Of a stretch of 59,865 nt of DNA, positions 1-59,865 are shown one piece after another. A model generated the notes under the pieces. It made no database searches and was not told the origin of the DNA. It saw nothing but the letters and a program-made list of their open reading frames with translations. Location: positions 45,701-105,565 of the forward strand of contig NW_001865059.1 in assembly GCF_000002865.3 (NCBI RefSeq). Direction: 5' to 3'. Within the stretch, counting starts at the first letter, position 1. Each line of letters opens with the position of its first letter. The position numbers and the translations under genes were made by a program. This DNA comes from Monosiga brevicollis MX1. Taxonomy: Eukaryota; Opisthokonta; Choanoflagellata; Craspedida; Salpingoecidae.

Positions 1-1
1 G

Positions 2-3000
2 CTTTTCTGTTGCCGAGGTCATGATGTCCGTACAACGTACAACTTGACGCTATCGCGACACGACATGAACCAGATTCAGGTCCTGGGCATCTGTTTGAGT
101 GGTGCCTGCAACCTCAGCGCCCCAAGTGGGTTTGCAGTCGATACCAGTGGCGTGCCTTCAGCTGCTACTGACATTGCAGTGACTCCCGTGACTCAGGATA
201 GCACAGCTCCCATTTTGGCTCAGTTTGTAGAGCTGTCTTACAACGACGCAACTCTGACGCTAGCCTTTTCTGGAGCCGTGGATCCTCAGGCTCTGGACCT
301 ATCAAAGATCACAGTGCAATCTGCACAGGAGACCGGCTCTTACAGCGATGGATTCACGTCACTCCAACTTTCGGGGGGAAATTGGTCATACAATGCCTCG
401 GCACCCGAAAAGATCACTGTTCATCTTTTGGCGGCTGATATCAATGCACTCAAAACGGATGCCCTGCTCTGTCAGTATCGTTACAACTGCTTCATTACGG
501 TTGCATCTGCGGTCACAAGTGACTACTCGGGTAATGACGTTTCTGCCACTAGCTCAGCACAAATGGTCGCCTCCCTGCGTCGGGACACCAATGCGCCCGT
601 TCTTGAAACCGTCAAAATCAACATGAATCTTGGTGTGCTTCAGCTGAGCTTTGATGAGCCCGTGGCGTTGGATTCGCTGAACATGAGCTGCATCGAGTTC
701 ACCACTCCTTCTGGTGCGGACTTCTATCGCCTCACCACCTTGCATGGGTTGCGAGACACGCAGACCCTGGCCAACGTACCTCTCAGCGCGACAGATCTTC
801 ATAGCCTGCAGGCGCGTCAGCTGGCTGCCCCCACCGCACCCACCCGGATGCGAACGAGCTGCGCTCTGGTACAAGACGTGAGCTTTCCGACAGCCAACGA
901 GGCTGGTCTGATCACAAACGCCTCCAGTCTGTCAGTGGAGCTTTTGGTGCCTGACACGCGTGCGCCACAGCTTGTTAGCTTTGAGCTGGACCTGGACGAA
1001 GATCCTGGTCTCATCACGTTTACGTTCAATGAGCCCGTGAATGCCTCCTCGCTGGACGCCACCACCATGTTGCTTCAGCCCTCGGCTGATAACACAAGCT
1101 CCAGTCACGCCGTGGCCGCGTGCACGCTTGAACCCGAGTACGAGCGGGACGCAGCTGTTGACTTTGTTTTTGGCCAGACCGTGTTTGCGTGTCGACTGTC
1201 GGCAGCGGACCAAACGGCCATCAAGTCCAACCCGCATCTGGCCACGAGTTTGTCCACGACTTATCTGAGCCACGCTGGTGGTCTGGTCCTGGATATGAGT
1301 GGGAATGCGGCGGGTGCACTGTCCAACGCGACGGCGCAGCGAGCGCGCTTGTATGTGGGAGACAGCACACCGGCGCGTTTGACGTCGTTTACGCTTGATC
1401 TGAGTCTGCGCGAGCTGCGCCTGACCTTTAACGACGTTGTGGACCCCTCCTCTTTTGTCGCAGCCCAGATCACCTTGGCTGCGTCGGCCACCGTGGTGGC
1501 TAGCAACTCTTATATTTTGACTTCGTCGGAGGCGCCAGGCTCGACTGGATATCGTGTGGTGATTCCACTCAACGCCAATGACTTTTTTGAGCTCGTTTCC
1601 CATCCGTCCTTGGCCTTGAGCAGTGCCACAACCTATCTGCAGATGACTGCGTTTGCCTTTGACGATGTCACGGGTGTCGACGTGGCGGCCATCACCACCC
1701 CCCTCGCAGCGACTGGCTTTGTGGCTGACGTCATCGCCCCCACATTGACCAACGCAACGGTGGACTTTGTCAACGCGCAGCTTCGTCTGCTGTTTTCCGA
1801 GCCGTTGACGAGCGTCTCGATTGACGCCTCGGCTGTTGCCTTGTTGTCTGCGTCTGGAAGCGTTGTGGCGCAGGCAAGCAACACAAGCACCGGTCCGTTG
1901 GGTGAGGCTACTTTGCAGTTGCTTCCCACGATCATCCAGTCCCTCAAGGCAAAAAGAATTTGCACGCCAGGTGCCACCTGCTTTTTGAATATCAGTTCCG
2001 CATTTGGATTGGACTATTGGAACAACGCCAATGATGAGGAGCTTTTACATGCCGTCGGTGATGTCATCCCAGAAACCGCAGCACCGATTCTCCTTGGTGC
2101 GACGCTGCTGGCCAGCAATAATTTGACGCTTACGTTCGACGAACCAGTGGATGTGGCGGCAGCAGCAGCTGTTGACCCCACCACCATCGAATTTGTCGTC
2201 ATAACCGGCCACAGCGTGGCTGCCAACTTCTCTGCCCGAGTCGTGGCGGTCGGACCATCAGCATCTGAAATCATCGTCGTATTGGAGACGGAAGCTTGCA
2301 ATGTTTTGCGTGCCGCCAGCATCAGTGAGCTAGCCTCGCTATCCATGCTCTTCAGCGCTGGAGCCGTAACAGACCGCTTCGGTGTGAATAGTGACTCTGG
2401 CAACGCAGATGTGGTTGTAGAGGCCCGTTCTCCCACGCCCGCGCCTGTCAATAGCACATACAATGCTGGAACCGGCAGCCTTCGCCTAGTATTTGACGCT
2501 CCTATTGACCACACCACCTGGAATGCATCTGCCGTCCAACTGTGCAACGGCACAAGCTGCCTGAACTTGCCCTCAGATACTCCAGTTGAGCGCATTTATT
2601 CGACTGCAAGCTGGCCGGCGATTCACGCACCACCCTGCTGGTCAGCCGGAGCCCCAACGCTTTGTGCTAACCTCAGCTATTCAACAACCATTGCTGTTAC
2701 CCTAACTAATCAATTTCGCGCTCAAGGCCTTCTCTCAAACATTGGGCTGTCCTCGTCGACTACAATTGTTACAGCAGCTGCTGGTTGGCTGCACGATGCC
2801 AGCCAAGTACCACTGGCCGCCTACACGGCTCCGGTTGACACCTTGTTGCCCGATGCCAATGGGCCGGCTCCACTCAACATTTCGCTCAATCTAACATCCA
2901 ACGTTTTGTCACTACGTTTCGACCGACCGGTGGATAGCTCAAGCATCGATTATACGCTCATCCAACTTCACAACGCCTCGTTGGCGTTCGATCTGGCTGG

Positions 3001-6000
3001 TCATGCGGTCACGCTTGCCAGCTACGACGACAACCGTGGAATTTATGTGCAGCTTGATAACGCTGTGATTGCAGATCTCAAAACCCTTGGTATCCTCACG
3101 GGGGCATTACCCGGCACCGCATCAACCTTGGTTCTCGAACTACAGGTCGGTGCCATCGCCAGTGCCTACAATGTCGACAGCGAGAATACAACAGCAGTCG
3201 TTGATATTTCCGCCGCTGATGCGACTCCACCGGAGCTAGTGTCCTATGTGCTCGACCTAAACGCAAAAACTCTTCAGTTGGAGTTTACCGAGCCTATTTT
3301 ACAAGACAATGTCAATACTAGTCTTTTGGTGTTGAACGATGTGGCTCTGAGCACGTCCAAAGTTGACATTTTGAACGCAACCTACCCTAATCAGCAGCAG
3401 GTCGTACTAACCTTGAGCGCCCATGACTTTGCAGCGCTGAAAACTCGCATGCCAGTTTGGTCTGCGGCTGCAACCAGCTTGGACATTGCAACCGGTGCTG
3501 CCCAAGACACAGCCAACATTGACGCCACAGCTGTCACTAATCGGCTGGCCACGACGGTGGTGCAAGACACGACGGCGCCAACACTTTTGGCCTTTGCTGT
3601 GGATGCCAATGAATGGAAATTCTATTTGACCTTCAGTGAACCAGTCAACGCCAGCACATTCAGTCCAAGTAGCTTGACTCTGATGAATCTCGACACACCA
3701 GCCCAAACCCTGCAGTTAGATGCCGGCACAACCAGCTCGTACACGGCAGGTTTTCCTCTCCTGGACCACGTCACTTTGACGCTGAATGCGTCAGATCGCG
3801 TGCAGCTACAATATTTTTCGGGTCTGTATGAATCTCTAAACTCCTCCATGCTGTCTTCCACGTCAGGCCTTATTCAAGACTATGGATCGGGCAACACCAT
3901 GACTGCAATCACGCCAAGCGCGCCTCTTGTGGCCGCATCCTATGTGCCAGATACCCTGCCAGCCCAAGTCTTGGCCTGGCAGCTCAATCTTGCGACGGGG
4001 GAGATTGTCTTCACGCTGAGCGAGCCCCTGAATTGGAGCACAGTTGATGTGTCTCGCTTGGTCGTCGGCCCAGGCGTCAACGCAAGTGTTCGTCTCGACG
4101 CCTCTGGGGCGTTGGCCTTTGTGCAATTTCCCGATGTGTATAGTTTAGTGCAAGAGCTAGTCACAGCCACATACACCCTGGCGTCCAGCGAGCTTGATGC
4201 CATCAAACTGTCGACGCGTTGTTTGGTCAGCAGCACGTGCCTGCTCCATTCCCTGACGGCCCTGGGCGCTGATTGGGCGTCCATCGAGGTTGCACCAATC
4301 AACGACCTTGAGCCAATTGTCCTTACTCCTGATACCATTGCGCCTAGCTTTGTCCGCTTTGCTGCATTTGATTTAAATGCGGGCACACTGTCACTGCGGT
4401 TCAATGAAGCCATCAATGTCAGCTCAGTCAACGCTACCGCCCTTGTTCTCACTGACAGCTTTGAGACTAGCTTTGACTTGCGTTTGAGCAATGACTTGGA
4501 CTTGGTGGTCTCACCCAACGGTCTTGATGTCAACATCTCGCTCAGCACCACCACTCTGAATCGCTTGAAGGTGGACGTGGCTACAGGAGTTGCCATTTGC
4601 CGCCGCCAGCAAACCTGCTACCTGCGCTTGGATAATGGGTTTGTGGCGGACATGAGTGGCAATGCCATCCTCGCAGTGGACCCTGGAACGTTTGTGGCCT
4701 CTATTCGCGCGGCTGCCTTTTCAGCCGATACAACTGGACCACAACTCTTGAGCTTTGAATTGGATCTTGGCGAAGGCTTGCTGCACCTCTCGTTTGATGA
4801 AATCGTGGACACAGACACCCTCGATCCGACAGCTCTGGTATTGGTCGGAAATAGCAGCACACTCACTCCTTCCTTCACTCTCACTGGTGGAGTTGCAAGC
4901 CAACAGACGCAGGCCAGCAACTGCACGTTGATCATGACTGAGGCTGATTTGCTCAATCTCAAAGCCATTGTTGGCCTGGCTACTTATCTTAACGAAACGT
5001 TTCTGCTGAGCTCCGCGTTTGTGGAGGACAGTTCAGGGAACTTGGGTGGGGCCTTGGCTTCACCGCTGCCCGCGTCTGCATTGTACACGAATATCCAACC
5101 CGCTCAGCTGGAGTCGGTGGGCAGCTTTGATTTGCGTGACAACAAGATGCGCCTCACTTTCTCACAAGCTGTGGACGTGGATACCGTGCAGTTTGGCCGG
5201 TTCTATGTGCAAAGCACGTCGGATGGCGGTGCGGGAACGGTTAGTGTTTCTTTGGAGGGAGATAGCGCCGTTTATACCGACAGCACAAAACGCATCATTG
5301 ACATCTTTTTCAGTCGTCAGGACTTGGTGCGCTTGAAGTTGGACGCCAGCGTAGGCACTACCATTAACAACACTTACATTGCAATGGACACCACGGCCAT
5401 TCGCGACAAATTTGGCACTGCGGCCGTGGCTGTTTCTCCTTTCTCGGCACTGCAGCCCCTCGCGTTTGTATTTGACACTGCTGCTCCTGTGCTTGAGTCG
5501 GTTCATCTCAATATGAGTTCTGGCATTCTCAGTCTGGTCTTCGATGATGTCATCAATGCCTCCACTGTAACCGCCAGTCAGTTTCGCATCCAAAGCACGG
5601 GCAGCATTGGGGCCACTGCGTACCACGACCTTACGGCTGTGGAAACCTTGTCGGATGACGGGTTTGAGTTGGAATTGCGCATCAGCCGCAGCGATCTGAA
5701 TACGATCAAGAGCCTTACAAACCTGGCCACCTCAAGCAGCAACACCTACATTCGCCTCTTTGAGGCTGCCGTCTTGTCGGTGGTTCAGGGTGACTCGGTA
5801 GTGGCAGCCACCAGGCAAGCGTCTTTCCAAGCGGATGTGGTCATGCCTACAGTGGAAAGCGTGGCAGTTAATACCTCCAGTCTTACTCTGACCCTAACTT
5901 TTAGTGAGACAATCAATGCCAGCCGTGCCAACACGTCCCGCATCCACCTTGCGAGTGGCAGCGGAGAGTTCTTGGTTCTGCCGTTCTCGGGCGTGCAGCG

Positions 6001-9000
6001 CTCCATGGCCGACCCCTCAATTCTTTTTGTGACTCTAAGCCGCAGCGAGGCCAATTCCTTGCAGCAGCAATATCCTCTCTGCTCCTCAGCATCAACCTGC
6101 CTTGTAACGATCGACGCAGAAGGCATTTTTGACATGAACGGCAATCCAAGCATTGCCTTTGGGCCTACCCCAGCCACCATATTTACGGATGACCATGTGC
6201 GCCCCGTGCTACAGGCCTTTGACCTGTCTTTTGTGTCAAACTCGAATGCGCAGCTAACACTTTCATTCTCCGAGGTTGTCAACACGACGCAACTGGATCT
6301 CTCGCGCCTCGCCCTCACGGACAATATGAGCACCACAATTCAGCTGACTGCAGCCGTGCTCGAGCCGTCCCTGACAGATCGTGTTCAAGTGAACTTGACT
6401 GGCAACCTATTGCACGCCATCAAGGCGCCGGGTACCATCGGCGTGGTATTGGCACACACGTGGCTGCGTGCCAACGACAGTTTTGTCACCGATACGCGTG
6501 GAAATTTGAACTCCGGCTTATCCAGCTTGCTGGCTGTGAGTGCCGTGGTGAGCGATACTTTCCCCGTGCTTGTGACAGCAGCTGCATTGGACATGAGCGC
6601 CGGTACCTTGTTGCTGACCTTTGACGAGCCCATCAACGTGAGCACCCTGTTCGCATCACAGCTGACCATTGGCACTAGCGCCGGACAATTTCGTTTGACG
6701 GGCCAGACCGCCGCGAATCTGAGCTCTCATGCTACGAAGGTCACCCTTGCGCTGCTTGCTGGTGACCTGAACCAGGTGCGAGCTTTGTTTGCGGCACAGC
6801 CTACCATGACTTTGAACGCAACCAATACTGCTGTTCGGGATGTCTTTGGTAACGGCGTGGATGAAGCAACCACACAAACCCCTCTTGCTCTGACGCTGGC
6901 CGTGGCAGACACTACTTCACCAACCGTTCTATCTTTTGACTTGAATATGACATCGGAGATCTTAACGCTGCATCTTTCCGAGTACATTCGCCCAGCATCC
7001 GTCGACCCAAGTGTGCTGACCCTACAGGCAGCTGATGCTTCTCGTAATGTCACCCTTGACGTCGAGACTTTGGTCATCGAAACGCAGGTGACCAGCGCAT
7101 CTCCTTTCATTCGCATCCAGCTGAGTGCCAATGTCATTGACAACGCCAAGCTGCAACTGCAGCCGTGGTTGGACGATAGCTCATGTGTTCTCCATGTGGC
7201 AGCCGCTTTTGGGCTCGACGCAGCCAATAATTCGTTTGAGGCTGCTCAGGTTCTGTCCGGCCTCATCAGCCCCGACACTCTGCCGCCACGCTTGCTCAGC
7301 TACGACCTGGTAGATGTTGCCAACTCGGACACCGTTGCTGCTGAGCTGCATTTGAACTTTTCGGAAGCAATCAACGCTTCAGCCGTGGACGCAACCACCA
7401 TTCTCTTGCTTCGCTTTGCGAACGATGATGGCGTCGTGTTATCCAACGCCCAGGCACCCGTAACTGCAACTGCTGCACGCCTTCTCACCGTTGGTATCAG
7501 CTGGCCAGAATTTGACCGCTTGCGGACAGCCGTTGGCTTGGGGTGGTCCATCTCCAGCCTGTACCTGGCACATTCACAGCTCGCCAACGACACGGCTGGT
7601 AACAGCATTGTGGAAATCGAGTCTAGTGCACCCCTCGCAGTAACAGCTCTGACGGCAGACCTGGTACCACCCTCCGTTGTGGCGTTTGACCTTAACCTGT
7701 CTTCCTCAGTGCTCACCTTGGAGCTAAGTGAACCTGTGAACACTTCAGCACTAAACACCAGCATGCTGCGACTCCAAGCCTCAGGTTTGAGTGCCGATGT
7801 GAGTGTGCTGTTGTCCGGCTCCGAGCCCGTGCCAGACTCGGGCGTTCTGGCTAGTGAGCTGGGGTTGCAACTGACCACTGAGGTGTACCACACCATTTTG
7901 CGCACGACCAGCCTAGCGATGAGCGCTGCCACAACCTTTTTCTCTCTGGAAGGACCCACAATTTACAACGTTCTTGAACCGGGTGCAACCGTGGATGCCA
8001 AGGGCAATCAGCTCATTCGCATCAACGCCTCGGATGCGCTCGCTGTGCGTACTTTCACTCCAGACGCCGTTGCTCCACGCATCGCAGCATTTGATCTAAA
8101 CGTTCAAAACGGCACAGCTACTCTTGTCTTTTCTGAACCCGTTCAAGCTGATTCTTTGAACGACGCCACCCTTACACTTCGCGGAGGCGAAGACGTCAGC
8201 GGCACATCTGTTGCGCTGGTGGCAACCGCCGCAAACTGGACAGCACCCACAGTTGTGGTTCTTCAACTGACCGTCACCACGGCCAACCAGATCAGGGCCA
8301 CAAACAGCATTGCCACGCGTTTCAACAACACCTACTTGCACGTAGACAGTGGGTTTGCTCTCGATTACAACAACAACTCGGGAGCTGCGGGTGTTTTGCA
8401 AGTCCGTTCTTTGTTCACTGACGGTAATCCTCCTAGTTTGGTCCAAACTTTGTTTGACGTGGAACTGGGTGTGCTTGAGCTGTCCTTTGACGAGCCTCTC
8501 AATCTGAGCAGCACTCAGCCGGGTGCAATCACGCTCTTTTCAAACTCGTCAACCATCAACTACACGTTGCCCGTCAATGCAACTCTGGAGGGCACAAACG
8601 ACCAAGTGCTCTCGTTTGCTCTAAGCAGTGCCGAGTTGAACATCATGAAGAAGGCAGCCGTCTGCGTGTCGGCCGCGACCTGCTATTTGACGTACACGGA
8701 GAACTTGGTCAAGGACCCGGAAAGGACGAGCGTTCGCGCTTTGCAGCGCGAAGAGTATCGTGGATTTGACGTTTTTACCCGAGATTCATCGCGACCCTAT
8801 CTGCGGCCTCTGGGCTTTGTATCTTTCGACCTGGCAACAGCCAATATGGTGCTACTGTTCAACGAGGTTGTGGATATGGCCTCTTTGAACGCTTCTTTCA
8901 TGACTCTGAGCTCAACGTACAATCCAGCTGATAGCGGTGCCACCCTGCTGACCTTGGATGGCGCGACGGCAGCTAGTAGCGATTCGGACTTCAGCTTGCA

Positions 9001-11929
9001 ACTGCAGCTCACCCCCGCGCTGCTTGCAAACGTCAAAGCAAGCTCGGGCCTGTGCACGCTGCCCACAAATTGCTACGTGCTGCTTGGGGCGGAAGCTCTC
9101 GCTGACATGTCTGGCAACCCCGTGATAGCCTCGAGTACCACCTTCCCTGGATTTGCAGTACAGAACTTGCAGCGTGATACGGTGCCACCGATTTTGACTG
9201 GCGCCTCGCTCAATATGCAAGATGGTGTGTTGACCCTTGCGTATGACGAGCCTGTCGTGGCAACACCCCTCAATGGCTCTAAAATCGAGCTCTTTGCGAG
9301 CGGTCAGATGACATGGCGTGTGACTTTGTCAACCGAGGCGGTTGTCAGAACGCCCAGCTCAAGCGTGACTCTACGTCTATCCAGCGTGGACGTCCGTGCT
9401 ATCAAGAGCACATCGCTTGTGAGTAAGCCGATTTTGCTGCTTGACGCTGCTGAAGGGCTGGTGGAGGACATGGCCAACTTGCCCAACAATGCCCTGGCCA
9501 GCGCAAATGTGACTGTCGTGGTAGCACCCGTTGATACACGCGCGCCACAGCTTGTTAGCTTTGAGCTGGACCTGGACGAAGATCCTGGTCTCATCACGTT
9601 TACGTTCAATGAGCCCGTGAATGCCTCCTCGCTGGACGCCACCACCATGTTGCTTCAGCCCTCGGCTGATAACACAAGCTCCAGTCACGCCGTGGCCGCG
9701 TGCACGCTTGAACCCGAGTACGAGCGGGACGCAGCTGTTGACTTTGTTTTTGGCCAGACCGTGTTTGCGTGTCGACTGTCGGCAGCGGACCAAACGGCCA
9801 TCAAGTCCAACCCGCATCTGGCCACGAGTTTGTCCACGACTTATCTGAGCCACGCTGGTGGTCTGGTCCTGGATATGAGTGGGAATGCGGCGGGTGCACT
9901 GTCCAACGCGACGGCGCAGCGAGCGCGCTTGTATGTGGGAGACAGCACACCGGCGCGTTTGACGTCGTTTACGCTTGATCTGAGTCTGCGCGAGCTGCGC
10001 CTGACCTTTAACGACGTCGTGGACCCGGTGACGCTGGTGAGCTCAGAGCTCCAGCTCTGGGGCAATGCAACAGGTGCCTTTGTGGCACATTCTCTCACGC
10101 TCGAGTCAATCCCGGTCACCACCAGCCCAAGCTATCATGTCGTGATTTCGCTTTCAGCCGCGGACTTTTACGCATTAACAGCTGCGGCTCCATTCCACGG
10201 GCTCAACATGGTCTATCTGACCATGACAGCTGCTGTGCTCGATGATGTCTTGGGGAATGACGTTTCTGCTGTCACTCAGCGACGACCTTCTTTGCTTGTG
10301 ATTCCTGACAACTCGGCGCCCGCCGTCGTGGCCGTGGTTTTGAACCTGACTGCAGAGACTGTCATCTTTACGTTTTCCGAGTCGATTAACGCAAGCGCCC
10401 TTCAGCAAGGGCAGTTGAGCTTTGGCGACGTTGCAAACACGGAAAACGTGACGTTGACTGACGCCAGTGTTGTGGACTCCGACAGTCTGGAAACAGTCGT
10501 GTCGCTGTCCCTGGACGAGGAGTCCAGCCTGCGCATTTTGAGCAACAAGCAGCTTTGCACTAGCCAAGCCAATTGCCGGGTTCTCTTGACATCCGCCTTT
10601 GCCTCGGATTACAGCGGTAACGCTCTTGATTTGACTGATCTTGCCAGTGCGCCACTCGTTGTGGTGGCAGACGTGCGCTCACCTACCCCTGTAGGCTTCT
10701 CCGCCAACCTCGCTCTGGAGACACTTACGCTGACATTCTCAGAGCCTATGAATTGGACTTCAATTGACGTGACCAGTCTCTCTGTACAAACATCACGTAC
10801 CATGCCCTCGGCCACGGTCACTTTGACCAGCGATTGCAGTGTGGTTGCAACACAGCGCTATGGCAGTGTAGGCGTTATTCAACTCTCGGCAGTCGTGGCA
10901 GCGGAGGTCAAGCAGGACCTAGAGCTCTTGTCCTCCGCAAATCTCACATGGCTGCAAGTCGACGCCGCGGGCATTCGAGATTTAGCTGGCAACGAGAATT
11001 CGGCGGCTGTGCTTGCCGTAGGCGTCTACACAGCAGACAGCACTGCACCTGTGTTGATCGGGGTGGCTGTGGATATGGATGCAGGAACCATGACACTCGA
11101 ATATAACGAGCCCGTCAATACAAGCTCAGTTGTGGCAGACCTGGTGCAGGTTTCGCAAACTAACGGCAGCTATTCCACGACACTCGATGCTGCCACAAGT
11201 GTGGCAACAGCCGCGCGCTTGAGCCGTGTGATCCAGCTCAACTGGACGCAAACTGACCTGAACTTTTTCAAAGCCTCTGGCATTTTCCAAACACAAGCTG
11301 AAGGCTTTGTGCGGACACAAGCAGCCTTTGTCACAGATCGTGCCGGTAATGACAACGAGATGCAAATGCTTGCAGTCAGCAGCTATGTTGCGGATGCAAC
11401 AGCACCTCGGCTATTGGGTTTTGATCTCAACATCTCCACGGAGGTGCCGTTTGTTGAGTTGGAGTTTAGTGAAGCGGTCAATGTCTCAACGCTCCGCCTA
11501 ACGAGCATGACCTTCCGTGCAGCACAGTCCAACGATGAAGCCCGCGCTGTGAATGTCACACTTGGGACCCTTCTTGGTGTGGTTGACGCGCAAGCACATA
11601 CCACCGTGCAAGCACAGCTCAGCGCACTGGATCTGTTGGCCATGAAGGACAAGGGTGTGGCATTGACTCGAAACACAACCTTTTTAAGTACTCTGACTGG
11701 CTTTGTGTATGACTATGCGGGCAATCCAAGTGCCGAGGTTGTCAGCAGCGCTGCGCTTCAAGTCTCCAACTACGTTGGGGATCAAACTGGTCCAGAGCTG
11801 CTATTTGCTGCTGTGGACTTGGATGCTGGTACACTGGATCTCACTTTTGATGAACCCATTGCCAATGGCACTCTCAATGCCAGTGGTGTGCTATTGAGCA
11901 ACGTCTCTCAGCCTCTCGTGATTCCTTAA
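2..11929 (+). CDS. Giant tandem Ig-like repeat protein (5' partial)
   Basis: One uninterrupted reading frame is open from base 2 to a TAA at 11927-11929 (about 3,975 codons). It enters the window in mid-repeat, so the true start lies upstream. It consists of about 31 full copies plus two partial copies of a repeat of about 110-125 residues. Each begins with a linker like DTTAPxLxSFxLDL, then a strand such as LTFDEPVNASSLD, then LxAxDLNxIK, and ends with FVxDxSGN. This layout resembles bacterial SbsA/Big_5-type Ig-like domains (family knowledge; no profile was run). NxS/T sites are frequent, fitting a glycosylated extracellular protein. No membrane segment or Cys-rich module is visible. The stop falls about 50 residues into the last repeat, so a further exon or a truncated end is possible. 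A 476-nt block occurs twice without mismatch. The repeats match the central part of the gene at 33816-56750, so the two are paralogues. The role is unknown; adhesion or coat is an inference. Confidence 0.85.
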   Translation, partial: LFCCRGHDVRTTYNLTLSRHDMNQIQVLGICLSGACNLSAPSGFAVDTSGVPSAATDIAVTPVTQDSTAPILAQFVELSYNDATLTLAFSGAVDPQALDLSKITVQSAQETGSYSDGFTSLQLSGGNWSYNASAPEKITVHLLAADINALKTDALLCQYRYNCFITVASAVTSDYSGNDVSATSSAQMVASLRRDTNAPVLETVKINMNLGVLQLSFDEPVALDSLNMSCIEFTTPSGADFYRLTTLHGLRDTQTLANVPLSATDLHSLQARQLAAPTAPTRMRTSCALVQDVSFPTANEAGLITNASSLSVELLVPDTRAPQLVSFELDLDEDPGLITFTFNEPVNASSLDATTMLLQPSADNTSSSHAVAACTLEPEYERDAAVDFVFGQTVFACRLSAADQTAIKSNPHLATSLSTTYLSHAGGLVLDMSGNAAGALSNATAQRARLYVGDSTPARLTSFTLDLSLRELRLTFNDVVDPSSFVAAQITLAASATVVASNSYILTSSEAPGSTGYRVVIPLNANDFFELVSHPSLALSSATTYLQMTAFAFDDVTGVDVAAITTPLAATGFVADVIAPTLTNATVDFVNAQLRLLFSEPLTSVSIDASAVALLSASGSVVAQASNTSTGPLGEATLQLLPTIIQSLKAKRICTPGATCFLNISSAFGLDYWNNANDEELLHAVGDVIPETAAPILLGATLLASNNLTLTFDEPVDVAAAAAVDPTTIEFVVITGHSVAANFSARVVAVGPSASEIIVVLETEACNVLRAASISELASLSMLFSAGAVTDRFGVNSDSGNADVVVEARSPTPAPVNSTYNAGTGSLRLVFDAPIDHTTWNASAVQLCNGTSCLNLPSDTPVERIYSTASWPAIHAPPCWSAGAPTLCANLSYSTTIAVTLTNQFRAQGLLSNIGLSSSTTIVTAAAGWLHDASQVPLAAYTAPVDTLLPDANGPAPLNISLNLTSNVLSLRFDRPVDSSSIDYTLIQLHNASLAFDLAGHAVTLASYDDNRGIYVQLDNAVIADLKTLGILTGALPGTASTLVLELQVGAIASAYNVDSENTTAVVDISAADATPPELVSYVLDLNAKTLQLEFTEPILQDNVNTSLLVLNDVALSTSKVDILNATYPNQQQVVLTLSAHDFAALKTRMPVWSAAATSLDIATGAAQDTANIDATAVTNRLATTVVQDTTAPTLLAFAVDANEWKFYLTFSEPVNASTFSPSSLTLMNLDTPAQTLQLDAGTTSSYTAGFPLLDHVTLTLNASDRVQLQYFSGLYESLNSSMLSSTSGLIQDYGSGNTMTAITPSAPLVAASYVPDTLPAQVLAWQLNLATGEIVFTLSEPLNWSTVDVSRLVVGPGVNASVRLDASGALAFVQFPDVYSLVQELVTATYTLASSELDAIKLSTRCLVSSTCLLHSLTALGADWASIEVAPINDLEPIVLTPDTIAPSFVRFAAFDLNAGTLSLRFNEAINVSSVNATALVLTDSFETSFDLRLSNDLDLVVSPNGLDVNISLSTTTLNRLKVDVATGVAICRRQQTCYLRLDNGFVADMSGNAILAVDPGTFVASIRAAAFSADTTGPQLLSFELDLGEGLLHLSFDEIVDTDTLDPTALVLVGNSSTLTPSFTLTGGVASQQTQASNCTLIMTEADLLNLKAIVGLATYLNETFLLSSAFVEDSSGNLGGALASPLPASALYTNIQPAQLESVGSFDLRDNKMRLTFSQAVDVDTVQFGRFYVQSTSDGGAGTVSVSLEGDSAVYTDSTKRIIDIFFSRQDLVRLKLDASVGTTINNTYIAMDTTAIRDKFGTAAVAVSPFSALQPLAFVFDTAAPVLESVHLNMSSGILSLVFDDVINASTVTASQFRIQSTGSIGATAYHDLTAVETLSDDGFELELRISRSDLNTIKSLTNLATSSSNTYIRLFEAAVLSVVQGDSVVAATRQASFQADVVMPTVESVAVNTSSLTLTLTFSETINASRANTSRIHLASGSGEFLVLPFSGVQRSMADPSILFVTLSRSEANSLQQQYPLCSSASTCLVTIDAEGIFDMNGNPSIAFGPTPATIFTDDHVRPVLQAFDLSFVSNSNAQLTLSFSEVVNTTQLDLSRLALTDNMSTTIQLTAAVLEPSLTDRVQVNLTGNLLHAIKAPGTIGVVLAHTWLRANDSFVTDTRGNLNSGLSSLLAVSAVVSDTFPVLVTAAALDMSAGTLLLTFDEPINVSTLFASQLTIGTSAGQFRLTGQTAANLSSHATKVTLALLAGDLNQVRALFAAQPTMTLNATNTAVRDVFGNGVDEATTQTPLALTLAVADTTSPTVLSFDLNMTSEILTLHLSEYIRPASVDPSVLTLQAADASRNVTLDVETLVIETQVTSASPFIRIQLSANVIDNAKLQLQPWLDDSSCVLHVAAAFGLDAANNSFEAAQVLSGLISPDTLPPRLLSYDLVDVANSDTVAAELHLNFSEAINASAVDATTILLLRFANDDGVVLSNAQAPVTATAARLLTVGISWPEFDRLRTAVGLGWSISSLYLAHSQLANDTAGNSIVEIESSAPLAVTALTADLVPPSVVAFDLNLSSSVLTLELSEPVNTSALNTSMLRLQASGLSADVSVLLSGSEPVPDSGVLASELGLQLTTEVYHTILRTTSLAMSAATTFFSLEGPTIYNVLEPGATVDAKGNQLIRINASDALAVRTFTPDAVAPRIAAFDLNVQNGTATLVFSEPVQADSLNDATLTLRGGEDVSGTSVALVATAANWTAPTVVVLQLTVTTANQIRATNSIATRFNNTYLHVDSGFALDYNNNSGAAGVLQVRSLFTDGNPPSLVQTLFDVELGVLELSFDEPLNLSSTQPGAITLFSNSSTINYTLPVNATLEGTNDQVLSFALSSAELNIMKKAAVCVSAATCYLTYTENLVKDPERTSVRALQREEYRGFDVFTRDSSRPYLRPLGFVSFDLATANMVLLFNEVVDMASLNASFMTLSSTYNPADSGATLLTLDGATAASSDSDFSLQLQLTPALLANVKASSGLCTLPTNCYVLLGAEALADMSGNPVIASSTTFPGFAVQNLQRDTVPPILTGASLNMQDGVLTLAYDEPVVATPLNGSKIELFASGQMTWRVTLSTEAVVRTPSSSVTLRLSSVDVRAIKSTSLVSKPILLLDAAEGLVEDMANLPNNALASANVTVVVAPVDTRAPQLVSFELDLDEDPGLITFTFNEPVNASSLDATTMLLQPSADNTSSSHAVAACTLEPEYERDAAVDFVFGQTVFACRLSAADQTAIKSNPHLATSLSTTYLSHAGGLVLDMSGNAAGALSNATAQRARLYVGDSTPARLTSFTLDLSLRELRLTFNDVVDPVTLVSSELQLWGNATGAFVAHSLTLESIPVTTSPSYHVVISLSAADFYALTAAAPFHGLNMVYLTMTAAVLDDVLGNDVSAVTQRRPSLLVIPDNSAPAVVAVVLNLTAETVIFTFSESINASALQQGQLSFGDVANTENVTLTDASVVDSDSLETVVSLSLDEESSLRILSNKQLCTSQANCRVLLTSAFASDYSGNALDLTDLASAPLVVVADVRSPTPVGFSANLALETLTLTFSEPMNWTSIDVTSLSVQTSRTMPSATVTLTSDCSVVATQRYGSVGVIQLSAVVAAEVKQDLELLSSANLTWLQVDAAGIRDLAGNENSAAVLAVGVYTADSTAPVLIGVAVDMDAGTMTLEYNEPVNTSSVVADLVQVSQTNGSYSTTLDAATSVATAARLSRVIQLNWTQTDLNFFKASGIFQTQAEGFVRTQAAFVTDRAGNDNEMQMLAVSSYVADATAPRLLGFDLNISTEVPFVELEFSEAVNVSTLRLTSMTFRAAQSNDEARAVNVTLGTLLGVVDAQAHTTVQAQLSALDLLAMKDKGVALTRNTTFLSTLTGFVYDYAGNPSAEVVSSAALQVSNYVGDQTGPELLFAAVDLDAGTLDLTFDEPIANGTLNASGVLLSNVSQPLVIP
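962..1437 (+). repeat. Perfect long repeat, copy 1 (within giant ORF)
   Basis: This 476-nt block is identical, base for base, to 9542-10017, at an offset of 8,580 nt. It spans one whole Ig-like repeat and the start of the next. Outside the block the neighbouring repeats differ strongly. Confidence 0.95.
9542..10017 (+). repeat. Perfect long repeat, copy 2 (within giant ORF)
   Basis: Second copy of the block at 962-1437, in the same reading frame (offset 2,860 codons). Identity ends at a single T/C difference (1438 versus 10018), and a few bases later the sequences become unrelated. The left edge is a T/C difference at 961 versus 9541. Confidence 0.95.
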
Positions 11930-12321
11930 AGCCTGTCAGCTTCAGGATATGAATTCTGTCTTGTCTCCAATCGCCTCTTTCAAAATGTCTTTTCCCTCGT
12001 TTCTTGATCTACTTGTCTTTTTGACTTTTGGCTTGCACTCATCTCGACTTGGATGTTTCCTGAGCTGTGGCCATTCCTCTCTCGTCCTTTGTGCGCCCCG
12101 ATATTTTATCACGAGTGACGCGTTTTATCCGATCTGTCCTAACCTCCTTTTAATTGAGTAGAACACTTTGTAACAACATTTCCGGTCACGCCTTGGTGGT
12201 CAAAAAGTATAAGACAACAAAAAAAGAAAGAAAAGAAAAAAAAACAGGGACAACGTCAAACAACATCCGAACATTGCAGTTCGCGCCGAGCCTCTGGGCT
12301 CAGTGTTTAGACGAACAATCC
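11930..12321. other. Intergenic, convergent gene ends
   Basis: This lies between the stop of the giant plus-strand ORF and the stop of FANCI on the minus strand. The first 200 bases are pyrimidine-rich, and an A-rich stretch lies near 12217-12245. It presumably holds the two 3' untranslated regions. A short hydrophobic open frame at 11949-12161 has no recognisable features. I see no further gene. Confidence 0.6.
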
Positions 12322-15300
12322 TCATTCACCCTCTGGACCTGGACTTGCCGAATGAACACGATTCTTGATGACATCAGCATTGAGTCGAAAGTCGCGAGCT
12401 GTGCTTCGCTTCATTTCCCTCAAAAGGGATGGCAAGTCGAGCTTCTTACTCAGCTGCGTTGGGCAAACAAGGCAACAGAGAAGTGAGAAAAGATGTGTAT
12501 GCGTGCGTTTGTCTTGAAAACAAGCGCGCTCCCCTTCTTCAAAAAGAGAAATAACTGCCTGCAAGCCAAAGCTCATTCCCGGCCTCACTGCGATGAGATG
12601 CCGCTCAAATTGCTCGACGGCAAAGGTCAAGTCGGGAATAATGCGCGCATCCGTTTTGCCCTGGAATGTAGACAAGTGTCTTAATGTTAAATAAACAAGA
12701 TTGATAAAGACTGGCAATGACAGTGGAAGCATGACAGTGGAAGCACGATCATCGACATACAGCAAGGGTACTTGAAGCGTTGAAGGCATCAATGTTGAGG
12801 GTCATGCCGGTGGGAATAGGGCCCGAGAAATATCGAAGGCATTTCGCAACAGAACCGTGCAATAGTCTGGTGCCATAACTGCACAAGCAAGCGCACTGAG
12901 TCGAGGATTCAACTGTTGAACGTCAAGCAATGAACAAAAGCGAACCTGGCGACACGTCGCAAGAGAGCCTTCACAAATCCGGTCAAGCATCCGTAGGCTC
13001 TCCTCACGCTCTGCAACGCGGGGTGGATCCAAGCGCATGGGTTAATGAAGCAGAAGCCAACGTCGGTGCGCGGTGCAAACTCCGACACGCTCTGACAGCA
13101 TTGTGGGCGCGACCCATATGCGATTGTGGGCACGTGGGTCCTAAATCAAGGCAAAGTGATTGTTCAAATCGGTCTTACCTTATACAAGGCCACAAAGGGC
13201 TGAGCTTTGTTGTAATGAACGGTCAAGAGCGTGGCCAAGACATCTCCAGCGGTCAAGGCGACCGTACACAGCTGCTGCGCCATCGCAGGACAAATTGTCA
13301 GAAGGCTGTTGTGAGGTCNNNNNNNNNNNNNNNNNNNNNNNNNNNNNNNNNNNNNNNNNNNNNNNNNNGGGGGGGGGGGGGGGGGGCACAGTAAGGGCCT
13401 ACTTGATTGGAAGCCGTGGTTGAGAGTAGCCAATCAAAGAGGCAAGCTGCGGCTTCGGCATTCACAACGAATGGGGTGTCCAGCGTTGCAGCAATCTTCT
13501 TATTTTGCTTGCGACAAGCAGCAATTACATTCTGTCAATAAAATACCGCAAACCAAGGTCAGAAAAAGGCGTGGAAGCCGCGGTGGTGGTCTCCGAGAGC
13601 ATGCGCACGTTTCGCCACTTGAAGAGTGCCGTCAAGCGATTGGCAGTCTCGAGAATGAGTTGCTCCCCAACGCTTCCCAACAGCGTTGCTTCCATAAGCG
13701 CATCGGCAAGCTTGACACAGGTCCGCGCCTTTTTAACATTGAGATCGCTCACGCTATGAAGAAAGCAACGACCAAGGTTGAACCGACAACGACATCAACG
13801 GGAAAAAGACGGGCCCAGGAGAGGCAAGAGCGGTTTGGAGGAGCGCGAAAGAGCCGTGATGAATGATGCATGCATACCTGCTCTCCGCTGACATGTCGCC
13901 GTGAATGGGAAGACGCAGCTCCTCTAGATCAGTCTCCAAAACGTGGGTGGCCAGCTATCAATGAAGTTTGCAGACAAAAAAAAGAAGAAGTGATGTTTCC
14001 ACACGGACGCAAGCTAGGCGACAAGAAAGTCCCACACATACCATACTAGCAAGGCTCCAGCAAGATTGCTCCTTGATCCCGGAGGCTTCCGTTTTTTTTT
14101 TCGGGTGACAAGCGAGCCATTCCAGCAGGATGAGCAAACTGGCTCTGTCGACAGACAGTTGTCGTGGTGTCAGGGACGAGTAAGCTACCTTGGGAGACGC
14201 AGGCTTGCAGCAGGTCAGCAACAGGGAATACAACCTGAGCCTGCAAAGAAATGTTGCAGACAAGTCTGAGTATAAGAACAAAGGAAAAGCCGAGCAAAAG
14301 TGGAGGACAAAGGTGTTGCGGTGTTCACACCTCACTGTGGCGCATAGCGACGCAGTCATCCAGTGTAAAGGACAAATCTTTGCCAGCAAGGAGACCGAGC
14401 GACAACTGCAGAGGCCAAAACGACGGTTCATGAAGCAGGGTGAGAATCCTTTGCAAGCCAACGCTGGCCGTGACGCACGCACAAACAAAACGGGATAAAA
14501 AGAACACAACGCATGCGATGTCGAAAAAATTTCATCCCAACCTTTGAAAAGCAAAATTGAATCAGCATTTCACGATGCCGTTCACCAAGGCGCATCTTGG
14601 TAAGTTGCTGAAGGTCATGCCATCATGGACGAGACATGAGAACCACGGCGGGGAATCGAAAAAGCCCACAGCGCTGCCTTGAAGGTTGACGGACCTCATA
14701 AACAGCGCACGCAACAGTGGCATCTCGTGCTACAACAGCTTCAAGCATGGACAATAGCTGAAGGCAAAAGCTGTCAGCCCAGGTTGGCAGTGCTGGCAAA
14801 AGGGCAGCTGAATGCAAACTTTGGCTGGAACCGAACCCACCTCATCTTCGACATCAGACTGTGCTGGTGATGCCTGCACAGCATGGGGGAGCGAGCAGCG
14901 CCGCAAGGCCAAGTCAACTTTCGGGCTGAGACTGATTTGAACGTAACATTTCGCCACCTACTTTGAGCCAAATCAAATTGCAAAGCCCAGCATTGATGCG
15001 TGCTCCTGCATCACGACGCAGCCGACATTTGCGCAAAGCAAGCATCGCGCTGTTGCGAAACCCTGGTTGCGTCCAAAAGGGCCAGGCCAATGCCTAAATT
15101 TCCACCATTGCCTTGTGAGCACGACGCAAAGAGAGAATAAACAGACAACAGAATGAGCCTGATTGGAAGGCGAATCATGTGAGCAAGGGTCACGCCGACC
15201 TCAGCAGCACACCCCATCTTTTCAGGCGTGGTCATGTATAGCAGATCCAAGAGTCGAGATAGCTGAAGCTCGCAATTTTCATGGCGGTTGAGCTTGGCAC

Positions 15301-15879
15301 AACTATATTTGAGCGAACAGAAGGTGATCTGGCACAAAGACGCATTGAAGTGGCTAGATTACCCAAGCAGGAAAGGCGCCTTACGATTGCAAGAGTGGTG
15401 CAATGTCAGTGGCCACTGCAGGCGTGCAGGAGGCAAAAATCGAAGCCACCGCATCCAAGACTTGAAGGCGCAGTGTCTAAGCAAAAGATACCACGACCAG
15501 CAAATTTACTTGCGCCATCGCGATCCTATAATGTGCCAGCGGGACAGCTCCCATGCAGGCTGACCTGGTTGTGAGCAGACAATTCTTGCAGGACTTGCAG
15601 GCCAATGGATCTGAAATTGACATGGGATATTTGGATGAGATGGACTGAAGCTCGAAGGCAAAAGGTCATCAGCCACTTCAGGCCTCATGCGAGTCAGGAG
15701 GAGGGGCAAAGAATGACCTTAGTGTGTCGGTGCGTTCAAGAAGATGTGTCAGGAAACGCAAGATGACAGCGTGCAAACATTCGCAGCCCGTGGGTATGGT
15801 AACAATGGCAGTCTACCAAGGCACAGGCATTCCGTTTGTGGGTGAAACAACCTTCCGATAGCAAAGTTGTCAAGGTAGG

Positions 15880-15910
<31 letters not shown>

Positions 15911-17285
15911 CACAAACCTACCTGAAGGCTCGAGCGCACATTTCGGGCAGGGATTTGAAGGGCATTGAACCAGGTTGCAGTTTGAGAAAATTGTTCATCG
16001 CGTGCTTCTTGTTCCAAAGCCACCTGCCAAAGCGGTCGCAGCCGGAGCAGCAGAAGCTTGAACAAGCGTACCAACTCATGATTCTTTGATTAATGTCATT
16101 TTTTTTTTCTTTTTTCTGCGATCTTCGTACCCGCAACAGAGCTGAAAAGCCGTCTTCATGGCGCGGGAGGTGAGCTATGGTCCAGCAGAGCAGAATGGCG
16201 CTTGGCGACCATACAGTGGCTTGCTTCAAGTGACGCCCGACGTCTCGGCAGAATGCCTATCAGCAGCCCATGGCCATGACAATCGGCATTGATTATTTTT
16301 GGGCAGCTTTTGAGCGTCAGTACGACAATAAGCAAGCTCAGGAGAGCAACGGAAGAGGCAGCATTGGAGGGTGTATCAATGCGCAAGTAGGTAGATATGA
16401 TGTGAAGAGAAAGAAAAAAAAGGGTGAGAGAAAGGAGAAGGTCACAAACCTGGTTGTGACGAACGGCTTGGAGAAGAGTTTGGATAACGTCGTTGTGCAA
16501 CACTCTGTTGTTGGTGTGTAGCATATCCAGGCGGTTCAGCAATGCTGCCACAACGGGGCGCATGTCTCCCTGTCGTTGGTTGAGCAAAGCGGGCCGAAGC
16601 GATGGATGAGCACGAAGAGCAAGGATAGCTTGCTCAGACAAAAAGGCTCTGCCGCCCGCGCACAGCTGCCGTATCGAGCCACACGGCAACTCCTTGAAGC
16701 GAAGCATGGCGTCCCGAGGAGAGATACCTTCTGACTATAGGGCAAGATGTCTTGTAGGAGGGTGGCGAGCAGGTCGGGCTCGGAGGCAGTGACGGCTCGA
16801 GCCAGAGCGGCGCGCAGGGTGCGAAACTGGGCAGGAGTGAACACCCACTGTCGAAAGGCACGGCAAAAGGCGGCGAGCATGCGAGTGTCCATGCGACCCG
16901 AGAGTAGAGCATTGAAGGCATGATCTGCCAGGGCACGGCCGTCAGAAATGTGGCCTGGCAGGAGCGTGAAACGGGAGAGGTGGGTCAGGAGGTGTTCCAA
17001 AAGTTCCATGGTCAAGCCAGTCGCAAAGGCGAGGTCCTGCTGGGCAAGGGCATCCTCAAGCGCGCGGTATGCGGGGAGGAGGATGACCAGGTCAAGTGCT
17101 TTGGCCCGTTGACTCGCGACGTTGAGAAACTGATATAGGAAGCGTTCATGACAAGCGGCATCCTCGAGCAGTTCGGCCACGTTCAGGAGTGACGGCTTTT
17201 TTGAAGTGGCGATCACATCGTTGGCGAGTGCAGCCAAATCACGCCCCGATTGAAGCCGCTGTCGCCAATCCTCGTTGACGGGCAT
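12322..17285 (-). CDS. FANCI: Fanconi anaemia group I protein (FANCI) homologue, multi-exon
   Basis: FANCI pairs with FANCD2 in the ID2 clamp, which is monoubiquitinated during repair of DNA interstrand crosslinks in the nucleus. The C terminus is decisive. Exon 12660-12589 encodes IIPDLTFAVEQFERHLIA, and after a 135-nt intron the last exon (12453-12322) continues LSKKLDLPSLLREMKRSTAR then DF. This aligns with the vertebrate FANCI end (IPNLIFAIEQYEKFLI.., then STSRDF). The first four exons, read by GT/AG and phase, are 17285-16728, 16665-16450, 16256-16131 and 16074-15922. They encode an alpha-helical solenoid with an LLSGRMDTR segment like the LCSGRWDQQ of FANCI. Further fragments in the right order are near 13939-13880 (LETDLEELRLPIHGD), 13755-13525 (SDLNVKKARTCVKLADAL), 13310-13190 and 13040-12830. 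Exons between 15920 and 13940 were not resolved. Neither was the monoubiquitination-site lysine. A 50-N gap lies inside. Confidence 0.9.
13319..13368. other. Assembly gap (50 N) in FANCI
   Basis: Fifty Ns, probably a fixed-size placeholder, followed directly by 18 G. It borders the FANCI exon fragment ending in LLTICPAMAQQL, so part of an exon or splice site may be missing. Confidence 0.95.
13369..13386. repeat. Poly-G run beside the gap
   Basis: Eighteen consecutive G bases directly after the 50-N gap. This kind of homopolymer often stops sequencing, which may explain the gap. Confidence 0.9.
15880..15909. repeat. Poly-A tract (30 nt) inside a FANCI intron
   Basis: Thirty A on the plus strand, so T30 in the FANCI transcript sense. 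It lies just after the donor that ends the exon at 15922, inside intron 4 of my model. Confidence 0.9.
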
Positions 17286-17823
17286 GTCCCTGGGTCACAA
17301 CCGAGCCCAACCCAGCTCCTCTACACAGCAACCACCCCCGTCTATCGTGTCCGGAAGCGGTCGTCATCCAAGGCTGAGAAAAAAAGTCAGTGAACCCGTC
17401 GCTCGCCACACTCGCGCGCCCGCGCCGCCACGGCAAAGTCAGCAGAGTAATGAAGTAAATGAAGAACGAATGTTAGTTTTTGTAGATATCAAGGTAAGTC
17501 ATGTGCTGAAAGTTGCAGACGTATATAGAGAAGATGTCGATATGAGTAGAGCGCGCCACGAACAGGTGAATTGTCGACAAAAAAAATAACGGTTCGAAGC
17601 TGTTCTCGACGGCGCAAACGGAATGTTACAAGACCCCTCCATAGTATAATATTTAATTGTCAGCGTTTTTCTTGGTGCAGATTATATGCCATTGGTTCCA
17701 GCTGACCCCCAAGAAAGCTGGGTGCGTTGAATGGGTTTTCACACCACCCCCACAAACAAAAGAAACTTGCTTCAGTTGGTAGCGCCCATAGCGTCGATTG
17801 TTTCCTTATGACTGACTAGCCGT

Positions 17824-17826
<3 letters not shown>

Positions 17827-17875
<49 letters not shown>
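17827..17875. repeat. (GA)n microsatellite
   Basis: An almost perfect run of about 24 GA dinucleotides, followed by 70 bases of interrupted GA-rich sequence. Confidence 0.95.
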
Positions 17876-17880
<5 letters not shown>

Positions 17881-18080
17881 AGAGAGATGAGGGAGAAGAG
17901 TGAGAGAGATATGAGAGTGAGAGAGAAAGCAGAAAGAGAGATGAATTGAAAGAGAGGTGGAAAGCGAAAAAGGGCAGCGTAAGGCAGACGGCGAGGAGCT
18001 GCCATCAAAGGAACAAGTCAAGGCAGACGTAAATCCAACCTTGAAAGCGACACAGACAGCTAAGCAAGCGGTAAGAGGGT

Positions 18081-18279
18081 CAGAGAGACACAGAGAGAGA
18101 GAGAGAGAGAGACAGACAGAGAGAGACAGAGAGACAGAGCAAAAGAGACAGAGAGAGACAGAGAAACAGAGAGAGACAGAGAGAGTTTGAGAGAGAGAGA
18201 GAGAGTTTGAGAGAGAGAGAGAGAGTTTTTGAGAGAGAGAGAGAGAGAGACAGAGAGACAGAGAGACAGACAGAGAGAG

Positions 18280-18315
<36 letters not shown>

Positions 18316-18339
18316 ACACACACACACACACACACACAG
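18081..18339. repeat. Compound GA/GACA/CA microsatellite
   Basis: About 230 bases of GA and GACA units with TTTGA interruptions, ending in a pure CA run at 18312-18339. The plus strand is almost wholly purine before the CA block, so it could form triplex DNA (inference). Confidence 0.9.
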
Positions 18340-18787
18340 AGACGGAGCAGATTCACGACGACAACGTCGCTGGCGTCGGGGTGTAGAGCGACGACAAGGA
18401 GGGCTGCGGTTAACCTTTTGGCGTCGTCAGCTGGCCGTGTGTGGGGTCTGCATGGCATAGCGTCGCAGATTCCTTCCCGCCTTGCAAGATTATTGGGGTG
18501 GGATCGACTGATTGACGGGCCTCTTGCTTGTCACAGTATCTCTCCCCCATCGTGGCCACGAGCGCACGCTGGTTGTGGCGTTGATCAGAATGCAACCGAT
18601 TGGCAGCGCAACTTTGACAGTCGCATCGATTGCCTACAGCCCTGACGTGTGGTACTGAGCCATCCAGACGGGTCTGGGGCGTGGGCCAGTTCCACCCAGA
18701 GGGGTGAAGTCGCATTCACCCCATCAAACGCCACAAAAACACAAATCTCAGAGCACACGCCCCGCCCCGCGCATCTCAACCCACGCC

Positions 18788-21700
18788 ATGCGGTGGTCAC
18801 AGTCTCTGCTCGCTGCGCTTTTGTGCCTGTTGGCGTTCTTTCATCGGGTACGACAGGCTGGGTATCATTCAGAACTGTTGAGTGTCCACTTCCGTACGTG
18901 CCGTACCTAACGGCTGCCTGCATTCTTTGCTGCTTGATCGTCTTGCCGCTTCGCTTCATCACAGGCTTTCGCGCAAGATGTGACGCTTGCAGACGTGCTG
19001 GCGCTCGAGTCGGCTCTGCCAGGTAGAGGCTTTGTCCCTCAACTCATCCTGCCGCGCCCGTGGCAGCCCTCTTCAGCATCTCATAGGTTTGACCATTTTG
19101 CAGGAAGTACCTCCACCACCATGAGCCCGGGCATTGCCCTCCCCAACGGCAATGGCTCGCTCTATGCGCCGCCAACCCTGGCGCTTTCGCTTCCTGAGCG
19201 GCCCACTCTTCCCGTTTTCGCAGATTTCGCAAATGCCACCACCACGTCTCCGACATCCATCCTCACTACCCTGACCGACGCTGTCACCACCGCCATCACA
19301 ACCACCATCGATGACACCACGGCAAACACGACGACAGATGCTTCCGTCACCACACCTACACCCAGCGATATCGTACCGACCAGCAGCTCGGTCCTTCTCC
19401 AGCCCTCCTCTTCCATCGTGTTTGCCCCTTCTTCCAGAACACAAAGCGTGTCTCCGTCGTCGTCCGCTTCGCCAGTAGCCCCATCATCCTCGGTGCTCTC
19501 GAGCCTGATGTCCTCCATCGCATACACGACAACTACCTCCGCGCTCTCGAGTGTTTCCTCGGTAGTCCCTTCCACCACTGCGTCATCTTCCTTCGAGGTA
19601 TCTTCCACGCTGTCATCTAGCCCGAGCAGCACAACAGATACTTACTCTACCAGCACTATCGCGCCGGGCACTAGCAGCGTTTCTACCCCTTCATCCATCA
19701 CCTCCGCGACTCCAATGGCTCCTTCGAGCTCGTCTTGGAGCTCAACCTCAAGCACTGTAATCTTTTCGAGTGACAACCCGAGTACATCAAGCATCGTTGT
19801 TAGTAGTAGCAGCACAGCCTCTATCCTGACTTCAGCAGCGCCATCCAGCAGCACGCTTGACATGACGCCCGTCTCCTCTTCCTCATTGACCTCGCTTACA
19901 ACATCTTCGGCTAGCGCACAGCCATCCTCTTCAGCCAGTTCCGTCAGTAGCTCAGTGATCCCTCCCACCAGCACCATGGTGGCCGTCAGCAGCAGCTCGG
20001 GAGTTCACAGCAGCACTGCCTTTGGCTCTAGCACCAACCTGCCAACGCCCTCCTCCATCGCTTTGTCAAGCGCAACGATCAGCGCCAGCATACCTCCGGT
20101 CACAAGCTCTTCGCAGGTGCTCGAGCCCAGCAGTACGCTGCTCGCCCCATCCTCAACCTTGGTCTCACCAAGCATCAGTGTCTCCGCCAGTGAAGAACCC
20201 TTGCCCAGCTCCTCAAGCGTTCAGCTTCCGAGTGTTTCCTCTTCAATTGGCCTTGCGACTTCAGTGCTTCCGTCAGTTTCCACCACATCGGCAGGGCTGG
20301 AGAGCACCTCCACCTTGATGGCTTCCAGTACCCCCGGTCCGTCGAGCATCACACCGTCCACCAGCCTTTCGTCCAGTACCAGCGCCAGCGATGGATACAC
20401 CTCTCCTTCTTCCTCGTCTCCCTTCTTTTCTGCAAGCGCGAGCAGCCATGTCCCGGCCAGCAGCTCGGCCCCTGTGGCGACAAGCACCGAGACCATTCTC
20501 TCCTCCTCCACGGCAAGCCCCGCGCCATCTTCAACATCATCAACATTTGTTTCGAGCTCCCCGCCCACCTCAAGCCTGGCCTCGTCAGGTGTCTTTGGTA
20601 GCGCAAGCTCTGCAATGCCAAGTGCCATTCCATCTTCGTCAACTGTCACTTTTAGCTCTGACGCTGCAACGATGAGCACCATATCTTCAAGCTCCTTCTT
20701 GCCATCTCAAAGTAGCGTGGCAAGCTTCACATCAAGCTTGTTCTCCTCCACCATGACATCTTTTGTCACGTCAAGCACGGAACAGGTTTGTCACAGATTG
20801 TCAGTCCAAAAAAGATGAAACGCTTGCGCGCGCTCACGCTGCTCTTTGTACCTCGTGCCATAGGTGCCCCCGAGTAGCACGACAGCCCTGCCCTCGTCCG
20901 CAACCTTGGGCGTCTCCACCAGTCTGACATCAAACCCAATCACGACGTTGCTTCCCACCCCGTCCTCTTGGCAAATGCCGGGCACGACAACAGACTACTC
21001 GCCCTCACCCTCCACTTCCAGCTCAGCTATTCTCTCTGCCTCCAGCTCCTTGTCGGTGGTGCTGACATCATCATTGTCGAGTAGTAGCGCAACCCCGTCG
21101 CTCAGCTCGGTGACCTCGAGTAGCTTTGGAACTACCAGCATTCCCAGTGTCAGCTCAAACTTGGTAACCCCTGCAGTGGGGTCCTCCAGCGCAGGTGTTA
21201 GTCTTCCACCGAGTACACCCGTTGTCACGACCAACACCGCTGTGCCGACTAGCTCGACTGCATACGTTGTGGCGACCTCAAGTGTAGTTTCCAGTGTGCC
21301 CTATCCAGCAACAACTAGCTTGACGTCACTTAGCAGCGCGTATACATCTCTTGCTTCAACAAGCGATATGGCTGGACCCAGCTCAAGCTCGGACACGTTT
21401 GCTACTTCAGACGTTTTTTCATCCGTACAGGTCACTATCAGCTCCACTGCAAGCTCAACGGCCCTATTCAGTACCTCTGTTGCACCTGCTAGCAGTGATG
21501 CCACCAGCAGCTCGGCAGCGACGAGTATTCCCGGTTCAAGCTCCAGTTTGTTGTTGCCATCTTCTGTTGCAACCTCGAGCTTGCCTGTGAGTTTGACTAG
21601 TAACATCCCAACAAGCTCCCTCACACAGAGTGCGATGCTGACCTCTGACCTGCCTGAGCCAACATCGTCCAGCACAGCCAGCGTGGGCACCACCAGTCTA

Positions 21701-24700
21701 CCGGGTTCATCCTCTTTACCAATGCTCAGCTCTACGAACGTGGTCATGAGTTCTTCTGCAGTGCCCAGCAGCTCATCATTGGCGCCGTCTAGCTCGACAT
21801 TTGTTTTGCAACCCCCTAGCACGGTTGTCACTCCACCGTCTCTACCCAGCAGCCCTCTCGTGCCATCATCGGCCTCTTCACTTGTTATGCCAGAGCTACC
21901 TTTTACTCTCCCACCCAGCCCACCGATATTATCAACGTCGATGCTGAGTATTCCAGTCTCACCCTCTGCGTTGATTTCTCCGATGCCTCCTACGACGCTG
22001 CCCCCACCCAGTCTGCCCAGCCTATCTTCCCCTCCCATGCCTTCCAGCTCGCCATCGTACCCAAGCAGCGCTGATCCGTTACAGTCACCCACATCACCAT
22101 TGCCACTAAGCTCTTCAAGTGTCGTCACTGGTAGCACCTCGAGCCTTCCGTTTCCAGCTTCGTCCAGTGTGGGCATGGTCTTATCGTCAACCAGTTCTTA
22201 CGGTTTGGCTAGCAGCACTGCGTTTCCGGCACTCTCTTCAACTGCATCGGTCACACCAACGCCGTCTACGACGCAAACGGTCTCAACTCCATTGAGCTCA
22301 CCTCTGCCAAGTCCCACCTCTGTAATATCAAGCACGACGCTGCTCTCTGCAAGCACGAGCGACCTGATGACACCTTCTTCCTCACAAGCTTTAACATCCA
22401 CAAGCATGGGCACAGCAACTGATTTTGTGAGTTCCATGCTCACCAGCAGTGAGTTTGTAACAACCTCTGCCTCTCAGTTTGCTTCATCTGCCGAGATAAG
22501 CAGCGCTTCCGCATCGTTGGTATCACCAACCAGCCTGTTACCGAGCACGTCATCTCCTTCTGTCTCCACTTTGCTCTCGACCTTGCCATCGCTCAGTGCA
22601 TCCTCAGTATTCACGACAGCAGTAACCGAAGCCTCAACCTCAGTTTCAAGTCTACCAAGCTCTGGAAAGTTGTCGAGTATCAGCACGAGCAGTGCACAAG
22701 CAGTTCCCAGTTCATCACTGTCCAGCAGTGTCACCATCAGTTCGGCCATGGACTCCACCAGCACGGTGCTGCCGACACCTTCCGCAACTCAAGCTGCGCC
22801 CTCAAGCACAAGCGCGCTTTTGCCGTCCACAAGTCTCCTCTCGACCAGCATGAGCAGCTTTGTGCAGCCGGCATCAAGCAGCGCTGTTCCGTCTTCCCTA
22901 AGCTCTATTGCAACCGATTCGAACAGCGTCACGTCAGCAATCACAACCAGCAGCCTTTTACCAACAGTAACAGCGAGCAATCCCGTTGCCGTCAGCTCTT
23001 CCTCTCCCATAGCTACCACCGTGCTTGCAACTCAAACGATTGCCCCCAACTCCAGTCTCATTGAATCCCCAGTGACAACCAGCACATCAGTCATTGTGCC
23101 ACCTTCGTCATCGACGTCGTTTGCGTTGTCTTCCTCATCCGTACAATCGATCGACGTGACACCGTCGACATCATCAACGTCGTTTGCTCTTTCTTCGTCT
23201 GCTGCTACCACATCATTGATTGATGTGACACCGTCGACATCATCGACGTCGTTTGTTCTGTCATCGTCGTCTGCTGCTGCCACGCCGTCGACATCATTGA
23301 CGTCGCTTGCTCTGTCTTCGTCTGCTGCTGCCACATCATCGATTGATGTGACACCGTCAACATCATCGACGTCGTTTGTGCTCTCTTCATCGTCTGCTGC
23401 AGCCACGCCGTCAGCATCATCGACGTCATTTGTGCTCTCTTCGTCTGCTGCTGCCACATCATCGATTGATGTGACACCGTCGACATCATCGACATCGTTT
23501 GTGCTCTCATCGTCGTCTGCTGCTGCCACGCCGTCGACATCATCGACGTCGCTTGCTCTGTCTTCGTCTGCTGCTGCCACATCATCGATTGATGTGACAC
23601 CGTCAACATCATCGACATCGTTTGTGCTCTCTTCATCGTCTGCTGCTGCCACATCATCGATTGATGGGACACCGTCGGCATCATCGACGTCGGTTGTGCT
23701 GTCATCGTCGTCTGCTGCAGCCACGCCGTCGACATCATTGACGTCGTTTGTCCTGTCATCTTCGTCTGCTGCTGCCACATCATCGATTGATGTGACACCA
23801 TCAACATCATCGACATCGTTTGTGCTCTCGTCATCGTCGTCTGCTGCAGGTGACACCGTCAACATCATCGACATCGTTTGTGCTCTCGTCATCGTCTGCT
23901 GCTGCCACATCATCGATTGATGTGACACCGTCAACATCATCGACATCGTTTGTGCTCTCGTCATCGTCTGCTGCTGCCACATCATCGTCATTGATGTGAC
24001 ACCTTTGTGCATCATCTTCGTCGTTTGTGCTCTCGTCATCGTCTGCTGCAGCCACGCCGTCGTCATCATCAACGCCATTTGTGCTCTCTTCGTCTGCTGC
24101 TGCCACGCCATCAATTGACGCGACGCCCTCAACATCATCGACGTCCTTTGTGTTGTCATCGTCATCTGTTACAGCCACGCCATCGATCGAAGTGACGCCA
24201 TCCACATCATCGACGTCCTTTGTTCTGTCGTCTTCATCTGCTGCTGCTACATCTTCAGCAGACGTGACACCTTCGACATCATCGACATCAACTGTGCTCT
24301 CGTCATCGTCTGCTGCAGCCACATCGTCGACATCATCAACGTCATTTGTGCTCTCTTCGTCTGCTGCTGTCACGTCATCTGCTGACGCGACGCCCTCAAC
24401 ATCATCGACGTCGTTTGTGTTGTCATCGTCCTTTGTTACAGCCACGCCATCGATCGAAGTGACGCCATCCACATCATCGACGTCCTTTGTTCTGTCGTCT
24501 TCATCTGCTGCTGCTACATCTTCAGCAGACGTGACACCTTCGACATCATCGACATCAACTGTGCTCTCGTCATCGTCTGCTGCAGCCACGCCGTCGACAT
24601 CATCAACGTCATTTGTGCTCTCTTCGTCTGCTGCTGCCACGTCATCAATTGACGTGACGCCCTCAACATCATCGACGTCGTTTGTGTTGTCATCGTCCTT

Positions 24701-27700
24701 TGTTTTGTCTTCGTCTGCTTCTGCCACATCTTCAGCAGACGTGACACCTTCGACATCATCCACGTCGTTTGTGTTATCATCGTCTTTGACAGCTACCCCT
24801 TCCCTGGATGTAACACCATCGACCTCGCAGACGTCTCTCATGTTATCATCAAGTGCTGCAGCTACCTCCTCGCTAGACGTCTCAGCATCGCTGTCCACTG
24901 CAGCTTCTTTGTCCTCCACAACTGCCGTCACCTCGTCGTTAGCAACATCGGCGACCGTGCAGACTGTTGTGCCCTCGGTGAGCTCAATGACGTCTTTGGC
25001 AACACCGTCATCATCCAGCGTGTTTGTGATACCTTCATCCTCAGTGGCCACCACACCACCTTCAACCACAAGCACCACACCATCACCTACGACAACAACT
25101 ATGACCACGACTGACCAAACGCCCACCACCCTCGTCACTCCTGACACCACCACGATCCCCATCACCTCTACCACGCCGATAACGACGACCGACGACGTCA
25201 CGACAAGCGAAAACACTGGTGGGAGCGGATCAACTTCAGACACGGTGGCAGACACAACGACAGAGGTCACTACCACCTCGCCAGTGACCACAGACTCGAG
25301 TGGCAGTGGCGACTTGTTCACAACAACATCTTCAGAGCTGACGACAGAGGACTTGACAACATCTGAGTTTGATTTCAGCGGCAGCACCTCGACTGAGACT
25401 CTGAGTTCAAGCACCACCGACACCATAACCACCGATTCAATCACCACCACTACCGCTACTACCGGTTTGGTCACTACGCTCCCGCTCACCACCACTGCCA
25501 CTACCACTACCACTGAAACTGGAAGTGGAGAGGTCAACACCACCTCCGCCTTCCCAGAAACAACTACTTTTGTTAGCTCGACAACCAGCAATGTTTCAAC
25601 TAGTCCCGATTCAACTCAAACAACACCGGCGCCGTTCACGACGACCAGCCTGCCGGGTACAACTTCGCCCTCAACATCCTCGGGACCTGGAAGCGGTGAA
25701 ACGACCACAACAACTGCACCAACAACGAGCACATTGCTTACAACGACAGATGACAGTAGTGGCCAATCCACGTCGACTACCTTTCCATCATCCAACTTGA
25801 CAACAACCATCTCAACAACCACAGAAAATGTTACTTTGGCCACAACCACGCCCGTAACAACCACGGACACAACAGCCACATCAACAGCCACATCAACAGC
25901 CACATCAACAGCCACATCAACAGCCACATCAACAGCCACATCAACAGCCACATCAACGGCCACAACAACGGCCACAACAAGAGTCACAACAACGGCGGTA
26001 AACTCCACCTCCATTACAACCGCCTCGACGCCTTCTACGACCGAAAATGTAACAACCACAGACTTTCCCGTCACCACAACATCCTCTGTTCCCGTCACGT
26101 CTTCTGCCAACATCACGACAACCATCGCGCCATTAACATCGACTACGCCCGTCCAAACTACGACGACGGTTCTGCCCACTTGTGCCAACACAACGCAATA
26201 CCTCAACCTCAGCACTGGACTCTGTGTTAATCTGACGGAATGTGGCAGTGGCACATTTGAAGCTTCGCCGCCTTCAGTGACCAGCAATCGCATTTGTTTG
26301 ACATTGACGACGTGCAATGCAAGCAATGCATATGAGATTGCAGCACCCACGCCGACGAGCGATCGGCAATGCCAGGGGGCATCTATCTGTACAGAAGCCG
26401 AGTATATTGCCACACCGCTGTCCGCGACGAGCGACCGCGTTTGCCGTCCCTTGACAACTTGTTCTCCCAGCGAAGAGCAGTTTGAGGCTACAGCTCCAAC
26501 TGCAACTAGCGATCGTTTTTGTGCAAATGCAACACAGTGTCAAGCTTGGCAATACCAGACATCACCGATCGGCGTGAGCAATGATCGCAGCTGTGCCAAC
26601 ATTACTGTTTGTACAGAAGGACAGTTTGAGAGCGGCATGCCCTCGAGTACCACAGATCGCGAGTGCAGCAACGCAACCACGTGTCATATCAGCTGGCAGT
26701 ATGAAGCGACGCCGTTGAGTCCCACCGCAGATCGTGTTTGTACTCCAGTGACCAACTGCAGTGCCACTGAGTATGCCTCGGTATTGCCCACAGCGACAAC
26801 AGACCGCGTGTGCACAAATTACACGGTTTGCTCAGATTATGAGTTCATGTCGACCATGCCAACTAGCACATCTGACCGTGAATGCAGCTGCGGGTTCTTG
26901 GACAGTGAAGGGGAATTGCGGATGTCGTTGACCTTTACTGGGGTGCGAGATGCTCTGGCTAGTGCCAATCAAAGCGTAATCGATGCTTTTCACCAGGCCG
27001 TTGCAGAGGCGCTCATTCAAGAGACCGCCGTGCAATTTTTGACCCGCGTTTCGGCAGCTCAGCTTGCCAGCATAGACAGCGTGGAGGATGCGCGAGCCCT
27101 CAACGGTCTTAACTTGACTGTTGACCTTGAAGATCCAAACTTGACTTCTCTGGATGTGGACCGCATTCTAAAGTATTTTTCACTCGATGCCTGCTTTATT
27201 ACAAATCTCACGGGCACACCAACAGCCAGTGCCAGTCAGCGCCGACGACGCGATGTGAGTTCGGAGGTCAATTTCGATCTGAGTGTGTTGCCAAACATTC
27301 TTGCGGACCTGGCGTGCTTGGTATACGATACCAACGCTGAATTTTCGGGTGCGGTGCTTGATGCCGTTCGCCAGTCACAGATGGCGTTTGTTCAAGATGG
27401 CACTGAGATTTCCAACCTGGCCGTGACCAATGCGGCGGGTAATTGTTTGTGTGGATGCCCTTCGACCACGAGGGCCGGTGAAGGGGAGAGTGGGAGCAAT
27501 TTGCCTTTTGCCAGCAACGTTCCAATGTGGTTGGCCACGTTGGCTGTGCTACTGGCATTGATCCTTGGGCTTGTGATGTTGGTATTCCTGCGGCGTCGGC
27601 CATCTGCCGATGCTGCCGTTCTCAAAGATACTTCCTATATACAGCCTCCAAGTGCTTTGCCGGGCTACATCGAGCCACCCAAGTATCCCTTTTTCATGAA

Positions 27701-28133
27701 TCACGAGCCCCTTCAATCAAAGACAGCGCCCGAGTACCAACCACCGCCCCCGTGGACGCCCCGCCTGGGTGGAGACGCCGAATTCGAAGAGTGGCCCAAT
27801 GACGACGATCCCCTCTATGACTTTGCCGACAACACGCCGCTACCTGATTACGAGCAGCCGCCAGAATATGCCACGGTGCATGACTATGACTTGGTGGATC
27901 CGGAGGATTTGTTTTTGGATGTGGATGGGTCTGTGGCCACGTCCTTTTTCAACGTTTCCGGCACAGAAGATGAGTTATCCCTGTACAGCGATGCAACCTC
28001 CCTACGAGATGACTATACGTTACCCTCGGATCTTTTGGATGATTACTTGGAGCCCCCCATGATGGACTTTGGTCCTCGCTCAACAACAATTCCCGCCTAT
28101 GAAGATGCGCCAGCCTTTCCCTTCAAACAATGA
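18788..28133 (+). CDS. Mucin-like type I transmembrane protein with TNFR-like modules and signalling tail
   Basis: Model: exons 18788-18847, 18965-20785, 20864-23849 and 24052-28133, all joining in phase; about 2,982 aa. Exon 1 plus the start of exon 2 gives a signal peptide (MRWSQSLLAALLCLLAFFHR then AFA, cleavage before QD). Residues about 25-2330 are a Ser/Thr/Pro stalk, surely heavily O-glycosylated. Nine small modules follow (about 2330-2570; pattern CxxxEYxxxxPTxTSDRxC), TNFR-like but lacking one cysteine pair. Next is an unrecognised juxtamembrane domain of about 200 residues with a tetra-arginine site (27240-27251). One TM helix (about 27519-27590, MWLATLAVLLALILGLVMLV) is stopped by RRR. 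The tail of about 180 residues is acidic, Pro- and Tyr-rich, with two PPxY motifs (PPKY, PPEY), PPPPW and several YxxP/YxxL sites. This suggests a glycosylated surface receptor or adhesin linked to WW-domain or phosphotyrosine signalling (inference). An 81-nt in-frame stretch at 19023-19103 may be another intron. Confidence 0.85.
19023..19103 (+). other. Possible 81-nt in-frame intron in the mucin-like gene
   Basis: It begins GTAGAG after CCAG and ends TTTTGCAG, with a branch-point-like TTTGAC 14 bases before the end. Its length is a multiple of three and it has no in-frame stop, so reading frame alone cannot say whether it is spliced. The 27 residues it would encode lack the Ser/Thr bias of the flanking protein, which favours an intron. 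Confidence 0.6.
23145..24800 (+). repeat. Tandem Ser/Thr-rich coding repeats
   Basis: Alternating units of about 14-22 codons encode TPSTSSTSFVLSSSSAAA and SSIDV variants. Many copies are nearly identical in DNA. One larger block near 24181-24310 recurs at about 24448-24580 (offset 267 nt, 89 codons). The array is recent and likely to vary in copy number or be misassembled. The same sequence leaves long frames open on the minus strand by chance. Confidence 0.9.
23850..24051 (+). other. Intron formed from coding repeat units (202 nt)
   Basis: The Ser/Thr frame breaks at 23849 and an in-frame TGA occurs at 23997-23999. Removing 23850-24051 (GTGACA...GCTGCAG) joins G to CC as an Ala codon and restores the repeat pattern SSAAATPS exactly. 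Both ends carry the same ten bases TCTGCTGCAG (23840-23849 and 24042-24051). The inside is plainly repeat-derived. The alternative is that these are frameshifts or assembly errors in a repeat array. Confidence 0.6.
25871..25966 (+). repeat. 12-bp coding minisatellite (TATS)n
   Basis: About eight head-to-tail copies of the 12-mer AACAGCCACATC, encoding Thr-Ala-Thr-Ser. It fades into related TATT units. It lies in the Thr-rich part of the mucin-like stalk. Confidence 0.95.
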
Positions 28134-28520
28134 TGAGCAGCTGAATACTTACATTAGCAGATAGAACAAAAGGAACATAAAAATAATGACTCCGTTTTGG
28201 TGATTTTTAAAAGACTTTGACTATTATCGGTTCTGCAGACGACGAGACGCATGATGTCTTGCACTGCCATTTGAGCTTTGTGAAAGTGTTTGGTGCATCA
28301 AGCTTGGATGATGATTATGCCGTGTATGCACGAAACCGGTCCAGGGTGTAGAAAACAAGGTTAGATTGGCGTTTGTTTCCTCAACTTCAGTCAGACGTCA
28401 TCTTGCTGCTGGCGCTTCTGCACCCCACCTCATGTACATGAATGTGAATTGAAGAATCAATCGAAATCATCAGTCGATTTGCGACTTGTGATCAAGGATA
28501 TCAAAACAAGATCAAAAGAA
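28134..28520. other. Intergenic, convergent gene ends
   Basis: This separates the stop of the mucin-like gene (plus) from the stop of HGD (minus). It is AT-richer than the flanking coding DNA. No open frame or RNA gene is apparent; it presumably holds both 3' ends. Confidence 0.6.
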
Positions 28521-31247
28521 CTATGCTTTAAAAAGCTTCGGTAGGCCTTCCCAGACCTAACACACATATGACCAGGAAATACATTCGGGAGCATGAGAGG
28601 CTAGAACCTCGGGAAGCAAGATTGTTCAATGACGGGTGAGGCACACGCCCGTACCTTGTGGTATTTGTCTTGACGGGCACCACTCCCAGTCATGGCCCAC
28701 GCGGTGGTCTAAGCAACAAGCAACACGCGTGAGCTGAGCCCAAACCCAAAACTGAAAAGCGCGAGCCATTGAACATTGTACCTTGACGCTAAGACTGGTT
28801 TCAAACATAAAAGCTTGTGTGCCCTCTGCGACACGTTCGGGCACAAGCTTTGCTTTGCTTGCGCCCTCAAAACATTGGCGGTCCGGTCCGTGGGGCGTCA
28901 TCATGGAGTGAAGGGTGGCGCCGCCAGGTTGGAAGCCTTCCGCCTTGGCCTCGTAATGCCCATGGATCAGCCCCATAAACTCGGACATGCAGTTGCGGTG
29001 ATAGTAGGGTGGACGGAAGGTGTGCTCTTGCACGGACCAACGGGGCGGGAAGATGACAAAGTCCACCAATGCCAGTCCCGGCACGGGCGTTGGGCACGTG
29101 AGGACGGTGAAGATGCTTGGGTCCTGGCGGCATTGTCAGGCCGTGAGAATCAGAGACGGTGACCCAACTTGAAGCAAAGCATTCCAGGGCACGTACGATG
29201 TGATCAAAGCTGACAGAGTTGATGACGTTGAAGTCAGCCAGGTTGTATTTGAAAGGCGCATAGTTGCCATGCCACGCCACCACATCAAAGGGTGAATGGT
29301 CCTGTGGTAAGTCCAAACAGTCAGTGAGCCAACGCGGCACCTGAGCCTGTCCAACCGTCGGGTTCAGGTTGTGCCCACCTGGGTGGCAGCAAAGAAGCGC
29401 TGGTGGTACTTGGAGTAAACGGTGTAGGGCTCATCCACGTCCTCAAACCACGCGGTTGGGGTCATGAAATCACGAGGGTTGGCCAAGCCGTTGGCACCGA
29501 TGGGGCCCAGACTGGGCAACTCGAAATGACCACTGAAAACTTCACAGATGTAACCCCTAGGAGAAGAATGATATTAATTCTCGCATGTGAGGCGCTAGTC
29601 TAGCCAGAGTACAAAAGGCGCGGAAAAGTTGGCCAACTAGGAAGAACGTTGTTTGCATACCGGGAGGGTCCTGTGACGTTGACTTGAAAGCGGATGCCGC
29701 GCTGGATCACGCAAATCTCATTGGGAGCCACCTTCATCTTGCCAAACTCAGTCTTGATGTCTAGGGTGCCCTGCTGCGGAACTAAAGCCATGGTACGGCA
29801 AAAGGCCAAGGCACAAGATGAGCGGGGAGAATATGAACAAGGTGGGCGACTCAACAATGGAAACTCCAAGAGGATGGTTTGCAACATGACCTTGGGAAAT
29901 CGATACCAACACGACAACCTACCAATGAGGAAGTCGCCATCCGAGTTGTACAAGGCAGCATGGTCCATTGAGGTGTTGCAAGCGTAAATGTGAAAGGCTG
30001 TTCCACTGCGCATGCTGGCGTCACCAGCTCCAGCCACCGTGGACAGGCCCTATTAAGCATGATGAGGCATATTTCAAGCGAGTCAGTCCCGTGCGGTCGT
30101 GTGCACGCATCACCAAACCTTGATTCCTGTTCTTCCCAGCTTGACAATAAAATAATGGTCATCAAAAAGGGGGGCTAGTCAGACAGACAGGCCAGTGGAA
30201 AGAGCTTGAATGGCAGGTGTACCTGGACAAAGTTGGTTGGTGCATCCGGAATAGGAAAGGGATTCCAACGGAGCTGGTGGGCATAACGGCAAGTGTGAGC
30301 AAATAAGCCAGGGAGATTGCTGAGCAAAGAAACGCAGTCAGGTTCCTTCGTTCCGTGGCGCTGGCACACCAAACCTGGTTAGGGTCGGAGACGGCGTCAG
30401 CAAAGGATGGGGCCAGGTTTCCAATGTCGACTGCCTTGTATGGCTCGTGGCCTGCGGCAGGGCGGATGCGATACAGCCAGCTGCAGAAACATGGCCGGCA
30501 GGAGACATCAGGATGAGAGCGGTTTGACTCTAGATGTGAGGAGCGGAAATTTCTGGCCAACTGAGGTGGCGAGCAAATGGCGAGATCACGCCCACCTGCG
30601 AAAGTTTTCTTTGCGGGGCTGAGTAAAAGCAGTTCCAGAGAGCTGTTCAGCGTAGAGGCCAAGGGGGCACTGTTGTGGTGCGTTCTAAAAAGTACAGAAT
30701 CAGAAGGACTCAGGATGAGGCGGAGAGTTGTTGGCTTGCACAGATCGTAGTGTGATAGGGTGAACTGCAAGGCTGCACGGACCTGGCCTTGAGGCAGGGC
30801 ACCAGCCCGTGCTTCCGACGAGACCTCTTGGTTCAGGCCAGTGAAATACTGTCACACAAGAACACGGGCACCCATGTGAAGGGTGAGAAGCAAACAGGGG
30901 TGATGCAGACGAGAAGAAAAAGAGGAGGAGGAGGACGACGACGACGACGATGACGAGGAGGAGGAGAGGCAGAGGCAGAGGCAGACACAATGGAGTCCTC
31001 GACCTGGGCAGAGGATGTGCACATACCTTGATGCCATCCTCCTCAACGAGACCATGACCTAGAGTAAAGAAGCAAGTCAGTGCACGATCCACCGCGCAGG
31101 TGAGCAGGCACGTGTGAGCCAAGACGCTGGGGGAGGGAAGGCGGAATTCGCGCCGAACCCGTCTGAGGGAGGATCGAGGATCGTACCCGCCTGCTTGCGC
31201 TGAGCCGACGAGGCCTCAACCTTTGGGCGCTTAGCAGCCTCAGCCAT
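28521..31247 (-). CDS. HGD: Homogentisate 1,2-dioxygenase, 13 exons, complete
   Basis: This enzyme opens the ring of homogentisate to maleylacetoacetate with Fe(II) and O2, in cytosolic tyrosine and phenylalanine breakdown. Exons: 31247-31187, 31058-31027, 30848-30783, 30684-30596, 30480-30375, 30273-30223, 30049-29923, 29781-29661, 29556-29379, 29301-29197, 29123-28782, 28708-28655 and 28556-28521. All junctions are GT/AG and in phase. They give 455 aa (human enzyme 445). Recognisable stretches are [100 protein letters not shown] and MTPHGPD. The catalytic His (in AWHGNY) and the iron ligands (His and Glu in YYHRNCMSE, His in TPHGPD) are present. The first 30 residues form an extension with a basic KRPK patch. 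Identification is secure; exact exon ends are my reading. Confidence 0.97.
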
Positions 31248-31954
31248 GATACCAGGACTTCCCAAAAAAAAAAAAAAAAAATGCACCAAACCAAATGCAA
31301 TCGTCCAGCAGCAGCCCTTGAGACCAGGAGCACAGGAGAAGCACACGGGAAGAGGGGAAGAGCACACGGGAAGAGCACACAGGAGCACTGGGGAAGAGCA
31401 CACAGGCGCACTGGATCAGTGGAGCACTGGATAGTAGATCAGTGGATCAGCAGGAGCTCGACCGGCGAAACTGTCTCTCTCTCTCTCTTTGTGAGAGAAG
31501 AGCTTTGGAAGGGTTGTGCGGGGTAGAGAAGCGGGCTAGGTTGTGGTGAGTTTTCAGAGGGATGGTAGTATTGAAACATGAAATGGTAGTTGAAAGAAAG
31601 CCGATATTAGAGAAGCTGGCAACCTAATGCGTTATATCCAGAGAGAGGCTTAAAGTTGCTGTTTTCAGGAGAGAGAGGCAAAGATGCCGTGACGGGCAAC
31701 GCACACCATTACTGCAGTGAAAGTGTGATCAAGTGTAACGTGAATTGCGTCGGGGAACCGGGTCGTGATGTAATCGGTACAAGACGGGTAACAACAACTG
31801 TACAAATACACTGTTGGATCAGGCTGTAACAAAGATATATCTCAAACTGCAGTTGTTACGGAATATAGATGGTTATCCTCACTGCGTTCATGCTAATCGT
31901 GTTTTTCAGTGACAACAACAACAACAACACCGTGCTGCGCGCTGCGCGTCTTTC

Positions 31955-32744
31955 NNNNNNNNNNNNNNNNNNNNNNNNNNNNNNNNNNNNNNNNNNNNNN
32001 NNNNNNNNNNNNNNNNNNNNNNNNNNNNNNNNNNNNNNNNNNNNNNNNNNNNNNNNNNNNNNNNNNNNNNNNNNNNNNNNNNNNNNNNNNNNNNNNNNNN
32101 NNNNNNNNNNNNNNNNNNNNNNNNNNNNNNNNNNNNNNNNNNNNNNNNNNNNNNNNNNNNNNNNNNNNNNNNNNNNNNNNNNNNNNNNNNNNNNNNNNNN
32201 NNNNNNNNNNNNNNNNNNNNNNNNNNNNNNNNNNNNNNNNNNNNNNNNNNNNNNNNNNNNNNNNNNNNNNNNNNNNNNNNNNNNNNNNNNNNNNNNNNNN
32301 NNNNNNNNNNNNNNNNNNNNNNNNNNNNNNNNNNNNNNNNNNNNNNNNNNNNNNNNNNNNNNNNNNNNNNNNNNNNNNNNNNNNNNNNNNNNNNNNNNNN
32401 NNNNNNNNNNNNNNNNNNNNNNNNNNNNNNNNNNNNNNNNNNNNNNNNNNNNNNNNNNNNNNNNNNNNNNNNNNNNNNNNNNNNNNNNNNNNNNNNNNNN
32501 NNNNNNNNNNNNNNNNNNNNNNNNNNNNNNNNNNNNNNNNNNNNNNNNNNNNNNNNNNNNNNNNNNNNNNNNNNNNNNNNNNNNNNNNNNNNNNNNNNNN
32601 NNNNNNNNNNNNNNNNNNNNNNNNNNNNNNNNNNNNNNNNNNNNNNNNNNNNNNNNNNNNNNNNNNNNNNNNNNNNNNNNNNNNNNNNNNNNNNNNNNNN
32701 NNNNNNNNNNNNNNNNNNNNNNNNNNNNNNNNNNNNNNNNNNNN
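31955..32744. other. Assembly gap (790 N)
   Basis: Unresolved sequence, bounded on the right by a TC microsatellite that probably extends into the gap. Confidence 0.95.

Positions 32745-32789
<45 letters not shown>
32745..32789. repeat. (TC)n microsatellite at gap edge
   Basis: At least 22 TC units beginning at the last N of the gap. A shorter CT-rich tract lies at 33104-33142. Confidence 0.95.
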
Positions 32790-32794
<5 letters not shown>

Positions 32795-33815
32795 TCACTC
32801 TCCCTTTCTATGTAATTCCTGACCCCATCCTTTTTCTGACCCCCCAAGCAACCAAGAAAGGCCAGACGTCCGTCCAGCGAACGAGAGACCGCGGAAGGCG
32901 ACTCGCCAACCGCCGGACCCCGCCGTCGCGCAGCGGATACCGATCACGTCCTCGACGATACCGAAAGAGGCGAGGAAGTGGAGGGGGGCCGTGCGCACAA
33001 CGGAAAGAGATATAGGTTTGTTCCCTTTTTTTGTTCCCGGGTTTAACCGATTTGATTGGGTGCGCCGTTGCAAACAGCAGCGAGCACTTGGGTCGATCTC
33101 GGGGCTCTCTCTCCCTCCTCTCGCTCTCTCTCTCTCTCTCTCAACACCTCAGATACACAACCCCTCGACAACGAGCTGCGCCAACGGACACAGCACGCAC
33201 TCGTCTTGCGTCGAGTGCAAAGCGCAGCAACTCAAACCCAGATCCATGCCCCATTTCTCAACCCTTCATGCCAAAATTACCACGCTACTCCAACACACCG
33301 CACCTATCCTCTCCTGGCTGGACTATATCCATGCTGTCCTCTCCTGTACTTGTCTGGCCTTCCTTGGGCCCCTGAATGGTCTTGGCCAGAGGCCTGCTGG
33401 ATGCATATGCGTTGTTGCTTTCTCATCCATGGATTTACCCATTCATTCATGCATGCTCTTTTTCTCACAACATCCCTCAGCCTCCATCCCGCTTCCAAGC
33501 ACCCCTTTTCTTTCAGCACAGTCAGCTTTTCGCTCCGACTCACTTTGCGACAATGTCCGCCATTAAATGATTTCCTATGACAGATTAAACCCGAGTGGCC
33601 ACACAAGACAGCATTGATCATACTGCAGCGACCAGGCAAGCGATCATGCGCCCCGAGTCTCAGAGCTCGGCTTCAGGCACTATCCTCATTCTTCTTCCTC
33701 TCTTATGACAGACTCTGCAGTCAGCCATCTTTAGACTGCTCATCGGCGCGCCGCGCGCGCCCTTTTGGCGCGGCCAACCGCTCTCCATTTGCTGTTCTCT
33801 AGCCACCGATCAGCC

Positions 33816-36800
33816 ATGCAGCTTTCTGACCCTGCACGTATGTGTCGCTAGTCAATACCTTTGATTGGATTTGTATTTCTTTTTTTTTTTTTTTTGTTTT
33901 TTTTTGTATTTGTATTTCTTTTTTATTTTTTTTGCGACGCAACCTCCACTGACCTTGCATCTCATCGTCTCATCATGTCTCATACTCCATGTGCCGCGCT
34001 CTGCCCGTGCCCCCATTGCCTTCTCCCTGCTCACCGTTGCAGGCGCCCTGCGGGCGCGAGCTTTCCTCTGCATTGGCCTCGTGATGACTCTTTTGACGAC
34101 GCGCGTCTTTGGTCAGTGTAGCAAGCTGTTGATGCCCTGGTCAACAACCCCATGGAGGCACGTGAGTCGTTTTCAGCCAGAACGCAAATCTCATGATCAT
34201 GTTCCATCGTTTGCCATGCTTTCGTAGGTGCCGCCGACGATACATCTCTACTCGACTGCGTGGGGCTGACAACTGGTGACAGTGCAGTACACGTGTCAGA
34301 AACAATCACCTGTACCATCGTACCACAGGATACTGGCGCACCCACCGCAGTCAACGCGGCCGACTTCTCCAGCACACCAACCCTCGTTGGCGCGACGTTT
34401 CCCAACGGCGCGACTGCCGAATATGTCGTTGATGGCGCCGTTCTTCGCTTCAACGTTACCTCACCAGGCACCATACAAACCGTCTCCATCCATGGACTTT
34501 TGGTTGACGACACCACCACCTTCCCAGCCAGTCCTGTGGAAATGTTCATGATTGAGAACCTTGATGAAACGACCACCTACTCCTGCAATTCACTCCTAAC
34601 CCCATCTACCGTGTTTCGAACCACGGGCGCTGCGCGCCTCGGGCTTTGCACCTTTGATTACCAAGTGGGTGGTGTAGACTCGACAGGTCATGGCTCAGAT
34701 CTATCCATCTCACTCTCACTCGCGGCCACCAATGCAAACGCTGCCCTTGCCGCCCTGGTTGAGGAAGCTGACCACTATCGCAACGCGACAGCCGTCCTCA
34801 CTGCCCCCGACACAGCCGGCGTCTTTTTTACAGTGTCAGCTGCCGTAGTTGGTGGCTCAAGCATTGCTGGCAGCCCCAAGACGTTGTATGCCATTAATGA
34901 GCCAGACACATCCACGACCTTTGCCTGCTCCGGCACCGCCCGACAAGGCGGCACCCTAACATGCGCTCTTCGCCCACGCAAAACCAATACGCGTCAACAA
35001 GGCATTGCTGATGATTTCGTTGTCACCGTTACGTCTGGTGGTAGCATCAGCGCCGCCCTCGCCACGCCCGGTGCTGCTCCAGCCCTCGAACTCAGCGTCA
35101 GCTTTGCTGTCAGTCCGGCTGTCTCAGCCATGACCGTTGAAGTGACAGCACTGGGTTCGGCCTTGGCCAACAGCCCCTACTCCATCCCGGTGTATGGAAC
35201 CCCAACCGGTGACTCGACCTTGGCCTGTGTGGGACAAGAATCGGGGACAGCCATTGTTCGGACCCTTGAGGTTGTCGAGTGCACCATTACCGTCCGCGAT
35301 GGTAGTGGCACAACCCGCGGCCTGGCCTCGGATTTTGGCCAGCCCACCAGTGTCAACGGCCTGTTTATCACTGCCGTGCAACTCCCTACGTCCCCCACTG
35401 ATGGCAGCCAATTCACCTTTACCGTCACGGCAGGCACAACGCTCGGAGCCATGTCCGTGACCGGTTACCTGGCCGATCAGAGCACAACGCTTGCCAACAC
35501 TGTTGATCTGGTCGTTCGTGGTCGTCCCACGACCGACAGCCAGCTCAACTGTGCTGGCCTCCTCACCGGCGACAACACTGTCCGTAAGAATGACATTGTG
35601 GCCTGCAGCATCATCGTCAAAGATGTGGATGGCAACACCACTGGCGAAGCCTCGGACTTTACTGTTGCAGGTAGCACGTTGGTGGAAAGTAATGATGGTG
35701 CTCTCTTTCTCTTCAATAAAACTGCTCCCGCAACCGCAGGCCAAACCATGCTCATTAATGCCTACCTCGAGCTTGGCGCTACCGATGAGAACCTTGATCA
35801 GTCCCCTTTTGCCATGATTGTCCGCGGGCAACCAGATGTCACGTCGACGCTCGACTGCGAGGGTCGCGTGTCTGGCACATCTTTTGTCAAAGTGGGCGAG
35901 ATCATTGATTGCACCATCACCGCTCGCGAAGCTAATGCTCTGACCACAGGCTTTGTCAGCGACTTTTCAGTTCCATCTTTGACTGGTGCTTCATATGTTG
36001 CCGATAGCTTGGCAGCTGCTTCGTCGGGTGCTCGGTTTACCCTGTCTGTGACAACCACAGGCGCCGTTGGAGATACTGTTAGCATCACTGGCCAGATTGG
36101 CAATGGCACGGCCTTTACTCAGAGTGCTTTTGAACTGACCGTTCTCGGAACCCCAACCGCTGCATCTACCCTGTCCTGCGTCGGTCGAGACTCTGGGACA
36201 GCTGTCGTGCGGACGCTCGAGATTGTTGATTGCACAATTGTTGTCCAAGATGGCAGTGGCGCAACTCGCGGTACTGCTGCTGATTTTGGAGTACCCACGA
36301 CGGCCAATGGAACCTTTGTTACGGCCATTGAGCCAGCTGCTTCCCCCAATGACGACGGCTCCCAATTTATCTTCACTGTCACGGCTCCTGCTACGAGTGG
36401 AACCATGTCGGTGACAGGATTTCTTGCGGATCAAGTAACTGAGTTGGCCAACGTTGTAAATCTCGAGGTCCGCGGTCGCCCCACCATCGACAGTACGCTG
36501 GAGTGCATTGGCTTGGCTTCTGGCACTGAATCAGTTCGTGTAGGCGAAACAGCAACTTGTACGCTGACCGTCCGTGACGCCGACGGCACCACTGATGGTG
36601 AAATTGCTGACTTTTCAATTCTGACGGCATCAGACACCAACACGTACACATGGACGGACGTCTCCGGCACTGGCAACGTCTTTGAAGCCAATGTCACCAT
36701 GCCTGCAACGAAAGTTGCTTTTAGCGTCACGACCACGCTGACAGAGAGCGGGCGTGATATCGATGGCAGTCCATTTGTGTTTGATCTACGTGGTGTGCCA

Positions 36801-39800
36801 ACCACCGCCAGTGAGCTCTCATGTGATTCAGCCATCACTGGCAACCAGCAAGCCCGTGCCTCGGAGACCATCGAATGCGTCTTGCTGGTGCAGGATGCCG
36901 GTGGTTCATCGTCCGGCTTTGCCAGCGACTTTGGAGTCACTGTCGATAACGGTGGGGCCGCATCAGCCCTCACGGAGGCCTCTAGCGGCGGTTATTTCAC
37001 TTTTACAGTGGCCGCTGGTACGCAAGTTGAATCAATTACCTCCATCACAGTTACTTTGACCGACGGTGGTGCAGCGCTTGATGGAGGCGCAGAGAATATC
37101 ACTATTTTGGGTACACCCACAGTTGACTCAAACATCTCCTGCGTTGGGGACGTCTCGGGCACCACAAGCATTCAAACTCTCGAGTCGGTCACGTGTACTC
37201 TCTTCATCAATGATGCGAGTGGTTCCACAACCGGCCTGGCTGGTGACTTTGCCATTGCAACGTCAGTCGGCGGTTCAAACATTGGTGTGCCTCGGGCAGT
37301 GCCAGGTCAAAGCTCGCGCCTGACGTTCTCCCTGACAGCGCCCTCCACTGGCGGTGCCACGTTTACAATTACCGGTCGCATGGCCAACACTGATGCGTTT
37401 ACTCAGGGCCCTGTGGCTTTAACGGTGTTGGGCCGTGCCTCGGCAGCTACAACGATGGTTTGCTTGGGCAAACGCTTCAATCTTACCAATGTCGAAATTG
37501 GCGAGACAATTCTGTGCACTTTGACTCTCCGCAATGCGGATGGCGTTTTGGCAGCTCCGACCACGGACTTTAAAGTACCAGAAATCACATCAGGAACAGC
37601 ACCTACCAGTTATATCAGCATCAATGGCGGCTTTCAGGCGACGTTCGAATTTAATAGCAGCGGCACTGTGGGTGATGTTGTACAAGTTGTCGTGCGTCTT
37701 GCCAGCACCAACAGCCCATTGACACAAGGCGAGGAGCGGTTGACAATTGTTGGCACGCCAACGGATGACTCCACCCTCACCTGTGCTGGATATGACACGG
37801 GTCTTGCGTTTGTTCGTGAGAGCGAGAAGGTGCTGTGCACAATTGTTGTGGCTGATGGTAGCGGCGCTACCACCGGTGTTGCGCAAGACTTTGGCACTCC
37901 CATCGTGGTGGGTGGTACAGACCCCGAGCCGGCAACGGGTGTCAGCTACGTGACGGGTGGTGCCACTATGGAGTTTAACCTGACGGCACCCACCACGGAG
38001 GGCAGCGCATTCACCGTGACAGGAGCCTTGGCAGACGCAAGCCTCTTTGCCGAGGGGGCCTTCAGCTTGACGGTCATCGGCACACCCACCTCCGCGTCAA
38101 CGCTCTCCTGTGTGGGCGAAAACAGTGGTACGACATCAGTCCGCGTGAGCGAGCTGGTGTTGTGCACCATCACGGTGCGCGATGCCGATGGCGCTACCAC
38201 TGGTTTGGCCTCTGACTTTGAGTCGCCCACCATTGTGGGCGGGACGGGCCTCACTCCAGCTTTGGGTGTGGTGTATGTCACGGGAGGTCTCACCATGACT
38301 TTCAACGTGACCGCGCCCGCCACCGTTGGGGCCGCGTTCACGATCCTAGGCAACATGGCTGGTGGAAGCCCCTTTGATGAGGGTGTGCTCACCATGACGG
38401 TGGTGGGCACCCCTACGACTGCGTCGACTCTTGACTGTGTGGGTTATCGAAGTGGGACCGCATTTGTGCGCGAGAGCGAGAAGGTGCTGTGTACCATTAC
38501 GGTCCGCGACGATTCAGGTACAACAACCGGCGTGGCGACCGATTTTGCAACGCCGACGGTGGTGGGTGGCACTTCGCTGGAGCCCGCATCTGGTGTGGCA
38601 TATGTAGCGGGAGGCGCCACCATGACCTTTAACGTGACGGCACCGGCGCTTCTGGGCACTACGTTTACGGTGACGGGTGTTTTGGCCGATTTATCAGACT
38701 TTACGCAGGGGGCACTCAGCCTCACTGTGGTTGGTACGCCTGCAAACACTAGCACGATTGCATGTGAGGGCCTGGTCTCACAGGCTGGTACGCTGGTCCG
38801 AGTCAATGAAACAGTCCGCTGTACCGTGGTTTTTCGCGATGTCACGGGAGCAACCACAACGGGTGTGGCCGCTGATATTTTGACAGTGAACATGACCAAC
38901 ACATCTCGCTCGGCGCCGCCAACGGGTGTTACGCTGGCTGGGGACCTGGCCACAGTATTTGTTGATGTTTTGGCTCCGGACACTGTGTGGACAACAGCGA
39001 CCGTAGGTGTTGTTATTTGGAATGGACAAGAGCTCGACTCGGGTGCCGCCACCTTTTCAACCGGTAAACTCGTCTCGGGTTTTTCTTTTGCTACCTATCA
39101 TCCTGCTCTTGCTTGCTTTGTTTGTGTAGTTTTCTGACAGCTTCGATTGCCCGTCTCGTTTGCTAGAGTACTTCCCTGATATTGCTTCCTTCGATTTAAA
39201 TTTTGAAGTTGGTGCGGGCGTGAGCAAGAACACCACGCTGACGCTTCAGCTGCAAGCTGAGGTCAATGCTACGGCATTTGACGTTTCGGCGCTTACGCTT
39301 ATCAATGGGGACGATCCGGAGACCAACTTCACTTTCACGTCCAATACTGTTGTCGCCTCCCCTTTTGATGGCGTCACGCAAGTGCTGCTTGAACTGGATC
39401 AAACAGATGCAGACAACCTCAAGCTGATCCCTTGGTTTTTGGATGGTGCCAACAATATTGCGTTGATTTTGAGTGGTACAAACGGATTATTGAGTTCCAC
39501 CTCCCCGTTTGAAGAGCATCGAGCTGTCACAGTCGCCACCGCTGTGGCCTTGCGCACGCATGTTTCCGATACCACGGCACCCCGAATTGCCGTGGAAGGG
39601 TTTGCAACCTTTGATGCCAACTCGGGCACCATGCAGCTTATTTTCACCGAGCCCATGAATGCATCTTCGGCGGATTGCTCGGCAATTACTCTGGCTTCGC
39701 GCTACAGTGGGGGCACGCAGATAGCTTTGGCTCAGTCATCGACCGTGACCTCTGAGAATGGACGAACAGTTGAGATCTCGCTTTCGTCTTCGGATCGTAG

Positions 39801-42800
39801 CCGGCTCGCACTCGACCCCGAGGTGTGCAAGTTGGCCTCTTCCTGTTGGTTAAGTTTCACGACTGCCTTTATTGATGACATGTCCGGAAACGCTGTGCAA
39901 GCATTGGCGGCAACCCAAGACTTCACTCGTCTGCCCGTCACATTCGTGGCAGACACGAGCGGTCCTGCGGCTCTTGCGTTCGACTTGGATTTGACAGCTG
40001 GTGAGCTCACTCTGACTTTTGACGAGCCAGTCGATGCAAGCAGCATGGATCCTTGTGCCATTGGCTTTGACAGTGGAGTTACAGCTGTGCCAGTGTGTAC
40101 ACCAACCGACCAAACCTCAACGGCCTCAACTGTGGACGGTGATAGCATCACCGTTACCTTGAGCAACCGAGTCTTGAATGCTCTTAAGCTAATTGTGGCT
40201 GCTGAGGGTCACACAAGCTTGACGCTATCTACCAGTTTGGGCATGGTGGAAGACCTATCTGCCAGCCGCAACCTGTCCCCGGCTCAGACCAACATCACTC
40301 TCAGCCAATTTACGGCAGACGCTGTCGCGCCTGTTTTGCAAGCCTTCAGTTTGGACCTTCAGGATCAATTCCTACTCTTAACCTTTGACGAACCCATGCT
40401 TAACGCCACCTGGTTTGTGTTCAATGCGTCCTATCTTCAGCTTGCTTCTGCGGCGTCGTCTGCAAGTGTCACTGTTCATTTGCAGGGCAATGCAGTCGTC
40501 CGCTTGAGCGACACCACCGTGCTGCGAGTCACTTTGGACGATGCGACCACCACCGCCATCAAGTCTGACTCACGCATTGGATCAGCCACAAGCAATACCT
40601 TTTTGTCAGTCACAGCTGGCTTTGCGCAGGATGTGGCCAACAACACACTCGGTTCCGTGAGTGCTCTGCAAGCCAGCTCGATCACCCAAGATACCATCGG
40701 GCCCCAGCTGACTGCTTTCACCATGGATATGCAGTCGGGGGCTTTGCGACTCACTTTTGATGACGTTGTTGACGCATCCACTTTTGATGCAACGGCCTTG
40801 ACCATTCAGAATGCGAGCTCACGTGGGAGCTCAGCATCATATCTACGTCTGAGTGGGGGAAGCGTGCCAGCTAGCAACAGCCGTATCATGGTTGTCACCC
40901 TCTCTGCACTGGACTTGAACACGCTCAAGTCCCAAGTTAACCTTGCACGGGATCAGGCGTCGACTTACTTGACAATGGATGCCACGGCTTTCAATGATGT
41001 CAATGCACCTGCCCGTGATGTCATTGCTATCACCAATGGTGCGGCACAGCTGGCAGCAACATATGTTGCGGACACGACCTCCATTCGCCTGCTGGAAGCG
41101 GGCTACAACGTTGATGCTGGCAACATGCTTCTCTCCTTTTCCGAATTTGTGGTTCTGGAGTCATTCAATGCCACGGGTCTAGAGGCCTCCTTCAATGCCT
41201 CGGGCGTTATTGAAACCTTTGCGCTGACAGCAGCAACTGCTACGCAGGTCTCTTTGACCTCCCTGCTCGTCTCAATCCCCGTTTCACTGCTGGATGACTT
41301 TAAACGGGCATCTTCACTGTCCCTGGGCAACGGCAGTCTGGCCACGCCAGCCACACTTGTGACGGATGCTTTCACCAACCCTCTGTCTGCAGAACCCGCC
41401 TTTCCGCTTGTGCGTAGTGCCGATGACAGCACCTCCCCTTCTCTGGTGAGCATCGCACTTGACGTCAATACCGGTCTCTTGAAACTCAGCACCTCAGAGT
41501 CCATCTCGCTCGTGTCGGTCAACTTGACCCGGATCTCGCTGCGTGGCGCCGCTTCCTACCCGCTGACGGGCAGTCAACTGGATGGTCAGGCCTCTGCTCG
41601 TGATGTGAACATCACTTTGTCCTTGAGCTTGCTAAACCGCATCAAGGCTGACAACAATAGTCTGGATACGTTTGTGCTCGCTGTTGAAGCGTCAGCCTTC
41701 GTCGACTCTTACGCAAATGGCAACGATGCCAACGAGACATTGCCCATTGAGACATTCCAGGCTGACACAATCAGCCCGCTTGCAGAAAGCGGGGTCATTG
41801 ATTTGGACAGTGGCTTGCTCTCACTCTTTTTCAACGAGCCAATTGATCTGGCTAGCCTTAACGCGAGCTACTTGACCTTGACCAACTTGAACGGCAGTGT
41901 TACAGCGGTGGCGGCAGCGGACAGCACCTTAACTCAGGATAAGCGAAACCTTACCATCACTCTGTCCTCGGGCGTCATGGAGGCCATCAAGCTCAACCCT
42001 GCCATCTGCCTTCCTACCGACACATGTGCGGTCAACGTCACAGCGGAAGGATTGGCAGACACCAGCGGTAATCTGATTGCCTTCACAAGCCTTGTCCTTG
42101 CGGTGCAACCCGACGTGACGCCCCCCGTCATTACAGCAATGTCTTTCAACGTGTCATCTCGCATACTCTCTCTGTCATTGTCAGAGGCCATCAGCGTTGC
42201 AAGCGTTGACCTCACGGGCATCAGCACAGCCCAGGGGGGGCTTGACGTGAGCGTGTATACAACCGCTCCGCGAACAACCGTGCTTGAGCTCGTCATCAAT
42301 CGTACAGCGTTGGCCGCGCTTCAGCTCACGCATGATTTGTTCATTGATGCGAGTTCATCCACTGTTGTGCTGGCCAACGCCTTTTTAGCGGACGTTTACG
42401 GAAACCTCCTGGCTGGCGCCACTGTACCCTGTGACACCTATCAGCAAGACAACATTATTCCCGTGGTGACAGCAGTGCGTGCTCGCATGATCGGTGGGGC
42501 CAAGCCATTGCGCTTGATTTTTGAATTTTCCGAAATTGTCAATGCGTCCACTTTTGCTTCGAGCGCCGTTTTCCTTCCATTTCATGGCGTGGCCCTCCCT
42601 GATGGTACAGCCTCGTCAAATGTGGACGGCAACGTGGAATATGTCTTATCCAACGCTGGCTATGCCGTTCTCCATGCACTGCGACCTATTCCTTTTGCCA
42701 ACTCTTCGCTCTCCAACGTCAACATTACTGCAGATGCAGTACTTGACGTGGCGGGCAACGGCGTGGCTGCCCAAGAAGTGACGGCAACGCTCGATGAAGT

Positions 42801-45800
42801 GGACTTTGTGGCGCCCGAGTTGGTATCGGGCACGCTTGCCTTTGACACCGCCACTCTGACGGTCAGTTTTTCTGAAAATGTGGCCGTTTCAACAGCAACC
42901 ATCTCCTTTGCTGTCCATGGTTTTGAAGTCGGTAACTTTACGGTAGATGTCCAAGCAGGATCCCTGGTGGGATTTGTCAATCCTGTAGTTGCTGATCTGA
43001 CCGCAGACGCTTTGAATGTGCTCAAGACGAAGCCAAGCATTGTTTTGGAGAGCGAGCTTACCAGCACCTTGTTTACTCTTGACGTTGCCGACGATGCCGA
43101 CAACGCGCTGCAGCTGCCCGTCACCATAAATTGGACCATTGATGCAGACACCGTGGCCCCCACTGTCACTGCGTACGCACTTGATCTGAGTACCAGCACG
43201 CTGACCCTCAACTTTAGCGAAACGGTGAATTTAACCTCGCTTGTGGCCTCCAGTCTGCGCATTGGCACTGGTGCGGCAGCTAGCAACTCCTTGGCGCTGC
43301 AAGAACTTGTTTGTGCCGAGAATTACGGCGTCAGTTGTGACTTTGTCTTGTCCGCCGCTGATCTCTTTGCTCTGCAATCGGCGGCACACGTGGGAGTTAA
43401 TGCCAGCACCTCCCTTCTGTATTTGGCATCTGGCTTTGTGCAAGATGTCTTTGGCAATGCAGCCGCCGCTGATCTCACGGGCCTGGCACCCACCTCTTTT
43501 ACGGCGGATATGGTGCGCCCCAGTGTAACTAGCTTCAGCTTGGACCTCAATGTTTCAACCCTGACCATCGCTTTCACCGAACCCGTGACTGAGTTTAACG
43601 CCTCGTTAGTGCATGTTGGCTTTGGTGGGACAAGTCTCGCCGTGAGTGGCACCGCTACAATTGCCAGCGCGCTTGTGACGCTGNNNNNNNNNNNNNNNNN
43701 NNNNNNNNNNNNNNNNNNNNNNNNNNNNNNNNNATCTTTTCACTCCACCCCACGGTCTGCAATAGCACTGATCGTTGTTTGCTCACCTGGGAGGACGATG
43801 CAGTGTGGGACACAGCTCTGAATGGAGTATTGGCCGGCAATCGCAGCGTTGACGTTCTTGTGCTGGACACGATTCCGCCGCGCTTGCTGGCGTTTACACG
43901 TATCGACTTGGACACCAGCGAAGTCACGCTACGCTTCAGCGAAGTCCTGGACACTGCTTCTTTGGTACCAGGCGAGATTACCCTGCAAACGCTTTTTGAG
44001 GATCCGTCCTCGACCGTGACACTATCCAACTTTACAGTTGCTCTTGGAAGTGTAAATTCGCGGTTGCTTGTTTTGTCATTGGGAGTGCTTGACATTAATG
44101 CCATCAAGCGAGACCCGCTGGTCTGCAGCTACCGTGCTAGCTGCTACGTGACCTTCTCCGCGGCCTTTGGCCAGGACACAAGTGGAAATGCAATTGTAGC
44201 GACGGGACAAACCGCCCCAGGATACCTGGTTTCCACATTCGTGGGGGACAGCGTCAAGCCCACACTCACAGGCGCAAATCTCAACTTGACAACGGGCGTT
44301 CTGGGCTTAACTTTTGATGAGCCCATCAATGACGGCAAACTGTTTGTGGGTCGTTTTTCGATCGTGGACGGGATCGCATCTGTAGTGGTTGCTCTCTCGA
44401 GTGGTTTCGCCACCACTGTACATGCCAATTCACTTGGTGCAAGCATACAGCTTTCAACAGAGGCCCTCAATGCCGTGAAGCTGCAGAAGGAGAACGTGGC
44501 CGATGTGAGTGCAACAACTGGGGCGTTCCGTGATCTTGCCAACCCAGCAAATGAGGCGATTGCGCAGATCACGTCCCTTCTCCTTCTACCAGATACAAGC
44601 GCACCTAACCTTGTGTCGTTCACGCTGGACCTTGACGCCAATGCGCTGCTCATGACTTTTGATGAGCCCATGCAAGATGATTTCAATGGAACGTTCTTGA
44701 CATTGCGTGAAACTTCCGCCATCGCTAACGCTACGCAGAGCTACAATTTGACTGCTTCGCAGTTTCTCTGGAGCGCCGACGGCCTTAGCGTCATCCTTAC
44801 CCTTGACGCTGCTGATGTGGGTGCCCTCAAGAGCAATGCCAAGCTAGGAACGCTAGTGACAAACACGTTTCTCTATGGTTTCGATTTTGCCCAAGACGTC
44901 AGTGGCAATAGCGTGGCTGCAATTGCAGGGCGCCAGGCTGAGGCGGTGGTCCGGGACGATACTTTTACGCAGCTGGTAGCCAATCACCTTAACCTTACAG
45001 CCGCCACGCTACGCCTGGTGTTTGACGACGCGGTTAATGCTTCTACCTTGACACCAAGCGCGCTGGAGCTGCGCAGCAACCGCACCTCCACAGCCCAAAC
45101 CATCACGTTGACAAGCTCTACCGGTCGGGCGATTGCTGGTGCGCCTTTTGAGGTGATGATTGAGCTGTCAGCAGCTGACTTGCATCGCATCCAAAGGCAA
45201 TCCCAGTTGGCGCGTTCCATTGCAACCACCTACATCGCTTTTACTAGCGCCTTGCTTGATGATGTCAATGGCGCGCCCGTTGTGGCAGTGCTTGGAACGC
45301 GTGCGCAACAGGCGACCTCATATGTGACTGATGGCACCTCACCACAGATTGCTGCCTGGACATTTGATGCAGATGCCATGCAACTTACTCTCAATTTCTC
45401 AGAACCGATTGTTCTCGGCAATCTATCGGCGCTTCAACTGGTTGAACTTGAGGAGCTTGACCTCAATTCTTCAAGCTTTAATCAGCTCAATTTCCTAGCG
45501 TATACTGTGGACCTGAGTCCATCTCAAGTGGCTGCTGTTCAGGCTAGCCTGCTTTTTAAAAATGCTAGCACCTCTGTGTTGCGTGTTGCCCCAGATTTTG
45601 CGGTTGATCTGTTTGGCAACGCCATGCTTGCGGAAACAGTGGTTGCCAGTGAGTATGTGGTCGACTCGACGCCTTCAACGGTACAGTCCTTGCTCGTCGA
45701 CCTTAGCCTGGGAAGTGTCCTCCTAACCTTTGATGAGGTCGTTGTCCCAACAAACGGAAGCGTGGCGCTTATCAGTATTGCAGAGTCTGGCAATGTGACT

Positions 45801-48800
45801 CTTCCCGTTCGTGCGCTGGGTTTGACGCCCAATGCCACGCAATGGTTCCAGATTGATGCTGCCGCGTTTTTGGAGCTTTTGGGCACAAGTTTCGAGACAG
45901 ACAATGCGACATTCTTTTTCATCCCAGACTTGCTTGTACAGGACATGGCGGGTGTGCCCAACGTGGAGCATACAGCTGATGTGTTTACCGTGACCCCCGA
46001 TCTCGTTGCTCCCGTTCCAGTGGAGGCTGTTGTGGATATGAACATTCGGGCCCTTGACATTGAGTTTTCCGAGCCCGTCAATGCGCAATCGGCCAATGGC
46101 AGTGCATTTGTTCTTGCAGGCGCAGCGTCGGGGCAGACGATCCGTCTGACAGATGCGACGGCGTCAACACCTTCCCTGCCTGTGCTTCGCCTGACGTTTA
46201 CGCCTGCCATTACTGAATTCATCCTCGCGCAAGATGAGGTCGTCTTCGTCATTGGCAACACGAGTGTGCAGCTTTCTGCCGGTGCTGTGGCTGATCGTCG
46301 CAACAACTCTGTGGGTGCCTCGAGTATCGTGCTGCACGACGTTTTGGATGATGTGACGCCCCCTGTTTTACAAAATTGGTCGCTTGACCTGAACAATGGC
46401 CTGTTCTCATTCACTTTTGACGAGTCGGTCAACGCCAGCCTTCTCAACTTTACAGGCGTTTATTTGCGCAACTCGGTGACGGCGTACAATTTCTCGCTCA
46501 CCGATCTGACCGTTACAGGTGGATTCATTGCCCTCCAAGTTTCTGCCGCGCTTCCTGCATCCCGCCTCACAACCTTGCTCTTTGATGAACCTCATATCTG
46601 GGCCAACCAGTCGCGACTAGCCTTTCCGGCCACTTTTGCAACGGATCGCTTTGAAAATCAAATTTTGGCTGTGCCTGCACCCGGCATACAAGCCACGTCC
46701 GTGATCCCGGATACGACGGCGCCTGTGCTGCTATCTAGTGCGATCAACTTGTCGACTGGAGTTCTGGGACTGCGATTTTCCGAACCTGTAGCTCTCGACT
46801 CTTTCAACGCCTCGCGCGTGCAGCTGGAGGGCGGCAGTCCTGCCACCAACGTTGTTGTGGTTGACAACAATGTGACGCTCAGTGATGAAGGCACGCTCAT
46901 CGAGATCATCTTGTCCCGCGATACTCTTGCGGCCGTGCAGCGCCATCTTGTGCTTCCCGGTGGCGGTACTCCCAATATCAACGTCAGCTTGCTTACAGAT
47001 AGCGTGGCTGACACGCGCGATAATTGGGCCATCACCCAAGGTGTTTCGTGCAGTGTGGCTGCTGATGTTATTGCGCCTACTTTGATCGGATTCTCCGTTG
47101 ATCTCAATGCTCCTTACCTTGCGCTCACTTTTTCCGAGCCCATGGATTTGGCTAGCACCAATATTCCTGCCTTGGTTCTGTTGAGCTCGGCCGTCGACGC
47201 CACTCAGACGCAGCTGGCCAGTACCAATTTGACGTTTACAGATGCTCTCCATCGAGAAGCGTGGATTGTCCTGGCGGATGAGGACGTCACCAGCATTATG
47301 GCACGCAGTGGCTTCTTCACATCCGTGAACGATGCATATTTACTTGTAAGCTCACCCTTTCTTGCCGATCGGAGTGGCAATGCCATTTTCAATGCAACGC
47401 TAAACGCCACTGCTTTTGCCCGCGTGGATCGCACGCCAACGTTGATCAGCGCGCTGTTAGACATGAGCACGGCAACACTTAATCTCACGTTCTCCGAGGT
47501 TCTTGCCCCATCTTCGAGCAACCTGTCTCGAGTGGCTTTGGCCACACCCGACAACACCACATTTTACCTCTCGGCAAACAGCACCGTTGACACAGCGTCC
47601 CCTTCAGCTATCCTGACGATTCGTCTTGGTCTTAGTGACTACGACGGTGTGCTGGCGGCGGGCATTGCCACCTCGGCCGCCACGGTGCTTTGGCTAGAGC
47701 CGGCTGCATTCGAGACTCGGTTTGCTGTGGGCAATGTTGCAACGCAGCGCCCTCTTGATTCATACACCGGGGATGCGTCCACGCCAGCACTGGTGAGCTT
47801 TAGCCTAGACATGAATGAGCGTGTACTACTGCTCACTTTTACCAAGGTCATCAACGTCAGCAGCTTTCAAGCAGCAGCATTTGCGCTGCAGCAGACTGCC
47901 TTTGCCACCAGTTCGGTCCGCCTGGGGTCGCTGGACCTGCCTGCAACTAGCCTGAATACGCGTTTCGTTGCCATTGATATAAGTGTGGCATCGTATAGTG
48001 ACCTGGCACTTGCAAACACTGTGTGCCGCTCGCTTGCGTCCTGCTTCTTGATCATCGATGCAAATGTGGCTGGCAACGACATGTTTGGCTTGTCCATTGC
48101 GGCTCAAAGCAACGGAGCCGCCCAAGCTGCCGCTGAATTGGTGTTGGACACCACGCCACCTCGTATCGCAGAGTTGCAAATTAATTTGACATCGCGCTCT
48201 GTGCACTTGGTATTTGATGAGCCCATTGATGCAACTGCTTTGAATGCGTCGGCTTTTGCGTTGGGTGCTGCCGAGAATTCCTTCGAAGCCATGACAAGTT
48301 TCCCTGGCCTTGCCGTGGGCACATCTGATGTACAATTCAGTCTGTCCAATCCTGACTTTGATGCCGTGGTTACGAATGACGCGATTTTGCGTAACCTATC
48401 CACTGCAGGCATTATATTTCTAGACACGCCTGCAACCTTGGTAGATGTTTTTGGCAACGCTGTGCTACGGCCCTCCTTTGCTGCGGCCACGTCCTTTACT
48501 GAGGATGCCCGCGCGCCAACAGCCATTAGCTTCTCGGTCAGCATTGACCAGGAACTAACGGTCACCATCACCTTTGACGAACCGCCGCGCGCACTGCTGA
48601 CAACGCCCACGCTGGTGCTGACCAATGCTTCTACGTCACTGACACTTGGTGACCTGACTTTCCTTTCTCTCGACGGGCGTGATGTGACATTTGTCGTCTC
48701 TGCGGCCCGAGGCCGCGAGGCCAAGGATTTGGGCATTGCCACCTGGACTGCAGCCACGGCACAGGTTCCTGCGGAGATGGTGACAGATTTTGCTGGCAAC

Positions 48801-51800
48801 AACAACAGCCTCATTGCCGATCTAGGTCCCGTGCAGACATCTGTGGTGGATGCCACAGCACCAATCCTACAGAATGTGGTTCTGGACTTTGATGCCTTAT
48901 CCTTGCGCCTTGATTTTGATGAGCCCCTGCTCTCGCGGGGTGTCAATCTTTCTGGTCTTGCGCTACAAAATAACGGAGATGTGGTGGCCTTGACCAGCGC
49001 CTTGGATTTTACACTCAACTTTTCGAGCAGCACACTGTTTGTTGACCTGTCCCCAATCGGCCTCGAGCTCAAAAATGTAAGCTTGAATTTTGAAGCTGAT
49101 CCTGCCAACACTGTGTTGGCCATTGCAAGCGGGGCATACGCTGATCTGTACACCAATGCCGTGGTTGGACCAGCCACAGCGGCCATCAACCAGACTGTTG
49201 CTGATTCGACCGCACCTCTCATTATCGCAGTCGAAGTGGATACCTCTCAGGGAACACTGTCCGTGGTCACCAATGAGCCTGTGGCAACGCCAGATCTTCG
49301 CTACAGTGTGTCCATCACGAGCGGTGGCACTACCATGCACCTGGCACCGGCTACCACTCAGTACCTACCTTCCCCTCGACACGGCGTCTTTGGTGACCTG
49401 GACCCTAGTGAAGTGGCTCAAATCAAATTGATTTTTACAAGCTGCAACGACAATTGCACCGGTTTTGTGCAAGCCAGCACCGTTTCGGACACGGTGGGTC
49501 TGGATAACATCAACACAACCGTGACCTTGACCCTCGTTCCAGACAGCATTCCCCCTGTCATTACTGCCAAGGTGCTGGACATGGAAAATTTGACCTTGTC
49601 ACTGGTCTTTGACGAGCCTCTGAACACGGCGCAAGCTGTATCGGGCTTTGTGACCTTCCAAAACCAACCAAACAGCGCGAGTGCCACATATACGGTCTCT
49701 GTCACGCCAATTAGCGTAACCTATCTTTCCGCATACAGCATTCAGATTTTGCTGAGTGACGCCGATGGCAATGCGCTTAAGGAGCAGGCCGGCTTGGCAA
49801 CCTCCACATCCAACACCTACCTCGCCCTGGATCTGACGGTGACCGACGTGCGAGGTAATCAGGTTGTTGCAGTCCCAACAAGTGCAGCTCTTGGCGGTGT
49901 GGTTGTCCAGGCCGATGGAGAAGAGCCACAACTACTGTCAGCCTCCTTGAATTTTGAGTCTCGCCTGCTGATTCTTACCTTTGATGAAACCATCAATGCC
50001 AGCTCCGTGCGCATTGCAGAACTCACCTTGCATGCGACAAGCACAATGCCTGCGCCCTCCTACCAACTCTCTGATTTAACCATCAGCTCTGCCGTTGTGG
50101 GCTCCGACTATGTACTTTCCCTTGGGTTCTCAAGTGTCGACAAAGATGGCATGCTGACCGCTGGTGTGGGCTTGCCCGAGGCTTACGTCGCAATTTCATC
50201 GGCCTTCGCAAGTGACATGTCAGGACTTGCAGTAGAGGCTTTAACGTTTGGTGTCAACCCCTTGGCCGTTAGTCCAATAATTGCTGATACCACTGCTCCC
50301 ACCATTGCCGCCATCAATGTGACAGTCAGTTCTGGCGAGCTTGACTTGAGCTTTTCAGAAGCAATCAACGCAAGTTCATTGGATGAGACCTTGCTTCATG
50401 TCGGTTCAGCCACCGGCATTGCCACAGAATTTGTTCCCGTCTATTCCTATGTCGCCCTCGCTGGTGTGCGCACCCTTCACCTTGAGATGGATGCCACTTC
50501 AACAGCACAGCTCAAACAACTGGTTGTGGCTGGCCAGCTTCGCTTTAGCGCAGCTGCTAATCTTGTGTCTGACTTATTTGGCAACCCCAGTGTACCTTTG
50601 GTAAATGTGACGCCTGCCGCCGTGGCGCCCGATCAGACTGCGCCGACCCTGCTCAGCTGTACCATTGATGTAGCAACGGAGACGTTGACTGTTTCCTTCG
50701 ACGAGCCCGTCTTCGTGAACGCAAGTGAATCTATCGAGCTGGGTAATGCGAGCAACGTTTGGATGCCATTGACGGATCCCATTCCCAGCGTCAGTGGAGC
50801 AACTGTTGCCGTTGCTCTTGACACTCTGACTCTGAATCGCGTCAAGGCCAACTTCTTTGGACCCGAGCTGCTGTGCCGTGCTGGGGCAACTGCACCCGTG
50901 TGGGATTTGTTTGGCAATGCGCCGGGGGCTGCGCTTGGTCCGCAAAACGTAACTTTAACGCCCGATGTGTCGGCGCCGACTCTTCTCGCAGTGACACTCA
51001 ACCTCAGCTCTGCTACTCTTGTACTAGAGTTTGACGAGGCCATTGACATCAATCTCACCGCCGCAAACCTGACACTTGAGACAGCTGATCTTGTGGTTGC
51101 TGTGACTGTTGACGGAGTTCAGCAGGACCTTGCTACCTCAACACTTGAGCTACATCTTGACCCCGGCAGCATGAATAGCATTCGCGTGAGCACCCGTCTG
51201 CTGAATTCAACTGTGTTCCTTTATTATTCGCCAGCCGCACTGGCAGACTTTGCTGGTAATGAGTTGGTCAACAACGGCAATGCTACTCTTCAGAGCGTCT
51301 TCCCTGATGAAGTGAGCCCCAGTGTGGTGTCGATTGTGATGGACATGACGGCCCAGATCGTCGTGATGGAGTTTGATGAGCCTGTTAAGGGTCTCAACCT
51401 GTCGATGCTGCGTCTGGGGTCGACATCAGCCACCGCCTCGGCTAATGCACTGGATTTACATAATTCTAGCACCGATGACCAGCTCACATACACTCTGCAA
51501 CTAACCACGGCGGGCTTTGAAGCACTTGCTATGGATCCGAGTGTGGCCACCTCTGTCTCCAACACGTTCTTTTTCTGGCCTGCTGAATTTGCGCAAGATT
51601 ATTTCGACAACACCCTTCAGCCTGCCAACAGTGTGGGCGTGGCGGCCACCACTGTAGTCAATGACACGGTGGCGCCGCGCATTGTAGCGTTTGACCTCAA
51701 CGCGGATGATGGCACCCTCGCCGTGACTTTTAGCGAGCCCATGAGTCAGGCCGAGGTTCCTCTGTTGAATCTGAGTGCAACCAATAGCTCCCTCGGCCTG

Positions 51801-54800
51801 CCGATTGATGGCGCTTCCGGCAGCTGGAACGCACGACGAACCACGTATACGTTTGTTGTTTCTGCGCCAATTCTTGCGGATCTCATTTTGGATGAGATTT
51901 GCGATACAGAAGCACGCTGTTTCCTGCGGTGGTCACCCGAAGCCGCTTTTGATTATGCCGCCAATGCTCTGGTGGCCCTGGAGCCAGAGGGCAACCTGGC
52001 TGTACAGACATTCACGCCCGACTCCACACCCCCGGCATTGACAGCCTTTGTATCCATGGACATGAACACGGGTACTGTCAACCTTTCGTTCTCTGAGAAC
52101 ATGCGAGCCAGCAGCTTTGTTGCAAGCGGTTTGCGCTTCTCTTCTTTTTACAACGTGCCCACATTCTTCTCACCCAACAACGTGAGCGTGCTGACGCCCA
52201 ACGGGGTGAATCAAAGTATTGCTCTGAGCGACAGTGACCTGCACCGCCTCAAATTGGCCGGCCTGTGCTCCAGCAACAGCGCCTGCTGGTTGTCAATGAC
52301 TCTTGGGACCGCCACAGACATGGCCGGCAATGCGGTGCAGGCTGTGTCCAGCTCGACCTTTGATCCACGTCGAGTGCCCGTCGAGTTTCTTGCAGACACA
52401 ACACGCCCTCAGTTGATCCAGGTGGACTTTGCGTACACGGGAAGTAATTCTGTGCAGCTTAACCTTACCTTTGATGAGCCCATGAACGGTGTCTCCTTAC
52501 GCACCGACGTTTTGACCGTGGGCTCAAGCGCAACAGCCACAGTGGCTTTGACGACGAGTTTGGACACCACACCTGCTGATGGCCTTACTCTTTCAGCTGT
52601 GCTTAATCGTGCTGACTTTTTGGCCATCGCAGCTCATGCGACCATTGGTTTGGACGCTGGTACCACCAGGTTTGCCTGCACGGCGCTGTTGGGTGAAGAT
52701 TTGGCTGGCAATGCCGTTCAGCCTCGCACCTTCGCCGCGCAAACTGAGCTGCAAGTTACCAACTTCATTCCAGACACTCGACGACCACTGTTGGCTGAGT
52801 TTGTGACGTATGACGCCACTGATGGTGGTCTTATTCTGCAGTTTGACGAGCCCATGCAAGCTGCCATCCTCAATTTGAGCGGACTTGTCCTATCAAACGG
52901 CACACTCGACTACATTCTCACTGCAGCCACGGTCAGCTACAGCGAGGCAACAGCGTATGCCAAACGTCGCATCAAAATCACGCCCTCGGGTCTTGACCTG
53001 CAGTACCTGCGTCTAACGCCACTCTTCTTCAAGTCGGTTGCAACTACATATGCCCGGATCAATGCTGAGACATTCATGGATCCCTTCTCCAATAGCAATG
53101 AGGCGAGTGTGGCCCTGCAGGCCAGCAACTTTGTGGCCGACACAACCTCCGCCAGCCTCGTTAATTTTACCTTGGACTTGAACCAATCCTTGCTCTCGCT
53201 CACCTTCGACGACATTGTAAAGAGTGACAGCCTGGACCCCACGCGCATATCGCTTCAAAATACTCAGGCAGGCACCAACGGTGCAGCTGGTCGCTACACG
53301 TTGACGGACGTCACGGTGGTCTCGTCGATTGACTACGTGGTTGACGCCTTCTTGTCCGTGGTGGATCTGGCCAATCTTCAGCTCGCCACAAACCTGGCCC
53401 GTACTCGTGCAGACACCTATCTGGTGATTGCCGCAGATGCTCTGGCCGATTCTTACAACAATCCCATCCAGGCAGTGGTTGCCAGTAATGCGCGCCAGGC
53501 TGCGCTTGTCGTTCCCGACGCCATCGCACCCCGCGCCGTGGGTGTTGAGCTTGACATGGGCGCCCGCGTGCTAAACCTGTCTTTCTCCGAGCCCACAGAC
53601 GTGCAAAACATCAGTGGCATGGCCATTGGGGCCTATCCCAGTGACATGGTCAACATTGCTGGCTCCTTTGCGGCCACAGATAATTTGAGGCTGTCTGGTA
53701 CACTTACACTTGATGCTGCTACGATTGACGACTTGAATCGACGCGGCCTTTGTCGCTCGGCTGCCACGTGCACGCTTGTGCTCGGGGCTGGCAGCCTAGT
53801 TGATTATCGGGATAATGAACTAGCCGCCGTAGCAGAGGTGGCGGTTGACACCTTGGTAGCAGACGTGAGGGCACCTACATTGCTTTCGTTTGGCTTAAAT
53901 ACGAACAGTGGCACCATTTCCTTGACCTTTGATGAAGTGGTCAATGGCACCTCCTTGGATGTCGAGGCACTGGCACTGGCAGCGACGCCAAGCAACATTC
54001 CACTGGCTGGCGTGGTGCAGGGGGCCCTTGCCCTAGACACCACCCTTACCGTGACATTGGACGCCAGTGCCCTCGATTCCATTCGCTTGCAGCCGCCGGT
54101 CGGCCGCAGTACCTCAAGCACTACTTTGTCGGGCACGGCATTTGTCCGTGACTCTTGGGGTAACGTCCACGCAACCCTGTCTTCACAAGTGGCCACAACG
54201 GTGGTATTGGATACCACGCCGCCCTTGGCACAAGCCGCCGTTCTCAACTTGACGTCCAATCAGCTGATCATCATTGTCAATGAGCCTGTGGCCGTGGCCG
54301 CCACACAACCAGAGCTCGTTGCTCTTCGCACTGTGGTCCAAGGCAGCGACGTGGTAGTGGCTTTGACCGCTGCCGATACAACCGTATCGTCCGCTAATGG
54401 TAACACACTTCGCATCGATTTGTCTGCCATCACCTTGAACAAGATTCTCGAGGTTCCAAGTTTTGCTGCACCAGGTCAAACAGTCCGACTCACACATACC
54501 AGCGGTGCCTTTGTGGATATGTTTGGCAATGACGCCGCCGCTCGTTCCGTTGGCAATGGACTGGAGTTGACAAATGTTGTCCCAGATACTAATGCCCCCT
54601 CCCTGGTGAGCTTCAGTGCTGACCTCAATGCTACCACTTTGCGCCTTACTTTTGATGAGCCTGTCAACGCCAGCACAGCCAACTTCAGCAAGTTGTTGCT
54701 TGTACGGGAGCAGAACCAGGTCTCCACCGTTTTCCGCTTGTCCAGCGCCGAGGTGCAAGCAGAAACACTATATGTGGTGGTAGTGTATCTCAGCTCAGGG

Positions 54801-56750
54801 GACGTAGACCGTCTCAATGCCATTGGCAACCTTTATTCAAGTCAAGGCACCAGTTACATGGCGCTCGATGCCGGCTTTGTGCAAGATTTGCAGGGCAACG
54901 ATGCCCTTGTCTTGGACCTCGCCAACGCGCTTCTGGCCCATTCGTTTGCTGCAGATGAAACGTCCGGTGTTTTGGTGGGTGCGCAGATCTCGCTGACCAC
55001 TGCCGAGCTTGTGTTGACATTCAGCGAGGTTGTCAACGCCAGCTCTTTGAACGTTTCTCGTCTCGCGGTGGGACCAAGGGCGATGGCCTTGGGCAGCGTG
55101 ACCCTTCAAAGCTCTGCGGCCAGCAGTCCAACTGATAGTGCGACCACACTGACTATCTCACTGACCCAAAAGGATGTCAAGGCACTCAAGCGCGAGGGTG
55201 TGGCGTTTGCACCAGACCGTGCGTTTGTGCAGGCGTTGGCTGGTGCGGTTGTGGACGTCTCGGGCGTCATGGTTCGTACTTCAGGCTTCGTTGCAGCATC
55301 GCCAGCAGTTGGGGCAAGCGGAGATGTGGCTGTGAGCAACGTCACGCTAGATTTCGACGCACGCCAGCTTATTGTCACCTTTGATGATGATGTCGACCCC
55401 ACTAGCGTGAACGTGTCTGCGTTTGCGCTGTCCGACAACACCACCACATTGGCGCTGATCGACTCGTTTGTGTGTGGTAGCTGTCCGGGCAACACGTACC
55501 AGGCCACTGCTTGCACTGAGGATGCTCCTGCGGTGTGCACACCTTGCACACCGTGTGCTGGCACTGAATACGAAGTTGCCCCTTGCAACGCTACACATGA
55601 CACTACGTGTGCATCGTGCTCCACTTGTGGAATTGGAGAGTTTGTGCTCCAAGCGTGCTCGCCCTTTGAGGACACTCGCTGCGCTACTTGCAGTGGAGCC
55701 TGCGAAAGCGGATTCTATGAGGCAGCAGCCTGCAACTCCGTCACCGATCGCTTGTGTGCACCATGCACTGCCTGCGGGGACGGAGAGTACACAGTGTCGG
55801 CATGCAACGCAACACACAATGCGGTATGTGCAGCGTGCAGCACCTGTTCTGGTTCACAATACGAGTCGAGTGCATGCTGGAGTGGCAGCGACACTGTATG
55901 CTCAGATTGTGGCAGCTGTGCTGAGGGAGAGTTTGAAGTTTCGCCCTGTGATGGAGCCAATGCTGAGGTTTGCGCCACCTGCACCACGTGCTCCGCTGGC
56001 TATTATGCTGAAACTGCATGCTCAGCAAACGCGAATGCGGAATGCAGCCCATGCACAGCGTGTGGTCTTGGAGAGTTTGTGAGTCAGGCTTGTAATGCTA
56101 CCCACGACGCCATCTGTACGACATGCACGTCGTGTGGCCCAGGAACGTACCAGTCTGCGCCATGCACCGAGAGTAGCGACTCGGAATGCACAGCTTGTGG
56201 GGCGCACTGCACATTGTGTGTCGATGGCTCGCAGTGCACAGCCTGCGAGGGTGGATACGCTCTGCATGACGGAGAGTGTGTGGACACATGCCCCACGGGT
56301 ACCTTCAATGACACCACCACGGGCACCTGTGCTTTGTGCGATGCTTCATGCCAAAGTTGCACGGGCTCGGCCGTTGACGAATGCGACGGGTGTTATAACA
56401 ACATGTACTTGCAAGCGGGTCGCTGCGAGAGCAGTTGTGGTACAGGCCAGTATAACAGGACCGTATCAGGCATCGGTCAGACTTGCGTGGCATGCAACTC
56501 TTCATGCACAGAATGCTATGGTGGCAGCGCCGACAACTGTCTGACTTGCGATGTTGGTGAGGTTTTGATCGACCACAGCTGTGCACCAGCTTGTCCGGCA
56601 GGTTATCGGGAAGAAAATAGCCGCTGCTGGCCATGTACTGTGGGCTGTGATGCCTGCTCCGCAAGTGCGTGCACAGAGTGTGGTTCAGGCTACATCCTGG
56701 ACAACGGCGTCTGCACGATGGCGTGCGAAAACAGTTTTTATGCAGCTTGA
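33816..56750 (+). CDS. Giant secreted multi-repeat protein (filamin-like + SbsA-like + TNFR/furin-like)
   Basis: Model: exons 33816-33837, 34043-34111, 34228-39063 and 39167-56750 (with a 50-N gap at 43684-43733), all in phase; about 7,490 aa plus the gap. Exons 1-2 encode a signal peptide (MQLSDPARALRARAFLCIGL then VMTLLTTRVFG). Next come 15 repeats of about 105 residues: GTPTxxSTLxCVG, then VRxxExVLCTIxVRDxxG, then FNVTAP, often ending SPFxxxVxG as in filamin Ig-like domains, with a conserved Cys pair. A 103-nt intron (39064-39166; donor GTAAAC, branch CTGAC, acceptor CTAG) leads to about 46 Ig-like repeats of the SbsA-like family seen at 2-11929. From about 55470 follow 10 TNFR-like repeats, then about 5 furin-like repeats from about 56190. 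There is no TM helix; the stop falls inside a furin-like unit. It is probably an extracellular or coat adhesin (inference). The first two exons are less certain than the rest. Confidence 0.85.
39064..39166 (+). other. Intron separating the two Ig-like repeat classes
   Basis: A 103-nt phase-1 intron. The upstream frame ends at 39063 (first base of a Glu codon) and the downstream frame resumes with AG TAC TTC at 39167. It contains a TTCTGAC branch-like site at 39132-39138. Splicing gives FSTEYFPDIASFD without a break. It falls exactly at the switch from filamin-like to SbsA-like repeats. Confidence 0.9.
43684..43733. other. Assembly gap (50 N) inside the giant exon
   Basis: The frame before the gap (ending ...IASALVTL) and after it (starting IFSLHPTVCNSTDRC) both fit the repeat but are offset. 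The gap size is therefore nominal and the frame change is an artefact of the placeholder. The missing part is likely small, since the two sides supply the middle and end of one repeat. Confidence 0.95.
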
Positions 56751-57238
56751 ACGTCATAGCACATCTTATTATCGTAATTCTTGCTCTGTGTGACTACATC
56801 GTCATACATGTCTGTCTTTTGGGGTCATTTGCTTTGGTTGTTGTTTAATTGGCTCCGCACAAGGTAAAGAGGGCTTTGCCCTTGCTTGGCCCGACAGTGG
56901 GATGTGTCTCTTGTTTTTCCCCGTCTTCATTATCTAGTAGCTTGCGCTGAACCAAAGCCGCAGCTGTTCTTGTTCTCGTTGTCGTTGTTGTTTTTTGACC
57001 AGATGAGACTCTCCCAAGGTGAAATCTCGGCTGCCTGTGTGTGCGTGTGCGAGTGCCTGTGCTGCAGCCGTATTTTCTTTCTTGGTGTTCCCCTTTACCA
57101 ACCAGCACAGACCAACCGTGTTCATGTTTTCCCATAATCGAAGGAATGATCTGCATGACACACATGCGACTGTTGTTTCGCCTTGAAGACTCGTCTATTT
57201 TCTGGGAGTCGGCAAGAGCCCCAACGCTAGCTATAATG
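56751..57238. other. Intergenic, nothing recognised
   Basis: This follows the giant gene's stop and presumably includes its 3' UTR. Low-complexity T-rich stretches occur. No coding exon or RNA gene was recognised on either strand. Confidence 0.5.
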
Positions 57239-57620
57239 TCACGCCAAAGCAAGCCGTGCTATTAGATGCCTTGAGCAGTTAGATACACTCAAACTCGGTA
57301 GCCGACCGTGACCATGGAGAGAACGCGCAAAGGCGTGGATGCTGAGAAGCACAGAGCGCATCGTGTAGGCGGGCGACCAGCTGGCAATGTCTTTGCTCCA
57401 ATCGGTCTGGATCTCGTTGTAGCCTGATAGGATGAAGAGACAACGACGACCTGCTTCCACCTGAGGGTGGAGGGGAAGCTAGCAGTTGGAGGTAAAAGGG
57501 GTGTAGCATGCAGCCTATGATCGCCGAAGAAAAAGAAATTGATGGGTCATTCCAGCATGTTGTCTTCGCAGGCAGTGATGGCGAACTGTTCAGAGGGCCC
57601 ATCATGATTTTGCGCAAATC
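57239..57620 (-). pseudogene. Possible degenerate ubiquitin-conjugating (E2/UEV-like) fragment
   Basis: On the minus strand, a frame near 57635-57590 reads RRDLRKIMMGP. After a one-base shift comes PSEQFAITACEDNMLE and then TGA where E2 folds usually have Trp (DNLFEW). At 57460-57239, after an acceptor-like CCTCAG, an open stretch reads GRRCLFIL, then W, then SPAYTMRSVLLSIHAF. This is like the active-site Cys segment and the WSPAxTxxSVLLSI helix of E2 enzymes. The middle of the fold (the YPFxPP region) is absent. The frameshift, nonsense codon and missing middle suggest a broken copy. A poorly read or spliced gene, or chance resemblance, remain possible. Confidence 0.35.
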
Positions 57621-58247
57621 GCGGCGTACGTGCGGCTCAAGACGACACTTGTCTTTATTTTTCCATTCTTTTCGATTTTATTTTTATTTTTTTTTATATT
57701 TTTTTTTTTTTTTTTTAAAACATGGCCATTTCACCTGCATCCGTGTTGATCGTGCAGCCAACTGAGGCCTCGACCCAAACTCGAAGGCTTACCTGTCAGT
57801 GTATGCGATTGATCAGTCATCAGTCACGATGATAGGTCGTAAGAGCTCATTTGGGCTCATTGGTAGGAAGCGCCCAGTTTGTTGGACGATGATAGTGTGC
57901 ATCGTTCCCGTAACAGAGTTGGCTGCATGCGAGTTCAGGTCATGATGTGTTTGATGTTGCTGCTGCCATCGGGGCTCCTGCCATCCCATATGGGACTTGA
58001 CTTGAGACTTGAGATCAGGTGTAAATAGGTGAATGAATAAGGTGTAATTGATGAATAACCAGAGAACTGGCTTGTGCGTGGGGGCGCCAAGCCGTGAATC
58101 AGGTTGAGAGACAGGCAACGAGGCATGAATCAAGTTCATTTTGTTGGTGAAGGAAAGAGCGAGCGGGCAGGGTCCTTGCAGATTTGGCTCTCAGAGCTCT
58201 TCAGACTGGTCGCCAGCCAGTGTTTATTTTATGCTACTGGCTCGTAG
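57621..58247. other. Intergenic, nothing recognised
   Basis: It holds an AT/T-rich tract (about 57665-57720) and otherwise mixed sequence. The open frame at 57813-58139 on the minus strand has no recognisable motifs. Confidence 0.5.
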
Positions 58248-59011
58248 TTAGAAGTAATGGGCCATGAACTCACTTGAATGCGCCTTTGTAAAGCCAAACT
58301 TGCCATAGAAATCAACCAGGTTATCTTCACAATCCAGAATGGCTTTGTAACAACCGGCTGCACGAGCGAGTTCGCGGATGTATTCGAGCATGGCTCGGCC
58401 GAGCCCAAAACCGCGTAAGGAGCTGTCTACCACCACGTCTTCAACGTGGCCGGCTCGTCCGGCATTGCGGATGAACTTTTGCTCAACAAAGAGTGTGCCA
58501 GCGGCCACGACCTTGTCCTACGATACGAGGGACGGCATCGACGAGGAATGAGTAAGCAGGTTGACACGCTTTTGGCCCGTGAACCAAAGTAAGGCCCCTC
58601 AAGAAACATCATTGCTTGGGGGGGGGGGGGGGATTAGAACGGACCGTTTCCGTGTCAATCATGACAATGACATGGTGTTGAACGTTGGCTGCCATGTCTT
58701 TCAAGCGCTCAGCAAATTGCGTTTGCGTCATTTCTCCGACCACAGTGAGTTGTGCCAGAACCTGAAGAAAGCCCCTGAGCAGCGAGAAAAGAAAGAGAGA
58801 GAGAGAAAAAAAAAGGAAAACAGGTAGAAATAAAAGGGGGCAGGCCCAGACATGTGCGTTGGTAAAATATATGCAAGCTTTTTCACGGCGAGGTGCGGGG
58901 GAGGGTATTTCTGCGATCGACTAGCGACGCAAGGCGAGGCAAGACTCACCGATCGTAGTCACCGGGGGCCAATGGGCGGATGGTAAATCGATCACGATGG
59001 GACGCGGGCAT
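58248..59011 (-). CDS. GNA1: Glucosamine-6-phosphate N-acetyltransferase (GNA1), complete
   Basis: This GNAT-fold enzyme transfers acetyl from acetyl-CoA to glucosamine-6-phosphate, the second step toward UDP-GlcNAc for glycans and chitin. Exons 59011-58950, 58774-58645 and 58517-58248 join in phase to give 153 aa (yeast 159, human 184). The order matches the family: FTIRPLAPGDYDR at the N terminus, GFLQVLAQLT, VVAAGTLFVEQKFI, GHVEDVVVD, the acetyl-CoA loop LRGFGLGRAML, GCYKAILDCED and DFYGKFGF. Intron 1 starts GTGAGT. The donor of intron 2 (GTCCGT) is unusual, and that intron contains a G15 run (58618-58632). A second GNA1-like unit lies 49 nt upstream on the same strand. The two may be separate genes or one spliced tandem protein. 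Confidence 0.93.
58618..58632. repeat. Poly-G run in GNA1 intron 2
   Basis: Fifteen G on the plus strand (C15 in the gene sense), between the donor at 58644 and the acceptor at 58518. Confidence 0.9.
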
Positions 59012-59060
59012 GGGGGTATACTAGCCGCAGACGATCCAGGGTAGATGAAAGAGGATCAGA

Positions 59061-59865
59061 TTATTGGCTGGGTGGTTCGAAGCACAACACCAAAGCCATG
59101 ATGCACGCAAAGGGGAGTCGAGCTACAACCTTGGGGATGAGGTTCATGGTTGAGGGCCGCGGACTGCTGGGAAAGTAATGGCTGAGGCAGGTGCCTTTGC
59201 GTGTGAATCCGCATGAATCGTAAAAGTGGATGTTGTGCGCATCGCAGTCGATGATCACCTGGACAAGCCAATGAATGGCAAAGAATCGAGTGGGCGAGGA
59301 ACCAAGAGTGTGAGGAGACGGGAGGAAAGGAGAGGGGCAGCGATCCTGGAAGGAAGAAGGGGGTGGTTGGTGAGGAGAAGAGTAGTGGTGGTGGTGTTTA
59401 TTTTCCATACCTTGTAGCAGCCGCGTTGTTTGGCCACGGCTGTGAGGCGCTCGATCAATCGTCGGCCGAGACCTACGGGTCAGGGAGCGGTTGACCATTC
59501 AAGTTAAGCAGACGCCAAACTCGTATTGGTCCAGTTTTGCATGGTGGCGTTGACGGGCGTACCCTTTCGTCGCAAGCCTTGATCAACGACCACGTCCTCA
59601 ATGTGTCCAACGAATCCCAAGTTGCGGATAAACTTGGGCTCAATCACCTGTATTGAATCCGGCGTGAGCGAGGCGAGCGACAGCAGTGCGTGTTTGTGTG
59701 CGAGCGAGGGTTGATCGCGTACCACAGCGCCAAAGCCAACAATGCGGTGGAGGGAGACGTCCTCCAGGACCAACATGACGACTTGACCACTGCTCATAAT
59801 ATGCTCCAGTCGCTCGCTATCAAGTCGCCAGTCGAGGCACAAAGCGTCAGTGATGGGCATTGCTA
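59061..59865 (-). CDS. GNA1-like N-acetyltransferase paralogue (5' partial)
   Basis: Exons are (window end)-59723, 59647-59563, 59472-59411 and 59258-59061, joining in phase. The reading includes LVLEDVSLHRIVGFGAV, EPKFIRNLGFVGHIEDVVVD, LRRKGLGRRLIERL, GCYKVIIDCDAHNIHFYDSC and GF, so a GNAT domain very close to GNA1. The 5' part lies beyond the window. The first three visible bases in the gene sense are TAG, followed by CA and ATG, so the edge may be a splice acceptor rather than a start. The intron 59722-59648 is 75 nt, in frame and stop-free. The substrate-side segment reads FYDSCGF instead of FYGKFGF in its neighbour. As read, it has about 35 extra C-terminal residues before TAA at 59061. 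It may instead splice (59130 to 59020) into the next gene. Confidence 0.85.

Follow-up and report, generated by a model that had tools for sequence, protein, structure and literature searches.

A giant predicted secreted repeat protein of Monosiga brevicollis and its sister loci with SbsA-like arrays

Gene organization

The window analysed is a 59,865 bp stretch of contig NW_001865059.1 from Monosiga brevicollis MX1, and it contains on its forward strand a gene predicted to be composed of four exons (Table 1). The first two are putative signal-peptide exons that join to give MQLSDPARALRARAFLCIGLVMTLLTTRVFG, a signal-peptide-like start. The third encodes an array of two-cysteine Ig-like repeats, termed first-class repeats here, and is predicted to be joined to the SbsA-like part through an intron for which numerous in-frame splice pairs are available, none of them standing out as the best. 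The fourth consists of two open frames (39130–43821 and 43599–56750) with a run of N as its sole interruption, and the SbsA-like, TNFR-like and furin-like parts lie in one open frame, which extends over 4,338 residues 3′ of this gap. An initial sequence-only reading had placed all four repeat classes in one spliced frame behind a signal peptide, and this arrangement is retained with one proposed intron and one N run between its parts. With the gap left out, the spliced protein has 7,486 or 7,501 residues (about 7,500 codons).

Table 1. Features of the giant repeat gene and its upstream neighbour, in window positions
Feature	Position	Strand	Details
Neighbouring member D, visible 3,975 residues	2..11929	+	SbsA-like repeats; ends in half repeat (model 1–32) and TAA
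Proposed exon 1	33816..33837	+	Start codon and first residues; GT donor at 33838; splice sites inferred
Proposed exon 2	34043..34111	+	Hydrophobic core of signal peptide; acceptor AG ending 34042; donor GTCAGT at 34112; frame kept; inferred
Exon 3	34228..39071	+	15 Ig-like repeats, ~107 residues each; exon end 39063 or 39071
Exon 4	39130..56750	+	SbsA-like array, TNFR array, furin-like units; start 39130 or 39167; stop TGA at 56748
N run, 50 N	43684..43733	.	Inside SbsA-like repeat 13
SbsA-like (Big_5-type) repeats, 46	39223..55469	+	Own HMM; last is N-terminal half, model positions 1–42
TNFR-type cysteine-rich units, 10	55470..56198	+	PF00020 E=2.9e-39, 133.6 bits, 9 stretches
Furin-like units, 3 complete and one cut	56199..56747	+	Furin-like_2 PF15913 E=2.8e-8, 4 stretches

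Repeat arrays

The first-class array spans positions 34230–39041, where our own profile HMM identified 15 repeats (58.0 to 126.8 bits), the number counted in the sequence-only reading, with 30 cysteines distributed two to each repeat. These repeats had been named filamin-like, and they may share with the filamin repeat (PF00630) an Ig-like sandwich of about 100 residues; they differ from it in the two conserved cysteines, as does the gene in its signal-peptide-like start. Filamin PF00630 was absent from the Pfam listing of exon 3 at E ≤ 1, and against single repeats the best value was E 0.17, reached by 1 of the 15, so filamin membership was rejected for falling short of the Pfam cut-off. The structural model of the repeat (pLDDT 78) has the bacterial adhesin InvE as its top fold match (E 4.3e-5), with filamin C appearing only among the weaker matches at rank 15 (E 4e-3), and the family label was dropped on the combined basis of the Pfam result, the cysteines and this fold. 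A search of the viral fold library gave one match at E ≤ 0.001, which was uninformative. The one PF00630 match in the genome at E ≤ 0.001 (three candidates scored) is located on another contig.

The SbsA-like array follows. Repeats 1–12 occupy positions 39223–43470, the first of them covering model positions 5–83; repeat 13 is split by the N run, with model positions 1–48 before it and 68–98 after it (E 0.0045 for the latter); and 32 full repeats and one half lie within 43902–55469. The HMM total agrees with the earlier estimate of about 46 copies. As controls, four pieces were each reversed once and shuffled once, and none of three HMMs detected any repeat in them at E < 1e-3. A single HMM of our own spans the SbsA-like repeats of both this gene and the neighbouring member D.

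For Big_5 (PF13205), the SbsA-type Ig-like domain, member D passes the Pfam cut-off of 23.6 bits with 71.3 bits and pieces of three further loci, C41b, C55 and C51, pass it with 41.7, 38.1 and 24.3 bits. For this gene, one of three array pieces scored 21.2 bits, below the cut-off, and the other two were unlisted; taken singly, the repeats of this gene and of D seldom match the family (9/73 at E ≤ 0.01). Unlike bacterial Big_5 domains, the repeats described here are found in a eukaryote, with 46 copies in one chain. The two-repeat model of the SbsA-like part has a mean pLDDT of 91.4, and Foldseek placed SbsC S-layer chains at ranks 2, 9 and 17 behind an EpoR chain at rank 1. The rank 2 hit, SbsC 2ra1, is weak (E 1.3e-3, prob 0.99, TM 0.31), and there were 0 fold matches at E ≤ 0.001. 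NCBIfam gave no listing for three pieces of the gene. Three acidic positions are conserved among the SbsA-like repeats (D in 67/73, E in 63/73 and D in 70/73) and sit near the domain junctions.

Glycosylation sites had also been reported from the sequence. Two SbsA-like stretches contain 33 and 87 sequons against 17.5 and 41.3 in shuffles, an approximately twofold excess (z 4.7 and 8.3), whereas the first-class array, with 18 against 12.8 (z 1.7), exhibits no clear excess, and the excess in the cysteine-rich end is likewise not clear (z 1.4).

The cysteine-rich end begins with the TNFR-like units, of which 10 of about 24 residues each were counted by eye, as before, and the array passes the PF00020 cut-off. 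TNFR matches are also present at many other loci of this genome. The furin-like class was identified by Furin-like_2 (34.3 bits against a cut-off of 28), and R-spondin chains match this part from E 3.1e-4; the previous count of about five copies becomes, by eye, three complete units and a cut fourth. Cadherin repeats (PF00028) were unlisted at E ≤ 1 in Pfam scans of the gene's frames.

Sister loci

Three SbsA-like queries, taken from three members, had all of their scored matches in six giant loci, this gene included. The gene had been presented alone, whereas six giant loci carrying SbsA-like arrays, itself among them, were found in this genome. The sister loci (C41b, C55, C51, D and C41a) have open frames whose reported lengths run from 4,017 to 10,718 codons, with N inside some of them. 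They have the repeat family in common with this gene and differ from it in array order and partner domains where ends were seen. C41b encodes TNFR units followed by 40 SbsA-like matches, the reverse of the order described here, while C55 combines Ig-like, SbsA-like, TIG and Calx-beta domains and C51 joins its SbsA-like array to other Ig-like sequence. In both C51 and C55, this other Ig-like sequence is located upstream of the array (by eye, with weak Pfam matches below cut-offs). First-class repeats were not found in the sister loci, C55, C51 and C41a being seen in part, and 8/8 matches of the first-class query to the genome fall within this gene.

Member D lies just upstream of this gene. The 15.2 kb upstream of its visible part is N, and the 9,040 codons of one upstream frame were not accepted as real, its 5′ part being N. 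Orthology of the whole arrays of this gene and D was rejected, as the best matches of the 30 D repeats were scattered over this gene without order (by eye). This gene and C41b might derive from one ancestor that was split reciprocally between them, but the C41b TNFR array was only second best to locus L024 (189 against 210 bits) among the TNFR loci compared, which comprised the 15 highest-scoring of 137 matches and some others. In the search for relatives beyond this genome, single-protein patterns matched 5 times in viral contigs for the first class and, for the SbsA-like class, once in viral contigs and 19 times in genome contigs, with no confirmed relative among them; tblastn of both repeat classes against plasmids returned nothing at E ≤ 0.01.

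Extent of the coding sequence

The protein ends within a furin unit that is cut by the stop, and the gene model may therefore lack the true 3′ end. In that case the furin-like end could be followed, in an exon not recognised here or beyond a sequence error, by a membrane segment and tail like those of furin-bearing receptors; this is considered unlikely, though it is the likeliest of the alternatives. The many TNFR loci of the genome would suit such a receptor, as would a hydrophobic stretch in another frame at 56702–56845 (mean 2.78 over 19 residues). This stretch is ambiguous, however, as a nearby T-rich non-coding frame scores equally high (2.88), and no furin-like continuation was seen by eye in the plus frames of 56700–58260. 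In the frame itself, no TNF receptor-type membrane segment and signalling tail precede the stop, and neither a convincing membrane segment nor a further exon was found at the protein's end; a borderline hydrophobic window (1.92) occurs at residue 203 of the post-gap part.

A division into two genes, one for a secreted first-class-repeat protein and a separate one for the SbsA-TNFR-furin part, appears improbable. It would account for a junction that needs an intron lacking a single best splice pair, and for first-class repeats that were found nowhere else in the genome. The SbsA exon, however, is preceded by a stop and offers no early start codon, as the stretch read from 39133 has its first Met at residue 167; the most likely introns measure 103 or 58 bases; and C51 and C55 also have other Ig-like sequence upstream of their arrays. 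That the gene is decaying or unexpressed, as the N run and the cut last unit might suggest, is extremely improbable given coding pieces that are stop-free over 1,611, 1,517 and 4,338 residues, against at most 301 residues by chance (three forward frames of 50 sequences, each 23 kb long, from a first-order Markov model), and both cysteine columns kept in 15/15 first-class repeats.

Proposed function

A single gene encoding a secreted protein some 7,500 residues long that works as an extracellular coat, attachment or prey-contact fibre is the reading that we consider probable, with a giant adhesin or coat fibre as its most likely role. The 61 Ig-like beads would form a rod of roughly 0.2–0.25 micrometre, probably glycosylated along the SbsA-like part, and the acidic residues near the domain junctions may, judging from conservation alone, bind calcium and stiffen it. 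If the end modules bind partners, as they are predicted to, the protein would work as such a long fibre.

Bacterial giant adhesins with Ig-like extender arrays include SiiE, LapA and the Marinomonas ice-binding adhesin. The predicted protein resembles these in its long secreted row of bacterial-type Ig beads and its special end modules, but differs in its eukaryotic signal-peptide-like start and introns, its sequon excess and its TNFR and furin-like ends. Pfam listed no bacterial secretion or retention modules for the gene, and the host is a choanoflagellate; identity over 68/68 residues to the PDB chain mbDLG places the genome at or very close to M. brevicollis. The six loci are best read as a family whose domains have been shuffled and whose giant secreted products would form coat or adhesion rods, a family that may have grown through repeat amplification and swapped end modules. 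No living group is closer to animals than the choanoflagellates, and the make-up of their coats and adhesive fibres bears on the origin of the animal matrix. If this reading is true, bacterial-type Ig arrays combined with TNFR, furin, TIG and Calx-beta domains would be a clear non-animal case of matrix built as repeats multiplied and modules were exchanged, and the giant genes would be named targets for proteomics and knock-out.

Half repeats at the array ends

A new point is that several arrays begin or stop partway through a domain, and do so at the same loop, so that the halves left over complement one another. The C41b array starts with the C-terminal half of the SbsA-like domain (model 51–96) and ends with the N-terminal half (1–36), the C51 array starts with the C-terminal half (50–96), and N-terminal halves end the arrays of this gene (1–42) and D (1–32). 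The half repeats reach 17.5 to 32.8 bits when each is scored in isolation with only five sequences in the database; when they are scored inside their whole frames and the database is larger, the start half of C41b drops to 9.7 bits (E 0.35) and its end half to 16.2 bits (E 0.003). Partial repeats complete one another in spectrin tetramers, and by analogy, a domain could be completed by halves that two molecules, or two members of the family, contribute, giving an endless coat fibre. Such head-to-tail polymerisation by split-domain complementation is, however, very doubtful, and the plainer reading of the halves is that the unit of duplication and the unit of folding are out of phase.

Organization of the main gene

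A PDZ stretch on contig C54 matches the PDB chain mbDLG, a M. brevicollis protein, at 68 of 68 residues, which places the genome in Monosiga brevicollis or an extremely close strain; the window corresponds to 45701-105565 of contig C36. The main gene comprises three stop-free frames (34197-39137, 39130-43821 and 43599-56750) that can be joined as a single coding sequence, as the sequence-only reading had proposed, and its first two short, proposed exons read like a signal peptide that continues in frame into the exon starting at 34228, in agreement with the secretion signal claimed ahead of the repeats. A predicted intron separates the first-class repeats (Ig-like, approximately 107 residues) from the SbsA-like repeats (Big_5-type). 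The donor/acceptor pairs 39064/39166 and 39072/39129 both keep the frame across this junction, as do many further splice pairs. The SbsA-like part is not easily read as a separate gene, because a stop codon lies ahead of it and its first Met is only residue 167. A single open frame of 4,338 residues begins at 43734 and closes with the stop codon at 56748, so most of the SbsA-like array and the TNFR and furin-like parts are intron-free and share one frame. The 50 N at 43684-43733 fall within one SbsA-like repeat, whose flanks correspond to positions 1-48 and 68-98 of our profile HMM (model), and this run may conceal a lost block of whole repeats.

Features of the main gene and of the five sister loci carrying SbsA-like arrays
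Feature	Position or extent	Strand	Description
Main gene, proposed exon 1	33816-33837	+	with exon 2, start resembling a signal peptide
Main gene, proposed exon 2	34043-34111	+	continues in frame into exon starting 34228
D	window 2-11929		neighbour of main gene; 5' part within 15.2 kb of N
C41b	single N-free open frame of 5,081 codons		TNFR units followed by 40 SbsA-like matches
C55	reported frame 10,648 codons, read in part		array, then TIG (three stretches) and Calx-beta (one domain)
C51	reported frame 10,718 codons, read in part		array preceded by sequence with weak Ig-type matches
C41a			N within

Profiles built from the window identified 15 first-class repeats, scoring between 58.0 and 126.8 bits, and 46 SbsA-like repeats in the main gene and none in reversed and shuffled controls (one each per piece), reproducing the 15 and about 46 copies originally counted. 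The TNFR and furin-like arrays named with them both exceeded the Pfam cut-offs. Every first-class repeat contains exactly two cysteines (30 in 15). The SbsA-like repeats are diverse, with a mean column identity of 24%, and conserve D, F, E and D residues in 67, 64, 63 and 70 of 73 aligned copies respectively (73 of the 80 matches from the main gene and D, short ones being omitted). Sequons occur at approximately twice the shuffled expectation in the SbsA-like parts of the main gene (z 4.7 and 8.3) and of D (z 8.4), part of this excess being held by two motif positions (27/73 and 23/73 copies); an excess is unclear in the first-class array (z 1.7) and the Cys-rich end (z 1.4).

With the domain anatomy established, a mode of action can be inferred from the sequence. 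The protein would be secreted and glycosylated, and its 61 Ig-like beads, at a length of about 4 nm per bead, would form a rod that calcium may stiffen. The end modules would carry out binding, and the protein may be used in a coat, attachment or prey contact.

Predicted folds of the repeats

By their predicted models, both repeat classes are Ig-like. The SbsA-like two-repeat model has a mean pLDDT of 91.4, and its fold search gave nothing at E 0.001 or better; SbsC S-layer chains appear at ranks 2, 9 and 17 (best E 1.3e-3) amid EpoR and antibody chains. The SbsA-like label is fair at the family level, via member D, which matches Big_5 (PF13205). For the first-class pair model (pLDDT 78), the top match is InvE (E 4.3e-5), followed by a chain of the Toxoplasma pre-conoid ring; InvD ranks 9th and filamin C 15th. 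The earlier filamin-like label therefore does not stand as a family assignment.

A family of six loci

SbsA-like queries from the main gene, C55 and D gave 56, 132 and 81 matches respectively at E <= 0.001, all within six loci (the main gene and its five sisters), a count that covers the best-scoring candidates and could miss weaker members. First-class repeats are confined to the main gene in the genome matches (8/8), and the fetched pieces gave no such match beyond its own loci. A signal-peptide-like reading lies directly upstream of the C41b frame, other Ig-like sequence precedes the C55 array by eye, and the matches before the C51 array are to Ig_GEX2_N, Big_1 and Invasin_D3 (E 0.004 to 0.008, below Pfam cut-offs). 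For 37 of the 44 SbsA-like copies compared from the main gene, the best match is in another family member, and the copies therefore diverged before or during the gene split. Within D, two 300-base stretches separated by 8.58 kb (952-1251 and 9532-9831) show 3 mismatches to each other and would reflect recent exchange, conversion or duplication, unless the assembly is at fault.

No description of this family was found in open-licence PMC full text, nor any open-licence PMC paper linking Monosiga to SbsA, or Monosiga to TNFR in an extracellular domain architecture. PMC7971027, on horizontal transfer in S. rosetta, mentions adhesion and does not contain Ig-like, giant, S-layer or tandem; PMC6792448 contains none of these terms or adhesion.

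Half repeats at array ends

The main gene array stops at a half repeat (model 1-42) leading directly into TNFR, the last repeat of D (model 1-32) is followed by a stop codon, and the C41b array ends with model 1-36 and begins, directly after its TNFR units, with model 51-96, a half that is weak within the whole frame (9.7 bits, E 0.35). The C51 array opens with model 50-96 after a probable intron, and the first half of this repeat was not found in the fetched 5.8 kb. Scans at E 0.01 located no second halves downstream of D or C41b. Complete repeats are present at both C55 ends and at the C51 end. Cuts in the same loop thus occur at three of five array ends and two of four starts, both C41a ends and the D start being left out of this tally. 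The simplest explanation is that the unit of duplication and the unit of folding are offset in phase; the boldest, that half repeats of separate chains complement one another, is very improbable.

Neighbouring and additional loci

Between D and the main gene, 18938-28133 (+) encodes an apparent mucin-like membrane glycoprotein. Its long Ser/Thr-rich frames contain tandem repeats, and one cysteine stretch is of TNFR type (PF00020, 29.9 bits); inspection by eye adds a membrane segment and a tail bearing PPEY-type and YxPP motifs. At the window end, 58100-59865 (-) resembles by eye a GNAT-type acetyltransferase. Just downstream of C41b (contig C41, ~673.2 kb; piece L061 from ~base 8212) begins a frame whose start is signal-like and which carries motifs (DVNDNAPVF) that we take to be cadherin-like. 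Two near-alike segment copies on contigs C46 (L008) and C32 (L009) carry a Big_5 domain outside array form, and a membrane segment can be seen by eye at the C terminus. Further TNFR matches fall within very long apparent open frames (3,960 to 5,401 codons) on contigs C31, C34, C11, C4 and C22; the genome may therefore contain many giant extracellular frames.
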